Shown here piece after piece: positions 1 through 64,000 of a DNA stretch of 64,000 bases; the stretch's first letter is position 1; the number at the start of each line of letters is the position of its first letter. A program made the translations under genes and the position numbers. The DNA is from Candidatus Chloroploca sp. Khr17. Its GTDB lineage: Bacteria; Chloroflexota; Chloroflexia; Chloroflexales; Chloroflexaceae. The stretch lies in NCBI RefSeq assembly GCF_004138165.1, contig NZ_RYFF01000006.1:1-64000 (forward strand), in the 5' to 3' direction. The notes under the pieces were generated by a model, which was given only the letters and a program-made list of their open reading frames with translations, did not search any database and was not told the DNA's origin.

Positions 1-75
1 GGAAAGGTGCTGGCACGCACCCAGGGGCCGGTTACCGTGTTGGAACGGCCCGCTCAAAAAAGTGACACCTGGTGA
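1..75 (+). CDS. possible C-terminal end of an upstream gene (partial)
   Basis: Frame 1 is open from the window edge to a TGA at 73-75 and encodes 24 residues ending KSDTW. Valine- and proline-containing text before a charged tail is plausible protein, but the piece is too short to identify. A small hairpin begins at the stop codon (74-88), as at other gene ends in this window. Confidence is low because only one edge of the gene is visible. Confidence 0.3.
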   Translation, partial: GKVLARTQGPVTVLERPAQKSDTW

Positions 76-98
76 GGGTATAGCCCTCTGATCAGAGG
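74..98. terminator. small hairpin pair after the first partial gene
   Basis: GAGGG/CCCTC arms at 74-88 enclose TATAG, and an overlapping perfect palindrome CCTCTGATCAGAGG lies at 85-98. Nearly the same GAGGG-CATA-GCCCTC hairpin recurs at 28418-28432. No T-run follows, so a terminator role is only a guess from position. Confidence 0.3.
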
Positions 99-263
99 CA
101 TGCCATATTGCGGAAGTATCCGCGATCATGTTATGATGCTTCCAGTGACAAAGGTCTGGTTGTTCTTGCATCAGGCAGTGGAACATAGCGTACCCTGCGC
201 GTAGCCGTCGGCGAAGCGAAGGGTTTTATGTTGTACGCATACTCAGTACACAGGTGCCGGAAA

Positions 264-719
264 ATGAACCAACATGGCCCACAACCTGATGCCCATGAAC
301 GTATCATTGAATTGCGCTTGCCTAGTAAACTGGGCTATGAGCGCGTCGCGATGGACATGGCCTCTTCTGTGGCTCGGCGCATGGGTTTTGCGTCCGAACG
401 CATTGACTCACTCAAGACGGCGATTAGCGAGGCGGTCACGAACGCAATTGAGCACGGTAATGAGTATGATGCCGCAGTCAAGGTGGTGGTGCTGTTGACG
501 GCCCGTGATGATGAGTTGATCGTCAGCGTTGCCGACCAGGGCCGCAAACCGCTCGACCAGAAGTGTATGGGCGCAACGCCGTCGATTGAAGACGCCCTCC
601 AACGCGATGATAAGGGTGGGTGGGGCATCTGGTTGATCCGTGAGTTGATGGACGAAGTTGAGTTTACGACGGCACCGAGCGGGGGCAATCAGATCCGCAT
701 GGTGATCCATCTCGAATGA
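264..719 (+). CDS. anti-sigma regulatory factor, RsbW/SpoIIAB-type histidine-kinase-like ATPase
   Basis: A GHKL-fold ATPase of the HATPase_c_2 type (about 151 residues from the ATG at 264). The N-box EAVTNAIEHGNEYD, the VADQGR segment (G1 region) and GGWGIWLIRELMDEV (G2 region) are in the right order and spacing. In this family the protein binds a sigma factor or regulator and phosphorylates a STAS antagonist on serine. The next gene, 60 bp downstream on the same strand, is such a STAS protein, so the two probably form a partner-switching module in the cytosol. The ATG at 264 is preferred because the family domain begins soon after it; an upstream ATG at 228 would add 12 residues. No cognate sigma factor or PP2C phosphatase is visible here. 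Confidence 0.85.
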   Translation: MNQHGPQPDAHERIIELRLPSKLGYERVAMDMASSVARRMGFASERIDSLKTAISEAVTNAIEHGNEYDAAVKVVVLLTARDDELIVSVADQGRKPLDQKCMGATPSIEDALQRDDKGGWGIWLIRELMDEVEFTTAPSGGNQIRMVIHLE

Positions 720-779
720 GCGCGCAACGCTTAGGTGTGATGATAGTTGAGCTAACTGACCTGCCTGGGAGGAACTGGC

Positions 780-1136
780 ATGATGCTTGAAGACGAGTTG
801 ACGGTGAGCACCCGTGAACGTGACGGGGTCGCCATCATCGATCTCGTTGGTGATGTAACAACTTTCGCCGAAGAGAAGATCAATAGTGCGTATCGTGAGG
901 TCACGAGGCGCAATGCGCAGCATATCTTGCTCAATTTTCGCCAGAATGACTATATCAATAGCGCCGGGATTGCGATTTTGATTGGCATCGTAACTGAGGT
1001 GAATCGCCACCAGCAAAAACTGGCGGTGAGTGGGCTCTCGCCTCACTTCCAGAAGATCTTTCGGATGGTTGGCCTCGCGCAGTATGCCGAGATCTATGCT
1101 GATGAAGAGAAGGCGCTTGAGGGCTTTCGCCAGTAG
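780..1136 (+). CDS. STAS-domain anti-sigma factor antagonist (RsbV/SpoIIAA type)
   Basis: A 118-residue single STAS domain. The phosphoacceptor region reads YINSAGIAIL, which keeps the serine of the usual D-S-[SA]-G motif but has Asn in place of Asp. GGGAGGA sits about 5 bp before the ATG at 780; a second ATG at 783 is possible. In this family the unphosphorylated protein sequesters the anti-sigma kinase, and the kinase is encoded just upstream. The gene ends 11 bp before an inverted repeat that faces the convergent PfkB gene. Confidence 0.85.
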   Translation: MMLEDELTVSTRERDGVAIIDLVGDVTTFAEEKINSAYREVTRRNAQHILLNFRQNDYINSAGIAILIGIVTEVNRHQQKLAVSGLSPHFQKIFRMVGLAQYAEIYADEEKALEGFRQ

Positions 1137-1146
1137 CAAGCACGGT

Positions 1147-1193
1147 GCTGTTCATGAAAGAGACCTGCAAAGCTGGCCTCTTTCGTGAACAGC
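1147..1193. terminator. bidirectional hairpin between convergent genes
   Basis: GCTGTTCATGAAAGAG (1147-1162) pairs with CTCTTTCGTGAACAGC (1178-1193), 16 bp with one G-U pair and a 15-nt loop. It lies between the STAS gene and the convergent PfkB gene. No long T-run follows either arm. Confidence 0.6.
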
Positions 1194-1200
1194 ATAAGGA

Positions 1201-2208
1201 TCATGCAGCGCTGCCAAGCGCATTGCGTAGCTCGTCAGGCGTGACTACAGCATTGCCATACCGTCGCACAACCAGTGCTGCGGCGGTATTCGCAAGCTGG
1301 GCCAGCGCAAGAGGAGCGTAGCCTGCGCTCAAGGCGAGGGTCGCTACGGCAATAAACGTGTCGCCCGCACCGGTTGTGTCGTAAACTTCGCTGACCCGTG
1401 CGGCGGGAATGTGGTGGTACGCCAGCCCTGCCCCTTCGATCGCGAGGCCATCGGGTCCACGCGTGACAATGACGAGCTTGGCCCCTAGGCTGATGCGAAG
1501 TTGGTGGAGCCCACGCGCAAAGTCGCTTTCGGTGCCCAGGGCATAGCCAAGGGCCGCTTCAGCTTCGCGGTTGTTGCAGCGAAAGAGATCGGCCCCTTCG
1601 TAAAAGTGTGAGTTGCCCTGCGCATCAACACAAAACGTGGTGCCATGCGCCGCGCAGAGGCTGCGCACACGCCCGACGATCCTTGGCGTCAACAGACCGA
1701 GTTGGTAATCTGAGCAGATCACTGCATCATGGTGCGGGATCGCTTGCTCGAGCAGGGCAAGCACTTGTGCCTCTTCTTCGGCGTGCAAGGGGGTGCGATC
1801 AAGTCGATCAAGGCGGGCAATCTGTTGTGGCAAGCGTGGCGCTTCGTCGGCGAGGATGCGGGTTTTGCGGGTCGTTGGCCGTGTCGCGCTCGTCAGCAAA
1901 CCCGTTCCGTCAATTGCGTGCGCCTCGACCAGTTCGTGCAACTGCGCACCCTCTGGATCGGCCCCGATGATGCCAACGAGCATTGCCTGGCTGCCTAGGG
2001 CAACAATGTTGCGCGCCGGATTCGCGGCCCCGCCGAGGATGACCTCGCGCCGCCGCAATTCGAGCACCGGAATCGGTGCCTCCCGCGAGAGCCGCGTGGC
2101 CTTGCCATAGAGGTACTCGTCGAGGGTGAGGTCACCAAGCACGAGGATGCGATGTTCGGCCAGTCCTGGCACGAGGGTGGCAAGATCGGTGACGGCATCT
2201 TTCGTCAT
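1201..2208 (-). CDS. PfkB-family sugar kinase, RfaE1/HldE kinase-domain type
   Basis: A ribokinase-fold kinase of about 335 residues. The N-terminal LVLGDLTLDEYLYG and LGGAANPARNIVALG segments match the heptose-7-phosphate kinase (RfaE1) branch of the PfkB family, and DTTGAGDTF is PfkB signature 2, whose last Asp is the catalytic base. The product would phosphorylate a sugar phosphate; the exact substrate cannot be read from sequence. The reading frame is open upstream to a GTG at 2250, but that stretch lies inside the left arm of a 23-bp perfect inverted repeat, so the ATG at 2208 is taken as the start. No clear Shine-Dalgarno sequence precedes it. Confidence 0.75.
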   Translation of the reverse strand: MTKDAVTDLATLVPGLAEHRILVLGDLTLDEYLYGKATRLSREAPIPVLELRRREVILGGAANPARNIVALGSQAMLVGIIGADPEGAQLHELVEAHAIDGTGLLTSATRPTTRKTRILADEAPRLPQQIARLDRLDRTPLHAEEEAQVLALLEQAIPHHDAVICSDYQLGLLTPRIVGRVRSLCAAHGTTFCVDAQGNSHFYEGADLFRCNNREAEAALGYALGTESDFARGLHQLRISLGAKLVIVTRGPDGLAIEGAGLAYHHIPAARVSEVYDTTGAGDTFIAVATLALSAGYAPLALAQLANTAAALVVRRYGNAVVTPDELRNALGSAA

Positions 2209-2235
2209 TGAGGGTGTGCTTTCACATCTCACGGA

Positions 2236-2290
2236 CAAGGCTTGCGGCACACAAGGCCAACGCAGCTGGCCTTGTGTGCCGCAAGCCTTG
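2236..2290. repeat. perfect 23-bp inverted repeat
   Basis: The arm at 2236-2258 is repeated exactly in reverse complement at 2268-2290, with a 9-nt spacer. It separates the PfkB start from the repeat element and aminotransferase gene upstream. It could end transcription of the upstream minus-strand gene, although no T-run follows. Confidence 0.75.
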
Positions 2291-2331
2291 GTCGCTCCCT
2301 AAGGCAGGTTTCAGAATCGGGCCTCTCAGCG

Positions 2332-2526
2332 TGACCGTTTGGAGTGCCGACTTATGGTTTTTCAGGAAATGATCCGCTAGGAAACCGATGCCGTGGGGCT
2401 GAAGCCCTCGGCTCTGGGAAGCGAAGCCCGCCTGCGCGGGCGAGACCGGATTCATTTCTGGAAGACCATCAGTCGGCTGAGCGGGAAGCCGACTGAAGTC
2501 GGCACTCCAATCACCGCAAACGGTCA
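2332..2526. mobile_element. MITE-like element, family A, copy 1
   Basis: The core at 2341-2508 begins GGAGTGCCGACTTATGG and ends with the inverted counterpart GTCGGCACTCC. Outer arms TGACCGTTTG (2332-2341) and CAAACGGTCA (2517-2526) extend the inverted repeat. The interior (TGCCGTGGGGCTGAAGCCC and GAAGCGAAGCCCGCCT) is nearly identical, in reverse orientation, to copy 2 at 21569-21710. No coding sequence is present. This fills the gap between the aminotransferase and PfkB genes. Confidence 0.7.
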
Positions 2527-2544
2527 AGCTCGTGTGAAACACGC

Positions 2545-3753
2545 CTAACTTACTGACTCACGGAAACGACGCATTCCTTCGACAATTTCTTCTTCGGATG
2601 TTGCATACGAGAGGCGGATATAGCCGGGTGCCCCAAACGACTCACCGCTCACACAGGCAATATGGGCCTGATCAAGCAGGTAGTTGTTCAGATCGTCACT
2701 CGTTGCACAGACAACCCCATTTTTCAAAGGTTTGTTGAGCAACCCGGTCACATTCGGGAAGACATAGAAGGCCCCATCGGGGACATTGCATGTCACCCCA
2801 GGGATCTCGGCGAGCAAGCCGAGGATCAGGTCGCGGCGCTTGTGGAAGGCAGCAACCATCGTCTGCACCGCCTCGTCAAGTTCGTCACTGGGGGTATACG
2901 CTTTGACCGCGGCATCCTGGGTAATCGAGGCCGTGTGGGTGCTCGTGTGGCTCTGGATATCTTTGATTGCCGTGATGATCGGTTGCGGCCCGGCAACATA
3001 CCCAAAACGCCACCCCGTCATCGCATAGGCCTTGGCGGCACCATTGACGATCAGGGTGCGGTCGGCCATATCGGGGGCCACCCGCAGCCAGCGGGCATAG
3101 GGCACATAGCTGATTGCATCATAGATCTCGTCAGCAATAATGATCGCGTCGCTCTCACGCAAAACATCGGCCAGCGCAGCCAGTTCATCAGCACTATAGA
3201 CAGCGCCGGTCGGATTCGAGGGCGAGTTGAGCATCACCACCCGTGTGCGTGGCGAGAGAGCCGCCCGCAATTGCGCGGGGGTTACTTTGAAGCCCGTTGC
3301 TTCGGTCGTCTGAGGGGTGATCGGCGTAGCCCCTGCCAGGCGGGCCTGCTCCACATAACTGACCCAGTACGGGGCCGGAATGATCGCCTCATCACCCTCG
3401 TCACACAGCGCCTGGAAGGCGAGATAGAGACCTTCTTTGGCCCCGGCGGTTGTCGTAATCTGGCCAAGCGCATAAGGAATTTCTTGATCAGCCGACACTC
3501 GTGCGGCAATGACCTTGCGCACCTCAAGCGTGCCGCCCGCAGGCGTATAGTGGGTGCGATTCTTATTGATCGCCTCAATCGCTGCAACCTTGATTGGCTC
3601 AGGCGTATTGAAATCAGGCTCACCGACACTGAACGAAATCACCTTGATGCCTTCGGCGCGCAACTGTTGTACCCGCGCATTCATCGCGGCCGTTGCGGAA
3701 GGCTCAAGTTGGGCCAGACGGCGGGCTAACCGATATTCGGTTTTGACACTCAT
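2545..3753 (-). CDS. PLP-dependent class I/II aminotransferase (aspartate aminotransferase-like)
   Basis: A 402-residue fold-type I aminotransferase. Visible landmarks are SFSVGEPDFNTP, the NSPSNPTGAVYS strand-loop, the DEIYDAISY segment, and NGAAKAYAMTGWRFGY carrying the PLP-binding lysine; a C-terminal arginine lies in GYIRLSYA. This fits the prokaryotic aspartate/prephenate aminotransferase (AspB/1b) branch, which transfers amino groups between aspartate or a related amino acid and 2-oxoglutarate in the cytosol. The ATG at 3753 is chosen over the one at 3777 because AGGAG lies 8 bp before it. Substrate specificity is inferred only. Confidence 0.85.
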   Translation of the reverse strand: MSVKTEYRLARRLAQLEPSATAAMNARVQQLRAEGIKVISFSVGEPDFNTPEPIKVAAIEAINKNRTHYTPAGGTLEVRKVIAARVSADQEIPYALGQITTTAGAKEGLYLAFQALCDEGDEAIIPAPYWVSYVEQARLAGATPITPQTTEATGFKVTPAQLRAALSPRTRVVMLNSPSNPTGAVYSADELAALADVLRESDAIIIADEIYDAISYVPYARWLRVAPDMADRTLIVNGAAKAYAMTGWRFGYVAGPQPIITAIKDIQSHTSTHTASITQDAAVKAYTPSDELDEAVQTMVAAFHKRRDLILGLLAEIPGVTCNVPDGAFYVFPNVTGLLNKPLKNGVVCATSDDLNNYLLDQAHIACVSGESFGAPGYIRLSYATSEEEIVEGMRRFRESVS

Positions 3754-3797
3754 CTTGTCTACTCCTGCTTGGAACACTACGTGCCCAATTTTACCAT

Positions 3798-3871
3798 GCT
3801 TCGTGGGGCTTGCCCCACGAAGCGATTCTTTTGGTTCGTGTTGGCGGCGAAGCCGCCAACACGAACCAAAA
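3798..3871. repeat. two adjacent perfect hairpins
   Basis: The first has 12-bp arms GCTTCGTGGGGC/GCCCCACGAAGC (3798-3823). The second has 20-bp arms at 3829-3848 and 3852-3871 around the trinucleotide GAA. They lie between the divergent aminotransferase and recD2 genes, so ordinary termination is not their obvious role. Confidence 0.8.
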
Positions 3872-3912
3872 TAGCCCCAACTCTTACCTTGAAGGTGCTA
3901 TATACTTAGGTT

Positions 3913-6087
3913 ATGCAAACCCTCGAAGGCACGCTTGAGCGCATTACGTATCAGAGTGAGGAGGACGGGTATACCGTCGCTCGTCTGACGCCCACTGGGC
4001 GTTCGTATCTCGTGACGATTGTTGGCAAGCTCGCCGGGGTGCGTCCCGGCGAGACGTTGCTGCTTGAGGGTGAGTGGCAGGCGCATCGTGACCATGGCCG
4101 CCAGTTTGCCGTGGTTACCTGTCGGACGCTGATGCCAGCCACGATTGATGGAATCAGGCGCTATCTGGGCAGTGGTCTGATCAAGGGCATCGGCCCCGCA
4201 ACGGCACGCCGCATCACCGAGACGTTTGGGCGCTATACGCTCGAGGTGCTTGATCGTGAGCCGGAACGCCTCGCTGAGGTGCCCGGCCTCGGGCGCAAGA
4301 AGGCTGAGTTGATCAAAATGGCCTGGCGTGAGCAGCAACGCATTAAAGAGGTGATGCTCTTTCTGCAAGAGATTGGCTTGCCTACGGGAATGGCTGTCCG
4401 TATCTATAAGCAGTACGGCGATGAGGCGATCCAGGTAGTACGCAATGAACCCTATCGCCTCGCCGATGAGGTCTATGGGATCGGGTTTTTGACCGCCGAT
4501 ACGATTGCGGCCTCGCTCGGCGTCGCCCACGATGATCCCCGCCGTATCGCCGCCGGGCTCCGCCATACGCTGAGTACGGCGACTGACGATGGACACACGT
4601 TTCTCGCCGCCGACGATCTGATCCGGCGGGCGACGGCGATGCTCGGTGCCGAGCAAATACTGGTTCACGAGGTGCTGACAACCCCGGCGCTCGCCCGCGA
4701 TCTCGAGGTGGTTGACCCCGCCGAGCCGACAACGCCCGTCTATCTCAAGCCGCTCGCGATGGCTGAGACCGGGGTTGCTGCGGCTCTCTTGCGCCAGCAA
4801 CGCGCCCCTTCACGGATGGCCGCTTTCTATCGCCAGGCGCACTGGGATCGCGTCTTTGCTCATCTCGCCGAACGCCATGATGTCGTGCTGACCCCGCGGC
4901 AGCAAGAGGCAGTGCAGATGGCCCTGACCACCAAGGTGAGCATTCTGACGGGCGGGCCGGGTACGGGCAAGACGACGACGCTGCGTACGGTTGTCCGTCT
5001 CGCACAGGCCCGTGGCTATCGCGTGCTGCTTGCTTCGCCAACTGGCCGTGCCGCCCGCCGTCTCAGCGAGACGACAGGTGCCGAGGCAAAGACGATCCAT
5101 CGGCTGCTTGAGTATGCGCCCGGTGGGGGCGGTTCCTTCCGCCGTTGCGCCGATTGGCCGCTCGAGTGTGACCTGCTCGTGGTTGATGAGGTGAGCATGC
5201 TCGATATTTTGCTGACCAACCATCTGCTCAAGGCGCTCCCTGCCCATGCCCACCTGTTGCTTGTTGGCGATGCGGATCAACTGCCGAGCGTTGGACCGGG
5301 GCGGGTATTGCGCGACCTGCTCGCGAGCCAGGCGGTTGCAAGCGTTCATCTCGATACGATCTTTCGTCAGGCCGCAGGCAGCGGGATCGCCTTCAATGCC
5401 CAGCGCATCAATCACGGCGAAATCCCGCAACTCAAGGGGCTTGACGATTTCTTCTTCTTCGCCGCACCTTCGCCTGAAGCCTGTGCCACACGGGTGGTGG
5501 AACTGGTGACCGAGCGCATCCCTGCCCGCTTTGGCCTCGATCCGCGCCGCGATATCCAGGTGCTCGCACCAACCCACAAAGGTGCCGCTGGTGTCACCGA
5601 ACTCAACCGGCGGCTCCAGGCGGCCCTCAACCCACCCGCGCCCGACCGCCCTGAAAAAAGCTTTGGGGCCACGATCTTTCGGCTCGGTGACCGGGTGATC
5701 CAGCAGCGCAACAACTACGAACTCGATGTCTACAATGGCGACATCGGCACGATTGCTGCCTTCGACCAGGCTGAACAACTGATCCGCGTGCAGTTTGAAG
5801 ATGGCCGTGTCGTCGCCTACGATGGCAGCCTGCTCGATGAACTAGCGCTCGCCTATGCGCTCAGCGTCCACAAGAGCCAAGGTGGCGAATATCCGGTGGT
5901 TGTGCTGCCGTTCCTAATGCAGCACCGCAGCATGCTCCAACGCAACCTGCTCTACACCGGCGTGACCAGGGCGCGTCAACTTGCCATCATCGTCGGCGAC
6001 CAGCGTGCCATTATCACCGCCGTCACCGACGAACGCACCCAGGAACGCAACAGCGGCCTGAGCGACAGGCTCATCGCGTTGCCATAA
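3913..6087 (+). CDS. recD2: RecD2-type 5'-3' DNA helicase (RecD/TraA family, SF1B)
   Basis: A 724-residue protein with the RecD2 layout: an N-terminal OB-like region, helix-hairpin-helix text (GIGPATARRITETFG around residues 93-107), then SF1 helicase motifs with Walker A GGPGTGKTTT at residue 347, the VVDEVSMLD Walker B, and a C-terminal UvrD-like segment (ALAYALSVHKSQGGEYP, YTGVTRARQLAIIVG). RecD2 enzymes act outside RecBCD in DNA repair and fork processing, unwinding 5' to 3'. No RecB or RecC is nearby. TATACT lies 6 nt before the ATG, so the message may be leaderless; no Shine-Dalgarno sequence is seen. Confidence 0.92.
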   Translation: MQTLEGTLERITYQSEEDGYTVARLTPTGRSYLVTIVGKLAGVRPGETLLLEGEWQAHRDHGRQFAVVTCRTLMPATIDGIRRYLGSGLIKGIGPATARRITETFGRYTLEVLDREPERLAEVPGLGRKKAELIKMAWREQQRIKEVMLFLQEIGLPTGMAVRIYKQYGDEAIQVVRNEPYRLADEVYGIGFLTADTIAASLGVAHDDPRRIAAGLRHTLSTATDDGHTFLAADDLIRRATAMLGAEQILVHEVLTTPALARDLEVVDPAEPTTPVYLKPLAMAETGVAAALLRQQRAPSRMAAFYRQAHWDRVFAHLAERHDVVLTPRQQEAVQMALTTKVSILTGGPGTGKTTTLRTVVRLAQARGYRVLLASPTGRAARRLSETTGAEAKTIHRLLEYAPGGGGSFRRCADWPLECDLLVVDEVSMLDILLTNHLLKALPAHAHLLLVGDADQLPSVGPGRVLRDLLASQAVASVHLDTIFRQAAGSGIAFNAQRINHGEIPQLKGLDDFFFFAAPSPEACATRVVELVTERIPARFGLDPRRDIQVLAPTHKGAAGVTELNRRLQAALNPPAPDRPEKSFGATIFRLGDRVIQQRNNYELDVYNGDIGTIAAFDQAEQLIRVQFEDGRVVAYDGSLLDELALAYALSVHKSQGGEYPVVVLPFLMQHRSMLQRNLLYTGVTRARQLAIIVGDQRAIITAVTDERTQERNSGLSDRLIALP

Positions 6088-6140
6088 GACCAATATTGTT
6101 GCGCAGGGCGCATGGTCGCTAGTAGTGTGTGAAGTAAGTT

Positions 6141-6270
6141 GTCTGGTGTCCTCAGCCGTCCACGAATTGGGGCCACGAATGAACGAAGAGCGTATGGAGC
6201 AGCCCGTATTCGTTTCTTCGTTCTCAGCATTTGTGGTCGGCGGCGCTACCGGGAAATGTAGTTGACAGAC
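6141..6270. mobile_element. MITE-like element, family B, copy 1
   Basis: A long imperfect palindrome of about 130 bp with outer arms GTCTG (6141) and CAGAC (6266). Inner paired blocks include GCCGTCCACGAA with its counterpart near 6230-6245, and CACGAATGAACGAA with TTCGTTTCTTCG. About 92 bp (6155-6246) match 30565-30657 in direct orientation. It occupies the gap after recD2 and contains no gene. Confidence 0.65.
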
Positions 6271-6370
6271 TAGTCACCCTGAGTGGCGCAAGGGGGCGGC
6301 CATGCCGGAGGGAAGACGCTTCGCTTGGCGCCGCATGACCATCATGCGCTACCATCAACGGTCATTGGCC

Positions 6371-7034
6371 TTATGCCGACGGGCATGTATCGGCCAACCA
6401 GGCCTGGAGATCATCCAGACTCGTGAAATCGAGCAACGTCTCGCTCAAATCCAGAAGGTGTTCGGGGCTCAGAGCGAGCACGTGATGCTGCACCGACTCC
6501 GGCAATGGGCCGCACCGCCGCGTCAGTTGGCGCAGCACGACTTCCTGGAGCGTCTGGTGACGTCCTTGCTCGACCCCCTCGGCGAACGCAAGCTCCTCAA
6601 TACTGGTCACAAACGTGTCCATCTGGGTCTCCTCCTGTTCAATCAGGCGCATTGTAGCACGAACCGTCGCGTGCATGCTGGGGTTGAGGCGCAGCATCTG
6701 ATCGAGCACACGATAGAGTCGGCGCATATCGGCGGCCCCGTAGCCGTTGCGGAAGAAGGCGCGAAAGCGGGCCAATTTGCGCCGCAGCCGCTCCGCAGGT
6801 TGCCCCCGGGTGGCCTGCGCGTCGCGGTGGATCAAAATGACCATCGCGATCGGATTGCGGCTGGCTTCGAGCATCGCCAAGTCAAGGTCGAGCAGTTTGA
6901 CCGTGGGAAAGTCGAGCCGCACCACGCACCCGGCCTCGGCGTAGCCAAACGAGCGCGGGTGCCACCCCGGTTGGTCGTCGCTCAAGACGGCGAGGCTAAT
7001 CACGGGGCGGCGTTCGCGGACAAAGATCTGGGCG
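6371..7034 (-). pseudogene. truncated Rpn-type PD-(D/E)XK nuclease gene
   Basis: The frame 6371-7003 encodes 210 residues very similar to the C-terminal two thirds of the intact gene at 10987-11952. The N-terminal nuclease core is missing. Comparison shows a 304-bp deletion: the sequence jumps at GGGCG (7030-7034) from the position equivalent to 11649-11653 to that equivalent to 11953-11957, and both carry GGGCG. The deletion removed the start codon and the putative catalytic residues and is not a multiple of three. Flanking non-coding text on both sides still matches the intact copy. Confidence 0.8.
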
Positions 7035-7073
7035 TTCCTCGGGCAAAACGGATGTTGCTGGTTCTACCGCACG

Positions 7074-7860
7074 AGGGGGGCGAAAGATACGGGGGCACGC
7101 GAAGACGCGAAGACGCGAAGAGGGATTGACGCAAAGGCGCAAAGGCGCATGTAGGGGCACGGCTTGCCCGTGCCCCTCGCCCGTGCCCCTCGCCCGTGCC
7201 CCTCGCCCGTGCCCCTCGCCCGTGCCCCGCCCGTTGCACGAACGCCCCTGTCTGATGCTGCGCCCCCGGTGATGCCACCCGTGCCCGATGACACGCGATC
7301 GCGGTGCGATGGCCGGCTGTAGGGGCGCAGCAGCCCATGGCCCGCCCGTTACCCAAACGCCCCTGCCATCGCTGCTGCGCCCCCGGTGATGCCACCCGTG
7401 CCCGATGACACGCGATCGCGGTGCGATGGCCGGATGTAGGGGCGCAGCAGCCCATGGCCCGCCCGTTGCGCAAACGCCCCTGTCATCGCTGCTGCGCCCA
7501 CCGGCCCCCGGTGACGCATCCCGCGCCTAATGGCAGGCCGATCGCGGCGAAATGGCCGATCCCGCACCCACGGCAGGGCGGACACGGGTGAATCATCGCG
7601 ATGGGGCTGATCCCGCACCCACGGCAGGGCGGGCACGGGTGAATCATCGCGATGGGGCCGATCCCGCACCCACGGCAGGGCGCAGCAGCGAACAGAGGTC
7701 GTCGTGGTTGACAGGGGCGCATGGGCTGCTGCGCCCCTACATGTGCGTAACACGGGGATGGATCACGGCGATGGGACGGATGCGTACGCGGGGTGGGGAT
7801 CATGTCCGGGGGCACGGCGGCGGGGCAGGGCAGGGCACGGCGGCGCCGTGCCCCTACATT
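7074..7860. repeat. GC-rich repeat array A
   Basis: No credible gene lies here. In order the stretch holds runs of CGCGAAGACGCGAAG and GCAAAGGCGCAAAGGCGC, five copies of the 13-mer GCCCGTGCCCCTC (7166-7230), modules of roughly 105-125 bp containing GTAGGGGCGCAGCAGCCC and CCCGCCCGTTGC, and an exact-period 51-bp direct repeat (starts 7558, 7609, 7660). Long open frames cross it on both strands, but their translations are low-complexity and frame-independent. Related arrays lie at 11990-12740 and 18185-19026. Confidence 0.85.
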
Positions 7861-7946
7861 GCGGTCTTGTATGCCTTGCAATTGCTCTGATTCTGGGTAT
7901 ACTCTTTGATCAGGATTACGCTTATTTTCAACCTTCGGTTTTCTTT

Positions 7947-10739
7947 ATGGCACAACTCTCGCCTCATGCTTTTGTCGCTAAGTGGCGTTCGGTAACGGTT
8001 AAGGAGCGTAGTGGTTACCAGGAACATTTCCTTGACCTCTGTCATCTGGTCGGCCATCCCACTCCTCTGGAGGATGATCCGGTCGGGACGCGCTATGCCT
8101 TTGAGGCTGGTGCTGGCAAGCAGCAGGGCGGCCAGGGTTGGGCTGATGTCTGGAAGCGGGGCTTCTTTGCCTGGGAGTACAAGGGCAAGCATGCCAATCT
8201 GGATCGTGCGTATCAGCAATTGTTGCAGTACCGCGAGAGTTTGCAGAATCCGCCGTTGCTTGTTGTCTCTGATATGGCGACGATCCAGATCCATACGAAT
8301 TTCACCAATACGGTGAAGCAGTTGACGGTGTTGACGCTGGATGATTTGCTGACGCCCGATGGGTTGCAGCGGCTGCGCGATCTCTTCTGGCATCCGGATG
8401 CATTTCGCGCTACGCAAACAACTGAATTGGTGACCCAGGAGGCGGCTCGTGAGTTTGCGCAATTGGCGACATTGCAACGACGCTATGGACACGATCCGCA
8501 GCGTACGGCCCATTTCTTGATCCGGCTGCTCTTCTGTCTGTTCGCTGAAGATAGCGGTCTCTTGCCGAACCAGGTCTTTGCCAAGCTGATCAAGGCGACG
8601 CGCAGCCGTGCGCCGCTCTTTACCGAGCAATTGGGGCAACTCTTCGCGGCGATGAACTGCGGGGGCTTTTTTGCGATGGAGGACATCCCGCATTTCGATG
8701 GTCGCCTCTTTGATAATGCCGAGGTGCTTCCGCTCGATAGCGAGAGTATGGCGATCCTCCAGCGCGTGAGCGAGCTCGACTGGTCAAGCATTGAGCCTTC
8801 GATTCTCGGCACGCTCTTTGAGCGTTCGCTTGACCCTGCCAAGCGTAGTCAGTTAGGGGCGCACTATACCAGTCGTGATGACATCCTGCTGATCATCGAG
8901 CCGGTGCTGATGGCGCCGCTGCGTCGTCGCTGGGCAGCGGTGGCGCAGCAGGCCCGCGAGCTGGCCGTGCAGCGCGATGCCGCCAGGGGCGCTCAGGCCA
9001 AACGCTTGCAGCATGAACTACAGGCGTTGTTGCAAGGCTTTGCTGGCGAAATTGCCGCCACGCGGGTGCTTGACCCGGCCTGTGGCTCGGGCAACTTTCT
9101 CTTCGTCGCGCTCAAACAGATGCTCGACCTGGAAAAAGAGGTCATCAGTTTGGCCCAGGATCTCGCCGCTGGTGGCTTTTTTCCTAGTGTCTCACCAGAG
9201 CAACTCTATGGCATCGAAATCAACGAATATGCCCACGAACTCGCTCAGGTCACCGTCTGGATCGGCTATATCCAGTGGCTGCGCGATAACGGCTTTGGGC
9301 AACCCGCCGAGCCGATCCTGAAACCGCTGGATACGATCCAACGCATGGATGCCATTCTTGCCTATGACGAGACCGGCCAGCCTGTTGAACCAGCCTGGCC
9401 CGCTGCCGACGTGATTGTCGGCAATCCGCCTTTTTTGGGGGGCAATAAGGTTCGCAAAGAACTCGGAGATGCGCAGATTGAGGCTATCTTCAAGCTCTAC
9501 GAGGGACGAGTGCCAGCTTTTGCCGATTTAGTCTGTTACTGGTTTGAGCGAGCACGCGCACTGATTGAGCAGGGCCAGCTTCAACGCGCAGGTTTGCTTG
9601 CGACGCAGGGAATTCGCGGTGGAGTTAATCGAAAAGTATTAGAACGAATCAAGGAGAGTGGCAACATTTTTATGGCCTGGAGTGACCGCAAGTGGTATCA
9701 GGAGGGTGCGGCTGTCCAAGTTTCCATGGTTGGTTTTGATGATGGCAAAGAGACCGAGCGTGCGCTGGATGGGATGAAGGTCAGTGCTATCAACGCTGAT
9801 CTCACATCATCGGTCAACCTTACTACGATCAAAAATCTTCGTGAAAATCATGGTATATGCTTCATGGGGCCATCGGCAAAAGCCCCCTTTGATATTGACG
9901 CTGATACCGCTGTTCACATGCTCAGCGCACCACTTAATCCAAACGGACGCCCCAATAGTGATGTCATCCGCCCTGTCGCTAGTGCGATCGATCTGGTGCA
10001 ACGTCATCGAGGCAAATGGACAATTGATTTTGGTCTGCTATCACAAGACGAAGCGGCGCTCTACGAAGCACCTTTTGAGTACGTGCGAACGCACGTCTAT
10101 CCAGTGCGTATGGATGCAAGCCGTATAAAGTATGCAGGTAATTGGTGGCAGTATGCAAGGCCAAGGGTTGAGATGCGTGAAGCGTTAAAGAAACATACCC
10201 GTTACATTGCCACCCCAGGCGTAGCTAAACATCGGCTTTTCGTGTGGGTTCAGCCCGAGGTGCTGTGCAACCAGGGCACGCTTGTTTTTGCGCGTTCTGA
10301 CGACTACTTTTTTGGCGTTTTACACTCCAGGGTGCATGAATTGTGGGCCAGGCGAACTGGTACCCAGCTCCGCGAAGCAGAAAGCGGCTTTCGCTACACC
10401 CCCACCACCACCTTCGAAACCTTCCCCTTGCCGTGGCCGCCAGGCCAAGAGCCCGAGGGCGATGTGCGCGTCGAAGCCATTGCCCGGGCCGCACGGCGGC
10501 TGGTCGAACTCCGCAACAACTGGCTCAACCCCGAGGGGGCGAGCGAAGCGGAATTAAAGCAGCGCACGCTGACGAACCTCTATAACCAGCGTCCCACATG
10601 GCTTGACAACGCGCACCGCACCCTCGACGAAGCGGTGATGTCCGCCTACGGCTGGCCGGTGGATCTGAGCGACGAAGCGATCCTGGCGCGTCTGCTGGAA
10701 CTGAACCTGGAACGCGCCGGCGATCGCGGCGACGGATAG
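7947..10739 (+). CDS. MmeI-like type IIL restriction-modification enzyme (fused endonuclease-methyltransferase)
   Basis: A 930-residue single-chain enzyme, close to MmeI in length. The N-terminal nuclease motif is D67-x9-E77-x-K79 (WADVWKRGFFAWEYKGK), the same spacing as in MmeI. A helical linker follows, then an N6-adenine methyltransferase with motif I DPACGSGNF (residues 376-384) and motif IV NPPF (493-496), and a C-terminal target-recognition region (about 640-900). In this family one polypeptide cuts and methylates DNA, and the recognition domain sets both specificities. The ATG at 7947 is chosen because the family similarity begins there; the frame is open further upstream only into repeat DNA. 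It stands alone between repeat tracts, as an exchangeable defence gene would. Confidence 0.85.
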   Translation: MAQLSPHAFVAKWRSVTVKERSGYQEHFLDLCHLVGHPTPLEDDPVGTRYAFEAGAGKQQGGQGWADVWKRGFFAWEYKGKHANLDRAYQQLLQYRESLQNPPLLVVSDMATIQIHTNFTNTVKQLTVLTLDDLLTPDGLQRLRDLFWHPDAFRATQTTELVTQEAAREFAQLATLQRRYGHDPQRTAHFLIRLLFCLFAEDSGLLPNQVFAKLIKATRSRAPLFTEQLGQLFAAMNCGGFFAMEDIPHFDGRLFDNAEVLPLDSESMAILQRVSELDWSSIEPSILGTLFERSLDPAKRSQLGAHYTSRDDILLIIEPVLMAPLRRRWAAVAQQARELAVQRDAARGAQAKRLQHELQALLQGFAGEIAATRVLDPACGSGNFLFVALKQMLDLEKEVISLAQDLAAGGFFPSVSPEQLYGIEINEYAHELAQVTVWIGYIQWLRDNGFGQPAEPILKPLDTIQRMDAILAYDETGQPVEPAWPAADVIVGNPPFLGGNKVRKELGDAQIEAIFKLYEGRVPAFADLVCYWFERARALIEQGQLQRAGLLATQGIRGGVNRKVLERIKESGNIFMAWSDRKWYQEGAAVQVSMVGFDDGKETERALDGMKVSAINADLTSSVNLTTIKNLRENHGICFMGPSAKAPFDIDADTAVHMLSAPLNPNGRPNSDVIRPVASAIDLVQRHRGKWTIDFGLLSQDEAALYEAPFEYVRTHVYPVRMDASRIKYAGNWWQYARPRVEMREALKKHTRYIATPGVAKHRLFVWVQPEVLCNQGTLVFARSDDYFFGVLHSRVHELWARRTGTQLREAESGFRYTPTTTFETFPLPWPPGQEPEGDVRVEAIARAARRLVELRNNWLNPEGASEAELKQRTLTNLYNQRPTWLDNAHRTLDEAVMSAYGWPVDLSDEAILARLLELNLERAGDRGDG

Positions 10740-10818
10740 GGGCACGGCGTAGGGGCACGGCTCGCCCGTGCCCTTGCTTCCATGGGGCACAGCGGGGATC
10801 GGGGATCGGGGATCGGGC

Positions 10819-10948
10819 GGGGCACGGCGACGCGGCAGGGCGGCGCGGCACGGCGGCGCGGCACGGCGGCGCGGCACGACGACGCGGCACGGCGGCGCGG
10901 CACGGCGGCGCGGCACGGCGGCGCGGCACGGCGGCGCGGCACGGCATC
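10819..10948. repeat. 13-bp tandem repeat (VNTR), about ten units
   Basis: Unit GCGGCACGGCGGC starts at 10832 and recurs every 13 bp to 10948 (nine units), preceded by one degenerate unit at 10819-10831. One unit carries two G-to-A changes (10871-10883). It separates the restriction enzyme from the Rpn-type gene and holds no gene. Confidence 0.85.
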
Positions 10949-10986
10949 GCCGTGCCCGTACGTTGCTGTATCCGCAGGAGACCGGC

Positions 10987-11952
10987 TTATGCCGACGCGC
11001 ACGTACGCGCCAACCATGCCTGGAGTTCATCCATGCTGGTGAAATCGAGCAGCGTCTCGCTCAACTCCAGGAGTTGTTCGGGACTCAGGGTGAGGAGTTG
11101 ATGCTGCACTGACTCCGGCACTGGGCCGCACCGCCGAATCAGTTGGCGCAGCACGACTTCCTGGAGCGTCTGGTGACGCCCTTGCTCGATGCCCTCGGCG
11201 AACGCAAGCTCCTCAATACTGGTGACAAAGGTGTCGTCCATCTGGGTCTCCTCCTGTTCAATCAGGCGCATTGTAGCACGAACCGTCGTGTGCATGCTGG
11301 GGTCGAGGCGCAGCAGTTGATCGAGCACGCGATAGAGCCGACGCATGTCGGTGGCTGCGTAGCCGTTGCGGAAGAAGGCCCGAAAACGGGCTAATTTGCG
11401 CCGGAGCCGTTCCTCGGGTTGCCCGCGGGTCGCCTGCGCGTCGCGGTGGATCAAAATGACCATCGCGATGGGGTTGTCGCTTGCTTCGAGCATCGCCACG
11501 TCAAGCTCCAAGAGTTTGACCGTGGGGAAGTCGAGCCGCACCACGCACCCGGCCTCGGCGTAGCCAAAGGAGCGCGGGTGCCACCCCGGTTGGTCGTCGC
11601 TCAAGACGGCGAGGCTGATCACGGGGCGGCGTTCGCGGACGAAGATCTGGGCGTGGTAACAGAACATGCGCTCGGCAAAGCTAGGGTCGCGCTGGGACTG
11701 GACTTCCAGGTGGATGAAGATCGTGCGTGGGGTGCCATCGTGAGCCTGCACCTGCACAAGTTTGTCGATGCGATGCTTGCCGCGATTGACATCCGGGTCG
11801 ATCTGGTGCAGTTCGGTATCCCGGAAGATGACCGGTTGCTGCCAGTCCACGGTGCGCCAGACCAGCGGGAAGAGCAGTTCGAGCAACGGAGCGACGTAGT
11901 GATCGAGCGCATATTTCCACGCGCCATCAAAATCAGCCGGCGGAAGTTCCAT
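10987..11952 (-). CDS. Rpn-type PD-(D/E)XK nuclease / transposase-like protein
   Basis: A 321-residue protein starting at ATG 11952 with GAGGA about 7 bp upstream. The N-terminal half has the PD-(D/E)XK-like pattern of the Rpn (recombination-promoting nuclease) group: ELHQIDPDVNRGKHRIDKLVQV, then IFIHLEVQSQRDPSFAERM, with the Glu-x-Gln in place of Glu-x-Lys common in this family. The C-terminal half is helical and includes an EELAFAEGIEQGRHQTLQEVV segment. Characterised Rpn proteins are DNA endonucleases that promote RecA-independent recombination. A second copy at 6371-7034 has lost its N-terminal core. Confidence 0.75.
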   Translation of the reverse strand: MELPPADFDGAWKYALDHYVAPLLELLFPLVWRTVDWQQPVIFRDTELHQIDPDVNRGKHRIDKLVQVQAHDGTPRTIFIHLEVQSQRDPSFAERMFCYHAQIFVRERRPVISLAVLSDDQPGWHPRSFGYAEAGCVVRLDFPTVKLLELDVAMLEASDNPIAMVILIHRDAQATRGQPEERLRRKLARFRAFFRNGYAATDMRRLYRVLDQLLRLDPSMHTTVRATMRLIEQEETQMDDTFVTSIEELAFAEGIEQGRHQTLQEVVLRQLIRRCGPVPESVQHQLLTLSPEQLLELSETLLDFTSMDELQAWLARTCASA

Positions 11953-11989
11953 GGGCGTTCCTCGGGCAAAACGGGTTCGTGATGTTGTA

Positions 11990-12740
11990 CCGCACGAAAG
12001 GGGCGAAAGATACGGGGGCACGCGAAGGCGCAAAGGCGCGAAGGGGGATTGACGCAAAGGCGCGAAGGCGCAGAGGGGGCGAAAGATACGGGGGCACGCG
12101 AAGACGCGAAGACGCGAAGGGGGCTTGACGCAAAGGCGCGAAGGCGCAAAGGTTTTGATCGTGCATGGAGGGGCACGGCGGTGTCGTGTCCCGCCCGTTG
12201 CCCAAACGCCCCTGTCTGCTGCTGCGCCCCCGGCCCCCCGGTGAGGCGCACCCGCGCCCGATGACAGGCCGATCGCGACGAAATAGCCGGGCGTAGGGGC
12301 ACGGCTCGCCCGTGCCCTGCCCGTTGCCCGAACGCCCCTGTCTGCTGCTGCGCCCCCGGCCCCCGTTGCCACCACCCGCGCCTAATGACAGGCCGATCGC
12401 GGCGAAATGGCCGATCCCACACCCACGGCAGGACGGACACGGGCGGATCATCGCGCTGGGGTCGATCCCGCACCCACGGCGGGGCGCAGCAGCAAATAGA
12501 GGTCGTTGTGGTTGACGCAGGGCGCATGGGCTGCTGCGCCCCTACGGGTGCGTAACGCGGGGGTGGATCACGGCGCTGGGATGGATGCGTTGCCGGGCGT
12601 AGGGGCGCAGCAGCCCATGGCCCGCCCGTTGGCCGAACGCCCCTGTAATAGCTGCTGCGCCCCCGGTCGCCCGGTGACGACACCCGCGCCTGTGATGGGG
12701 CCGATCCCTCAGCGAGGGGCAGGGCTATGTTGCATAACCC
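11990..12740. repeat. GC-rich repeat array B
   Basis: The stretch repeats the elements of array A: two blocks of ACGCGAAG/GCAAAGGCGCGAAGGCGC text (12010-12155), then modules with GCCCGTTGCCCAAACGCCCC, CTGCTGCGCCCCCGGC, GATCCCGCACCCACGGC and TAGGGGCGCAGCAGCCCATG. Frames across it are low-complexity. It lies between the Rpn-type gene and the DGR template repeat. Confidence 0.85.
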
Positions 12741-12904
12741 TGCCCCTCACTCACGTGCCCCATCCCGACGTTCGACCGGTTGAGGTCTACTGGCAGGGCG
12801 AAGGGCGGTTTGTCTTTGGCTGTATCGCCGTGCCATACAGCCAGGGACTGACCTGTCATTCTCCTGCCGAGGCCACACCGCCACCCGTAAGCACCGGAAT
12901 CTGC

Positions 12905-13030
12905 TAGGCCCCGACAACTGGCAGAATGATTGGCGACCCGCAACCCGTTGTTGTTGTTGCGGTTGCGCGGGTTGTTGTTGTTGCGGTACGAAGCCCGGAC
13001 GTTCCACGGCAGAAGACCCTCCTGCCGCGC
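12905..13030 (-). other. DGR template repeat (TR); aligned core 12923-13001
   Basis: On the minus strand the region carries CGC-(AAC)4-CCGCGC-AAC-CGC-(AAC)4, which would encode RNNNNPRNRNNNNG. The 79-bp core (12923-13001) aligns without gaps to 14669-14747 at the 3' end of the target gene. Eleven positions differ and all eleven are adenines in the TR; none of the 57 non-adenine positions differ. This is the adenine-specific signature of mutagenic retrohoming. The TR lies 33 bp downstream of avd, a usual DGR position, and is probably transcribed as an RNA rather than translated. Confidence 0.93.
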
Positions 13031-13062
13031 CACCTGGTGGTGGGTCGGTCAGCCCCCCTATC

Positions 13063-13434
13063 TCAAGACCCGGAGGTCGGAGACAGCTCTTCACCACGAC
13101 GGAGCCAGCCGCCTAAGAGGCGGCCAAGTTCGCTGCTGCGTCGGGCACCTTCTTCATATTGTTTGAATGAGAGCATGTGCAAATCACGGGCGAGCCGTAG
13201 CAAGAGCCGCAGCTCGGCCAGGGTGATATCCGCTTCGCGTAACAATGGCGTCGGGTTGTGGCCCTGCTTGGCTGCGGCAATGAGTTGCCGTTGCAAGAGA
13301 AAGGCAGCCTCTGGCAGGCGGCGGCCCAGGCCTGTGCGATGTTCGCGTGGCATTGCGGCGGCCAGCGGAAGCAGCCAGCGCAAGAGGTCATAGGTCTGGC
13401 TAAAGATCGGCGACTGACTGGAATGGCTTGTCAT
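13063..13434 (-). CDS. avd: DGR accessory variability determinant (Avd-family four-helix protein)
   Basis: A 123-residue, mainly helical, Arg/Leu-rich protein. The segment DLHMLSFKQYEEGARRSSELGRLLGGWL (given here in two parts, DLHMLSFKQYEE and the following GRLLGGWL) is typical of the Avd/23S-intervening-like four-helix-bundle family. Avd forms a pentameric barrel that binds the RT and the TR RNA and is required for mutagenic cDNA synthesis in characterised DGRs. Its ATG at 13434 overlaps the RT stop codon by 4 bp (ATGA), so translation is probably coupled. The TR follows immediately downstream. Confidence 0.9.
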   Translation of the reverse strand: MTSHSSQSPIFSQTYDLLRWLLPLAAAMPREHRTGLGRRLPEAAFLLQRQLIAAAKQGHNPTPLLREADITLAELRLLLRLARDLHMLSFKQYEEGARRSSELGRLLGGWLRRGEELSPTSGS

Positions 13435-14504
13435 CGGTGCTGATCCTTGCCAAATGGATGCGTGCGTAACAGGCGCGAACGGAGGCGATACGTGTCAGCG
13501 TGTTTGGCGTGGGCAATCCAGCTTCGTAACGAGGCCTGGATGGAAGCAGCCGCGAGATGACCCGCCCGATACCCGCGCTGTTGTCGGCGCAAGCGGCGCA
13601 CAAAGCGTTGCACACCGCTGCGGCGCAACCGCCGATGATCACGGAACAACCGATAGCCGACAAACTCGACCCCTTCGTCGGCGGCATAGAGGCGCGTTTT
13701 GACCGGGTGCAGGGTTAGCCGCAACTGGGCGGTGTGCTCGTGAAGGAGCGCAAGCGCCTGGTGCAAGGTGGGCTTGTCATCGGCAAAGACGAGCATGTCG
13801 TCACAGTAGCGGACATGCGGCAGCCGCAATTCACGTTGCAACAGTGTATCGATCGGATTAAGGTAGACATTGGCCCAGAACTGACTGGTCAGGTTGCCAA
13901 TGGGCAAGCCGCGTGGACGTAGGGCCGCCAGCAGATCATCCCCTGGAAAGAGTCGGAGCGTATATTCATTGGCGAGGATGCCATCGCCGCTTGCCATAAT
14001 GCGCTGGCACAAGGCGAGGGTGGGCTTGCAGGCAAGATGGCGTTCGAGCAAGCTGGAGAGGATCGCGTGGTCAATCGACGGAAAAAACTGGGCAATATCA
14101 GCTTTCAGCAGATACTTGTGGCGGCGTAGCAAGATCTGCGCCTGGTCAGCGGCACGATGGGTGCCCTTTTTGCGGCGACATGCATACGAGGCATTCGAGA
14201 AGCGTGCTTCAAAGATTGGCTCGATGACGCGCACCAGCGCGTGATGCACCACGCGATCGCGGAAGGGGGCAGCGCTGATCTTGCGCCGTTTGGGTTCGCG
14301 GATGTAAAACGAACGATAACGCCCGGGTTGGTAACGCCCGGCGAGCAACTCGCGCTCGAGTTGCAGCAGATTCGGCTCAAGATGGCGCTCGAAAGCGGCC
14401 ACATCAGGGCGACGGCGCTTGCCGCGCTGGGCTGCCTCCCACGCGGCAAAGAGGTTTTCAAAGCTCGCGATCTGCGGAAAGAGGTTGTTGAAACGCTTGG
14501 GCAT
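13431..14504 (-). CDS. DGR reverse transcriptase
   Basis: A 357-residue RT with AAGGGG about 8 bp before the ATG at 14504. RT motifs are in order: RT3 KADIAQFFPSIDHAIL (catalytic D136), RT4 GLPIGNLTSQFWANVYLNP (residues 199-217) and RT5 RYCDDMLVFADD (YCDD at 233-236). The [LIV]GxxxSQ form of RT4 separates DGR RTs from group II intron and retron RTs. The second position of the YxDD box is Cys, which is uncommon. No maturase or endonuclease domain follows, and the C-terminus is a short basic thumb. The gene sits between the target and avd, and with the TR forms a complete DGR. Confidence 0.93.
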   Translation of the reverse strand: MPKRFNNLFPQIASFENLFAAWEAAQRGKRRRPDVAAFERHLEPNLLQLERELLAGRYQPGRYRSFYIREPKRRKISAAPFRDRVVHHALVRVIEPIFEARFSNASYACRRKKGTHRAADQAQILLRRHKYLLKADIAQFFPSIDHAILSSLLERHLACKPTLALCQRIMASGDGILANEYTLRLFPGDDLLAALRPRGLPIGNLTSQFWANVYLNPIDTLLQRELRLPHVRYCDDMLVFADDKPTLHQALALLHEHTAQLRLTLHPVKTRLYAADEGVEFVGYRLFRDHRRLRRSGVQRFVRRLRRQQRGYRAGHLAAASIQASLRSWIAHAKHADTYRLRSRLLRTHPFGKDQHR

Positions 14505-14621
14505 CGCCCGCCCCTTGCAAAAAAAATCGCGGATGCGCGCTACGCGCGGGTGGGGAAGGAACCCTTCCCCACACCCCATCCCCTGGGTACACCATCCCCC
14601 TGATTGTACCAGACAAGCACG

Positions 14622-14649
14622 CCTGATACTACAGCAAACAGCAATCAGG
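14622..14649. other. small inverted repeat just after the variable repeat
   Basis: CCTGAT (14622-14627) pairs with ATCAGG (14644-14649) across a 16-nt spacer, overlapping the target stop codon. Some DGRs have a hairpin or cruciform downstream of the variable repeat that aids retrohoming. This stem is short and could be chance. Confidence 0.3.
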
Positions 14650-17600
14650 ATTCAGAACCGGGCAACGGAGAATGACTGGCGACCCGCAACCCGAAGTCGA
14701 AGTTGCGGTTGCGCGGGTTGAGGTAGACGCGGTACGAAGCCCGGACGCTGTTTGCGCTACTATAAAATGCCCCGCCGCGTAATCTACGTGGTTCGTCTTG
14801 CTCTAGATAGGTCTCGCACCATTCGTCTTCGACCGCATATGGATAGCCGCGACCATAAATGGTTGCGCACCATTCATAGACATTGCCAGCCATGTCGTGA
14901 ACCCCGTAGGCGCTTGTGTCGGCAGGGAAGCTGCCAACTGGTGATCGTCGGCCAAGCTCTAGCTCTCTGCTATTGCAGCGCCCGGGTTCCCAGGTATTGC
15001 CCCAGGGCCAGATGCGTCCGTCGGGGCCGCGGGCGGCTTTTTCCCATTCGGCCTCGGTGGGTAGGCGAAACTCAATGCCGACTCTGGCGGTTAACCAGCG
15101 GCAGTAGGCCACGGCTTCGAACCAGTTGACTTCGACGACAGGCAGATTGTCATCACCGGTTGCCGGCCCCTCCCATCGCTTGGTTGTGGTTGTCCGCCGG
15201 TTGTTGCGCCATGGCAGCAGGCCACCAAGTCGCTCAAGCATAGTCGTGCTGCCATGCAACCACTGCCAACCTGCGGTCGTCCAGTAGGCCCGGTTGGTAT
15301 AGCCATCGTCGTTGGCAAAAACACGCCACTGCGCGACGGTGACCGGATAAGTGCCGATCCAGTAGTCAGGCAGATCCAGGCGATGTTGGGGCTTCTCATC
15401 ACTGTCGGCCATGGTATCCGCATCGCTGCTGCCCATCAGGAAGGGGCCAGCGGGGATGTGGGTCATCTGCGGGCACCAGTGTTCACCACTGAAACGCGGA
15501 TCGCCACCGGCAAGCGCGTACCCAGCCGCGAGGCGGGGCCGATAGTCTGGATCGTCTGTGGCAAGCGTGCCAAGCAGGGCCCGCAGGGAGGCGTCGGTTA
15601 CCGCAGGCATGCGTTCTGCCTCCCGCGAAGACCGACGCTGCGCAGGTGGTCTGATGAGCTTGCGTTCGAGCATGAGTTCGATGATCCGGGCGCGTACCGG
15701 GCCGTGGATGGCAGTACGCACGAGGTGGCGTAGTTCCGCCTGCGCAGGGATCATCTGGAGTTCTTCAAGGTGGGCTAACGCAGCAGTGGCTTCGGCTTCA
15801 CTCGCATCTGGTTCGGCAAAAGCGAGGGCGTGCAAGCGTGATCGCGTGGCTTCGCGTAGCTCCTCCAGGCTGCTTTTGTTCGGACGTTCCAGCAGCACCG
15901 CACCGGCGAGCAGGGTACGGTCGTGACCCGGCGCGGCGAGCACCTGGCGAAGCACCGGATTGGGATCATGGCTCGCCGCATAGAGCAGCAACACCTCGCG
16001 CCAGGCGGGACGATCCCAGCGGTTGAGGATGATCGACTGGCGGGCTTCGGTCGCTTCGGTAGCCGCAGCGCGGGCCGCCAAATACTCCTGAAACGTCAGG
16101 TGCGCAAACTCCATCCAGAGATCAGTACGACTCCCCTTCACAAAGCCCTTTTCGAGCAGCACCCCTCCCCGTTGACTAAGGTATCTGCGCCACGTATCAG
16201 CGGAACGCACCGCAGCGACCTGACGTTCTTCTTCTTTCCGGTTAGGCTCAAACCCTCCCAGATTGGGCAGCAGCAACGCAAGCTTGGCGTTGACCTCACT
16301 GCTGCGCACCATCAGATGCGCCCGCGCATCACTGCTTGTGGCACCCTGTTGAAACATCATCCACGCCAACTCACGCAGCAGATAGAGCCGATCCTGGAGG
16401 CTCAGTTCCGCTAGGCCATCCTGGGTCTCATGCACCCGACGTTTGCGCTGCTCCCAGGCACCTGCCATCAAACCAATCGCCGCTTCGTAGAGCGTATGAC
16501 GCTCTTCGGGCAACTTCAGGCGTTGGCCCTGATAGTCATAATGGAGCGCAACGGTCAGCGAGAGCAAGAGCGGATTGCGACTCAGGCGGCGCAAACCAGG
16601 ATTGCCGGGCAAGCGCCGAATGAGATCCTGGGCTTCGCTTTCAGGTTGCCAATCGAGGACATCGAGACTGCCACTGCCTCCCAACTTACGGCTTTCACTG
16701 GCAGCAATGGCCGCATAACGTGCATGGATAAAGCGGGCGGTCTGTTCATCATCAAGCTCATCGAGCTGGCGTTGAACAAAGCCCTCGCTATCCAATTGAC
16801 CTTCATAGCCGACAAAGCGTGACGTCACCACCACTCGATTAGGCCGTTGGCGCGGGCCAGCGGGTAACGCCGCAATCAACTGGCTGAGCCAGGTGCGCAT
16901 ATCAATATCTCGTTGCCCATCATCATGATGTGCTCCGCCAGCCGCCCGCACCTCATCGAAGGCATCAACCAAGATAAGGCAACCACCCTGTTTGAGCCGT
17001 TCGGCAAAGAAGGGGCCATCGCACCCCGGTAACGGTTTCGCGAATAAATCGGCAAGCTTCTGCGCATAGACCTGCAACAAATCCTTGTCACTGGTTTGCA
17101 GATCCAGATCACGCATTGGAATATAGAGTGGGAACGGGCAATCAGGCCAACCGTAGAGGCTACGAACCCGCAGGGTCTGTGACCTGGTTCCCAGGCGTTC
17201 CAGGGCACAGATGACCGCAAGATGGCGCATCAAGGTTGTCTTGCCACTACCAGGATGCCCCAGTAGCAACAGCCGTGGATGTGCCCAGATCTCGGCGCCG
17301 GGCGTACCAGGATCGGCAATGCACATACTACGCCGTCGCCACCAGGTCAGCAAATCTTCCAGCACATCGTCTTTACCGACAAGCCAATTGTGTAGCCAGC
17401 GGGCGGCCATGAACCAGCCCCCCGCGCCAACGATCGCCACCGTGACCCGCCACCAATCGAGCCGCCAACCACCCCCAGGCTCGCGCAGCAACCAGGCGCA
17501 CAGGGCAAGCAAAACGCCCAGCAACAGCCCCTGGGCAAGCGCCCAGAGGCCCCAATAGACAACGCGCTCGAACACCTGGCGCACCCTACCTGGTGCCTCA

Positions 17601-18106
17601 GCCGACCGAGGCCCCCGTAGGCGACGCCCATCGCGCAAACCCACCTGGCGCAGTACAGCTTCTTCCGCATCGACTGCAAGCTCTTCATGCGCGACTGAAC
17701 TGCCTCCTGTCTGCTCTAATCCATTGGGACGATAGGGACTCAGGGACAACGGACTAAACGCCTCAATGAGACGCATATCGCTCCGCTGACCGGCTGCCAG
17801 CAAATCGGGCGTCTTGCCATAGACCAGCCGAAGTGCCTCCAAATAGTCCGCCTCTACCCGCCGCCGAGGGAAGAGCAAACGCACCTTTGCCACCAGCCAG
17901 TTGCGCACGAGAAAGAGCACGACGGCAAGCAACAGCAAAAGCAACCCGACGGCGATCAAAAAAGGCAGAAAGAATGGCTTGGCAAGTTGCGCATTCAACC
18001 AGGGCTGCACCTGAGGCAGCGCCAGCAAGATGCCAATCGTACCAACGATAGTAACAAACAAGGTGATCAGAATGTAGGTCTCTTCTTTGCGTGTCATATG
18101 ATGCAT
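14645..18106 (-). CDS. DGR target: membrane-anchored NACHT ATPase with C-terminal FGE-sulfatase (C-type-lectin-like) domain
   Basis: A 1153-residue protein. Hydrophobic segments lie at about 11-31, 45-68, 183-207 and 220-240. A NACHT-type STAND ATPase follows, with Walker A GHPGSGKTT (283-291) and Walker B LILVDAFDEV (377-386), then a helical region (about 550-870). The C-terminal FGE-sulfatase/SUMF domain (about 878-1153) has FLMGS, EVNWFEAVAYCRWL, RLPTEAEWEKAARG and MAGNVYEWC. The last 33 codons before the stop contain the variable repeat. In known DGRs this fold displays variable residues as a ligand-binding surface; the NACHT part suggests an NTP-dependent signalling or conflict protein (inference). 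The ATG at 18106 (or 18097) is chosen because upstream text is repeat DNA. No strong Shine-Dalgarno sequence is seen. Confidence 0.88.
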   Translation of the reverse strand: MHHMTRKEETYILITLFVTIVGTIGILLALPQVQPWLNAQLAKPFFLPFLIAVGLLLLLLAVVLFLVRNWLVAKVRLLFPRRRVEADYLEALRLVYGKTPDLLAAGQRSDMRLIEAFSPLSLSPYRPNGLEQTGGSSVAHEELAVDAEEAVLRQVGLRDGRRLRGPRSAEAPGRVRQVFERVVYWGLWALAQGLLLGVLLALCAWLLREPGGGWRLDWWRVTVAIVGAGGWFMAARWLHNWLVGKDDVLEDLLTWWRRRSMCIADPGTPGAEIWAHPRLLLLGHPGSGKTTLMRHLAVICALERLGTRSQTLRVRSLYGWPDCPFPLYIPMRDLDLQTSDKDLLQVYAQKLADLFAKPLPGCDGPFFAERLKQGGCLILVDAFDEVRAAGGAHHDDGQRDIDMRTWLSQLIAALPAGPRQRPNRVVVTSRFVGYEGQLDSEGFVQRQLDELDDEQTARFIHARYAAIAASESRKLGGSGSLDVLDWQPESEAQDLIRRLPGNPGLRRLSRNPLLLSLTVALHYDYQGQRLKLPEERHTLYEAAIGLMAGAWEQRKRRVHETQDGLAELSLQDRLYLLRELAWMMFQQGATSSDARAHLMVRSSEVNAKLALLLPNLGGFEPNRKEEERQVAAVRSADTWRRYLSQRGGVLLEKGFVKGSRTDLWMEFAHLTFQEYLAARAAATEATEARQSIILNRWDRPAWREVLLLYAASHDPNPVLRQVLAAPGHDRTLLAGAVLLERPNKSSLEELREATRSRLHALAFAEPDASEAEATAALAHLEELQMIPAQAELRHLVRTAIHGPVRARIIELMLERKLIRPPAQRRSSREAERMPAVTDASLRALLGTLATDDPDYRPRLAAGYALAGGDPRFSGEHWCPQMTHIPAGPFLMGSSDADTMADSDEKPQHRLDLPDYWIGTYPVTVAQWRVFANDDGYTNRAYWTTAGWQWLHGSTTMLERLGGLLPWRNNRRTTTTKRWEGPATGDDNLPVVEVNWFEAVAYCRWLTARVGIEFRLPTEAEWEKAARGPDGRIWPWGNTWEPGRCNSRELELGRRSPVGSFPADTSAYGVHDMAGNVYEWCATIYGRGYPYAVEDEWCETYLEQDEPRRLRGGAFYSSANSVRASYRVYLNPRNRNFDFGLRVASHSPLPGSES
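14669..14747 (-). other. DGR variable repeat (VR) in the target gene
   Basis: This 79-bp stretch aligns with the TR core at 12923-13001. TR AAC codons have become GTC, TAC and CTC (one AAC unchanged) and TTC, GAC and TTC, and one AAT has become AGT. The encoded residues change from NNNN to VYLN and from NNN to FDF. The VR ends 24 bp before the end of the stop codon. After the aligned block TR and VR diverge, so the initiation-of-mutagenic-homology element is imperfect (GTTGCCCGG in the VR against GTTGTCGGGG in the TR). Confidence 0.93.
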
Positions 18107-18184
18107 CGTGAGGATAAACAGCAGCTTTCTGCCCCATACTATACCACGCCGACACAACCAGCAACATACCAGCACCAGGGTGGA

Positions 18185-19026
18185 TGTGGGGCTGTACCGC
18201 ACGAAAGGGGGAAAGATACGGGGGCACGCGAAGACGCGAAGACGCGAAGGGGGCTTGACGCAAAGGCGCGAAGGCGCAAAGGTTTTGATTGTGCATGGAG
18301 GGACACGGCGGTGTCGTGTCCCGCCCGTTGCCCGAATGCCCCTGTCTGCTGCGGCGCCCCCCGGCCCCCCGTTGCCACCACCCGCGCCTAATGGCAGGCC
18401 AATCGCGGCGAAATGGCCGGGTGTAGGGGCGCAGCAGCGCATGGCCCGCCCGTTGCCCAAACGCCCCTGTCCGCTGCGGCGCCCCCCGGCCCCCCGGTGC
18501 CACCACCCGCGCCTAATGGCAGGCCGATCGCGGCGAAATGGCCGGGTGTAGGGGCGTAGCAGCGCATGGCCCGCCCGTTGCCCAAACGCCCCTGTCATCG
18601 CTGCTGCGCCCCCCGGCCCCCCGGTGCCACCACCCGCGCCCGATGGCAGGCCAATCGCGGCGAAATGGCCGGGTGTAGGGGCGCAGCAGCGCATGGCCCG
18701 CCCGTTGCCCAAAAGCCCCTGTCATCGCTGCTGCGCCCCCGGCACCCCGGTGCCACCACCCGTGCCTGTGATGTGGTCAATTGTGTCGGGGCCGATCGCT
18801 CACCCACGGTAGGGCGCAGCAGCAAACAGAGGTCGTTGTGGTTGACGAGGGGCGCAGCAGCAAACAGGATGCGTGGTGGTTGACGAGGGGCGCATGGGCT
18901 GCTGCGCCCCTACGGGTGCGTCATGCGGGGGTGGATCACGACGCTGGGATGGGCTGCATATGCGCTGCAATGGATGCGGCACGGCGGTCGGGGCACGGCG
19001 GTCGGGGCACGGCGGTGCCGTGCCCC
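18185..19026. repeat. GC-rich repeat array C
   Basis: After one ACGCGAAG/GGCGCAAAGG block (18220-18290), a module of about 125 bp recurs with starts at 18320, 18445, 18570 and 18697. Each carries CCCGCCCGTTGCCC, CACCCGCGCC and GAAATGGCCGGGTGTAGGGG. Shorter variants then run to the left end of the IS. The far end is the palindrome GGGGCACGGC-GGT-GCCGTGCCCC. Long frames on both strands are artefacts of composition. This explains the gap between the DGR target and the IS. Confidence 0.88.
19012..19026. repeat. target-site duplication, left copy
   Basis: GCGGTGCCGTGCCCC directly abuts the left IS end and recurs at 20451-20465. It forms the right part of a 23-bp palindrome in array C. Fifteen bp is longer than usual for IS4-type elements, so part of the match may come from the repetitive target. 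Confidence 0.7.
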
Positions 19027-20450
19027 ATACGCATTAACTTACGGCCCACTCCAAGAGATTCGGGTTGAGCAGTAATTGGTAGGCATTCGGTTCTTTCGTG
19101 CGGGGCGTCTGCCCTTCCACCTTGGATATCTCCTCCATGAGCAGGCGCACGACCTTGCGCAACGTGCGGGGATGATGCATGGCCTGTGCCAGAAGCTTCG
19201 CAAACTCGCGTACTTTCTTGGCCACTTTCGGCAGACTCCGATCCGGTTTCTGCCAACATCCCGTGAGGAGCAGCCAGTGTTGCATGATCATCCCGATAAA
19301 CTTTGCATAGATCTCGGTCAACACCCGCGCGTCGCGTTGACCGCGCGACTCATCCACCTTGCCATGGCTCTTCCACAATTTAAACAACAACTCAATTTGC
19401 CAGCGTAAACGCATCAACACCAATGCTTCGGTCAAGGTCACCATATCGGTCGGCATGTTCGTGACGAAGACCGTCCACCCACACCACGCCTCCTGCTCAG
19501 CGCTTGCCGTCCGTCCTTTCTTGCGCATCTCGCGATGCAACCGCCGCAGCCGTTGTGCGGCCGTTTGTTCCGGGACACGCACGACCAGCAAGCGACAGGC
19601 GATCCGTTGCGCCACGCCGATCTGTACGGCAATATCCAACGTTGTGTGCGCATCCGAGGCTTCCTGACGCAGCATCGTCAGCAGATCCACCCGCACACCG
19701 TCACAAAAGATCGCCGTATTCGGCTTCAAGCGATTGATCCAGAATCGCTTCTCCCGGGTATCCAGCGCCAGTTCATCGAGCTGGAAGTAACTCAGATCAC
19801 GCAAGGAGAGCGACCCGGGCCCGGGACGACGCCGAAAGGCCACCGCACGATCCGAGGCTCGTCCGTCCTGAACCAGCGGCCCTTCCAGCATTCCCGTGCG
19901 CATTTCCAAGCGCACCTGGGCTTTCAGCGCCGCCTGCCCAGCGCCATTCCGTCCGCCACAGCCCCGGAACCGCTGCGCCAACGACGCAGGCAAACTGATC
20001 GTCGTACTATCCTGCAGCAACACCTCCGAAAAGCGAGCCAACAACGGAATCGCCACGGGGTCTGCAGCCACCAGGGTGCCCATGGCGTGCTGCAACACCC
20101 GTTCCATACAGGTCACCAACGCGTCCGTGAAGCGCTTGCAGAGCGCGGCTTTCGAGATCGTGATCCCCAGCACCTTCGCCATCGCCACCAAGTCGTCCAG
20201 CGTCGCATCGGGATTCGCCAACCAACCAAACACGAGCGTTTGCACCAAATGAGCCCCATGCATCACCCGTTCCCGTTGAATGACCCCGCACGCCCGGGCA
20301 ACGGTTTTCGCGACCTCGTCCAACACCTCACGCATGGCTGTGGCAACATGTGGTATGCTCGTCATAAGAAACGCTCCTTTGGCATGGCTTCGGAGAAAGC
20401 ATCATGATGCCACATGTGAGCGTTTCTTGCTTGCTTAAGTTAATGCGTAT
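19027..20450 (-). mobile_element. complete IS4-type insertion sequence
   Basis: A 1424-bp element with 15-bp perfect terminal inverted repeats (ATACGCATTAACTTA at 19027 and its reverse complement ending at 20450), flanked by the direct repeat GCGGTGCCGTGCCCC. One intact transposase gene fills it, and its stop codon lies inside the left terminal repeat. The intact ends and coding frame suggest recent insertion. Confidence 0.88.
19034..20365 (-). CDS. IS4-family DDE transposase
   Basis: A 443-residue transposase. DDE elements: first Asp in LLQDSTTISLP, second in LRDLSYFQLDEL, and the Y-(2)-R-(3)-E-(6)-K-like C-terminal signature around LRWQIELLFKLWKSHGK. The enzyme would cut and join the 15-bp terminal repeats. 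AAAGGAG lies 8 bp before the ATG at 20365. The frame is intact, so the element may be active. The IS4 subgroup cannot be assigned by eye. Confidence 0.9.
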   Translation of the reverse strand: MTSIPHVATAMREVLDEVAKTVARACGVIQRERVMHGAHLVQTLVFGWLANPDATLDDLVAMAKVLGITISKAALCKRFTDALVTCMERVLQHAMGTLVAADPVAIPLLARFSEVLLQDSTTISLPASLAQRFRGCGGRNGAGQAALKAQVRLEMRTGMLEGPLVQDGRASDRAVAFRRRPGPGSLSLRDLSYFQLDELALDTREKRFWINRLKPNTAIFCDGVRVDLLTMLRQEASDAHTTLDIAVQIGVAQRIACRLLVVRVPEQTAAQRLRRLHREMRKKGRTASAEQEAWCGWTVFVTNMPTDMVTLTEALVLMRLRWQIELLFKLWKSHGKVDESRGQRDARVLTEIYAKFIGMIMQHWLLLTGCWQKPDRSLPKVAKKVREFAKLLAQAMHHPRTLRKVVRLLMEEISKVEGQTPRTKEPNAYQLLLNPNLLEWAVS

Positions 20451-20465
20451 GCGGTGCCGTGCCCC
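20451..20465. repeat. target-site duplication, right copy
   Basis: GCGGTGCCGTGCCCC, identical to 19012-19026. Its last base is also the last base of the stop codon of the neighbouring glycosyltransferase gene (minus strand), so the IS landed at the very end of that gene without breaking it. Confidence 0.7.
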
Positions 20466-21475
20466 TACGTCGTTGCGCTCAACCGCTCGATCTGCCGGGC
20501 GATCCGTAGGTCGCTGAGGGGCGAGGGGGCGGGGATCAGCCATGTTGCAAGATCGTTGATGGAGGCTGTGCGGTGCGCCTGGATCGCCTGGCGTTGCTGG
20601 CGTAGCATGGGTAGTTCGCGCATGGCTTCCAGGCGGCCTGCGATCATTGCGGGTTGGCGACGCACCAGGGCGTAGGCTGTCGCAAGCATGTCGTAGCATA
20701 CGATCGCTGGCAGGCATTCCCGGAGCAGCGCTGTCGGGAGGCAGCGGATTAACACGCGGATGCGGTTGCGCCCAAGCAAGCGTTGTTTGAATGGGCTGCC
20801 TTGCCCCGATGTGGCTGAGTAGACGTGGCGCGCCCGTGCATCCGGGGCGAGCACGCACGTCCAGTTGCGTAGTTGCGCCCGCCAGGCGAGATCGACATCC
20901 TCGAGGTAGTTGAAGAAGCTGGTCTCGAATGGCCCGATGTCGTCGAGCATTGCTCGCCGTAGCAGCGCGAGACCACCGCTGGCCCCAAAGATGGGCTGTG
21001 TCTCGGTGGGTAAGGCGTTGATGGGCAGCCCCGGATGACGGTCGGTGGCGACACCGTCGCGCCGTACGGTGATCCCTGCCGATGCGATCCGTTCGGGGTG
21101 GCGGCTGAAGGTGAGGATACCGGCGGCGGCTCCGGCGTGCGGGTGTTCACTGAGGGCGTGCCACAACGCTGCAACGCAGCCTGGCTCGGCCAAGGCATCG
21201 TCGTTGATCAGCAGCAGCAACTCGCCCCGCGCTACGGCGAGTCCGGCGTTGGTGCCGCCAGCAAAGCCGAGGTTGGTGGGCAATGTGACTACCTGTACAT
21301 CGGGTGCGTGCCGTTGCGCCCAGGCCCCCGCCTGATCGCGGGAAGCATTGTCAACGAGAATGATTTCATCATCAGGGCCAAGCTGCGCACGCAAGGCGCT
21401 GAGGCACGCCGGCAAATAGCGCAGGCCTTGCCAGGTTGGAATAACTGCGGAAAGGCGTGGACGTTGTTTTGTCAT
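20465..21475 (-). CDS. GT2-family glycosyltransferase (rhamnosyltransferase-like)
   Basis: A 336-residue GT-A fold enzyme. SAVIPTWQGLRYLPACLSAL and IILVDNASRD open the nucleotide-sugar-binding domain; LLLINDDAL is the DxD-like metal site, and FFNYLEDVDLAWRAQL is typical of the WbbL-like rhamnosyltransferase branch. The product would add a sugar to a cell-surface polysaccharide precursor at the cytoplasmic face; donor and acceptor are unknown. AGGAG lies 9 bp before the ATG. The stop codon abuts the IS target duplication. Confidence 0.85.
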   Translation of the reverse strand: MTKQRPRLSAVIPTWQGLRYLPACLSALRAQLGPDDEIILVDNASRDQAGAWAQRHAPDVQVVTLPTNLGFAGGTNAGLAVARGELLLLINDDALAEPGCVAALWHALSEHPHAGAAAGILTFSRHPERIASAGITVRRDGVATDRHPGLPINALPTETQPIFGASGGLALLRRAMLDDIGPFETSFFNYLEDVDLAWRAQLRNWTCVLAPDARARHVYSATSGQGSPFKQRLLGRNRIRVLIRCLPTALLRECLPAIVCYDMLATAYALVRRQPAMIAGRLEAMRELPMLRQQRQAIQAHRTASINDLATWLIPAPSPLSDLRIARQIERLSATT

Positions 21476-21539
21476 TAGCCGACACTCCTAGATGCAACCT
21501 AAGCCGGCCGGACTGCGCTATGTTAAACAGGTATAATAC

Positions 21540-21738
21540 TATAGCAGTCCTAACAGGTTTGTGTCTACGGAGTGCCGGCTTATGGTCTTCCAGAAATTAA
21601 TCCGGTATAGCCCGCGAAGGCGGGCTTCGCTTCCCCGAGCCGAGGGCTTCAGCCCCACGGCATCAGGCGCATAGCGGATCATTTACTGAAAGTCCATAAG
21701 CCGGCACTCCTGTTTACAATCCAAACAGAACTGCTATA
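21540..21738. mobile_element. MITE-like element, family A, copy 2, nested in a second palindrome
   Basis: The core at 21569-21710 (142 bp) begins GGAGTGCCGGCTTATGG and ends CCATAAGCCGGCACTCC. Its interior (GAAGCGAAGCCCGCC and GGGGCTGAAGCCCTCGGCTC in reverse complement) matches copy 1 at 2341-2508 in inverted orientation. Outside it, TATAGCAGT (21540-21548) pairs with ACTGCTATA (21730-21738), and GGTTTG pairs with CAAAC. That outer palindrome is not shared with copy 1, which suggests one element inserted in another. It fills the gap between the divergent GT2 and flavoprotein genes. Confidence 0.7.
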
Positions 21739-21792
21739 TAAACAAAGCAGCGATAGGGCATTGTGCGAAAAGATCATACGGAAAGGGCGTGC

Positions 21793-23052
21793 ATGATGCA
21801 AGTTGTGATTATCGGGGGCGGCCCCGCAGGGATAGAGGCGGCGCGTACCGCTGCGCCGCATGCAACGGTGAAGGTCGTGACAGCCGGGGCGGTGGGCGAG
21901 TGGCGCCCGATGACGATGCGCGTCTGGTTGGCGGCGGCAGCGGCTGGCGAGCGCGATGTGGCAAAGATTGTTGCCCGTGCCAAGCAGGTCGCTACCGAGT
22001 GGCAGACCCGATGCGCCGATGAACTGGCGACCCTTGAAGTCGAGATCATCGCCGGACGTGGTCGCCTCGGTAAGCCCGGTGAGGTGCTGGTCGAGGCACC
22101 GGATGGTGGCCCGGCGCAGAGTCTCAACGCCGATGCGATCATTCTGGCGTCCGGGGCGCAGGTTGCGTTTCCCGAAGCGGTTGCGCCAGACGGCGAGCGT
22201 ATGTTGACAAGTGGCGATCTTGGGGTGTTGCAGACGTGTCCTGAACGGGTGATGGTGCTTGGTGATGGGCGCGCCGGTTTTGAATTGTGCCATCTCTTTA
22301 GCCTGCTTGGCGCTGACGTCTCCTGGCTTATTCCTGAGGCGTCGCCTCGTACGCAGGTCGCACCTGAGGTTGATGGCTATCTGACGCGGATGCTTGAACG
22401 CCAAGGGGTGCGCGTGGTGCCGCATGCGACGGTGCAACGCCTTGCGCATAAGGGCGAGGATGTGACGGCGACCCTTGCTGATGGTACCCGGTATGGCGGC
22501 GAGATCGCTCTCCTCGCCTTCGAGCGTCGGCCTGACCCGATGGCGGTCGGGCTCTCGCTCGATCTGCTTGACACCGATATCTATGGGCAGACCAAGCTGC
22601 GCGGGGTCTATCTGGTCGGCGATATCTTGGCCCCCCAAGCGGCGAGCATTGCGATGGCGCAGGGGCGCGCAGCGGCGTTGCACGCGGTGCGTCGGTCGAG
22701 CGCGCCTGCCGATATTCGCGATATTGTGCTCACTTTTATGTATCAACCCCAGGTGGCGAAGGTTGGGCGGCTCACGACTGAAGGTGCGCACGGGAGTGTG
22801 ACGATTGCGCTCAATGAGAGTATGGCCGCCCATGCCGATGGCGCAACCGAAGGCTTTTTGACCCTGGCCTGGGATCATGGGGGCTATGTTGCCGGTGCGC
22901 TGGCGGTGGCCCCTGCTGCTGCCGAGATCCTCGCTCCAATTGCGATGGCAATGCGTGCCGGGATGCAACTCCGCGATCTGGCGGCGATCTATGGCCCCCA
23001 TCCGTCGGTCAGCGAACTCGCGGCAATGGCGGCCCGGCGGATTGAGTTGTAG
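21793..23052 (+). CDS. FAD-dependent pyridine-nucleotide oxidoreductase without the redox disulfide
   Basis: About 419 residues with the two-dinucleotide-fold plan of dihydrolipoamide dehydrogenase-like flavoproteins. VVIIGGGPAGIEAAR is the FAD site, VMVLGDGRAGFELCHLF the NAD(P) site, and GVYLVGDI the second FAD motif. A C-terminal dimerisation domain ends IYGPHPSVSELAAMA. The redox-active CxxxxC, normally about 40 residues in, is absent (AVGEWRPMTMRVWL is there), so it is not a disulfide reductase. It precedes menH on the same strand by 73 bp, so a role in quinone metabolism or electron transfer is possible (inference). GGAAAGG precedes the ATG pair at 21793/21796. Confidence 0.75.
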   Translation: MMQVVIIGGGPAGIEAARTAAPHATVKVVTAGAVGEWRPMTMRVWLAAAAAGERDVAKIVARAKQVATEWQTRCADELATLEVEIIAGRGRLGKPGEVLVEAPDGGPAQSLNADAIILASGAQVAFPEAVAPDGERMLTSGDLGVLQTCPERVMVLGDGRAGFELCHLFSLLGADVSWLIPEASPRTQVAPEVDGYLTRMLERQGVRVVPHATVQRLAHKGEDVTATLADGTRYGGEIALLAFERRPDPMAVGLSLDLLDTDIYGQTKLRGVYLVGDILAPQAASIAMAQGRAAALHAVRRSSAPADIRDIVLTFMYQPQVAKVGRLTTEGAHGSVTIALNESMAAHADGATEGFLTLAWDHGGYVAGALAVAPAAAEILAPIAMAMRAGMQLRDLAAIYGPHPSVSELAAMAARRIEL

Positions 23053-23125
23053 GTGGGGCGTGCTGTTGCGGTACCCGTAAGGATTGGCCGATGACAGCCT
23101 GGTGGGTTACATTGGAGGTAGGGTG

Positions 23126-23980
23126 ATGTCGTTTGGTGATGATCGTGGGGAAGCACATGCCGCCCCCCGCTATCCTCAGGAGCTCTATGTTGAACAGGTG
23201 GGCCACGGCCCGCCCTTGCTGATTTTGCACGGTTTCACGGGAAGTACCGCTGAATGGGATGAGGTGACGCCTCGGTTGACGCCCCACGCGACGCTGCTCA
23301 AGGTTGATCTGCTTGGTCATGGGCGCTCGCCAGCCCCCGCCGAGCTTGATGCATACCGGATGGAGCAGGCTGTGACTGATCTGCTCGCCCTCCTTGACCG
23401 CGAGCGGCTTGAGCGGGTCGCCCTGCTTGGCTACTCGATGGGCGGACGCGTCGCGCTGCACCTTGCGGCGGCGGCCCCCGAGCGGATCACCGCGCTGATC
23501 CTCGCAAGCGCCTCGCCGGGCCTCGCTGAAGCCCAGGAACGCGCTGCCCGCCGTGCAAGCGATGAGGCGCTCGCTGATCGCATTGAACAGCAAGGCCTGG
23601 CCTGGTTTGTTGATGAGTGGGCAAGCATACCCCTCTTTGCGAGCCAGGCCCGCTTGCCGTCCGCGACCAGGGAAGCCTTGCGAGCGCGTCGGATGCGCGG
23701 CACCGCCCATGGCTACGCCCAGAGTCTGCGGGGCATGGGCACGGGGCATCAGCGTAGCCTCTGGCAAGCATTGCCACGCCTGACAATGCCCACGTTGCTG
23801 ATCACGGGGGCGCTCGACCAGAAGTTTGTTGCGATCAATACGCAGATGGCTGAACTCCTGCCGAATGCCGAGCATGTGCGTATCGCTGAGGCCGGTCATA
23901 CGGTACATCTTGAGCAACCGCAAGCCTTTTGCGAAGTTGTGGTACGATTCTTAGACCAAGGACGCAACAAGAACCATTGA
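23126..23980 (+). CDS. menH: MenH-like alpha/beta hydrolase (SHCHC synthase)
   Basis: A 284-residue alpha/beta hydrolase. ILHGFTGSTAEWDE forms the oxyanion-hole region, LGYSMGGRVAL the nucleophile elbow with the catalytic Ser, GALDQKF carries the acid and AGHTVHLEQP the His. These fit MenH, which eliminates pyruvate from SEPHCHC to give SHCHC in menaquinone synthesis, and the gene lies just before menB. The ATG at 23126 has GGAGG 7 bp upstream and is preferred to the ATG at 23084. MenH relatives are hard to separate by sequence alone, so context carries much of the assignment. Confidence 0.82.
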   Translation: MSFGDDRGEAHAAPRYPQELYVEQVGHGPPLLILHGFTGSTAEWDEVTPRLTPHATLLKVDLLGHGRSPAPAELDAYRMEQAVTDLLALLDRERLERVALLGYSMGGRVALHLAAAAPERITALILASASPGLAEAQERAARRASDEALADRIEQQGLAWFVDEWASIPLFASQARLPSATREALRARRMRGTAHGYAQSLRGMGTGHQRSLWQALPRLTMPTLLITGALDQKFVAINTQMAELLPNAEHVRIAEAGHTVHLEQPQAFCEVVVRFLDQGRNKNH

Positions 23981-24011
23981 GGTACTTGAGTTTGTTGAAT
24001 AAGGAGGAGCT

Positions 24012-24839
24012 ATGCCCATTGAATGGGTACGGGTTGCTGAGTATACCGATATTATCTATGAGCACGATGCCGCCGGTGAGGGCATCGCTAAGATTACCAT
24101 TAACCGCCCCGAAAAGCGCAATGCCTTTCGCCCCGAGACGGTGCAAGAGTTGCTTGACGCGTTTGGTCGGGCGCGTGACGACGAACGGGTTGGCGTCATT
24201 CTCTTTACTGGGGCCGGCGAGATGGCCTTTTGCTCGGGCGGCGATCAGACGGTGCGCGGCGACGGTGGTTATGTTGGCAAAGACACCGTGCCGCGGCTCA
24301 ACGTGCTCGATCTGCAGCGGCTGATCCGCATCATCCCCAAACCCGTGGTTGCCATGGTTGCGGGATACGCGATTGGCGGCGGGCATGTGCTGCACATTGT
24401 GTGTGACCTGACGATTGCCGCCGAGAATGCTATTTTTGGACAAACGGGGCCGCGAGTCGGTAGTTTTGATGGTGGCTATGGCTCAAATCTGCTTGCCCGC
24501 ATGGTGGGCGACAAAAAAGCCCGCGAAATCTGGTACCTCTGCCGCCAGTACAATGCGCAGCAGGCGCTCGAGATGGGCCTAGTCAACACGGTCGTTCCCC
24601 TCGAACGCCTGGAAGATGAAGCGGTGCAATGGGCGCGCGAGATGCTCGAAAAGAGCCCCATGGCGCTCCGTTTTCTCAAGGCAGCGATCAATGCGGCTGC
24701 CGACGGCCATGCCGGATTGCAACAGCTTGCCGGTGATGCAACGCTACTCTACTACCTGAGCGAAGAGGCAAAAGAAGGCAAGCAGGCCTATCTTGAAAAG
24801 CGACGCCCCAACTTCCGACGTTTCCGGCGCTTCCCGTAA
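24012..24839 (+). CDS. menB: 1,4-dihydroxy-2-naphthoyl-CoA synthase
   Basis: A 275-residue crotonase-fold enzyme. [33 protein letters not shown] and [13 protein letters not shown] match MenB closely; the SFDGG Asp is catalytic, and the Gly of QTGP marks the bicarbonate-dependent MenB type. It cyclises o-succinylbenzoyl-CoA. AAGGAGGAG precedes the ATG at 24012. It lies 31 bp after menH. Confidence 0.95.
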
Positions 24840-25049
24840 GAGACGGGGTGTTTTGGCGCAAAGGCGCGAAGGCGCAAAGGTTCTATGGTGCTGCACTAAA
24901 ACGCCCCTCCCCCCTCGTGGGGGAGGGGTTGGGGGGTGGGGGCAAGGGTGGCACCAGCCACAAACGCTACAATGGGACGCCCTGGCTCCCAAGAGCAGTA
25001 TGAGCAGCTACCGGCAGGCCAGGTGACAGTGAGCGCTGAGGAGGTACCG
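24840..25049. repeat. intergenic repeat remnant and GC-rich hairpin after menB
   Basis: GCGCAAAGGCGCGAAGGCGC (24857 region) is the same text as in arrays A-C. Then CCCCTCCCCC (24904-24913) pairs with GGGGGAGGGG (24919-24928), a strong hairpin that could attenuate transcription after menB. The rest up to the uma2 start shows no gene. Confidence 0.6.
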
Positions 25050-25829
25050 ATGGCAGAAGTGAAGGCCGATCTGGTCTACGCGGATGCGCCGCTCGATGAT
25101 CCCGACGAGGCGTCGTTGCATTACTATGACCACCACCCGACACGGGAGGATCTGATGGGTGAGAGTGTGGCCCATTCGTGGTTGATCGCTTATGTGCAAC
25201 AGGTGCTCGCGTGGTTGTATGCGGCCGAGCGCTGGTTTGTGGTGAATGATCTGAATATCTATCGCACCCGCTCGCGGTACGAGTATCCGGTCGCCCCTGA
25301 TGTGGCGGTCTTTAAGGGCGTGGTGCTTGAGGGGCATAACCGGCACCGCTTCCGCAGTTGGCGGCTCTATCTCCCTGATCGTCCGCCGCCCCAGGTGGTC
25401 TTTGAGTTCTGTTCAGAGTCGACCTGGCGCGATGATCTGCAGCAGAAACCGCGCCAGTATGCGGCGCTGGGGGTGCGCGAGTACTTTGCCTATGACCCGA
25501 ATGACCCGCCGTATACGCGCCGCCTGGGGGGGCGCCTGTATGGGTGGCGGATCGATCAGGGCAAGGCAGTGCCGCTAGCGCCTGATGCGACAGGACGGAT
25601 CTGGAGTGAGGAGTTAGCGAGTTATCTCGTCGCTGATGGGGCATGGCTGCGTTTTTATGACCGTGACGGTGCTCTTCGTTTGACCCAGGCTGAGGCCGAG
25701 CGGGCAGCGAAAGAGGCCGAGCGGGCGGCGAAAGAGGCCGAGCGGGCGGCGAAAGAGGCCGAGCGGGCGGCGAAAGAGGCGGCCTGGGCGAAACTGCGTG
25801 AACTGGGGATTGACCCTTCCGAGTTATAA
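25050..25829 (+). CDS. Uma2-family putative restriction endonuclease
   Basis: A 259-residue Uma2 (DUF820) protein with a PD-(D/E)XK-like fold: APDVAVFKG carries the Asp and VVFEFCSESTWRDDLQQKPRQYAALGV (quoted in parts: VVFEFCSEST, then the K in QQKPRQY) the Glu and downstream Lys. The C-terminus has four AERAAKE heptads encoded by a 21-bp direct repeat and is probably a coiled coil. GAGGAGGT lies 4 bp before the ATG at 25050. Uma2 genes are numerous in Chloroflexota and cyanobacteria and their role is not settled. Here it splits menB from menA. Confidence 0.8.
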   Translation: MAEVKADLVYADAPLDDPDEASLHYYDHHPTREDLMGESVAHSWLIAYVQQVLAWLYAAERWFVVNDLNIYRTRSRYEYPVAPDVAVFKGVVLEGHNRHRFRSWRLYLPDRPPPQVVFEFCSESTWRDDLQQKPRQYAALGVREYFAYDPNDPPYTRRLGGRLYGWRIDQGKAVPLAPDATGRIWSEELASYLVADGAWLRFYDRDGALRLTQAEAERAAKEAERAAKEAERAAKEAERAAKEAAWAKLRELGIDPSEL

Positions 25830-25840
25830 AAGAAGACGGT

Positions 25841-26743
25841 ATGACGACTGATCTCTCGTCGGCTCCTCCGGGGCCGCTTAAAGTCTGGTTGATGGCGATC
25901 AGGGTGCCAACCCTGCCAGCGGCGGTGGTACCTGTGTTGGTCGGTTCGGCGACCGCGTTTGCGAGTGGCCTTTTTCAGCCGCTGGTCTTTGTTGCGGCGC
26001 TGCTGGCGTCGTTGTTGATCCAGATCGGCACCAATCTTGCGAATGACTATTTTGATTACAAGAAGGGGGCCGATACCGCCGAGCGGCTCGGGCCAACGCG
26101 GGTCACCCAGAGTGGCCTAGTGCCTGCGGCAACGGTGCGGACGGCGATGCTCGTCTGTTTTGGTTTGGCTGCGCTCTGTGGGGCCTATTTGATTCTGGTA
26201 GGCGGTTGGCCGATCCTGCTGATTGGCGTGTTCTCAATTGCCTCGGGCATCCTCTATACGGGTGGGCCATTTCCGCTGGGCTACAATGGCCTGGGCGATC
26301 TTTTTACGTTTGTCTTCTTTGGCCTGGTCGCGGTGATGGGCACCGCTTATGTGCATACCGGAACCTGGGGGGCGCTGGCTTTGCTGGCGAGTCTGCCGGT
26401 GGCGATGCTGGTCACGGCAATCATTGTGGTCAATAATCTGCGCGATGCGCCAACGGATCGCAAAGCAGGTAAGCGGACGCTGGCGGTCATTTTTGGTGAG
26501 CGCTTTGCGCGGATTGAGTATGCAGTCCTGGTGATCGGGGCCTATCTGGTGGTGCCCTTGTTGTGGATCGTGGGTGGAGCCTCGCCTTTTGTGTTGCTCG
26601 CCTGGTTGAGTCTGCCGCTGGCCGTGCCAATGCTGCGCCTGATGAGCCGTGGTCACGGACGTGAGTTGAACCTCGCCCTGCGTGGTACCGGTCGTCTGCA
26701 TATGGTTTTTGGTCTTTTGCTTGCCGTCGGATTATTGTTGTAG
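25841..26743 (+). CDS. menA: 1,4-dihydroxy-2-naphthoate polyprenyltransferase (UbiA family)
   Basis: A 300-residue, highly hydrophobic protein with about eight or nine membrane segments. The first prenyl-diphosphate/Mg site is NLANDYFDYKKGAD and the second is NNLRDAPTDRKAGKRTLA, as in MenA. It prenylates DHNA in the membrane to give demethylmenaquinone. It begins 11 bp after uma2 and ends 11 bp before menE, so the three are probably co-transcribed. Confidence 0.92.
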   Translation: MTTDLSSAPPGPLKVWLMAIRVPTLPAAVVPVLVGSATAFASGLFQPLVFVAALLASLLIQIGTNLANDYFDYKKGADTAERLGPTRVTQSGLVPAATVRTAMLVCFGLAALCGAYLILVGGWPILLIGVFSIASGILYTGGPFPLGYNGLGDLFTFVFFGLVAVMGTAYVHTGTWGALALLASLPVAMLVTAIIVVNNLRDAPTDRKAGKRTLAVIFGERFARIEYAVLVIGAYLVVPLLWIVGGASPFVLLAWLSLPLAVPMLRLMSRGHGRELNLALRGTGRLHMVFGLLLAVGLLL

Positions 26744-26754
26744 CCGCAAAGAAT

Positions 26755-28215
26755 ATGCATCTTCCCGATTGGTTGGCGCGCCGTGCCGCGCTGCATCCCG
26801 AACGCCCGGCGTTGATCTGCGCAGGGCAAACGTGGTCATTTGCGGCTTTGCATCGTGACGCTGATCTGGTGGCGTTGCACCTGCGTGAGCTTGGTGTGCA
26901 ACCCGGTGATCGGGTGGCGCTGCTGGCGCGGAATAGTCCTGGCTATGCGGCGATCCTGCACGCGGCTCCGCGCTGTGGCATGGTGCTTGTGCCCTTGAAT
27001 ACGCGCTTGCGTGAGCAGGAACTCGCCTGGCAACTTGCGGATTGTCAGCCTCGCTTGCTTATCGCTGATGAAGCCTACGCCGCGCAAGCGGCCTCACTGC
27101 CGGTGCGCTCGGTCGCCCTGGAGAACCTGGGCTTGGCTCGCTCTCCCACTCCTGTTTCTCCTGCTTCTCCAACAAGCTCTTCAGATCAACAGATTGATCT
27201 TGCGGCGCCGCATACGCTGATCTACACTTCGGGAACCACCGGACAACCCAAGGGGGCACTGCTGACGGCGGGCAATCATTGGTGGAGCGCGACGGCCTCG
27301 CTGCTCAATCTGGGCTTGCACGAGACGGATCGCTGGCTCGCGGTCTTGCCTCTCTTTCATGTGGGCGGCCTCGCGATCTTGCTGCGCGGTGCCATCTACG
27401 GGATGCCCGTGGTGCTGCACGAGCGGTTCGAGCCGACAGCGGTATTGCAGGCGCTGGTGGAAGAGCGCGTAACGCTTGTGTCGCTGGTCGCCGTGATGCT
27501 GCAACGGCTGCTTGACCACGATGAGGCCGGGGTTCTTCCTGCCTCTGTGCGTTGTGTTTTGCTGGGTGGAGGGCCCGCGCCGCGTCCGCTGCTTGAAGCG
27601 TGTGGGGCACGGGGGTTGCCGGTTGCGCAGACGTACGGTATGACCGAAACGGCGTCGCAGGTTGCGACGCTGGCGCCTGCCGATGCCTTGCGCAAACTTG
27701 GCTCGGCGGGGCAGCCGTTGTTGCCGATGGAACTGCGCGTCGAAGCGCCGACGGGTGAAGTGGGTGAGATCTGCGTGCGTGGGCCAATGGTGACCCCCGG
27801 TTACTACAACCGCCCCGACGCGACCGCCGAAGCGTTGCGCGACGGATGGTTGCATACCGGCGATCTTGGCTATCTCGATGACGAAGGCTATCTCTATGTC
27901 GTTGACCGACGCAGCGACCTGATCATCTCGGGGGGCGAAAATATCTATCCTGCTGAAGTCGAGGCAGCCTTGCTGGCGCATCCTGCGGTGGCCGAGGCGG
28001 GCGTTGTTGGTCTGCCCGATGCGACCTGGGGAGAGGTACCAGTCGCTTTTGTGGTGGCGCGTGAAGGAAGTGCGCCCGAGGTCGATACATTGCTTGCGCA
28101 TTGCCGCACGCACCTAGCGAGCTACAAAGTCCCGCGCCAGATCACCATCGTCAACGAACTACCGCGCACCGCCGCAGGGAAACTACGGCGTAACCTGTTG
28201 CGTACCTCACGCTGA
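26755..28215 (+). CDS. menE: o-succinylbenzoate-CoA ligase
   Basis: A 486-residue ANL-superfamily adenylating enzyme. LIYTSGTTGQPKGALLT is the P-loop, TYGMTETASQVA motif A5, DGWLHTGDLGYLDDEGYLYVV (in parts WLHTGDLGYLDDEG) motif A7, and PRTAAGKLRRNLL has the C-terminal catalytic Lys. Its place after menA supports OSB activation, which supplies the MenB substrate. A hairpin with six T's follows the stop by 24 bp. Confidence 0.92.
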   Translation: MHLPDWLARRAALHPERPALICAGQTWSFAALHRDADLVALHLRELGVQPGDRVALLARNSPGYAAILHAAPRCGMVLVPLNTRLREQELAWQLADCQPRLLIADEAYAAQAASLPVRSVALENLGLARSPTPVSPASPTSSSDQQIDLAAPHTLIYTSGTTGQPKGALLTAGNHWWSATASLLNLGLHETDRWLAVLPLFHVGGLAILLRGAIYGMPVVLHERFEPTAVLQALVEERVTLVSLVAVMLQRLLDHDEAGVLPASVRCVLLGGGPAPRPLLEACGARGLPVAQTYGMTETASQVATLAPADALRKLGSAGQPLLPMELRVEAPTGEVGEICVRGPMVTPGYYNRPDATAEALRDGWLHTGDLGYLDDEGYLYVVDRRSDLIISGGENIYPAEVEAALLAHPAVAEAGVVGLPDATWGEVPVAFVVAREGSAPEVDTLLAHCRTHLASYKVPRQITIVNELPRTAAGKLRRNLLRTSR

Positions 28216-28239
28216 TCGGCTCGTTGAGGCTCTATGGTA

Positions 28240-28276
28240 CAATCGTGGGGGCTTACGGCCCCCACGATTGTTTTTT
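28240..28276 (+). terminator. intrinsic terminator after menE
   Basis: CAATCGTGGGGGC (28240-28252) pairs perfectly with GCCCCCACGATTG (28258-28270), with a 5-nt loop, followed directly by TTTTTT (28271-28276). This is the clearest Rho-independent terminator in the window and would end the men transcript. Confidence 0.9.
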
Positions 28277-28465
28277 CGCTGGAACAAAAGCCAGCGTCGC
28301 TGGCTTTTGTTCCAGCGAAAGAAGTTGGGTTTGGGGGCTCTGCCCCCAGGAATCGTTCCCTGGCTGAGCAACAAGCTAGCGTAGCTAGCTTGTTGCTCAG
28401 CCAGGGTGCGTGGGTTTGAGGGCATAGCCCTCAGCACAACAACGGGTTACAGGGCGCTAGCCCTG
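28274..28465. repeat. tandem run of five further hairpins
   Basis: After the menE terminator come a 23-bp perfect hairpin (28274-28296/28298-28320), GGGGGC-TCT-GCCCCC (28333-28347), a second 23-bp perfect hairpin around GTA (28358-28380/28384-28406), GAGGGC-ATA-GCCCTC (28418-28432) and CAGGGC-GCTA-GCCCTG (28450-28465). The arms differ in sequence, so this is not a simple tandem repeat. The last ends 15 bp before the next start codon. Confidence 0.85.
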
Positions 28466-28480
28466 AAGTAGAAAAAACTT

Positions 28481-29431
28481 ATGCACGATCATACACCCTT
28501 CAACGACAAATTGATCCATTCGCGTCAGTTTGTAACCCTGTATGGTACGACGCCACCGCGTGCCGACAGTTCGCTTGAGCGCGTAGAGACGGCGGCGGCG
28601 AAGTTGGCCGGGCGCGTCGCGGGGCTCGACCTGGATGGCCTGGTTGTCTATGATGTCCAGGACGAACACGAGCGCACGAGTGAGCCGCGGCCCTTCCCGT
28701 TTCTGCCGACGCGTGATCCGCGTGACCATAGTCGGCGGCTGCGCGAGTTGACGGGCCTGCCAGCGGTGACGTATAAGTGCGTGGTCAATTTTACCGAAGC
28801 CGACTGGTTGGCTTGGCTCGATGAGACGGCGAGCAACTATGGCATCGAGCACCTCTCGCTGGTCGGCGCTTCGACGCCAACGCCCGATCCGCGTGCGTTG
28901 CCCGTTGACCGGGCGCTCGAATTGACCGCCAGGCATGACGAAGGCTTTGTGCTTGGGGGTGTCATGATCGCCGAGCGCCATAGTCCTGACTTTGACGAGA
29001 GTCGGCGGCTGATCGCCAAGGCCGAACGGGGCTGTCGTTATTTTATTTCGCAGGTTGTCTACGATCCCGCCCCGACGATCCGTTTGTTGCGCGATTACCG
29101 TGAGGCGTGCAGGCGGGCCGATGCCAACCCACAGCGACTGGTGCTCACCTTCTCGCCGTGCGGTCGCCCGCAGACACTCACCTTCATCAAATGGCTTGGC
29201 ATCGCGATTCCGCCTGCGACCGAGCGTATGCTCTGCGAAGATCCGGCGCCTTTCCAGAAGTCCATCGCGATCTGTTGTGCTAACCTGCGCACCATTCTCG
29301 ACCAGGCCTACCGCGAAGACCTGGCCCTGGGTATCAACATCGAAAGCGTCTCGATCCATCACGACGAGATCGAAGCCTCGATCGAACTGGTGCATGCGCT
29401 GCGAGCGGTGGCTGCTGAATACGGGCTATGA
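28481..29431 (+). CDS. methylenetetrahydrofolate reductase-like (MetF family) protein
   Basis: A 316-residue protein with the alternating strand/helix pattern of a TIM barrel. YGTTPPRADSSLERV, GLDGLVVYDVQDEHER-like text, SLVGASTPTPDPR, and CRYFISQVVYDPAPTIRLL resemble the FAD-dependent MetF family, which reduces methylene-THF. No Shine-Dalgarno sequence is evident before the ATG and a hairpin lies just upstream. Assignment rests on overall pattern rather than decisive motifs; it may be a divergent paralogue. Confidence 0.55.
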   Translation: MHDHTPFNDKLIHSRQFVTLYGTTPPRADSSLERVETAAAKLAGRVAGLDLDGLVVYDVQDEHERTSEPRPFPFLPTRDPRDHSRRLRELTGLPAVTYKCVVNFTEADWLAWLDETASNYGIEHLSLVGASTPTPDPRALPVDRALELTARHDEGFVLGGVMIAERHSPDFDESRRLIAKAERGCRYFISQVVYDPAPTIRLLRDYREACRRADANPQRLVLTFSPCGRPQTLTFIKWLGIAIPPATERMLCEDPAPFQKSIAICCANLRTILDQAYREDLALGINIESVSIHHDEIEASIELVHALRAVAAEYGL

Positions 29432-29500
29432 GGTTATGCCATTTGAGGTTGCAGATTTTGGATTGTAGACTGCCACGCATGGTGTTCCAATGCGATTTGG

Positions 29501-29553
29501 TAGCACTGGCTTCCAGCCGGTCAGGAAGCGCCACCGGCTGGAAGCCGGTGCTA
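29501..29553. terminator. bidirectional hairpin between the MetF-like gene and lipA
   Basis: A 21-bp inverted repeat (29501-29521 with 29533-29553, one G-U pair) lies between convergent genes. The right arm covers the lipA stop codon. The GGCTTCCAGCCGG core resembles other mobile-looking hairpins in this window. Confidence 0.6.
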
Positions 29554-30462
29554 CAGACTTGCGCCGACATGCAGATGCGCGTGGTAACTCGAGCGCACCA
29601 TCGGCCCGCTTTCGACATGGCGAAAACCGCGCCGTAGCCCCTCGGCCTTGAAGGTGGCAAACTCGTCGGGCGTGACATACCGATCAATCGGCCAGTAGCT
29701 GCTATCGGGGGCAAGGTATTGCCCAATGGTCATCACGTTCACATCAACCGACCGCAGCGCATCCATCACCTCCAGCACTTCAGCATTGGTCTCGCCCGCC
29801 CCGACCATCATCCCGCTTTTGGTGACCAGATCGGGAGCGAAGGCCCGTGCTCGCCCGAGCAATTCGAGGCTCTGCTGGAAACCTGCGCGAGGGCGGAAGC
29901 GGCGGAAGATGCGGGGCACAGTTTCGATATTGTGGTTGAGCACATCGGGCCGCGCCTCAAGCACCAGTTGCAGCGCGTCCCAGTTGCCATCAAAATCGGG
30001 GATCAGCACCTCGACCTTGCATTCCGGCACTCGTTCGCGGATCAATTCAATCGTACGGGCGAAGATATGCGCCCCACCATCAGGCGCATCGTCGCGGTTG
30101 ACCGAAGTGAGCACCGCAAAACGCAGGCGCAGATGGTCCACCGACGCGGCGACGCGCTCGGGTTCAGCTTCATCAATCGGCTGGGGCTTGCCCTTGCCAA
30201 TCGCGCAATAGCGGCATCCGCGGGTACACGTATCACCGAGCAATAAAAAAGTTGCCGTGCGATTGTTCCAGCACTCGCCCAGATTTGGACAGCGCGCCTC
30301 TTCACAGACCGTATTGAGGCCCTTCTCACGCATGAGGCGATGGACATCGCTATAATTCTCGCCGGAAGGCGCACGGGCCTTGAGCCACTCGGGGCGCCGG
30401 GGGCGCACCGGCGTTGCCGAGGCTGGCGTCTGCACCGGCGTCAATGGGATCAGTTCGGACAT
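29551..30462 (-). CDS. lipA: lipoyl synthase
   Basis: A 303-residue radical SAM enzyme. The auxiliary cluster motif CEEARCPNLGEC and the radical SAM motif CTRGCRYCAIGKG (C-x3-C-x2-C) are present, along with the C-terminal GPMVRSSYHA that supplies the conserved RSSYH serine ligand. It inserts sulfur into octanoyl groups on lipoyl proteins. No lipB is nearby. Confidence 0.95.
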   Translation of the reverse strand: MSELIPLTPVQTPASATPVRPRRPEWLKARAPSGENYSDVHRLMREKGLNTVCEEARCPNLGECWNNRTATFLLLGDTCTRGCRYCAIGKGKPQPIDEAEPERVAASVDHLRLRFAVLTSVNRDDAPDGGAHIFARTIELIRERVPECKVEVLIPDFDGNWDALQLVLEARPDVLNHNIETVPRIFRRFRPRAGFQQSLELLGRARAFAPDLVTKSGMMVGAGETNAEVLEVMDALRSVDVNVMTIGQYLAPDSSYWPIDRYVTPDEFATFKAEGLRRGFRHVESGPMVRSSYHAHLHVGASL

Positions 30463-30534
30463 GCCATGTGCTTTCTAGCTTGATCCTGGTCTCTTTCTAT
30501 TGTACCGCACTTTTCGCGCAACAGAGGTTCAACA

Positions 30535-30680
30535 GTCTGGCAACAAGGTTTCCTGATGTCGTTCGCCGTCCACGAATGGGGGCCACGAAGCAACGAAGAG
30601 CGCATGGAGCAGCCCATATTCGTTTCTTCGTGCGTGTTATTCGTGGTCGGCGGTGCTGCGAGAAAATTTACGTTCCAGAC
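30535..30680. mobile_element. MITE-like element, family B, copy 2
   Basis: Outer arms GTCTGG (30535-30540) and CCAGAC (30675-30680) enclose a palindrome. GCCGTCCACGAAT pairs with ATTCGTGGTCGGC, and CACGAAGCAACGAA with TTCGTTTCTTCGTG. The central part matches 6155-6246 over about 92 bp. It fills most of the gap between lipA and the divergent glycoside hydrolase-like gene. Confidence 0.65.
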
Positions 30681-30734
30681 CACTAATGATGGTATAGTAT
30701 AGGCAATACATAACCTTCGTGAAAGGACTCCGAC

Positions 30735-33700
30735 ATGGTTGCACAGAGGCTTCGTCCTCTTGCCCTGCTCGCTGTCTTCGCTCTTCTGCTCACGTTCCTC
30801 TTTCCTCTGATTTTTCCCATGGCTGCCCAACCTAACCCCACGAATCTCTTGAGCAACGGTGATTTCGAGCAAGGCACAACTGCTCCGTCTACTACCGATA
30901 CTCTTTTAAGCAACGGCGATTTCGAGCAAGGCACAACGGCTCCGTGGCAAGGGCTTACCTCAGCACAGTTGACCACGGATTATGCTGCGTCTGGGCAGTC
31001 TAGTGTGCGCATTACTGCTCAGGAAGCTTCGCAGGGCTGGATCAATCTGCAAGCTGGCCAGGAATATGTCTTGACGGCCTGGTTTCGCTGGGCTAGATTT
31101 GCTGGCAATCAGTGGGGCTATGCGCATCTGACGGTTGAGGATACGGCCTATCGCGAGCTTGGCGCGATCATCAATCCCCAGACGAGCTATGAGCGGGATC
31201 GTTGGCATAAGCTGGCGCTTACGTTTACCGCGCCTGCCGGTGGTGTCCGGGTGCGCTTTGGGCTCTATGGCCCGCAGGACGATGTTGAGCTCTATTTTGA
31301 CGATCTGCAATTGCGTTCCCGCGACGCAAATGTTGCCCCAGCGCTTGATCCGGTCGCAAGCACGCTGTCAGGGACGGCCCCGCTGACGGTTGGGTTTGAA
31401 GCGCGTGCCGATGATCTCGATGGTGCGGTACGAACCTATCGCTGGGAGTTTGGGGACGGGACGGAGAGTCGGAGCCCTGAACCGACCCATATCTTTCGTT
31501 CCCGCGGTTCTTATCCGGTGAAATTGACCGTCTGGGATAACGATGGGGCGTCGCAGAGTCAGACGCTGACGATCACCGTGACCGATGCAGTCAATCCTGC
31601 GATCACGATCAATGCCCCAACGAGTCAGCAAGCCTGGACGACAAGTGCGGCGAGTCTGGCACTCGAAGGGCAGGCGTCCACGCCCTCGGGGACGCTCACG
31701 ATGATCGCCTGGGATAATCTGCGCACCGGCGCTGCAGGGAGTCTGGCGGTGCCGACAGCGGCGACGATGACCTGGGCGACGCCTTCCATCGCGCTTGCCC
31801 CCGGGCGCAATGATCTGCAAGTCAGCGTCGTTGACTCACGTGGCCGCGCGCATAGTGCGCGCCTGGTGGTGCAGCGTCAACTTGAGGCACCGCGCATCTA
31901 TGATGTGCAGGTGCAAACATCTGCGGTCGCTGTCTACGAGCGCTATGAGGCGCAGTTTCAGGTTGATACCGTTGCTTCCTCGCCGCTCTTCAGTTATACC
32001 GACCAGCCGCCACCGGGGGTGCCCCCAGGAAGCGGGGTGACGGTTGAGGGGGTCATTACGACGCCTTCAGGGGCGATGGTGACGCATCCGGCATTCTTCT
32101 TCACCAGTGCCATTCGCCAGGGCCAGGGTTCGTCGGCTTCGTATGCACCGGGGACGACGAGTGGCTGGGCGCTGCGGTATGCCCCACTTGAGCCCGGTCG
32201 CCACCAGGTCTATCTGCGTGTCCGCGATGCCAGTGGCGAGACGATGGTTGATGTAGGCAGCTTCGAGGCAGGTGCGCCACGGCGTGCTGGCTTTATTGGG
32301 GTCAGCAGTGCAGACTCACGCTACTTTCAATTTAGTGATGGCAGTCTCTTCTGGCCCATTGGCCCAGCCTGGGCGGTCAATCTCCAGGGGGGCCGGGGCT
32401 TCAATTTTGAACGTCCCTGGCTCAGCGGTCTGGGCATCTACAGTACCAACTGGGCACGCTGGAAATCGACCGCCGAGACGCTTGGCAACGAAGGCTTCTC
32501 GTCGCGTCTGACGTTCCTTGAGCACTACCCCGGTCACGAGCTCGCCCAGGAATTGACGTACCCTGAGGGCTATCGACTCTGGATTGGCTGTTTTGGCGAT
32601 GAGGCGTTTTGTCCTCGTTTCAAGCCAAATACCGATTATGAAGTGAAACTACGAGTTAAGGTGCTTGATCTGGCTGGCCCACGCAACGCTGCTTTTCCGT
32701 ATGGTCTTGTTTTGAAATTCCATGGCTGGCCTCAGGAATCAGGGTTTGAAGAGGCGCATCGTGACTATGCTTCGCTGATTCCGCCGATCAGCGTGGATCG
32801 CGACTGGCATACCGTGGTGGCCCGTTATCGCACCGCGAGCGATGAAGGTGCTGGTCAAGCCCGTGGCGACCTGAGCCTCTATCTCGACAATGTCACGGCT
32901 GGGCGCGCATATGTTGACGAGCTTTCGGTGCGCGAGATTTTGCCCGGTGAGACACGTGGCCCCGAGTTGATCCGTAACCCGCGGGCGGATCTGCACACCT
33001 ACGTCGAACAACGGCCAGCCGCATTTCTTGACGACCAACTGGTGCGTGGCGAAGCTGATGGCATCTACTTCCGCTATGTTGTTCACGACAAAAACGACTG
33101 GATCCAGAACCACCTGTCACGTGAGGGCATCTTTGTGGCTTCTGGCGATGGCTATTATCAGCCTGAGGGCACCCGAGCTCGCTGGTTGCTCGAGCAGTGG
33201 TGGCGCTATCTCGTGGCGCGCTGGGGCTACACGACCGCTGTGCATTCGTGGGAACTGAATAACGAAGGGCCACCTGATGATGGGAGCGGCTCGCACGCGC
33301 AGATGACGCAAGACTTCGCCCGCTTTATGCGTGAGCAGAATGCTCATCCGCATATGGCAAGCACCTCGTTCTGGTGTTGCTGGGAACCGACCTTCTGGGG
33401 TGATCGGGTGCGCTTCCCTGATGTAGCGTACGCCGATATTCATGAATACCCGACCCTCGATGTGCGCCTGGCCGATGGCTCGCCTGCTGTCTATGATGTG
33501 GCAGGGTTCCAGGCCGAGACCAGCATGACCTACGCTGCCGATAATGTTGGGCGCCCGATCATCCGCGGCGAGGTTGGCCTGAGCGGCGAGCCGGTCTTTG
33601 CGCTGCTCTCGCAGGCCAATCCGGGCATCTGGTTCCACAACCTGCTCTGGGCGCAACTCAACCCCGGGGCGGTCTTTGACCCTGGTTACTGGTTCAGTGA

Positions 33701-34424
33701 GCATTTCAACGTGATTGATGCGCAGGCGCATGCCGAGCCGTTTGCGGCCTTTGTTGCAACCCTTGATGTGCAGCGTGGCGGTTATGTGGATGCCGAGGCG
33801 CGTCTCAGCAACAGCCAGTTGCGCGCGTATGGGCAGCGCAACGTCGCCCGTGGCAAGGCGCATCTCTGGGTGCAGAATCGCCTGCACACCTGGCGCAATG
33901 TGATGGGGGGCACCGGGGCGGTTGCGATCACGCCACAGTCGGGAACAGTCAGCCTGACCTTGCAACCCAATCGGCGCTACGACGTCGCCTGGTGGGACAC
34001 CTATGCCGGCACTGTTCTGCGGCGCGAGCTTGTCACCAGCGCGGCCAACGGCGAGATTACGTTGACCATCACCAACCTTGCCTCGGATCTGGCCCTGACG
34101 ATTGAGCCAGAGACGCCTGATCCAGAGCCGAGCGCGACTGCGACGCCAACGCCGAGCGCCACACCCACGCCAGGCCCCAGCGCCACGCCGAGCGCCACAC
34201 CCACGCCAGGCCCCAGCGCCACGCCGAGCGCCACACCCACGCCTGGCCCGAGCGCCACGCCGAGCGCCACACCCACGCCAGGCCCCAGCGCGACGCCGAG
34301 CGCCACACCCACGCCAGGCCCCAGTGCGACGCCGAATCCGAGCGTGACCCCAGGCCCGAGTGTGACGCCGAACCCGACACCTGAACGGGATCGCATCTAT
34401 CTCCCTCTCGTACGGGCACGCTAG
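30735..34424 (+). CDS. exported PKD-domain protein with a clan GH-A glycoside hydrolase-like domain
   Basis: A 1229-residue protein. A signal peptide (residues 1-31) is followed by a 19-residue duplication ([14 protein letters not shown] twice), a carbohydrate-binding-like domain (to about 195), a PKD domain (about 200-285, with [11 protein letters not shown] and [14 protein letters not shown]), an Ig-like region, and a catalytic-type barrel from about 515 ([16 protein letters not shown]). ELNNEGP (E844) and [12 protein letters not shown] (E946) match the acid/base and nucleophile of clan GH-A. The tail is a Ser/Thr/Pro linker of [12 protein letters not shown] units and ends YLPLVRAR. It probably acts on polysaccharide outside the cell; the substrate is unknown. 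AAAGGA precedes the ATG by 7 bp. Confidence 0.75.
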
Positions 34425-34440
34425 CCAGCGTGCCCGTACG
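34409..34440. repeat. 14-bp perfect hairpin across the stop codon
   Basis: CGTACGGGCACGCT (34409-34422) pairs with AGCGTGCCCGTACG (34427-34440) around AGCC, and the TAG stop (34422-34424) lies in the loop edge. The right arm may have been added by a hairpin-forming insertion at the gene end. Confidence 0.75.
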
Positions 34441-34490
34441 AGCTCGACCGGATGATCCCGTACGCTGCACCTGAACGTAAGGTCGAAGCA

Positions 34491-34529
34491 CGCCCCCAGG
34501 CAAGGAGTTACTTGCCTGGGGGGCGTTTT
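34491..34529 (+). terminator. intrinsic terminator after the glycoside hydrolase-like gene
   Basis: CGCCCCCAGGCAAG (34491-34504) pairs with CTTGCCTGGGGGGCG (34511-34525) with one bulged base, followed by TTTTC. It would stop transcription before the convergent aldehyde dehydrogenase gene. Confidence 0.8.
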
Positions 34530-34594
34530 CTGGGTCGGCAGATTGGCATCGAAGAAAACCCTACCCAACCCTTCAAGCATGCTCAGACAGAACC

Positions 34595-36139
34595 CTAGCG
34601 CGTCTCGGGCAGGAGCGTATAGTCGGGGAAATTGCCAAAGAAGCGTTCACCCTCAGCACCACGGGTAACTGACTGAACCAGATATGTGCCGCCGACGAAG
34701 CAGCCTTTCCAGGAGGCCCCCATACCGCCGAAGACTTCCTCGCGGTCGCCACGCGAGCGCATTTGGTTGACGCCGACCTTGAAAGAGCGCAACTCGCCGC
34801 TGACCATGCGCGCAATCTCGGGGTCATCGGTAGCGATCGAAGAGACGAGGTTGCCATTCGAGATGTTCATCTCGCTGACCAGTTCCTCGATCCGGTCAAC
34901 GACGACGATCGTATCCACCGGGCCGAAGGGCTCGTTGTGGTGTAGGCGTGCGTTGCGCGGCACGTTGAGCAGCGCAATTGGCGCGAGATAAGCCGAGATA
35001 TCCTGTCCAGGGAGGAAGCGCTCTGGGTCGAGCTCGCCCTCGAAGAGGCTGATTGCGCCCAGGCCGACCGCTTCGGAGTACATGACGCGCAACTCCTCGA
35101 CTTTGCGACTGTTGATCAGCGGGCCAAAATCGAGCGTGGGCAGCGCATCCTCTGGGCTCGCCACCAGCAGCGGGTGGCCGATCTTCAGCGCTTTGACCGC
35201 CGGTAGATAGGTGTCGAGGAACTTGGGGAAGAGGCGTCGCTGGACGATGAAGCGGATATAGGCCGTGCAGCGCTGCTTGCCGTAGGCGAAGCCCTTCTTG
35301 ATCTGGGCGGCTAGGGTCGGCCAGTCAGAGAAGTCCCAGATCCCGTAGCAGTTGACGCCTTCCATCTCGAGCATGTAGCGCTTTTCACGGTCGTAGAGGC
35401 TGGCGGCGATATCGCGCCCATTCGATTTGCCGCCGACGAAGGCGAGGCAGGCCACATCAGGATTGCGTACGAGGGCGTCGGAGAGTACTCCGCCCGAACC
35501 ACTCACCAGTGAGACGGGCAGGCCGACGCGTCGGGCCAGGGCAAAGCCGAGTGTAAGTGAGAAGATGCCCCCATCGGTAGGCGTCTTGGCAATCACAGCG
35601 TTGCCGGCGAGGGCCTGAACCAGTACGGAGTGCATAAGCACGGAGTAGGGGTAGTTCCACGAGGCGATATTGGAGATTACGCCAAGTGGTGAGCGCCCGG
35701 CCAGCATGGGCTCAATTGCACCCAGGTACCACTCGACGCCAGAGATGCAGCGGTCAATATCGTCGCAGGCAAGGGCGTAGGGCTTGCCGATCTCCCACAT
35801 CAGCAACCGGGCAATCAGTTCACGGTGAGTGCGCAGCTGATCGAGACATGCGGCGACGCGAACCTTGCGCTCATCAAGATCGATCACAGACCAGCGGGCA
35901 TGTTCGTGGGCGGCAAAGCGTACGGCGCGCTTGGCCAGATCGAGGTCGATCATTGGTATGCGCCCAAGCTCGTTGCCGTCGACCGGGGTAGCGTAGTGCT
36001 TGCCGTGGCCAGGGTGCCCCCAGTCGCCCTCGATCAGGTTGAGCGCGTGTCCATCAGCACCGAAGGCTTCGGGCACGGCAGCCCTGAGCTCACCGAAAAG
36101 ATCCGGCCAGGCGTGGCCAGGCGCAATCATCTTCGCCAT
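34595..36139 (-). CDS. aldehyde dehydrogenase superfamily protein
   Basis: A 514-residue ALDH-fold enzyme. VISNIASWNYPYSVLMHSV contains the conserved Asn region and NAVIAKTPTDGG the cofactor Lys. LEMEGVNCYGIW has the general-base Glu, GKQRCTAYIRF the catalytic Cys, and HNEPFGPVDTIVVVD the cofactor Glu-Pro-Phe. It would oxidise an aldehyde with NAD(P)+. The sequence is divergent from betaine or succinate-semialdehyde types, with a pyrroline-carboxylate dehydrogenase-like length, so the substrate is open. AGGAG lies 10 bp before the ATG. Confidence 0.8.
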   Translation of the reverse strand: MAKMIAPGHAWPDLFGELRAAVPEAFGADGHALNLIEGDWGHPGHGKHYATPVDGNELGRIPMIDLDLAKRAVRFAAHEHARWSVIDLDERKVRVAACLDQLRTHRELIARLLMWEIGKPYALACDDIDRCISGVEWYLGAIEPMLAGRSPLGVISNIASWNYPYSVLMHSVLVQALAGNAVIAKTPTDGGIFSLTLGFALARRVGLPVSLVSGSGGVLSDALVRNPDVACLAFVGGKSNGRDIAASLYDREKRYMLEMEGVNCYGIWDFSDWPTLAAQIKKGFAYGKQRCTAYIRFIVQRRLFPKFLDTYLPAVKALKIGHPLLVASPEDALPTLDFGPLINSRKVEELRVMYSEAVGLGAISLFEGELDPERFLPGQDISAYLAPIALLNVPRNARLHHNEPFGPVDTIVVVDRIEELVSEMNISNGNLVSSIATDDPEIARMVSGELRSFKVGVNQMRSRGDREEVFGGMGASWKGCFVGGTYLVQSVTRGAEGERFFGNFPDYTLLPETR

Positions 36140-36227
36140 AGCGGTTAAACTCCTGTGTTCGTGAAATTTGCAACAAACCTATTTCAGTATAGCATAAGCC
36201 CTGTACGCTACGGCTCTCCACGGCAGC

Positions 36228-36405
36228 GCAGGGCTGAGGCAAAGTCAGCTCTCCGGGGGGCGCCGTCGCCGTCAACGGCTCGGCTACGCAGGGCAAAGCC
36301 GGCCTTCGCCGGCTGGATGAGGCCGCGCAGGCGGCCTTCGCGACCCGTCGCCGAGGGCTTCAGCCCGACGGTGCTCCGGTCAGGTAGACGTTGCCTCAGC
36401 CCTGC
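36228..36405. mobile_element. MITE-like element, family C
   Basis: Terminal inverted repeats GCAGGGCTGAGGCAA (36228-36242) and its reverse complement (36391-36405) bound 178 bp. The interior contains hairpins GCCGGC-CTTC-GCCGGC (36298-36313) and GGCCGC-GCAG-GCGGCC (36321-36336), and a GAGGGCTTCAGCCC block shared with family A. The right end touches the stop codon of the next minus-strand gene (36406). No gene is inside. Confidence 0.65.
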
Positions 36406-39400
36406 TCACGGCACGGCTGCCCCTGTGATCCAGATCCGATGCAACCGTACCCCCACGGTGCGCTGATCGCTCTGGCGGGGATCTTCGGCGGCAGGTACCC
36501 ATCCGGGGCTATTGAGGTGCAACAGCAGGGTGCCACTTGGTGCGGGCGGGAGTTGCGTTGGATCAAGTTGGATTGTCACGGTGCCGGGGCGGTCTTCCAC
36601 TGTATGACAGCCTAGCTCAACGGGCTCGCCAGTTGTCACCGGCCACGGCGCACCTTCGGGCACGGCGCTCAGGCAGACTTCGGCTGGCCCGAGGTGGGCC
36701 GGGCGCGAGCCGGAGCTCAGGTCGAGCGCGAGGGTGCCAGGTGAGCCAGCGTCGCTCCACGGTATGCGCAGTGTGGCTTTGCCATTCGTCCAGACAAACG
36801 CGGTGCCGTCACGTTCGCGTTCGGGGCGGTAGAAGCCGACGACCTGGGCGCTGAAGGCGTCGGGGGTGAAGGGCGGCGGTTGGACGCCGAGCACGCCTGG
36901 TGCGGCTGGAACGAGCCGGTAGATGTTGAAGGGCAGTTGCAATGACGAGACATTGCGTGGTTTCTGGTCGCTCAGTTGCTCGAATTCGGGGAGATCGAGG
37001 CTGAACCCGCCTGCCGGTTCGAGCACAAACCCCGGCAAGACAAAGCTCCCTCCCGAGGCGCTGAGCAACAGATAGACCTCGCGGCCCTGGTCGCGTAGGC
37101 GCTGCGCCGCTGCGGCCAGATCTTCCGCATACGCGCCGGGCTGGCTGCTCTTGACGGCAAAGGCGTCGATCCCGTAGATAAAGCGCAATGGCGTCGCAAC
37201 CATATCAGGGATGTCGCGTGACTCGGCGTGGATCGGGGCACCCCCGCGCATCAGTAGGACGTCGCGCCCCGGCGTGAATTGCGCCGCTGCCGCTTCGAGT
37301 TGCGCAATTGCCCCACGATACTCCACATGGGCGAAGATCGGGCGATTTGTCCAGATCAGGAAGAAGAGCAGCAAACTCGCCAGCCCTCCGGCAACGGCGA
37401 CGCTCACCCTGCGCGTTAGCATGTCTCTTCCCAGACTCGCCAGGGCCACCAGCGCATACGCGATGCTCAGGCTAAACGCCGGGTAGGCAATCGGCACAAA
37501 ACGGCGCAAAATATAGATGTAATGCTGATCAGATGTGCCATACGTCTGTCGGATAAAAAAGAAGGTGCCAATGAAGGCCACGGTGAGCCAGAGCCACGAC
37601 GCACCATTGAGGTCGCGTCGCCACCAGAGCGCGTAGCCGATGACGCCCAGCAAGACGCCGAGCGGTGAGAGATACCAGCCCATGCGTACCATGTTGGCAA
37701 GCGGGATCGTGTATTTGTCCTTGAGCGGCACCGGCTCAGAGGTGAGCGTTGAGCGGTCAACGAGCCGCTGTTCAAGCCAGTTCATTTCAGCAAACTCGGC
37801 ATACCAGTAGGCGACCGGTGGGCGGATTGGGGCGCCAACATAGCCCTGCAGCCGGAGCCAGTTGATCGTTTGGTTGCTAAAGGGGCCGGCCCACGGCCCA
37901 CGTTCCGCTGTCAGGCGCTCGCGGGTGACGGCAGTTGCGTCAAAATTGGGCGTCACGATCCACCACTGAGGATGTGGCTCCATCACCACCCCGGCCAGCG
38001 TGCGCGCCTCGTTATGGGTCAGACGGCCAGCGCGGATATCTTCGGCAACCAGTTTGGGGTCGCGCATCAGGGGATCGTTCCAGCCACCATTGGTATTGAA
38101 GAGCAGATCGGCGGTGATGATCTGCGGGCGGATCAGATATCCATAGGCACCAAGCAGCAAGACGCCAACCATCACGCCTTGCAAGAGCCGTTCCCGGTGC
38201 CTGGTCAGCCAGGCCTCAAGGCGATGCAGTAGCGCTGGAGCGAGGCGCAGCGCAACCAAGAGCGCAGCGCCAGCCAGGGCAAGACCGAGCTCGATCCAGA
38301 TGCGCCCCGGACGGGCGAGCGCACTGCTGGCAAGAAACGTCTCGCGCACCGGCTCACTCAGGAAGGGCAGGCTGAAGAGGGCGATCAAGGCCGAGTCTTT
38401 GAAGCGGTCGTGTCCGGTGTCAAAAAAATAGGCCCGGGCGATCAGGCCGATGTGTAACCCGGCGTGCAGCAACATCAGCCCCAGCCCAACCGCCAGTGCC
38501 GTCTGCGCCCGCGTCCAGCGTCGGCTCAGCCAGCAGTAGAGCAGATAGAGGACAACCGGCCCCAGCAGAAAGAAGTCAATGCGGGTCAACGCAACCTGGC
38601 CGATCGCGAGGCCGGCGAGCAACCCGTAGAAGACCGGGGTTGGTTCATGATTGGTGCGTAGCCCGGTCACAGAATGTGCTCTGGCCGTCTGCATCGTGGC
38701 GAAGAAATAGAGCCCAGCCCAGATCAAGAGTTGCGCACTTGTCTCGGCGGTTGAATAGCGCGCAAACCAGACCTGCACTCCGTTCAGGGCAAGCAACGCC
38801 ATCGCCAGCAACCCAACCCAGAAGCCTGCCAGGTGGCGTCCGAGCATGCCGACACTCCAGACGGCCAGCAGACCAAGCAACCCTGGGGCAAACATGCCCA
38901 GGTACGGCCCACCGATGCTGGCGAGCAGCGCAATCCATGCAGGCAAAAGGTGCAACCCCTGCGGCACCACGCGGCCCTCTTCGAGCTCGCCTTCGTAGAT
39001 AAAGAAGCCAGCCGCCCGCAGGCGCGAGGCAATGAAGCGTTCGCGGGGCTGGCTGATCATATAGTTGGTAATGGCCTGCCGCGCCGGGCCGGCCACGGTC
39101 TCGTCGGGACTGGCCGCATCCTGGCCCCACCCGGCGACAACCGCGTCGTCCTGTACCAGTGCGCCGGTGCGCGCAATTGCCAGCCCCGTGGCCGCATAGA
39201 CCCCGGCGTCGCGCACGCCGACGACCGTCTCGAAGGGGCGCACGACGGTTGCCAGCGTCACCAGCAACACCGCGCCATAGGCAAGCCCCTCGTACAACTG
39301 CCGCCTGCGCTCGTCACGCGAGGCACGTTGCTGTCGCAGCGGTTCGCGGCCCCGTCGCATCTGCACACCCCACAGCACCACAAGCACCCCGACGACCAGG

Positions 39401-39606
39401 CTCACCCCGAGTTGCAGCCAGAGTGAAAAGATGCCGAACGAGGCGAGCACGAGCGCCAGCCAGCCATGCCAGAGCGCCCCGACCAGAAAACGCTCGAAAT
39501 GGCGCTTCAACGGATCAGCCGGACTCCCCGCAAGAGAACTAACCGCCCACCCTGGTAGGTAGAGCAGGGGTAGCAACAAAAGACCAGCCAAAAAGATCAG
39601 ATCCAA
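36406..39606 (-). CDS. large polytopic membrane protein, probable GT-C glycosyltransferase
   Basis: A 1066-residue protein with about a dozen or more membrane segments in the N-terminal two thirds and a large soluble C-terminal part (from about residue 740). The first non-membrane loop has VGVRDAGVYAATGLAI, an acidic loop in the place typical of GT-C enzymes. The conserved function is not recognised. Its start is 3 bp after the stop of the GT87-type gene, so both are probably made from one message. A role in sugar transfer to lipid-linked or surface polymers is inferred from fold and partner. Confidence 0.6.
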   Translation of the reverse strand: MDLIFLAGLLLLPLLYLPGWAVSSLAGSPADPLKRHFERFLVGALWHGWLALVLASFGIFSLWLQLGVSLVVGVLVVLWGVQMRRGREPLRQQRASRDERRRQLYEGLAYGAVLLVTLATVVRPFETVVGVRDAGVYAATGLAIARTGALVQDDAVVAGWGQDAASPDETVAGPARQAITNYMISQPRERFIASRLRAAGFFIYEGELEEGRVVPQGLHLLPAWIALLASIGGPYLGMFAPGLLGLLAVWSVGMLGRHLAGFWVGLLAMALLALNGVQVWFARYSTAETSAQLLIWAGLYFFATMQTARAHSVTGLRTNHEPTPVFYGLLAGLAIGQVALTRIDFFLLGPVVLYLLYCWLSRRWTRAQTALAVGLGLMLLHAGLHIGLIARAYFFDTGHDRFKDSALIALFSLPFLSEPVRETFLASSALARPGRIWIELGLALAGAALLVALRLAPALLHRLEAWLTRHRERLLQGVMVGVLLLGAYGYLIRPQIITADLLFNTNGGWNDPLMRDPKLVAEDIRAGRLTHNEARTLAGVVMEPHPQWWIVTPNFDATAVTRERLTAERGPWAGPFSNQTINWLRLQGYVGAPIRPPVAYWYAEFAEMNWLEQRLVDRSTLTSEPVPLKDKYTIPLANMVRMGWYLSPLGVLLGVIGYALWWRRDLNGASWLWLTVAFIGTFFFIRQTYGTSDQHYIYILRRFVPIAYPAFSLSIAYALVALASLGRDMLTRRVSVAVAGGLASLLLFFLIWTNRPIFAHVEYRGAIAQLEAAAAQFTPGRDVLLMRGGAPIHAESRDIPDMVATPLRFIYGIDAFAVKSSQPGAYAEDLAAAAQRLRDQGREVYLLLSASGGSFVLPGFVLEPAGGFSLDLPEFEQLSDQKPRNVSSLQLPFNIYRLVPAAPGVLGVQPPPFTPDAFSAQVVGFYRPERERDGTAFVWTNGKATLRIPWSDAGSPGTLALDLSSGSRPAHLGPAEVCLSAVPEGAPWPVTTGEPVELGCHTVEDRPGTVTIQLDPTQLPPAPSGTLLLHLNSPGWVPAAEDPRQSDQRTVGVRLHRIWITGAAVP

Positions 39607-39609
39607 TCA

Positions 39610-41601
39610 CTATCTCCCATGCGTATGGAACTGTGCCCCCACATCTGAAGATGCAAGCTCGGCCATCGTCTCGACAACAGCCCAGAGCAAGCACAGATAG
39701 GCCACGAGCACAATCCATGGTGGCAAGCCAAGCAACACGTCGAGTGGGCGTAGTAACTGGAGCAAGCCCACCGAACCGAGGGCGAGCCAACCCGCCCGCG
39801 AGGTGCCGTTCAGGAGGACCAACGCGGTCGGCACCGCGAGGAAAATCAGATGATGATACCAGACAAGCCCGGGCGCAATGGTCATCACCAGTACCCCCAG
39901 GGCAAGCAACAAGGTTGGTTCAGCACGGCGACGCATCACGATGAAAACGAGCCAAGCCCCGATCAAGGCGATCGCCACGATCCTGCCAACCCAGCCAAAC
40001 CCTGGGATGACCCGATCAGCAAAGGCCCCCAGCGCATAGTTGTACGGATTAGCATCGGCCCCACCCAGCAACATGGGCGCAATGGTCGCAAAATCAACCC
40101 AGAGGTGCGCCGGAAACCAGATGAGCGCAAGCACGCCCAGGGCAACGGCCCCCACCGCAACGCGCACCAGACGCCCGAGTTCACCGCGCACCAAGGGCAC
40201 CGCCAGCAGCAACGCAGGTGACAGTTTCAACACAATTGCCAGTGCCAGCCCCAGATCGCCGACCCACGCCCACCGCGGATAGCGATAACCGAGCAGAAAG
40301 AGCGTGATGCCCAGCAAGACAACCGCATTGACCTGCCCAACGCTCAGCGTCTCCCAGAGTGAACCAGAGACAACCCAGAGCCCAACAAAGCTTGCCCCGA
40401 TCGCCGCCGCCCGCTCTGGTTGCCCAAAGCTACGCCAGAGCGCCAGCAACGCAGCCAGGGCTGCCACCAGGCTCAAGGCTCGCCAGAGCAGATCGTAGGT
40501 TGGGGGAGGCAAGAGGGCAAAGGGCAGAAAGACCGGTAGCGAGGCTGGCGGATAGATATACGAGACACCGATAACAAACGGTTCGTAGGGATTGCCGCCC
40601 GCGAGCGCATCGCGGGTTGCCGCCAGGTAGATGCCCAGGTCTGACGTGAACTCTGGATTGACCATCGTGACGTTCCAGATCACAATTGGCAGCATCACCA
40701 GCGCGATAAGTGCGCCAGCAACAAGGGGAAAGATCCGTTGTGCAGTCGCGTCCCCGCTGAACGTCGGCCGCTTGACCTTCTCACCAAAGCGATAGCCTGG
40801 CTCGCCAGCGTGCCATGAGCGTGCCGGCTGACGGATCGTGCTCGTGCGAGGCTTGCTCTGCCCAAGCAGGCGCTCGTGGGCAAAAAGCATCCGCCCCAGT
40901 TGCCCAGTCAGGCTCACGAGCGCAACGGCCAGCACGGTGACGGTTGCGACTGGGGCGAGGGGCGTGATCAGCCACCCACCACTGGCGTGCCACCAGAGCA
41001 GTGCGCCTGTGCCGAGTGTTGCCGCCAGCGCAGCAGGACGCGGCTTGACCAACATCCGCCCAGCGAAAAAAAGGCCCAGCGTTGACGCAAGGGCCGCTAG
41101 CCAGATCACCAGCACAGGCGACGTGCCTCCATCCAGACGCACCTCCGCGAACACAAGGCCGAGTTCACGCGGATCGCTAGCCGGTGAAAAAGGCGGTGTG
41201 CTCAGCCCCAATGCGATCGGTTCGCGGGGATCAGGACCCAGCAAGAGATGGTACGTGCGCAACGCGGGGCCAACCGTAAATGCGGCAACGGGCGTGGTCG
41301 CAAGTTGCACGGGCACAAAGCGCTCGGGGAAACCAGACGAAAGCTGCATCCGTAGATGCACCTGCCCCCCAGGGTTGGGGAGGATCAGGTTCAGCGTACT
41401 CTTTGTCCAGCGAAAGCGTTCATCGCGATCGGTAAACTGTTCAACGCTATGCAGACCCATCGTCGCGGGCAAAGCCTCGCTAGGGACATGAAGCGCACGT
41501 GGCTCGCGATACACCAAGCCACACCAGAGCATTGTCAAGACAAGGGCAACGGATAGCGCAACACCCGTCGTGCGCCAGGAAGTGAATGATTCGGCTTGCA
41601 T
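39610..41601 (-). CDS. GT87 (DUF2029)-type polyprenyl-phosphate-mannose-dependent glycosyltransferase
   Basis: A 663-residue membrane protein. The N-terminal third has one membrane anchor and an extracytoplasmic beta-rich domain. The C-terminal part matches GT87: FTSDLGIYLAATRDALAGGNPYEP has the acidic loop, then YIYPPASLPVFLPF, and SVGQVNAVVLLGITLFLL is the family motif. It would transfer a sugar from a polyprenyl-phosphate donor at the outer face. TATAAT lies 6 bp before the ATG, so the mRNA may be leaderless. Confidence 0.75.
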   Translation of the reverse strand: MQAESFTSWRTTGVALSVALVLTMLWCGLVYREPRALHVPSEALPATMGLHSVEQFTDRDERFRWTKSTLNLILPNPGGQVHLRMQLSSGFPERFVPVQLATTPVAAFTVGPALRTYHLLLGPDPREPIALGLSTPPFSPASDPRELGLVFAEVRLDGGTSPVLVIWLAALASTLGLFFAGRMLVKPRPAALAATLGTGALLWWHASGGWLITPLAPVATVTVLAVALVSLTGQLGRMLFAHERLLGQSKPRTSTIRQPARSWHAGEPGYRFGEKVKRPTFSGDATAQRIFPLVAGALIALVMLPIVIWNVTMVNPEFTSDLGIYLAATRDALAGGNPYEPFVIGVSYIYPPASLPVFLPFALLPPPTYDLLWRALSLVAALAALLALWRSFGQPERAAAIGASFVGLWVVSGSLWETLSVGQVNAVVLLGITLFLLGYRYPRWAWVGDLGLALAIVLKLSPALLLAVPLVRGELGRLVRVAVGAVALGVLALIWFPAHLWVDFATIAPMLLGGADANPYNYALGAFADRVIPGFGWVGRIVAIALIGAWLVFIVMRRRAEPTLLLALGVLVMTIAPGLVWYHHLIFLAVPTALVLLNGTSRAGWLALGSVGLLQLLRPLDVLLGLPPWIVLVAYLCLLWAVVETMAELASSDVGAQFHTHGR

Positions 41602-41616
41602 CGCCCCATTATACCA
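41602..41616 (-). promoter_or_regulatory. extended -10 promoter, possibly leaderless
   Basis: On the minus strand TGGTATAAT reads from 41616 to 41608, and GGGGCG separates it from the ATG at 41601. The expected start of transcription is therefore the A of the ATG. No good -35 hexamer is seen, consistent with an extended -10 (TGn) type. Confidence 0.55.
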
Positions 41617-41663
41617 AATCAGACGCTGGGTCTTCCGGCGCTGCCCATGGGCTCAAAACCCAG

Positions 41664-41716
41664 GTTGTGGTTGGGAAACGCTCCAAGCACAGCTTGGAGC
41701 GTTTCCCAACCACAAC
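41664..41716 (-). terminator. 25-bp perfect hairpin after the M23 peptidase gene
   Basis: Arms 41664-41688 and 41692-41716 are perfectly complementary around ACA. It begins 2 bp after the peptidase stop codon and lies upstream of the next minus-strand gene, so it is well placed to end the peptidase message, though no T-run follows. Confidence 0.75.
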
Positions 41717-41718
41717 TA

Positions 41719-43500
41719 TTACGGTTGCACCGGCACAAACGCCACCGCATCAGCCCACATCCCGCGGCGACTATCGCCCGCCAGGTTGCTTGAACTGACC
41801 AGGGCCGTGGCCGGGTCAAATTCGTAGATCCCCAGATCGGCCCACCAGTTGCGTTCAACCTCGGCATCAATGACCGCCACGCTCTCGCCGTCACGGTGGC
41901 GGATCAGATAACGGGCCTCACGGGTCTCATCAAGCCCATTCAGCGCATACGGGATGTACGCCATGACATGGTACCGCCCCGCCGCAGGCAGTTCTGGTTC
42001 CCAGATTACCACCTCGGCCTGGCGGAGACTCGCCGGTTGCCAGGGCCTGCTGCTGCTTCCAGCGAAATTGGTGGCCAGAAAAGAAGAGCCCCCTTCATTG
42101 CCGATTTCATGTGGTTGCCAGGCCTCGGTGCTGAAAAACCCTGGACTCGCATTGTGAACAACGATGACGCCAGGGGGCGGTGCTTCACATGGCGAGGGCA
42201 TATCGGCCCAAAGCCACACACTCGTCTGGCCTGGAGGACTCGTTGCCCAGGGGCTTGCACCACTTCCGCACCAGCCATAGGGGTCAACATCACGCCCGAG
42301 GTACTGCACTTGGAAGTGGAGATGCGCCCCAAGCGCGCAACCAGTATCGCCAGCGATCCCAAGTACCTCGCCCTGCGTGACCTCTTGTCCAGCGGTGACG
42401 TTGAGGCTGTCTAGATGCCAGTAGAGGGTTCGATAGCCATTGCCGTGATCAAGAATGACCGCCCGCGCCGCGCTTGCGCAGCCATCATCAGAGTTACCAG
42501 CAAAGGTGACCAGGCCATCTGCAGCGGCGAGAATCTTGTCAGGCGGGGCCATCGCATAATCCCATCCGGTATGCCCGTCGTAGGCAAAAGCGCTATCGGT
42601 CTCTTCACGCCCCCAGAAGGTGTGAACCGAACCATTGGTGCGCAAAAAGGGAGCGTCGTGATCAAAAAATGAGGTTACGCGGAAATTGCGTTCCATCGGA
42701 CGGCTCAGGAAGGGCTCGGCCAAAGGCGGCCAGTCGGTCGGCGGCTCACGTGGGTCACCAAAGAGCCGCGTATAACTCGCGATGAATTGATCAATGCGCA
42801 CGCTAAGCATGTCTGGGGTCGTCGTCGGGGCCAGCATCCGGGCCAACACATACCGATTGAACGCGATCTCGCCAGTGACCTCCTGGCGGCTTCCATCGGC
42901 AAAGACCAGGGCAGGCGGTGGATTGTCACCCCGCAACGCATACTCGCGTACAGCGGCCCGTACTTCACGAGCAGCACGGCGCATTTGCCCATACACGCCC
43001 TGGTTTTCACCACGGAAGCCCATTGCCGCAGCGAATTGCTCAGGCCCAGCCGATGGGTTGCGCACTAATCCGCTCTGCATATCCATCAGCGCAAGCAGCA
43101 GCTGTGGATTGATGCTATAGAGCGTCGTGAGGCTATAGAGCACATCAGTGAAAGAGTGCGAGCGACTGCCGATCTGAAAACGCATGTCACGTACCGGGCT
43201 GCCGTACGTTTCCAGCAAGGCCTGGATCTCGGCCCCATTGAAATGATGGGCATAGCTGAGCCGCCGCGGATCAAAGAGCGGATCGCGGGGTTCGGGTGTC
43301 GCTGTGGGCAACATGGTTGGTTCGGGTTCACTGGTCGCAACCGGTTGTTCAGGCGGGGTGAAAGTTGGGGTTGCCACAACGGTAGCTGTGGGTGGCATCT
43401 CAACCACCGGCGTAGGGGCAGGCGGTGGTGGCGCCGCACAGGCAACCACCAGAATCAGCGTCATCAAGAGCACAGGTATGGCGCGAAATGGCAACTTCAT
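41719..43500 (-). CDS. M23-family (LytM) metallopeptidase lipoprotein
   Basis: A 593-residue exported protein. The lipobox LVVAC places the lipidated Cys at residue 21, followed by a Pro/Thr-rich linker (to about 70) and a helical region. The M23 domain has DGHTGWDYA (HxxxD zinc ligands), LYWHLDSLNV and LGAHLHFQVQYLG (HxH). A beta-rich C-terminal domain of unknown role follows. It likely cuts or remodels peptidoglycan at the cell surface. Confidence 0.88.
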   Translation of the reverse strand: MKLPFRAIPVLLMTLILVVACAAPPPPAPTPVVEMPPTATVVATPTFTPPEQPVATSEPEPTMLPTATPEPRDPLFDPRRLSYAHHFNGAEIQALLETYGSPVRDMRFQIGSRSHSFTDVLYSLTTLYSINPQLLLALMDMQSGLVRNPSAGPEQFAAAMGFRGENQGVYGQMRRAAREVRAAVREYALRGDNPPPALVFADGSRQEVTGEIAFNRYVLARMLAPTTTPDMLSVRIDQFIASYTRLFGDPREPPTDWPPLAEPFLSRPMERNFRVTSFFDHDAPFLRTNGSVHTFWGREETDSAFAYDGHTGWDYAMAPPDKILAAADGLVTFAGNSDDGCASAARAVILDHGNGYRTLYWHLDSLNVTAGQEVTQGEVLGIAGDTGCALGAHLHFQVQYLGRDVDPYGWCGSGASPWATSPPGQTSVWLWADMPSPCEAPPPGVIVVHNASPGFFSTEAWQPHEIGNEGGSSFLATNFAGSSSRPWQPASLRQAEVVIWEPELPAAGRYHVMAYIPYALNGLDETREARYLIRHRDGESVAVIDAEVERNWWADLGIYEFDPATALVSSSNLAGDSRRGMWADAVAFVPVQP

Positions 43501-43567
43501 AGTGCCATCAGCATAGCTGAAACACGGCTGTTGGTCAAATGTTCAGGGGGGGCTGGCATCCAATCAG

Positions 43568-43611
43568 CATTTGTAAAAACGACCAGCGAAGCCTGGTCGT
43601 TTTTACAAATG
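43568..43611 (-). terminator. 19-bp hairpin after the PspC gene
   Basis: CATTTGTAAAAACGACCAG (43568-43586) pairs with its reverse complement at 43593-43611 around CGAAGC. It lies 6 bp after the PspC-domain stop codon on the minus strand, and the arms supply a T-rich 3' side. Confidence 0.75.
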
Positions 43612-43617
43612 AAATTT

Positions 43618-43905
43618 CTAACGCTGAAACGCGCTGCGGATCTGGTTGACCAGGTTTTCCACAAAGATCCTCATCTCATCGGCAGCCTCTTGCACCGTCG
43701 TCCGGCCTGCCGTCAGGCTATCTTCGTTGGGCACAATCAGCCAGAGCACAAGATAGAGGACGCCGCCGATGCCATTGATAAACGCCAGGACAATGAAGGC
43801 CAGCCGGACAAACATCGGGTCGATATTGAAAAAAGCTCCCAGACCGCCAGCAACGCCCGCCACCACACGCTCATTGCGGCTCCGCGTAATGCGTCGAATA
43901 TCCAT
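43618..43905 (-). CDS. PspC-domain small membrane protein
   Basis: A 95-residue protein. RSRNERVVAGVAGGLGAFFNIDPMFVRL is the PspC motif (given in parts: RNERVVAGVAGGLG and NIDPMFVRL), then one membrane segment (about 34-56) ending VLWLIVPNE. PspC-type proteins take part in envelope-stress signalling. AAGGAG lies 8 bp before the ATG at 43905; open frame further upstream is not similar to the family. Confidence 0.88.
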   Translation of the reverse strand: MDIRRITRSRNERVVAGVAGGLGAFFNIDPMFVRLAFIVLAFINGIGGVLYLVLWLIVPNEDSLTAGRTTVQEAADEMRIFVENLVNQIRSAFQR

Positions 43906-44102
43906 TGTGTTCACTCCTTCTGTAACGTCTCGGCAGCCCTGTGGCTCCCGTTGCCGTTGTTTCTGTCTGCCTGTACGACGCCAGATGGATCGGGAATGTT
44001 GCGGGGGTACGGGCGCTGGCTGAACTTGGCGAAGCCAGCCTCTATATATCCACACCGTCGGCGTCACGGTATGTGCCTGTGCCGTGGGACTAAAGCCAAT
44101 GC

Positions 44103-45263
44103 CTATCGGTGCTTTGCGAGCTGCCAGGAGCGATATTCACCATATCCGGCTTCTTTGGCCTGATACATCGCGCTATCGGCATGCTTCAGCAGGGTTTCGG
44201 CATCGGTTCCATCATCAGGGAAAAGAGCGATGCCCAGGCTGCTGGTAATGGTGAGCCTGTGGTTATCCAGGTAGAAATCCTTGTGTAAAGCAGCCTGGAT
44301 CTTCTCGGCAATAGTGGTTGCATTCTGAACGGTGATGATTTCGGTCAAGATCAGGATAAACTCATCACCGCCGAGACGGGCCGCGGTATCACTTCGACGA
44401 ATAAGCGTCGAAAGACGTTGGCCTAGTGCTTGCAATAACTGGTCGCCAACGCTGTGACCGAGGGTGTCGTTGATCTGTTTGAAGCGATCAATGTCGAGCA
44501 GCATCACGGCCAGTTGCTGCTGTTTGCGCTGGGCATTGGCCATCGCAATCGCAAGGCGGTCATTGAAGAGACGGCGGTTGGGGAGACCCGTCAGCGCATC
44601 TTGATAGGCCATCTCTTTGATGATTTGCTCGGCCCGCTTGCGTTCGGCAATCTCTTGTTGCAGGCGCTCATTGATCGCGATCAGTCTGGTTGTGCGTTCT
44701 TTGACCAGGTTTTCAAGGTGTTCGCGGTGTTGGCGGATTTCGATCTCTGAAGCGAGCCGGGTTGCAGTCGTGCCAAGAAGAACCGTCATCGCTAGGTAGA
44801 TGTTGAGCAACTCGCGGGGGAACGGCTCGGCGGTGCGATAGCCCACCAGCAGTACCGCTGTGATCTGGTTTTCCTGATTCACGGGTAAAAATGCGAGCGA
44901 TAAGGGTTCAGGTGTCGCTACGATCCGTGAGGCGAAAAAGCCACTCTCAAAGACTTCCTGGACTGCCTCCTGCACCTCGGCCCCAATGCTCTGCTCGTGC
45001 GCAACGATGCGGTTGAGCAGTGCGATCTGGCTCGTCAGGTTGGCCCTAAAATCTTGATCGGCAAAGATCGAGTGATGGTAAGCGATGCTTCCCTCGTCTT
45101 GCACTCGACCGAAGGCGACGACATCGGCACCCCAAAAATTGACGAACACTTTGCCAACCTCACTCCAGATATCTTGCTGGACAGTCAAACTGGCGAGGTA
45201 CTGCACTGTTCTAAGCGCTGTATTGAGATAGCCTTGCTGGTTGGGCCAGTGCCTAGACATCAC
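44103..45263 (-). CDS. diguanylate cyclase (GAF-like + GGDEF)
   Basis: A 386-residue protein. The N-terminal half (about 15-175) resembles a GAF sensor, a helical linker follows (about 180-220), and the C-terminal half is a GGDEF domain: YQDALTGLPNRRLFNDRL, DIDRFKQINDTLGH, and ARLGGDEFILIL with an intact active site. It should make cyclic di-GMP. It begins 9 bp after the RACo-like stop codon, so it is probably the last gene of the corrinoid operon. Confidence 0.88.
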   Translation of the reverse strand: MMSRHWPNQQGYLNTALRTVQYLASLTVQQDIWSEVGKVFVNFWGADVVAFGRVQDEGSIAYHHSIFADQDFRANLTSQIALLNRIVAHEQSIGAEVQEAVQEVFESGFFASRIVATPEPLSLAFLPVNQENQITAVLLVGYRTAEPFPRELLNIYLAMTVLLGTTATRLASEIEIRQHREHLENLVKERTTRLIAINERLQQEIAERKRAEQIIKEMAYQDALTGLPNRRLFNDRLAIAMANAQRKQQQLAVMLLDIDRFKQINDTLGHSVGDQLLQALGQRLSTLIRRSDTAARLGGDEFILILTEIITVQNATTIAEKIQAALHKDFYLDNHRLTITSSLGIALFPDDGTDAETLLKHADSAMYQAKEAGYGEYRSWQLAKHR

Positions 45264-45272
45264 ATGCCTGCT

Positions 45273-46868
45273 TCACGATGGCTGAAGGAAGAGGTTTTCG
45301 AGAAAGAGCTCGTCAAAATCATCACATTGGCCCAGGTTGATCATCGTTGTCCGGGCGCGCAGAGTCGTCAGGTGTTCGCATGCGACTGGTGAACGGAGCA
45401 GATCTTCGCACCCGAGCAAGGCCGTGTTGCCATAGAGTTCAACGCGATCTGGATTGATATTCGGCAGCAAGCCGATGGCCTGGGCATTGCGAACATCAAG
45501 AAAATGCCCGAAGGCACCGCCAAGACAGATGCGCCCGAGATCCTGGGCGACCAAGCCTGCCTCGCGCAGCAAGACCTGACATCCTGTGCCAATGGCGGCT
45601 TTGGCGCGTTGAAAGAGGTCAACATCATTGCGGGTCAGCACAATGTTGCGTTCGCCGTGGGCAATGAACACCCCTTCGTTGGGAACTTGCGGCGCAAACC
45701 GGCCAACGCTAGTTAGGAGGTCGGCGCTGATCAGGTTGGCAATGAGATCAACCAGTCCCGAGCCACAGATGCCACGCGGGGCGGTATCAGCAATCACCGA
45801 GGGTTCGATCATCCCATCGCGGAACGCGACGCGATAGATCGCCCCTGGTTCGGCTGGCATTCCACAGCGCAGGCCACTCCCCTCAAAAGCTGGCCCCCCT
45901 GCGGCCGAGGTGACCCAGAGGGTTGTGCCGTCCCAAAGCGCCATTTCTGAATTGGTGCCAAAATCAATCAAGAGCGCTGGCTCACTCGTATCGGTCAGGT
46001 TCATGGTGAGTACGCCAGCCAGCAGATCAGAACCAACAAACCCGGCCAGCGGTGGAATGATGACGATCTCGGCCTCGGGATGAAGGCCCCACGGGTCGAT
46101 CCAGATCCGCGGATCTTCGGGCAAGCAATCAATCGCTTGCATCCAATAACGCGGGTGAAGCAACTGGGCATAGTTGCGCCCTGACAAAAGGGCGAGCATC
46201 GCGGTATTGCCAACCAGGGTGAGCCGGATAATCTGTTCGAGGTTGAGCCCTTCTCTCAGGCCAAGATCAAAGAGCGCCTCGGCAATGCCGTTCACAGCCA
46301 GGTCACGCAGATGACGGGCCTGTTCCGTATCTTCAGTCGCTGCGGCCAGACGGGTAATCACATCTGAGCCGACGGCTATTTGGGGATTCAGCCCATAGCG
46401 CCCTGCCAGACATTGATGCCCAATGAGCGTATGGAGCGCAAGGCTGATATGGGTTGTCCCGAGATCAATGGCAACACCATAGGGGCTAAGCATCTTCGGG
46501 GTCACCTTGCGGCGGGGAAAGGTAGACAGATAGTCAAAACGTCGGTTCGCCAGAGGCAGATTGCGCCAGGCCGAGGCCGGACTCCGGGCGAGGATGGTCA
46601 CCTGCAGATCCGAGGTGGGCATGATCTGACAGGCGAGCCGGTAGCCCCTGGCGAGTTCAGCATCGTCCAGATGCAGATACTCACTCGGCATTGGCTCACC
46701 GGCGTCACCGGCTTCGATCTGAACGCGACAAAGACCGCAGGCACCGATGCCGCGGCACGCCGTGCGCACCCGGATATCGGTCGTGTCGAGGATCTCGCGC
46801 AGCGACACGCCAGGTTCAAAGGGAAGATGTCGTTCACCCTCATCCAGTTTGATCGTTACAACCGGCAT
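45273..46868 (-). CDS. RACo-type reductive activator of corrinoid proteins (2Fe-2S + ASKHA ATPase)
   Basis: A 531-residue protein. A plant-type 2Fe-2S ferredoxin domain fills about 1-95 (C38-x5-C44-x2-C47, then YRLACQ), followed by a linker and an ASKHA ATPase domain (DUF4445) with YGVAIDLGTTHISLALH, LIDFGTNSEMAL and GICGSGLVDLIA. RACo proteins use ATP to drive electrons onto Co(II) corrinoid proteins, restoring Co(I). The partner corrinoid protein is encoded two genes upstream. Confidence 0.88.
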   Translation of the reverse strand: MPVVTIKLDEGERHLPFEPGVSLREILDTTDIRVRTACRGIGACGLCRVQIEAGDAGEPMPSEYLHLDDAELARGYRLACQIMPTSDLQVTILARSPASAWRNLPLANRRFDYLSTFPRRKVTPKMLSPYGVAIDLGTTHISLALHTLIGHQCLAGRYGLNPQIAVGSDVITRLAAATEDTEQARHLRDLAVNGIAEALFDLGLREGLNLEQIIRLTLVGNTAMLALLSGRNYAQLLHPRYWMQAIDCLPEDPRIWIDPWGLHPEAEIVIIPPLAGFVGSDLLAGVLTMNLTDTSEPALLIDFGTNSEMALWDGTTLWVTSAAGGPAFEGSGLRCGMPAEPGAIYRVAFRDGMIEPSVIADTAPRGICGSGLVDLIANLISADLLTSVGRFAPQVPNEGVFIAHGERNIVLTRNDVDLFQRAKAAIGTGCQVLLREAGLVAQDLGRICLGGAFGHFLDVRNAQAIGLLPNINPDRVELYGNTALLGCEDLLRSPVACEHLTTLRARTTMINLGQCDDFDELFLENLFLQPS

Positions 46869-46938
46869 CTAGAATGCTTCTCTCTTTGCGGCTTTGCGGC
46901 TTTGCGTCAAATCATCAGAAAATGGAATGCACAAACTC

Positions 46939-47943
46939 CTAACGTACAGCCTGCACCAGCGCGGTAATATTCTCTGGGCGTGCTTCGAGTGGAATCTCAC
47001 AGCCAGAAGAGAGGATAAAGCCTCCCCGTTGGGCAAAGTGTTGCAACAGGTGCGTCGCTTCGTCAGCGATGAAGGCTGGCGACGCATCAACAAAGGCGAG
47101 CGGCTTGAGATTGCCGTCCAGACAGGTCTGTGGCAGAGCCTGCATCGCCCGTGCGGGATCGACGCAAAAATCGAAATTCGCAATTGCAACGCCTGCCTCG
47201 GGATAGAACGGTAAAATCGTGGTCGCATTCCCAGCGACATGCAGCCAGTTACAGATGGCCCCGGCCTGCGTGAAGGTGCTAACGATCGTTTTGAGGCGGG
47301 GAAGGATGAGTTCGCGGAAGAAGCCAACGGGAATAACCTCGGGGCAGGATGCCGGATCAAAAATGATTGGAAGATGAGCCCCGGCTTCAATTTGGGCCAG
47401 CCCAAAGCGGATGATCACCCTGGTGGCAAAGTCAAGTAACTGGATAAACTGCTCGGGCGCATCAATCGCGAGGTAGAGCGCCTCCTGGAGGCTCATCAAC
47501 TGGCTGACCAGGGTCATCGGCCCAACCACGCAGCCAACCACGAGCACCTCGTCACCCACAGCTTGACGCAAGATCTGGATCGCCTTCAGCAATTCTGGCA
47601 TCCGTCCGTCGCGCTGTGGATCAGGCAGATGCAGCTGCGCAAGGTCGTCGCGCTTGGCAAACACATAGGTTTGGACGGTTGGATAGGCATTCGTTCGATA
47701 GGCCAAGACCGAACCGACCGCCTCGGTCTCCACGCTCGTGTCCATCAAGGCAAAGACGGCGTCGTAATCATAGTAGGCAAGGGCACCGCGTTGACATGCG
47801 GCGAGCACCGCGCCATCTTGCACATAGGTCTTCAAGTCAACCCCAGCCAGGATCGCCGCATGACCAAAGACCTGGGCGATGACGGGCACCCGATCATGGG
47901 GTTGGAAATGAAGGGCAGCGTGAATGCGTTCAAGACTATTCAT
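46939..47943 (-). CDS. UroD-superfamily corrinoid methyltransferase (MtaA/MtbA-like)
   Basis: A 334-residue barrel of the uroporphyrinogen decarboxylase superfamily, methyltransferase branch: MNSLERIHAALHFQPHDRVP at the N-terminus, then VVGCVVGPMTLVSQL, IFDPASCPEVIPVGFF, and SSGCEIPLEARPENI at the C-terminus. The usual zinc motif His-x-Cys-Gly is LHVAGN here, so one Cys ligand is replaced by Ala, while the C-terminal GCEI Cys is kept. AGGAGG lies 6 bp before the ATG, which overlaps the corrinoid protein stop (ATGA). It probably moves a methyl group to or from the corrinoid protein. Confidence 0.82.
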   Translation of the reverse strand: MNSLERIHAALHFQPHDRVPVIAQVFGHAAILAGVDLKTYVQDGAVLAACQRGALAYYDYDAVFALMDTSVETEAVGSVLAYRTNAYPTVQTYVFAKRDDLAQLHLPDPQRDGRMPELLKAIQILRQAVGDEVLVVGCVVGPMTLVSQLMSLQEALYLAIDAPEQFIQLLDFATRVIIRFGLAQIEAGAHLPIIFDPASCPEVIPVGFFRELILPRLKTIVSTFTQAGAICNWLHVAGNATTILPFYPEAGVAIANFDFCVDPARAMQALPQTCLDGNLKPLAFVDASPAFIADEATHLLQHFAQRGGFILSSGCEIPLEARPENITALVQAVR

Positions 47944-48581
47944 AACGCGCCTCCTGAGAGGGTTTCGACATAATGGAGGCAATCAAAGGCCGTTTCGCCG
48001 ATAAAATCAACCTGCAAACTGGCAGCGGTCGCCTGCTTGAGCGCCGCCCCGCCAGCCATCACTTTGATTTGGGTGAGGCCAAGGGCATGCATTTTCGTTC
48101 GCACTTGGCGTACCTGTGGGATCACCGTGGTGATCAGCCCGCTGATACCGACAGCGAGCGGCGCTTCCTGGCGTGCCGTCGCGATCAAACGCTCAACGGG
48201 GCAATCTTTGCCACAATCCACCACGCGATAGCCTTTCGCGGTCAAGATCATTTTGAGGATATTCTTGCCCAGATCGTGGACATCGCCCTCCAGGCTGGCC
48301 AGAATGATCGTCCCTTGCGACGGCAACATCGCGGCATCGCTCGGATAGAGCACTTTCATCACGCTCATCACAGCCCGGCCCGCCAGCATAATCTCGAGCA
48401 GATTGAACTGCTCGACGGTACACCGAGCATCCAACTGGGTCATAGCGACTTCAATGCCCGCATTGATGATCGCTTCACGGGCAAGACCTGCCGCCTGAAG
48501 CTGGTGGGTCTGTGCGACAGCCGTCGCCTGATCGCCATCAACGAGCGCCTGGACGAGCGGTTGCATCAACGCACTGTACAT
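47940..48581 (-). CDS. corrinoid-binding methyl-carrier protein (MtaC/MtbC-like)
   Basis: A 213-residue protein with an N-terminal helical cap (about 1-88) and a C-terminal B12-binding Rossmann domain. The D100-x-H102-x2-G105 motif (EGDVHDLGKNIL) places the cobalt-ligating His, followed by VGISGLITT and VMAGGAAL. In methyltransferase systems it carries methyl groups on cobalt. The ATG at 48581 has GAGGAG 10 bp upstream. It overlaps the UroD-type gene by 4 bp and starts 14 bp after the SDR-fusion stop. Confidence 0.88.
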   Translation of the reverse strand: MYSALMQPLVQALVDGDQATAVAQTHQLQAAGLAREAIINAGIEVAMTQLDARCTVEQFNLLEIMLAGRAVMSVMKVLYPSDAAMLPSQGTIILASLEGDVHDLGKNILKMILTAKGYRVVDCGKDCPVERLIATARQEAPLAVGISGLITTVIPQVRQVRTKMHALGLTQIKVMAGGAALKQATAASLQVDFIGETAFDCLHYVETLSGGAL

Positions 48582-48595
48582 AGTTGATTGTCTCC

Positions 48596-50179
48596 TCATT
48601 CCTGGTTTGAAAGCATTCCTGTCACTGGTAGCTTCTTGAGGATAGCCTGTTGCATCAATGTTTCGGTAAGCGAAGGAAAAAACCGGCCGCTGGTGGCAAG
48701 CAACCGATTGGCGCTACCTGGAATAAGGCTCGTTGCGCGCCGTTGCACCGCTGCAACAATAAGATTCGCCAGATGCGCAGGTGGCATCCGCCGTCGTTCG
48801 CGGCGATTATCCGGGCTGTAACGTCGGGCATGAGCAGTGCGCGTGGGGCCAGGATAGACGGTCAATACATTGAGACCCTGTGGAGAGAGGGCAACCCGAA
48901 GACTACGGGCATACGCGGAGAGGCCATCTTTGCTGGCGGCATAGACTGCCGCCCCTGGATAGCCCGTATAGACAGAAAGCGAGGCGATCATCACCAGCGT
49001 TGCGCCCGGGGCAAGCAGGTTATGCCTGAGCAAGCCTGCCGTCAGATGCATCGGGGCGTGCAGATTGAGCTCAAGCACGGTTTGTTGACGGGTAAGATCG
49101 CTTTGGGCAAACCGTCCGACCAGGCTGATTCCGGCACTATGCACAAAGACATCGGCTGCTGGCAAATCAGCTAGTTGCTGCAGCGCCCGGTCGCGATCAG
49201 CGGCTTGGATCAGATCTGCTTCGATGACCGTAACGGCTGCCCCCTGCGCACGCATAACGCGGGCTGTTTCATCTGCCCGTGCCCGATCACGGTCGATGAG
49301 CGTCACGGTCCATCCCTCAGTGGCATAACGCTCGGCAATTGCTCGTCCAATGCCATCGGCTCCGCCTGTCACGACACAGTGACAGACACCTTGAGGTGGG
49401 GCAACAACTGGTGGCTGAGCGGGCGTAGAAGCTTGGCGGATCGTGCGGGTACGGATAACCCGTTCAACAGACTTCCCCAGATAGATCCCGGCAAAACGAA
49501 TGAGGCGATTACCTGCGCCAAGCGTTGCAACGGCGGTGCCACGTTCGCTGGCGCGCACAAGCTGACGAGCCACCCGTTCGGGCGGCGGGAAGCGTTGCCA
49601 CCCGATCTGATCGAGTGGCGCACCAACTTTGCGATGCATAGCGGTACGGGTCGCCCCAGGATGGATCACCTGAACCATCACGTGACCAGCTAATTCCACC
49701 CGCAAACTCCGGGCAAATCCCTCGAGCGCAGCTTTGGTTGCCCCATAAACGGCATACGCTGGCACAGGTAAGCCAGCCGCAACCGAGCCAATGAAAACGA
49801 TACGCCCCTGGGCCGCGCTCAAGAGCGGGAGCAGCGCGTGGGTAAGGGCGATAGGCGCATACAAATTCGTCTGCAACAACGCATCAAGTTCAGCTGGGGT
49901 TTGTACCATAAGAGGCCCATACGAACCTACACCGGCACAATGAATAAGTTGATCGAGTGTATGCACGTGACGCTGACGGAGCAATGCCGCCACAAGCGTG
50001 GCGGCAAAGGGTTGCGTGAGATCAACGCGGCAATAGTCAGAGCGCAATACGGCTGGGATCGCCGAAGCGGGCCGGCGCCCAACCGCGATGACGCGCACAC
50101 CTCGCGCCAGATAGATCTGGGCGAGCGCCAGGCCGATGCCATCGGTAGCGCCAGTGATCAACACCTGTTGTCGAGCCAT
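48596..50179 (-). CDS. fused double short-chain dehydrogenase/reductase
   Basis: A 527-residue protein made of two complete SDR domains. Domain 1 (about 1-235) has TGATDGIGLAL, HCAGVGSYG and the catalytic YGATK. Domain 2 (about 260-500) has TGGADGIGRAI, HSAGISLVG and YAASK. A Pro-rich linker (about 245-260) joins them. Both look active, NAD(P)-dependent oxidoreductases of unknown substrate. GGAG lies 7 bp before the ATG at 50179. It is first in the five-gene run ending in the diguanylate cyclase. Confidence 0.85.
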   Translation of the reverse strand: MARQQVLITGATDGIGLALAQIYLARGVRVIAVGRRPASAIPAVLRSDYCRVDLTQPFAATLVAALLRQRHVHTLDQLIHCAGVGSYGPLMVQTPAELDALLQTNLYAPIALTHALLPLLSAAQGRIVFIGSVAAGLPVPAYAVYGATKAALEGFARSLRVELAGHVMVQVIHPGATRTAMHRKVGAPLDQIGWQRFPPPERVARQLVRASERGTAVATLGAGNRLIRFAGIYLGKSVERVIRTRTIRQASTPAQPPVVAPPQGVCHCVVTGGADGIGRAIAERYATEGWTVTLIDRDRARADETARVMRAQGAAVTVIEADLIQAADRDRALQQLADLPAADVFVHSAGISLVGRFAQSDLTRQQTVLELNLHAPMHLTAGLLRHNLLAPGATLVMIASLSVYTGYPGAAVYAASKDGLSAYARSLRVALSPQGLNVLTVYPGPTRTAHARRYSPDNRRERRRMPPAHLANLIVAAVQRRATSLIPGSANRLLATSGRFFPSLTETLMQQAILKKLPVTGMLSNQE

Positions 50180-50283
50180 GCTGTTGCTCCAATGATGTGT
50201 CTTCAGCACATCTCGGTATGCTTAGAGCATAGCATGCGATCTGGCTCTCGACAAGATGCGCGTAGGTACGTTTTTACAGATGC

Positions 50284-50297
50284 GCGCCTTTAGGCGC
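50284..50297. repeat. short hairpin, possible left end of an IS200/IS605-like remnant
   Basis: GCGCCTTTAGGCGC forms a 5-6 bp hairpin about 30 bp before a strong promoter. IS200/IS605 elements have a hairpin at each end; together with the right-end-like hairpin at 50549-50568 this could mark a non-autonomous element. Confidence 0.35.
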
Positions 50298-50315
50298 TTC
50301 AGCGGCTTTCGCCCC

Positions 50316-50344
50316 TTGACGAACGGACGTGCTACGCCTATAAT
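50316..50344 (+). promoter_or_regulatory. near-consensus sigma-70 promoter
   Basis: TTGACG (50316-50321), a 17-bp spacer and TATAAT (50339-50344), with G at 50351 as a likely start site. It is the best promoter seen in the window and no start codon or clear gene follows it. Confidence 0.8.
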
Positions 50345-50350
50345 AGGCAT

Positions 50351-50576
50351 GGGTGTTCGCACCTGAACAAGTGAGCCTTGCCAGTTCGAGCGGGCAATCC
50401 TCCGCTCGGTAAAAGGTTCAAGGTCATGTGGCGCAATTGGTTCGGCGGAAGGAGCCAACCTGAGCGCCAGCACAGCCACGTGCATCCAAAGGCCACACCC
50501 CACCCATGTGCTCCATGGAGCACGAGACTGGGGCGGCAGTCTCTGAAGCCCAAGCCCTCGGGCTTGGGAGCCGTCA
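50351..50576 (+). ncRNA. candidate structured RNA (omega-RNA-like 3' end or unknown small RNA)
   Basis: About 225 nt from the promoter above fold locally: GGTG-TTCG-CACC (50352-50363), CGAGCGG/CCGCTCG (50387-50408), GGCGC..TTGGTTC/GAGCCAA..GCGCC (50430-50468), palindrome GTGCTCCATGGAGCAC (50508-50523), GAGACTG/CAGTCTC (50524-50543), and CCCAAGCCC/GGGCTTGGG (50549-50568) followed by AGCCGTCAC. The last block resembles the right end of IS200/IS605 elements, where TnpB guide RNAs end. No tnpB or tnpA is present. Open frames here show no protein-like pattern. It is also antisense to the 3' tip of the small lipoprotein gene. Confidence 0.5.
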
Positions 50577-50822
50577 CGGTTCCTTAACTGGTTTCATTGA
50601 TCCGTGCAGGCTTTGAGGCACCGCCTTGGCAACGCCTACAAGCGAGGCTGGTTGCACCTCGGCGCGACCGGCCAGCCCTGCGTGGTCTTGGGGCGCAAAA
50701 ACCGCCTCCAACACCACTTGGGGTTGCGCCTGCGCCTCCAGAGCACGACTCTGATCTGAGCCACAACCTACCAGCAAAGAAAGTGAGAGTAGCAATGCAA
50801 GCAACATTGTACGCAGCATCAT
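50574..50822 (-). CDS. small lipoprotein, possibly truncated
   Basis: An 82-residue product with a signal peptide and lipobox (LLLSLSLLVGC), then a short Ala/Gln/Val-rich mature part with no recognisable domain. GAGGAG lies 4 bp before the ATG pair at 50822/50819, so expression is credible. The stop codon falls inside the IS200/IS605-like right-end sequence (50571-50577), so a longer lipoprotein gene may have been cut by that element. Confidence 0.6.
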   Translation of the reverse strand: MMLRTMLLALLLSLSLLVGCGSDQSRALEAQAQPQVVLEAVFAPQDHAGLAGRAEVQPASLVGVAKAVPQSLHGSMKPVKEP

Positions 50823-50936
50823 CTGACTCCTCGAATTTATATCTGTAATACGTATACTCATAGTGTAGCAAATGGCTTCTGTTTAGATAAGGCCAAAAGG
50901 CTGATATTTTCCCTACATCTTGTGGAGGTTTTGTTT

Positions 50937-50975
50937 GAGCAGGGGGTTGGGGCCACAGGCCTCAACCCCCTGCTC
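50937..50975. repeat. 18-bp hairpin with ACA loop
   Basis: Arms 50937-50954 and 50958-50975 pair with one G-U around ACA, the same loop as at 41689-41691. It lies between the divergent lipoprotein and WYL genes, so a plain terminator role is unlikely. Confidence 0.75.
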
Positions 50976-51065
50976 GTGGGCGGGGGAGGGCATGGTGCGG
51001 TGCCAGCATAAGCGCGTGCGCACAGAATGTGGTACAATAGGTCGAGTAGCGCGTTACGAGGGGAC

Positions 51066-52094
51066 ATGGCACCTATGACCACCCCGAGCGGCGGCGGTAT
51101 TAAACGGAGTTCCTGGCTGACCTTTCGGCGGCGGCTACTGCTGGTGCGTACGTTGTTACGTGGCCCTGCTAGAAGCACAACGCTGATCGAAGCGATCAAC
51201 GCTGAACTCGGAAGTCAGGGTTACCCTGAGGCAGCATCAGCAGCCCTCAAGCACGACTTTGATGCCCTCAAAGGCGAGTATGGTTGTGCGATCCGCTATG
51301 ACCGGGTGACCCATCAGTACCATCTGGTGGATCTCGGTGAACTTGCGCTGCTTGATCTGCCTGATACGTGCATGGAGGCTTTAGCCTTCCTTGAGGCAAG
51401 TTTCCCTGAAGCGAGTGGCTTGTCTGAACACGCGAATCTGCGCGATCTGCTTGAGCGAGTGGTGCTTTTATTGCCACCCGCTCGCCAGCAACAGCATCGG
51501 CGCCGCCGTAGTGCGTTGCGTTTGAATGTTGGTGGTACGGCTGCGTCGGTTCATCCACAGACCCTGGCCCTGGTCAAGCAGGCGATTGAAGAACGGCGCG
51601 AGTTGAGTTTTGCGTATCTCGGTATCTTTGATCTTGCGCTTCCCCGTCGCCACCGCGTGGCACCGTATGGGATTACCTTTCGCCCCGAAGGTCACGGGTA
51701 TCTTGATGCAACCCTGCTTGACGTTGCCCCCCGCGGTGCTGAGACCCGCCATGCGGCGATTGATTATCGGCTTGACCGGATTGTGACTGGGACAGTGGAG
51801 GTTCTGCCCACGATGCTGCCACAGGTACGCATGTTGCCACCTTCATATGACCTGCGCTACCAGTTGCTCCCTCAGGTGGCTCGTCGCCGCGATGTGGCTG
51901 TCGCTTTTCCCGAGGCCCAGATTGACTATCGCGACGATGGCAGCGCCGAGGTGACGGCGCGGGTGACAAATCTCTGGCAGACCCGACAGATACTGCTGCG
52001 CTATGGCGATGCATGTATCGTGTACGAACCACCCGAACTGGTGGAACTTTTTCGGCAGACGGCACGTGGCCTCGCTCGTATCTATGAGTCATGA
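51066..52094 (+). CDS. WYL-domain transcriptional regulator
   Basis: A 342-residue protein. The N-terminal part (to about 90) is helical with a winged-helix-like pattern, and the WYL domain lies at about 170-255 with ELSFAYLGIF, RHRVAPYGITFRPEGHGYLDA and DYRLDRIVTGTVEVL. WYL domains bind ligands or nucleic acid ends and regulate stress or defence genes. GAGGGG precedes the ATG at 51066; an ATG at 51075 is also possible. It precedes the SNF2/SWIM pair by 143 bp that show no other gene. Confidence 0.78.
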   Translation: MAPMTTPSGGGIKRSSWLTFRRRLLLVRTLLRGPARSTTLIEAINAELGSQGYPEAASAALKHDFDALKGEYGCAIRYDRVTHQYHLVDLGELALLDLPDTCMEALAFLEASFPEASGLSEHANLRDLLERVVLLLPPARQQQHRRRRSALRLNVGGTAASVHPQTLALVKQAIEERRELSFAYLGIFDLALPRRHRVAPYGITFRPEGHGYLDATLLDVAPRGAETRHAAIDYRLDRIVTGTVEVLPTMLPQVRMLPPSYDLRYQLLPQVARRRDVAVAFPEAQIDYRDDGSAEVTARVTNLWQTRQILLRYGDACIVYEPPELVELFRQTARGLARIYES

Positions 52095-52237
52095 GACGTT
52101 GCTGATGTACGTTGCCGTCGCTGTGATCTGATCACCTCCCCAGGTCTGTACCTCCCTCGCTCCTGTCGAGCCGAGGGCAGTCGGGCGTGAGGTCTGATCG
52201 TGTAGGATCGCTCTATACCTGTAAGGCTTGAGAACGA

Positions 52238-55200
52238 ATGACCGCGATTTTTCATGGCACCTGGCTGGTGGCTGAACGGCTGTTTTTTTTCTGGGGTGAG
52301 CAGGCAACCCCTTCGGTACGGCGGAGTCGGCGGGCACGGGTGCAGATGCATCCGTTTCAACTGGTGACTGAGGCGCTGTACGAACAAGTCGCGTCGTTGC
52401 CTTCGTGCGCAACACTGCCTCCGGATCGTGATCGCATCATCTGGTTGCCGTCGCTTGGCCGGATGCCGTTGCCGCTCCGTGAATTGCGCAATGCGGGCGT
52501 TGAGGCCCCAGAAGGGCAGCCGCGTCTGGCATCCTGGCGCATGCGTGGCTTGCTCTTGACGCCGGTTCAGGCGCTTGAATTGTTGCTCGAACTGGCCCAT
52601 CGTCACGATCTCGGGGCCGATCTTCAGGCATGGCGTGCGGGTGCGTTGCTGGCGATGGAAGTCGTCGCTGGCCAGCAGATCTTGCCTGCCTTGGTGCGTG
52701 AGGGGCCACGTGTGCGGGCCTTCTGGCAGCCACGCCCCATGCCGGCAACAGCCGCCAAGGTTGCCGCGCTTGCCCGCGCTTTGCCACCGCTCTGTCGGGC
52801 GTTTGTGGATCGCGTCGAGGCCGCCCCTGCACCGCGTGCCCTCGTTGACTCGTTTCTCGCAACGATGGCTGATGCCGCTATTCGCGATCTCGCCGCCGCC
52901 GACGCGGCTACCGCTCAGAAACTGGAAACCTGGCGGCAGGCTCCCGTGACCCCAGGTACGGCCTGGATGATGGCCTTGCTTGGCCCCGATCCCGTGCTGA
53001 AACTGGCTGGATCACCCGCCGATGAGTTGCTCAAGGCCTGGCAAGAGTGGGTCGGCCCTGAGCACGTGGCTGGTGATGAGATCTTTCGGATTACCTTCCG
53101 CCTCGAGCCGCCTGCCGATCCGGTGGCACCATGGTCGCTCAAGTATCTGCTGCAGGCCGTGGATGATCCGAGTTTGCTTGTGTCAGCTACGCAGATCTGG
53201 CGTGAACGCGGTCAGGAGTTCACCTTTCTTGATCGGCGCTTTGCACAACCTCAGGAGCGTTTGCTGCGCGGGCTTGGGTTTGCGGCACGTTTTGTACCCG
53301 CGATCGAGCGTAGCCTCCATAGCAAAGCACCCGAAGCGGCGAGCCTGACGATCAATGAGGCCTTTGCGTTCCTAAAGGATGCGGCCCCGTTGCTCGAACA
53401 GAGTGGCTTTGGGATGCTCGTGCCTGCCTGGTGGGGCGGCGCGGGCCGCCTGCGTGCGCGTGCCCGAACAACGCCTACCGAGGGCAAACGACGCAAAGCC
53501 GAGCGTTCTGAACTGCCCGGGCACCTGAGTTTCGAGAGCATGGTCAGTTTTCGTTGGGAATTGAGTGTGGGTGACCATCCTATCGATCGCGCCGAGTTCG
53601 AGCAACTGGTGGCCTTGAAACAGCCCCTGGTGCAGGTGCGTGGCGAGTGGATTGTGCTCGATCCTGAACAGGCACGCCAGGCCTTGACCCTCTTTGAACA
53701 GGGTGGGCAGATGACGGTCGCCGAGGCGCTGCGCATGGGGCTCGGTGGCGCGACTGAACCATTGCCGGGTGGGGTGGCCTTTGGGGGCCTAGAAGCTGAT
53801 GGTGCCCTCGGTGAACTGTTACGCGATCTGTCGAGTTCTCAGCAGTTGGAAGAGTTGCCCCAGCCTGATGACCTGCACGGTGAGTTGCGCCCGTACCAGC
53901 GCCGCGGGTTTTCGTGGTTGAGTTTTATGCGTCGCTATAGCCTCGGCGCGTGCCTCGCCGATGATATGGGCCTGGGCAAGACGCTGCAGACGATCGCGCT
54001 CTTGCTGCACGAACGGGCAACCCGCCCTGCCGGTGGGCCGACCCTGCTCATTTGTCCAACCTCGGTGGTAGGCAACTGGCAGCGTGAAGTCGCTCGTTTT
54101 GCTCCTGCGCTGCGGGTACTTGTCCATCAGGGGGTGGGCCGTCTGCGGGGCAAAGAACTGGCCGCCGCTGTTGCTAACTATGATCTCGTTGTGACAAGTT
54201 ACCAGTTGTTGACCCGCGATCGTGAGAGTCTGACGCCGATCAAATGGCGTCTGGCGGTGCTTGATGAGGCGCAGAATATCAAAAATAGCGATACCCGTCA
54301 GGCGCAGGCCGCACGGGCGTTGCGGGCCGAGACGCGCATTGCCCTGACCGGGACGCCGGTGGAAAATCGGCTCACTGAACTCTGGAGCATCATGGCGTTT
54401 CTCAATCCTGGCTATTTGGGGGGTGAGACCGAGTTTCGCCGCACCTTTGCTCGCCCGATTGAACGGACTGGCGACGCGCAGGTTGCTGAACGCCTGCGGC
54501 GCCTGACCGGGCCCTTTATTTTGCGTCGCCTCAAGAGTGACCCGACGATTATTAGCGATCTGCCCGATAAGATTGAAATGAAGATCTATGTACCGCTCAC
54601 GCGTGAGCAGGCAACGCTCTATGAGGCGACGGTACGTGATGCGCTTGAACAGATCGATCTGGCTGACAGTGAGGGCGAACAGGCCCGTCGCCGGGGCTTG
54701 GTGCTCGCGATGTTGACCCGGCTCAAACAGATCTGCAATCATCCGGCCCACTTTTTGAAAGATGGATCGGCGTTGGAGGGGCGTTCGGGCAAATTGATGC
54801 GCCTCGAAGAGATGCTGGAGGAGGTTCTCGCCGCCGATGATCGGGCGCTGATCTTTACCCAGTTTGCCGAAATGGGCCACCTGTTGACGGCCCATCTTGC
54901 TGAACAGTTGCACACCCAGACCCTCTTTCTTCACGGTGGCACCCCCGCCCGTGAACGTGATGCGATGGTGCGTCGGTTTCAAGCCGCTGAAGGGCCGCCC
55001 ATCTTGCTCCTCTCGCTGAAAGCAGGTGGCACCGGGCTCAATCTGACCCACGCCAACCACGTTTTTCATTTTGATCGCTGGTGGAACCCAGCCGTCGAAG
55101 ATCAGGCGACTGACCGGGCGTTCCGCATCGGTCAGATCCGGAATGTTCAGGTCCATAAGTTTGTCTGTAGTGGCACACTCGAAGAGAAGATTGATGCCAT

Positions 55201-55327
55201 GATCGAAAGCAAGCGAAACCTTGTCGCGCAGGTGCTTGGCACCGGTGAGAGTTGGCTCACCGAGTTGAATACCGATCAACTGCGTGAACTAGTTGCGCTG
55301 CGGCAGGAAGAAGTGAGTGATGCATAG
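52238..55327 (+). CDS. SNF2-family helicase (HepA/RapA-like)
   Basis: A 1029-residue protein. The N-terminal 540 residues hold the SNF2-associated bacterial region (LSFESMVSFRWELSVGD). The ATPase follows: motif I DDMGLGKTLQT, LLICPTSVVGNW, motif II LDEAQNIKN, and motif III ALTGTPVENRL. Helicase C has DRALIFTQFAEM, LSLKAGGTGLNLTHANHV and DRAFRIGQIRNVQVHKF. Such proteins move on duplex DNA and remodel bound proteins. A SWIM zinc-finger gene follows 14 bp later, a common bacterial pairing. Confidence 0.9.
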   Translation: MTAIFHGTWLVAERLFFFWGEQATPSVRRSRRARVQMHPFQLVTEALYEQVASLPSCATLPPDRDRIIWLPSLGRMPLPLRELRNAGVEAPEGQPRLASWRMRGLLLTPVQALELLLELAHRHDLGADLQAWRAGALLAMEVVAGQQILPALVREGPRVRAFWQPRPMPATAAKVAALARALPPLCRAFVDRVEAAPAPRALVDSFLATMADAAIRDLAAADAATAQKLETWRQAPVTPGTAWMMALLGPDPVLKLAGSPADELLKAWQEWVGPEHVAGDEIFRITFRLEPPADPVAPWSLKYLLQAVDDPSLLVSATQIWRERGQEFTFLDRRFAQPQERLLRGLGFAARFVPAIERSLHSKAPEAASLTINEAFAFLKDAAPLLEQSGFGMLVPAWWGGAGRLRARARTTPTEGKRRKAERSELPGHLSFESMVSFRWELSVGDHPIDRAEFEQLVALKQPLVQVRGEWIVLDPEQARQALTLFEQGGQMTVAEALRMGLGGATEPLPGGVAFGGLEADGALGELLRDLSSSQQLEELPQPDDLHGELRPYQRRGFSWLSFMRRYSLGACLADDMGLGKTLQTIALLLHERATRPAGGPTLLICPTSVVGNWQREVARFAPALRVLVHQGVGRLRGKELAAAVANYDLVVTSYQLLTRDRESLTPIKWRLAVLDEAQNIKNSDTRQAQAARALRAETRIALTGTPVENRLTELWSIMAFLNPGYLGGETEFRRTFARPIERTGDAQVAERLRRLTGPFILRRLKSDPTIISDLPDKIEMKIYVPLTREQATLYEATVRDALEQIDLADSEGEQARRRGLVLAMLTRLKQICNHPAHFLKDGSALEGRSGKLMRLEEMLEEVLAADDRALIFTQFAEMGHLLTAHLAEQLHTQTLFLHGGTPARERDAMVRRFQAAEGPPILLLSLKAGGTGLNLTHANHVFHFDRWWNPAVEDQATDRAFRIGQIRNVQVHKFVCSGTLEEKIDAMIESKRNLVAQVLGTGESWLTELNTDQLRELVALRQEEVSDA

Positions 55328-55341
55328 GGAGTTATGTCGTT

Positions 55342-56811
55342 ATGCCTAGACCCCGTCGTCGAGTGCAAGCCCGAACTGATGATGCACCTGAGGATCGAAA
55401 AGAACATCAGCAACCGCATCCGCAAAATGAGCAAAAGAAACATCAAAAACAAGCCGTGAAGCAAGCTCGTCAGACACATCCGGCCGATCCGGCCCACCCG
55501 ACGGTGGAAGGGGAACCTCAGCACCGTTCGCGCCGTCGTCGCCGTCGTCGGCCTCGTTCGCCCGAGGCTCAGAGCGGGAGCAACCAGGATACGGCCGAGC
55601 ACGTGTCGGCCAGGCAGGTTGAAACCACGGTTGCTTCGCCTCCTGCTGGACAAGCCGAGCAGTCCCGTTCGGAGCGCACAGGTTCACGCCGTCAACGCCG
55701 TTCACCCCGTCGACGGAGCAAGCAGGCGCAAGACGAGGGCACCCCATCACGGGCATCCAGCGCGTCACAGCGTGAGAAGACACCCTCAGGAGGCAAGCAA
55801 GGCCTCTCTGCCGAACGCTCTGCCCCACCGACCAGGAGCAGCGAGGTGCGCGAACGCACAGCGCGGGTTGGAACGACGCGTTCGGCCCGTCAGGGGCGGC
55901 GCACTGACCGTGGTTCAAGCGGAGGCCATAGTGATCTGCGGCCTGCACGGACGACGCGGATCAGGCCTGATCATCGCATTGTGTCACGGGGCGACACGCG
56001 CCCTCGCTTGCCCGCCGATGGCATTATTGCGCGAAGCCAGCAAGGTGATTTTGGCGAGTCGTGGTGGGCCAGGCGATGGATTGATGTGCTTGAGAGTTTC
56101 GGGTATGGCAATCGTCTGATCCGTGGGCAAGACTACGCCCGTGAGCGTGCCGTCTTGAACATTGATGTGAGCCTGGGGTATGTCACGGCGCGGGTGCAGG
56201 GGTCACGGGCAACGCCGTATCGAGTCTCGATCTCGGTCTTGCCGTTGAGCGATGCGCAGTGGGATCGGGTCATTGACTCAATGGCTGATCAAGCGATCTT
56301 CACGGCGCGTCTATTGGCGGGTGAAATGCCGCGCGAGATCGAACAGGCTTTTGCCAATGCGCGGGTTTCCCTCTTTCCCCAGAGCGTGCATGATCTGCAG
56401 ACCAGTTGCTCGTGCCCTGATTATGCAAAGCCGTGCAAGCACATTGCGGCCGTCTATTATTTGCTCGGCGAGCGTTTTGACGAAGACCCTTTTCTCGTCT
56501 TCACGCTGCGCGGGCGAAGCAAAGAGCGGATTATCGAGGATCTACGGGCGCGGCGTGCCGATACGGCCACAGAGATGCATCTGCCCGATACCCCGACCGA
56601 GCGGGTGCCAGCCCTGGAAGATCTGCTGGAGAGCTTTGATGTGTGCGGCCCCGAATTTGCCGGGGTCGCCCCGCATATTGTTGCGCCAGGTGTCGCCTCG
56701 ACCATGCTTCGGCGATACGGACCGTCGCCGGCCGAGACGACCAATGATCTCCATATGACCTATCTGCTAATGACCCGTGCGGTGCTCGAACGCCTTTTTG
56801 CCGACGAATAG
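55342..56811 (+). CDS. SWIM zinc-finger protein with long disordered N-terminus
   Basis: A 489-residue protein. Residues 1-225 are Arg/Ser/Gln-rich, low-complexity and probably disordered and nucleic-acid-binding. The rest starts at GDFGESWWARRWIDVLESFG and contains the SWIM motif SCSCPDYAKPCKHIAAVYYLL (C-x-C-x7-C-x-H; in parts SCSCPDYAKPC and KHIAAVYYLL). SWIM proteins partner SNF2 helicases, and this one follows such a gene with almost no gap. It ends convergently with dnaK. Confidence 0.85.
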   Translation: MPRPRRRVQARTDDAPEDRKEHQQPHPQNEQKKHQKQAVKQARQTHPADPAHPTVEGEPQHRSRRRRRRRPRSPEAQSGSNQDTAEHVSARQVETTVASPPAGQAEQSRSERTGSRRQRRSPRRRSKQAQDEGTPSRASSASQREKTPSGGKQGLSAERSAPPTRSSEVRERTARVGTTRSARQGRRTDRGSSGGHSDLRPARTTRIRPDHRIVSRGDTRPRLPADGIIARSQQGDFGESWWARRWIDVLESFGYGNRLIRGQDYARERAVLNIDVSLGYVTARVQGSRATPYRVSISVLPLSDAQWDRVIDSMADQAIFTARLLAGEMPREIEQAFANARVSLFPQSVHDLQTSCSCPDYAKPCKHIAAVYYLLGERFDEDPFLVFTLRGRSKERIIEDLRARRADTATEMHLPDTPTERVPALEDLLESFDVCGPEFAGVAPHIVAPGVASTMLRRYGPSPAETTNDLHMTYLLMTRAVLERLFADE

Positions 56812-56827
56812 CGACGACAGCCGTCGC

Positions 56828-58579
56828 TCAATCCTCGAGCTCGTAGAGCAGGTCAAGCAAGGCGTCGGCGGCCTCGTCAATCGCGGCCTCATCGCCACTG
56901 GTCGCAACGCGCTCGAGGTCGGCAACGGCTTTGGCGAGATCCGTATGCTCCGGATTGGCTTCCAGCGCGGTGCGGGCCTTTTCGAGCAGACTAAAAGCCT
57001 CTTCGCTGAGCACAAAGCTCTCGTCTTCGTCTTCGAAATTCTCAAGGAGTGCGGTAATCTCACGGGACTCAAGCTCTTCGAGGCCAACGCGCGCACCCGC
57101 GATCTCAGCCGGGCTTAGGCGTGCGTGGGCGGCACGCACATTGGCGTTGATCTTTTTGCCACTGCCGCGATCGACCGCCGAGACGTGCAAGATTCCATTG
57201 ATATCAAAGTCGAACTGCACCGTAATGCGTGGCACTTCACCCGGAATTTCGGGGCGCAGATCTTCAAACATAAACTCCCCGAGCAGGGTATTTTTCGAGG
57301 CCGTGGCGTGTTCACCCTGATAGATCTTGAGGTTGATCGCCGTCTGGGCGGGATGCATCGCGCTATAGATCTCTGAGCGCGAGGTTGGCACGGTGGTATT
57401 GCGGGGAATGATGACACTGTAGATGTCAGTGACAAGCTGGCCCATCATATAGTCGGCAATTTCAATGCCGAGCGAATGTGAGGTGACATCAACAAGGATC
57501 GCATCGAGTGGCTCACCCGCGATGATCGCCGCCTGCACAGCCGCGCCAAGCGCCACAGCCTCGTCGGGATTGATCGCAACGGCCGGCTCGATGCCAGTAT
57601 GACTGCGTACCATCTCCCAAACGAGAGGAATGCGCGTACTGCCACCAACAAAGAGCACCTTATCGAGTTGCTCGGCACGGATCTGGGCATCTTTGAGTGC
57701 ATCATCAAGCGATTGAATCGTGCCCTCGATCAAAGCGCTGATCACCTCTTCAAACTCGGTGCGCTGGATTTCGGTCTCAAGATGCAACGCCTTGCCATCC
57801 ACCGTCATCAAGTACTCGATTTGCACCTTGACGAACGGGCGGCTCGAGAGCTCAATCTTCGTCTCTTCGGCAACCCGTAAGAGGCGTGCCATCGCCCGTG
57901 CGTCCTGGCGCACATCAACCTCGTGGGCAGCGACAAAACGCTCGATCAGCAGATCGCGGAGGCGTTCATCGAAGTCATCGCCACCAAGTTGGGTATTGCC
58001 GTGACTCGAGCGCACCTCGATCACCCCACTATCGAGTTCGATGATCGACACATCGAAGGTGCCCCCACCGAGATCATAGACGGCAACCATCTGGCGCTCA
58101 TCGTTGCGGTCAAGCCCATAGGCAAGCGCGGCTGCGGTCGGCTCGTTGATAATGCGCTCAACCGTAAACCCAGCAATCTCACCGGCTTCGCGGGTCGCCT
58201 GGCGTGCTGCATCCGAGAAATAGGCCGGGACAGTAATCACCGCCCGTTCGACCGGTGTCCCGAGTTGGCTCTCGGCAACACGTTTCATTTCACGGAGGAT
58301 CAAGGCTGAAATCTGTTGCGGGGTATAACTACGGCTACCGAGTTCGACCTGGATATCCTGACCCATCTGGCGTTTGATCGACCGGATCGTGCGCTCGGGA
58401 TAGAGCACATACTGATTCCGGGCGGGGGTACCGACAAGGAGTTGCTCATCTGGCCCGAGTCCGACCACTGAGGGCAGAATGCGTTCCTCGTCATTGGCGA
58501 GGATCACAGGCGTGCCATCACGAACGAATGCGACAGCCGAAAAGGTTGTCCCAAGATCAACACCAACAATGATGCTCAT
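56828..58579 (-). CDS. dnaK: Hsp70 chaperone (DnaK family, short form)
   Basis: A 583-residue Hsp70. GVDLGTTFSAVAFV is the phosphate-1 motif, VYDLGGGTFDVSI phosphate 2, and VLFVGGSTRIPLVWEMV the adenosine region. The substrate-binding domain follows from about 380. The helical lid is shorter than in E. coli DnaK and there is no EEVD-like or acidic disordered tail. The operon order TPR, J-like, GrpE, DnaK, with a 23-bp gap to grpE, indicates a complete chaperone set; it may be a paralogue of a main dnaK elsewhere. Confidence 0.92.
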   Translation of the reverse strand: MSIIVGVDLGTTFSAVAFVRDGTPVILANDEERILPSVVGLGPDEQLLVGTPARNQYVLYPERTIRSIKRQMGQDIQVELGSRSYTPQQISALILREMKRVAESQLGTPVERAVITVPAYFSDAARQATREAGEIAGFTVERIINEPTAAALAYGLDRNDERQMVAVYDLGGGTFDVSIIELDSGVIEVRSSHGNTQLGGDDFDERLRDLLIERFVAAHEVDVRQDARAMARLLRVAEETKIELSSRPFVKVQIEYLMTVDGKALHLETEIQRTEFEEVISALIEGTIQSLDDALKDAQIRAEQLDKVLFVGGSTRIPLVWEMVRSHTGIEPAVAINPDEAVALGAAVQAAIIAGEPLDAILVDVTSHSLGIEIADYMMGQLVTDIYSVIIPRNTTVPTSRSEIYSAMHPAQTAINLKIYQGEHATASKNTLLGEFMFEDLRPEIPGEVPRITVQFDFDINGILHVSAVDRGSGKKINANVRAAHARLSPAEIAGARVGLEELESREITALLENFEDEDESFVLSEEAFSLLEKARTALEANPEHTDLAKAVADLERVATSGDEAAIDEAADALLDLLYELED

Positions 58580-58602
58580 ACGGTTCTCTTACCTCATCAG
58601 GT

Positions 58603-59295
58603 TCAGGAAGAAGATTCATCGGCCACAGCGACTTCGGCATGCCGCAGCACCCGCGTGCCAATCATCAGGCCACGCCGAGTCTCTTGCAGCACCATTCCAG
58701 CAGGAGCGGTGCGCGAGTGAATTACCTCAACAACGATATGGTGATGCGGATCAAACGGTCGCCCCTCGGCGAGAATCGGTGTCACGCCTTCGCTTGCCAT
58801 TGCATCAAGGAGGCGTCGGCGTACAATGACCAGCCCTTGCAGCCACGACTCGAGTGCCTCCTGGAGTGGCACGGACGGAAGACCCAGTTCGGCACACCCA
58901 ACCGGGTCTTCAAGCAGACGCAATAAAAGCGCCTCGGGACTCTCGGCGCGGTGCGCCTGATGCAGGATGGTATCAGCCGTACGAATCGCCTCATCGAGAC
59001 CATCGAGCACCGGAAAAAACGAACGCACTACGGTCAACCTGGCTTCGCTCACCGTCGCGGCGAGACGTTCTCGTTCAGCGGCACTTTCCTGCTCACGTTG
59101 TTCTGCTACGGTTCGTAGTTCATCAAGCGTTGCGTCAAAGCGCTTCGCCTGAGTCTCGGCGAGCGCATTGGCTTTGAGTTGTTCACGCCCAGCGCGGCTC
59201 ATCTGTTTTTCGAGGGCCGCGAGCGCCGTTGCCAAGGTGTCAAGACGCGGGGCAAGCGAGGCGACAGACTGATCAGTCAACTCGGCATCACTCAT
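58603..59295 (-). CDS. grpE: GrpE nucleotide-exchange factor
   Basis: A 230-residue protein. A long coiled coil (about 15-95) leads into the GrpE head: FFPVLDGLDEAIRTAD, then LLDAMASEGVTPILAEGRPFDPHHHIVVEV (in part GRPFDPHHHIVVEV) and VLQETRRGLMIGTRVLRHAEVAV (in part GLMIGTRVLRHAEV). It releases ADP from DnaK. Its start overlaps the J-like gene stop by 4 bp. Confidence 0.9.
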   Translation of the reverse strand: MSDAELTDQSVASLAPRLDTLATALAALEKQMSRAGREQLKANALAETQAKRFDATLDELRTVAEQREQESAAERERLAATVSEARLTVVRSFFPVLDGLDEAIRTADTILHQAHRAESPEALLLRLLEDPVGCAELGLPSVPLQEALESWLQGLVIVRRRLLDAMASEGVTPILAEGRPFDPHHHIVVEVIHSRTAPAGMVLQETRRGLMIGTRVLRHAEVAVADESSS

Positions 59296-59642
59296 GACAG
59301 TTTGATGACCTCATAATCTTCACGCCAATCGGTACGGTGCAGGTCAGTCAAGAGTTCCAGCGCCAGGAGCAGATCGTGCTGGCTAACGTCGAGCACTGGT
59401 GCAGGTGGGCGACGGCGGCTGCTCGAAGGCTGCCAGGTTTGCAGCAGTTGCATATCGGTCTCGAGGCGCTGCTCGGGATCGCGCAGTTGCTCGTAGGCGG
59501 CCCGAATCCGTTTGAACTGCTCGGGATGGCGTTCCGGCGGATACTCGCGCACCAGGGCAAAGTAGGCCCGTTTAATCTCGGCGGCGCTTGCCTCGGTGCT
59601 CAACCCGAGGGTCGTATAGGGAGTGCTATAAGCTTCGCTCAT
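59292..59642 (-). CDS. J-domain-like protein lacking the HPD motif
   Basis: A 116-residue protein. Residues 8-65 align with a J domain (YTTLGLSTEASAAEIKRAY, then FKRIRAAYEQLRDPEQR), but the loop between helices II and III reads EYPPERHPE, where canonical J domains have YHPDRHP. The His and Asp needed to stimulate Hsp70 are therefore Pro and Glu. GAGGG lies 10 bp before the ATG at 59642. Its place before grpE and dnaK suggests it still works with DnaK, perhaps as a non-stimulatory J-like partner. Confidence 0.8.
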   Translation of the reverse strand: MSEAYSTPYTTLGLSTEASAAEIKRAYFALVREYPPERHPEQFKRIRAAYEQLRDPEQRLETDMQLLQTWQPSSSRRRPPAPVLDVSQHDLLLALELLTDLHRTDWREDYEVIKLS

Positions 59643-59683
59643 TCTTTTTGCCCTCTGCAAGCCTACCCGCAGATGCGTAGACC

Positions 59684-61945
59684 CTAATAATCCGGCATAT
59701 CCAACTCATCAAGCATATCAAGCATCGCTTCAGGATCAAATTGATCGTCTAGCATCATATCAAGCAGCGGCGTTCCAACCATAGATCGCATGCTTTGCGC
59801 TTGTTGTTCGAGATCGTAGCGTTTCTGGCGCCGTGCGATTTGTTCGGCCTTGCGCAACGTCGCCTTGGCGGTCTTGAGATCGCCGAGTTGGCCCTGGGCC
59901 ATCCCAAGACCAATCAAGAGATCAGGATCGTCTGGCGAGAGTTTCAATGCGGCTTCAAAGTACGTGAGGCCTAGCTTGGGAAGCAAACGACTTAACTTGA
60001 TACCTGCGAGGCGCAAGAAGGTGACATCGGTTGGGTTCAGCGCAACGCCCTTCGCAATCAATTCTTGCCCGAGCAGAATCCAGGGATCGTTTTCGTCGGG
60101 AGGCGGCGGCGCCTGAGTGAGTCGACTGAAAGAGGGCGGTGGCAGCGCAGCCCGGATCATCATCTCGCCAAGTTCCCCGTAGTCAGTGGCATCTGGTTTG
60201 AACTCGCGCTCAAAGCGCTCGATCAGCGCCCGAGCATCGTCAATCAGCTTCGCATGCGCCCAGGTCTCAATGCTCTGCAGCCAGACAGTGAGATCAGTAT
60301 TCGTAATCGCCAACGTGCGCTCGATCAAGCGACGCGCCTCATCAAACTCTCTGGTCGGCAAACACATGCGGGCCTGATTGAGCGGAAAGATCGGGTTGTC
60401 TGGTTGGAGTTTTTCGCCCTGGACAAACGCTTCCCTTGCTAGGGCATAACTGCCCCACGAGGACCAATCGATGCCATGCGCAAGGAATAAGTTGGCAGCC
60501 CCCCGGCGCAGATCGTCGCGCTGTGGATGCTTGATAACGATACTGAGCATGATCGCTTCAGACTCGGCGTACTGCAACCGCGAGTTCAACGTCGTCGCAT
60601 ACCGATAGAGCGCATCGGGATGTTCAGGATCGAGTTCAAGCACCCGTTTGATCTCATTTTCGGCGGCGCGATCTTGCTCATTCGCTATCAGAGCATCGGC
60701 CAGTTGGATGCGGAGGTCAAGATCCTGAGGATCGGCTTTGATCATCTGGCGGAAGACCGTCACCGCCTCGTCGGGCCGCCCGGCATTGCGATAGCAGGTA
60801 ATGATACGTTTGCGCACCCAGGCCTGGCGCGAGGCTTCGGTATCAATCTCATTCGCGCCGCTACTCCGTCCACCCTTGGTACGCAGCAACGCACGCCAGG
60901 TATCGGCGGCGCTTTCCCAGTCTTCGATCTTTTCATAGGCCAGGGCCAGGTTGTGCAAGAGTGGGGCTGGCGAGCCGAGCTTTGAGGAAGTGGTGCGACT
61001 CAGGATCTGGCGCGCTAGGCTCCACAGCGAGACAGCTTCGGCCCAGTTGCCGGCTGCCGCTGCGCGGTGCGCCCCACGGTCAAGCGTACTGATCCGCACC
61101 TCATCGAACGCCGGGTTGCCTCGCAATTCAGCCGAGGCACGACTCGTCGCGATTGCGCCATCCAGATCATTCTGTTCTAACTGAGCGACCAGGGTTGGAT
61201 AGAGGGCCGCAATCTGGTTGATCGCCAAATGCTCAACGGTAAGCTCAGCCTTGGCAACCTGGATCCAATGTTTCGCGGCCTCTTCGGTCTGCCCGGCTTG
61301 AGCTGCAGCAACCCCGCGGTAGTAGCGACGGAGTGCATGCAACCCTCCCGCAGGCAGGCTGCGTTCATCGTGCAGCAATGCAGCGGCGGCTGGATCGCCT
61401 GCCGCAATCAGCGTAAGTGCCGCCCACAGCCGCCCAAGTGGGGTGCCATCATCGGCAACTGGTTGCTTGTGCAGCAAGGCCACGACTGGTGCGGCCCATT
61501 GCCGGACAGCGTCACTCAACGCGGGGATCGTGTTTAGGTCAGTGGTTGGATCTTGCTGAAGGATCGCCAGCGCCAGCAGGCGTCCAGTACGAACCTGCGC
61601 CGGTTTTTTGGCGAGCACAGCACCATACGCTTCAGCTGCGGCCTGGAAATCACCCTGGAGGTGCAACATCCGGCCCAGGTGAAACTGATAGCGGCTATTG
61701 TCGGGAGCCAGTTCGTGTGCCTGGCGGAGATCGGCAACGGGATCTGGGCTTTTGTTGGTGATCGCCCGGCGAAAATAGGCCTCGGCCAGGGCGCGGGCCA
61801 CCGCAGGATCATGCGGCCCAAGCGGTGTCCAGAACTGGATCGCCTGGTCAAACCGCTGACTCTGAAAAGAGCGTAAGCCTTGCGACCGTCGATCACCCCC
61901 GGCTGAAGTTGCTCGTTGTTGTTTGACGCGCTTTGCTTTACCCAT
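59684..61945 (-). CDS. large tetratricopeptide-repeat protein
   Basis: A 753-residue, almost all helical protein. Repeated A-x3-Y/A-x-G/N-x8-Y patterns through its length mark many TPR units, for example ALAEAYFRRAI, DNSRYQFHLGRMLHLQGDFQAA, and DPDLLIGLGMAQGQLGDLKTA (the last two quoted in part elsewhere). The N-terminus is basic (MGKAKRVKQQR). TPR proteins are scaffolds; here it heads the J-like/GrpE/DnaK operon with a 41-bp gap, so a co-chaperone or client-docking role is likely. No signal peptide. Confidence 0.8.
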   Translation of the reverse strand: MGKAKRVKQQRATSAGGDRRSQGLRSFQSQRFDQAIQFWTPLGPHDPAVARALAEAYFRRAITNKSPDPVADLRQAHELAPDNSRYQFHLGRMLHLQGDFQAAAEAYGAVLAKKPAQVRTGRLLALAILQQDPTTDLNTIPALSDAVRQWAAPVVALLHKQPVADDGTPLGRLWAALTLIAAGDPAAAALLHDERSLPAGGLHALRRYYRGVAAAQAGQTEEAAKHWIQVAKAELTVEHLAINQIAALYPTLVAQLEQNDLDGAIATSRASAELRGNPAFDEVRISTLDRGAHRAAAAGNWAEAVSLWSLARQILSRTTSSKLGSPAPLLHNLALAYEKIEDWESAADTWRALLRTKGGRSSGANEIDTEASRQAWVRKRIITCYRNAGRPDEAVTVFRQMIKADPQDLDLRIQLADALIANEQDRAAENEIKRVLELDPEHPDALYRYATTLNSRLQYAESEAIMLSIVIKHPQRDDLRRGAANLFLAHGIDWSSWGSYALAREAFVQGEKLQPDNPIFPLNQARMCLPTREFDEARRLIERTLAITNTDLTVWLQSIETWAHAKLIDDARALIERFEREFKPDATDYGELGEMMIRAALPPPSFSRLTQAPPPPDENDPWILLGQELIAKGVALNPTDVTFLRLAGIKLSRLLPKLGLTYFEAALKLSPDDPDLLIGLGMAQGQLGDLKTAKATLRKAEQIARRQKRYDLEQQAQSMRSMVGTPLLDMMLDDQFDPEAMLDMLDELDMPDY

Positions 61946-62010
61946 ATAGCGTTATTCTAGCTCAAATGCGTAATATCTAGCCACAGTTTGCTCGCGACGA
62001 CAACCTTTGC

Positions 62011-62817
62011 TCAGATCCGCGGGAAACGATACTCGGCCACAGGCACAAATTGTTGCACCTCGGCCTGGTAGAGCAACTGGCTAATCTGGATGGCCTGATC
62101 ATCAATGGCGATCAGATTGCACGAATTCTGACCTTTTTCGCGCCCATAGCCGCGGTTCGACGTCGTTGTGCCACTCTGACAGATGATCGTGCCATGCTCA
62201 AGCTGGGGCATCATAGTGCGGGTATGACCGATATAGCCAGCGTGCAGGTGCCCGGTCAACAACAAATCGACGCGCTGCTCATCAAGCAATTGCATTGCAG
62301 AGGTAGCCCCGCGCATCACCCGATTTTTGCGTGCGCCTGGTGGATTCGCCACAGGATGGTGCCACACGACGATCTTATAGACCTCGGGGCCATAGCGAGC
62401 CAGGATGCGCCGCAGGTTGGCCCGCTGCGTACGACCCAGCCGTCCGCCATCACTGGTCAACCCGTGAGCCGTATTGGCACCCACCACTACCAGACCTGGC
62501 TGCTCAAAGACTGGATTGAGTTCTGTGGTCACGTAGCGGCGATAGCGCCCAAGTGGCTTGAAGAGCCGCAGGTGAAGATGAAAGAGTGGCACATCGTGAT
62601 TGCCAGGAACCACCAGTTGCGGTTGAGGCAAGGCCTCACGCAGGGCACACGCAGCGCGCCACTGAGCGACAAAATCAGCTCGTTGGACAAAATCCCCCGA
62701 GACAACCACAAGATCGGGTTTGATCGTGTGCGCCTGCGTAACAAGCGTATCGGCAACAGTCTGACGGAAGGGCGGGCCGGTATGGAGATCAGAAACGTGC
62801 AAAATCCGATACGCCAC
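62011..62817 (-). CDS. calcineurin-like metallophosphoesterase
   Basis: A 268-residue protein with all the motifs of the family: LHVSDLHTG, VVVSGDFVQ, VPGNHDVP, VVWHHPVANPPG and LLTGHLHAGY. It binds two metal ions and hydrolyses phosphodiesters or monoesters. The substrate is not clear; the CpdA-like simple form without other domains is the nearest type. It is 3 bp from the end of the small membrane protein gene on the same strand. Confidence 0.9.
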   Translation of the reverse strand: MAYRILHVSDLHTGPPFRQTVADTLVTQAHTIKPDLVVVSGDFVQRADFVAQWRAACALREALPQPQLVVPGNHDVPLFHLHLRLFKPLGRYRRYVTTELNPVFEQPGLVVVGANTAHGLTSDGGRLGRTQRANLRRILARYGPEVYKIVVWHHPVANPPGARKNRVMRGATSAMQLLDEQRVDLLLTGHLHAGYIGHTRTMMPQLEHGTIICQSGTTTSNRGYGREKGQNSCNLIAIDDQAIQISQLLYQAEVQQFVPVAEYRFPRI

Positions 62818-62820
62818 AGA

Positions 62821-62961
62821 CTACTCCTCGGTGGTAGGTACGACGACGGCGGCCCGCGCTTTTTCTCGAGCCAGCCCGATCAAGGCACGCCCAATTAAAA
62901 CAGCTTCCACCGCGAGGGCCGCCACAAAGACATAGCGCACCACAAAGGCTACAGTTTCCAT
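62821..62961 (-). CDS. small single-pass membrane protein
   Basis: A 46-residue product: METVAFVVRYVFVAALAVEA leads a single hydrophobic segment (about 4-30), then a basic stretch (LAREKAR) and an acidic end. GGGAG lies 7 bp before the ATG at 62961, and the stop is 3 bp before the phosphoesterase start, so it is probably co-expressed. No family recognised. Confidence 0.6.
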   Translation of the reverse strand: METVAFVVRYVFVAALAVEAVLIGRALIGLAREKARAAVVVPTTEE

Positions 62962-63082
62962 ACCAATACTCCCGCAGGATAACACGCATCGAAAGGACAC
63001 AAAGTACCCCAATTGTAACATGGTTTGTTGCACTTACCGCACTTCAGTTGCGCAATTGCACGGTTAAAGGGGAATTCTTTCG

Positions 63083-64000
63083 CTAACGCAATTCCCAGTA
63101 CGATCCGGCGGGAGTTTTGGTGATCTCGATCTGGGCAGGGAAGCGGTCTTTTAATTCGTCAATATGGGTAATGACGATAATGCGACGGAAATCGTCCTGG
63201 ACGCTTGTGATGGCTTCAACCATCCGTTCGCGGCCTTCGGCATCGAGGGTACCAAAGCCTTCGTCGATCACCAGGGTTTCGAGGCGTGCGCCGGCCCGAT
63301 GCGCCAGCAGTCGCGAGAGGGCGATGCGGATCGCGAAGTTGGCGCGCATAGCCTCGCCCCCGCTAAAGGCGTCGTAGACCCGCGTCCCGAGGGCGTCGGC
63401 GAGCTTGATTTCCAGGGTTTCAACCGTGTCGCCCTTTTTGGTGTCCCGCTGCATCTCAAAGCTGAGGTGCATCTGGCCGTTGGTCATCCGGGCGAGCAGG
63501 CGGTTGGCTTCGTCTTCAATTTGGGGGATCGCCGTCTCGATCAGCATCGCCTGGATGCCTTTTTTGCCAAAGGCTTCGGCCAATTCGGCAAAGAGGCTCT
63601 GCCGTTCGCCGAGGGCCTGCTCGGTTGCGCGTTGGTGAACCAGTTGCGCGGCAGCGGCTTCGGCCTGTTTGAGATAGCCCCGCTTTTCGCCCAGATCGTG
63701 CTGGGCTACCGTCAGATCGCGACGGGCGCTAGTCACGCTTGTCTGCAATTCGACAGCACGTGCCGTGACAATGGGCAGTTCACGTAACGCTTCGGCAAGC
63801 AGCCTATCCTCACCAGTCAGTTGCTCGATGTGGCTCGCATCACGCGCACGAAGTTCTTCGGTCTGCTGGCGGAGCATCGTATCACGGGCGAGCGATTCTT
63901 CGGCGACGGCGAGGCGGCGGGCGTCTTCCTCCCAATGGCGCAAGACGCGGCTCTGTTCGCGGGCGTCGTTATGGGCTTCGGGGCTATAGCCAAGGCCATC
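63083..64000 (-). CDS. sbcC: SbcC-like SMC-family exonuclease ATPase subunit (partial, C-terminal)
   Basis: The frame is open to the window edge, so only the C-terminal 305 residues are seen. LGYSPEAHNDAREQSR at the visible start, a coiled coil, then the C-terminal ATPase half: FSGGEAMRANFAIRIALSRLL (signature motif; in part FSGGEAMRANFAI), TLVIDEGFGTLD (Walker B, D-loop) and IIVITHIDELKDRFP. This matches SbcC/Rad50, which works with the SbcD nuclease on DNA hairpins and ends. Such an enzyme is of note in a genome so rich in perfect hairpins. Confidence 0.88.
   Translation of the reverse strand, partial: DGLGYSPEAHNDAREQSRVLRHWEEDARRLAVAEESLARDTMLRQQTEELRARDASHIEQLTGEDRLLAEALRELPIVTARAVELQTSVTSARRDLTVAQHDLGEKRGYLKQAEAAAAQLVHQRATEQALGERQSLFAELAEAFGKKGIQAMLIETAIPQIEDEANRLLARMTNGQMHLSFEMQRDTKKGDTVETLEIKLADALGTRVYDAFSGGEAMRANFAIRIALSRLLAHRAGARLETLVIDEGFGTLDAEGRERMVEAITSVQDDFRRIIVITHIDELKDRFPAQIEITKTPAGSYWELR

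What the first reader, a model, noticed from the sequence alone, without database searches (positions are those of the whole stretch)
12923..14747. Complete diversity-generating retroelement with pure adenine mutagenesis signature
The TR core (12923-13001) and VR (14669-14747) align over 79 bp without gaps. Eleven positions differ, and all are among the 22 adenines of the TR sense strand; 0 of 57 other positions differ. RT with the DGR-type GxxxSQ motif and an Avd gene lie between them with coupled translation. This is strong evidence for past and perhaps present targeted hypermutation.
Basis: partly seen in the sequence, partly recalled or inferred. Interest (0 to 1): 0.92.

Follow-up and report, generated by a model that had tools for sequence, protein, structure and literature searches.

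The report
Retroelement hypermutating bacterial immune-like sensors
A filamentous photosynthetic bacterium carries an intact gene-mutating cassette (a diversity-generating retroelement) that rewrites the tips of at least four immune-like sensor proteins from one template; it is a clear new example of a machinery already described in multicellular bacteria, not a new kind of system.

Summary
In detail: TR (12923-13001, -) and VR (14669-14747, -) align over 79 bp without gaps, and all 11 differences fall on the 22 TR adenines (p = 8e-8). RT (13431-14507) and Avd (13063-13434) lie between them. It is a complete DGR. Genome-wide, the same TR matches three further VRs on other contigs, and one 36-nt motif follows exactly these four VRs and occurs nowhere else. 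Targets share a C-terminal FGE/C-type-lectin domain on different front ends: NACHT, or AAA/STAND-like, one of these beside a MoxR-vWA-iSTAND conflict system. In three Chloroploca genomes, 15 VRs differ from TR at 187/360 adenine cells versus 22/855 others. One orthologous target pair differs at 13/24 adenine sites, 1/57 other VR sites and 4/300 flanking sites. Correction: the last three TR adenines never vary; the A-to-G near the 3' end is fixed in all 15 VRs, so it is not mutagenesis, while one further mutated adenine lies just upstream. TR sits in a covarying RNA whose spacer pairs with the TR 3' end; no Rfam family matches. The RT is truncated or not found in the two sister genomes. Present activity is unproven. 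The class, including STAND/MoxR targets and trans VRs, is published (Dore 2024).

The parts
14645..18106 (-). cis target gene: about 1153 aa, at least 3 hydrophobic segments, NACHT NTPase (Walker A GHPGSGKT, Walker B LILVDAFDE), C-terminal FGE-sulfatase/C-type-lectin domain carrying the VR
   Evidence: ATG 18106 preferred to TTG 18712
14669..14749 (-). variable repeat (VR), 81 nt, aa 1120-1146 of the 1153-aa product
   Evidence: 12 of 24 TR adenines differ, 0 of 57 other positions
14639..14674 (-). IMH-like block at the VR 3' end and downstream (CATTCTCCGTTGCCCGGTTCTGAATCCTGATTGCTG)
   Evidence: four occurrences in the whole genome (up to 3 mismatches allowed), exactly behind the four VRs
13431..14507 (-). 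DGR reverse transcriptase, 358 aa (ORF can be extended to 14579)
13063..13434 (-). Avd, 123 aa, overlapping the RT stop (ATGA)
   Evidence: PF22296 E 1e-17; NF033474 79.8 bits against cut-off 80; BPP-1 Avd structures 4dwl and 8ub7_B
12923..13003 (-). template repeat (TR), 81 nt, 24 A, ten AAC codons; 21 adenines mutagenised, last three not
   Evidence: within a 97-nt stretch identical in Ca. Chloroploca mongolica
12775..13051 (-). conserved structured DGR RNA: 5' hairpins, TR and spacer
   Evidence: 82 pairs, 17 with changes on both sides (slid controls 0-5)
13005..13029 (-). hairpin directly 5' of TR (CGCGGCAGGAGGGTCTTCTGCCGTG)
   Evidence: helix 3, two pairs changed on both sides, 100% of cells paired
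12856..12861 (-). spacer GAATGA that pairs with TCATTC at the TR 3' end (12924-12929)
   Evidence: helix 7, one pair changed on both sides (A-U to G-C in L044)
12812..12848 (-). spacer stem-loop
   Evidence: helix 10, six pairs changed on both sides

Best explanation
A chromosomal DGR of the kind used by multicellular bacteria. The Avd-TR-spacer transcript folds so that the TR 3' end is held against the spacer (supported by covariation). The RT-Avd complex copies TR into cDNA from within its 3' junction, so the last three adenines are not mutagenised, and misreads upstream adenines (copying mechanism inferred from BPP-1; A-specificity shown). The cDNA replaces the VR at genes that carry the shared IMH-like block: the cis NACHT-FGE gene and at least three genes elsewhere (pattern shown, trans transfer inferred). 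Because the template codons are AAC, mutation there gives only NNC codons and never a stop. The VR forms the ligand-binding part of an FGE/C-type-lectin fold (fold predicted here, surface role of the VR inferred from TvpA and Mtd). Diversified sensors feed NACHT and AAA/STAND-type NTPase switches, one beside a MoxR-vWA-iSTAND system, most likely sensing invaders and triggering a defensive or suicidal response (inferred, untested).
For: Adenine-only TR/VR differences; four VRs in the genome with p 4e-8, 4e-8, 2e-11 and 3e-5; shared 36-nt motif only at these VRs; RT, Avd and target homology; RT tree; orthologue pair 13/24 A versus 1/57 non-A versus 4/300 flank; RNA covariation; FGE model pLDDT 88, TvpA Z 25.7 with rmsd 2.9 over 223 residues and Mtd Z 14.3 with rmsd 3.3 over 156; MoxR-like AAA, vWA, EAD2-iSTAND and EAD2-CHAT genes by the C142 target; the same class in PMC10907252.
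Against: No within-population or time-series data, so present activity is not shown. One remote VR (C142) has 4 non-A differences, and 22 of 855 non-A cells differ overall. The RT is truncated in Ca. C. mongolica and no cognate RT or TR was found in the second sister genome, so the system can be lost. No defence phenotype has been shown; PADLOC gives no hit for the targets tested.
Confidence: 0.93

Rival explanations
1. A fossil: the DGR diversified these genes in the past but no longer works in this strain; the VRs are now frozen and drifting.
For: RT lacks its N-terminal part in M50-1, where a GC-rich repeat array takes its place, and no cognate RT is found in G014, whose contig runs into the same kind of array at the RT start; C142 VR has 4 non-A changes; no population data.
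Against: Here RT, Avd and TR are intact; the TR stretch is identical over 97 nt between species whose cis target gene differs by about 7%; three of four VRs have no non-A difference.
Confidence: 0.25
2. VR differences arise by homologous recombination or gene conversion among paralogous targets rather than by retrohoming.
For: Many paralogous FGE targets; the segment just 5' of the VR also differs strongly between orthologues (12/30) and resembles a neighbouring paralogue in M50-1.
Against: Recombination alone cannot make differences from the TR that fall only on its adenines; flanks of the a_C114/m_C89b pair are almost unchanged.
Confidence: 0.03
3. The RT is a group II intron, retron or DRT enzyme and the repeat pair is incidental.
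For: NCBIfam's best RT hit is group_II_RT_mat, though below its cut-off (147 of 300 bits).
Against: BPP-1 DGR RT is by far the best solved match, an Avd gene overlaps the RT stop, and the genome's own group II RTs fall outside.
Confidence: 0.01

Closest known systems
Clade-5 DGRs of multicellular bacteria (Thiohalocapsa PB-PSB1 and relatives; PMC10907252)
   Same: Several DGRs per genome, NACHT/STAND and MoxR-associated targets with C-terminal FGE/CLec VR, trans-used VRs, repeat arrays replacing the RT; that paper includes filamentous Chloroflexi and cites Ca. Chloroploca
   Different: Here one TR matches VRs of both a NACHT target and a target in a MoxR-vWA-iSTAND locus; a covariation-supported DGR RNA is described; truncation or absence of the RT is seen across sister species rather than within aggregates
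Bordetella phage BPP-1 DGR (mtd-avd-TR-brt)
   Same: RT, Avd, adenine mutagenesis, spacer RNA 3' of TR, sequence block at the VR 3' end, C-type-lectin VR fold
   Different: Gene order VR-RT-Avd-TR instead of VR-avd-TR-brt; host chromosome; four targets; no stem-loop behind the VRs was seen to be shared by all (sequences, read by eye)
Cyanobacterial DGRs with remote variable proteins (PMC7517822)
   Same: Remote VRs at the 3' ends of CLec genes spread through the genome
   Different: Other phylum; front-end domains here are NACHT and AAA/STAND-like
MoxR-vWA iSTAND ternary conflict systems (PMC7159879)
   Same: C142 target neighbours: MoxR-like AAA, vWA, EAD2-iSTAND, EAD2-CHAT
   Different: Only a remote target of this DGR lies there; the window's own target is a NACHT protein

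Membership tests
Diversity-generating retroelement | RT of the DGR type | tested here: met
   8ub7 E 4e-59; IGNLTSQ and YCDD; tree
Diversity-generating retroelement | TR/VR pair differing at TR adenines | tested here: met
   11/11 (12/12 over 81 nt), 15 VRs in three genomes
Diversity-generating retroelement | accessory protein Avd | tested here: met
   PF22296 65 bits (cut-off 40); NF033474 79.8 (cut-off 80); 4dwl
Diversity-generating retroelement | VR in a C-type-lectin-fold target C terminus | tested here: met
   PF03781; TvpA Z 25.7, Mtd Z 14.3
Diversity-generating retroelement | IMH at VR 3' end distinct from TR 3' end | tested here: met
   fixed A-to-G difference and VR-only 36-nt block; function not tested
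Diversity-generating retroelement | RT-dependent transfer of mutations from TR to VR | not testable with these tools
   needs experiment or population sequencing
Clade 5 / STAND-type DGR of multicellular bacteria | RT phylogenetic placement in clade 5 (5D) | tested here: inconclusive
   grouped with Chloroflexota and, more distantly, some Chromatiaceae, Thiothrix and Contendobacter RTs; published reference RTs not at hand
Clade 5 / STAND-type DGR of multicellular bacteria | NACHT/STAND plus FGE target | tested here: met
   PF05729 31 bits (cut-off 26.7) and PF03781
Group II intron RT | RT groups with group II intron RTs | tested here: not met
   separated from the genome's own group II RTs in the tree, and weaker PDB match
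Retron RT | RT groups with retron RTs | tested here: inconclusive
   only a family score, far below cut-off (56 of 235 bits); no retron RT was in the tree

The most novel reading that the evidence does not exclude
A single chromosomal DGR acts in trans as a shared diversifier of sensors for two mechanistically different conflict systems (NACHT and MoxR-vWA-iSTAND), using a conserved structured RNA whose spacer base-pairs with the TR 3' end to set the non-mutated boundary; sister species keep diversified VRs although their RT is truncated or not found.
Probability: 0.55. Interest if true: 0.6.

Novelty: new member of a known kind. Interest (0 to 1): 0.42.

Why it matters
It gives a clean case, with same-genus genomes for comparison, of one template matching variable repeats in several immune-like sensors, and an RNA structure model that can be tested. 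An intact RT here and a truncated or undetected RT in two sister genomes offers a natural experiment on whether VR diversity needs the cognate RT and how DGRs are lost.

Tried and rejected
First FGE model with 14 close sequences was poor (pLDDT 46) and was not used; a 52-sequence alignment gave pLDDT 88. No stem-loop shared by all VRs was noticed downstream of the VRs (read by eye from the sequences; not scanned by program). Rfam has no matching family for the TR/spacer region (only a sub-threshold microRNA hit). PADLOC has no model matching the three target proteins tested. C47 carries a third RT-Avd pair but no TR/VR pair was found by self-comparison of the 12-kb stretch. The careful RT tree did not finish; the quick tree was used. 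TTG start at 18712 for the target rejected because it reads through intergenic repeats. One search failed on a wrong frame and was replaced.

Full report
What was checked. The window is contig C148:1-64000 of a 6.38-Mb genome in the same genus as G015, which is very probably Ca. Chloroploca mongolica M50-1: contig C89 of G015 and NZ_SIJK02000035.1 have the same length (55,994) and carry the same RT remnant. The species of the window itself is not named. TR and VR align over 79 bp with 11 differences, all at the 22 TR adenines (p 8e-8). RT, Avd and their ATGA overlap are as described.

What surrounds it. On the - strand the order is target, RT, Avd, TR. The target is a probably membrane-anchored NACHT protein (at least three hydrophobic segments, Walker A and B) with a C-terminal FGE-sulfatase domain. 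A predicted model of that domain (pLDDT 88) matches formylglycine-generating enzymes, Treponema TvpA (Z 25.7, rmsd 2.9, 223 residues) and Mtd of BPP-1 (Z 14.3, rmsd 3.3, 156 residues). The VR stretch itself contains no cysteine, so an FGE-like enzyme role resting on cysteines there is unlikely (inference from knowledge of FGE). On which side of the membrane the sensor lies was not settled, because the number of membrane spans is uncertain.

One template, four variable repeats. A search of the genome with the TR finds the TR itself and four VRs, at 86, 86, 82 and 79% identity; the next match drops to 33 bits. Their differences fall on adenines: 12/0, 12/0, 12/4 and 16/0 (A/non-A, 81-nt comparison). 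A 36-nt block at the VR 3' end occurs exactly four times in the genome, behind these VRs. Remote targets: C149, an AAA-FGE protein; C142, an AAA-FGE protein next to MoxR-like AAA, vWA, EAD2-iSTAND and EAD2-CHAT genes, the make-up of the iSTAND ternary conflict systems (PMC7159879); C141, only a gene tail at a contig end, beside a type II methylase.

Comparison across species. Over 15 VRs of three genomes, 187 of 360 adenine cells and 22 of 855 other cells differ from TR (cells are not independent of each other). The orthologous targets G014:C114 and G015:C89b differ at 13/24 adenine sites, 1/57 other VR sites, 4/300 upstream and 0/36 downstream sites. Substitutions at the other adenines are A>T 99, A>G 58, A>C 15; selection may contribute to this spectrum.

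RNA. The stretch from near the Avd end through TR and about 150 nt beyond is conserved in eight genomes. The predicted structure has 82 pairs, 17 with changes on both sides (slid controls 0 to 5; 96% of cells paired). The TR 3' TCATTC pairs with GAATGA in the spacer, with one compensatory change. A model of the spacer finds weak matches in many other Chloroflexota DGR loci; by my reading of the coordinates most of the non-seed matches lie about 470-910 nt behind the RT end on the RT strand. The covariation measures of the enlarged alignment exceed all controls, though that alignment is fitted to the structure and holds a few off-target rows. Rfam has no matching family. In BPP-1 a spacer RNA is known to recruit RT-Avd and to prime cDNA inside the TR 3' junction (PMC12875486), so the inferred function is analogous.

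RT identity. The best solved match is the BPP-1 DGR RT (4e-59; group II 3e-16). In the tree the host's group II RTs separate at 99% and the window RT groups with Oscillochloridaceae and other Chloroflexales relatives (quick tree, and the BPP-1 RT sits on a long branch).

Loss in relatives. In M50-1 about the first 132 residues of the 358-aa RT are missing and a GC-rich repeat array stands there; in G014 no cognate TR or RT was found, and the contig of one target runs into such an array at the RT start. Draft assembly at repeats could exaggerate this. Dore et al. report repeat arrays replacing DGR RTs in PB-PSB1 (PMC10907252).

Comparison with the literature. Dore et al. 2024 describe this lineage of DGRs in multicellular bacteria, filamentous Chloroflexi among them, with NACHT/STAND and MoxR-associated FGE/CLec targets and targets diversified in trans. 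Remote targets are also known from cyanobacteria (PMC7517822).

Verdict. A real, complete DGR, member of a published class. New here: the set of remote targets of one TR, the covarying RNA, and the truncation or absence of the RT in sister genomes. Whether it is active now, and what the sensors bind, is not known.

Noticed in passing
G000:C123 (L037) 515-623 and 2388-2496, -: Second complete DGR in the same genome: TR/VR 109 nt, 11 mismatches all at TR adenines, with its own RT, Avd and FGE target.
   Followed up: partly
G000:C47 (L038) 1627-7995, -: Third RT-Avd pair; a group II intron ORF (3489-5282) lies between the RT and the FGE target; no TR found.
   Followed up: partly
window 14750-14779, -: The 30 nt just 5' of the VR differ at 12 of 30 sites between orthologues (flank 7-9%), not explained by the present TR; perhaps an older, longer TR or gene conversion from a neighbouring target.
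   Followed up: partly
window 7250-7740, 12000-12700, 18317-18910: GC-rich repeat arrays (units near 50, 76, 117 and 125 nt; GGGGCGCAGCAGC 16 times against 0.01 expected) lie on both sides of the DGR; similar arrays stand at the RT start in sister genomes.
   Followed up: partly
window 7704-10739 (+): Type IIG restriction-modification enzyme (PDLC03627 E 2e-266) close to the DGR; an IS4-family transposase lies at 19034-20365.
   Followed up: no
window 2420-2443 (+) and 21608-21631 (-): Two isolated matches to CRISPR-DR28 repeats of unclear meaning.
   Followed up: no
window 10987-11950 (-): Rpn/DUF4351-type protein next to the DGR; a similar ORF lies at 6371-7003.
   Followed up: no
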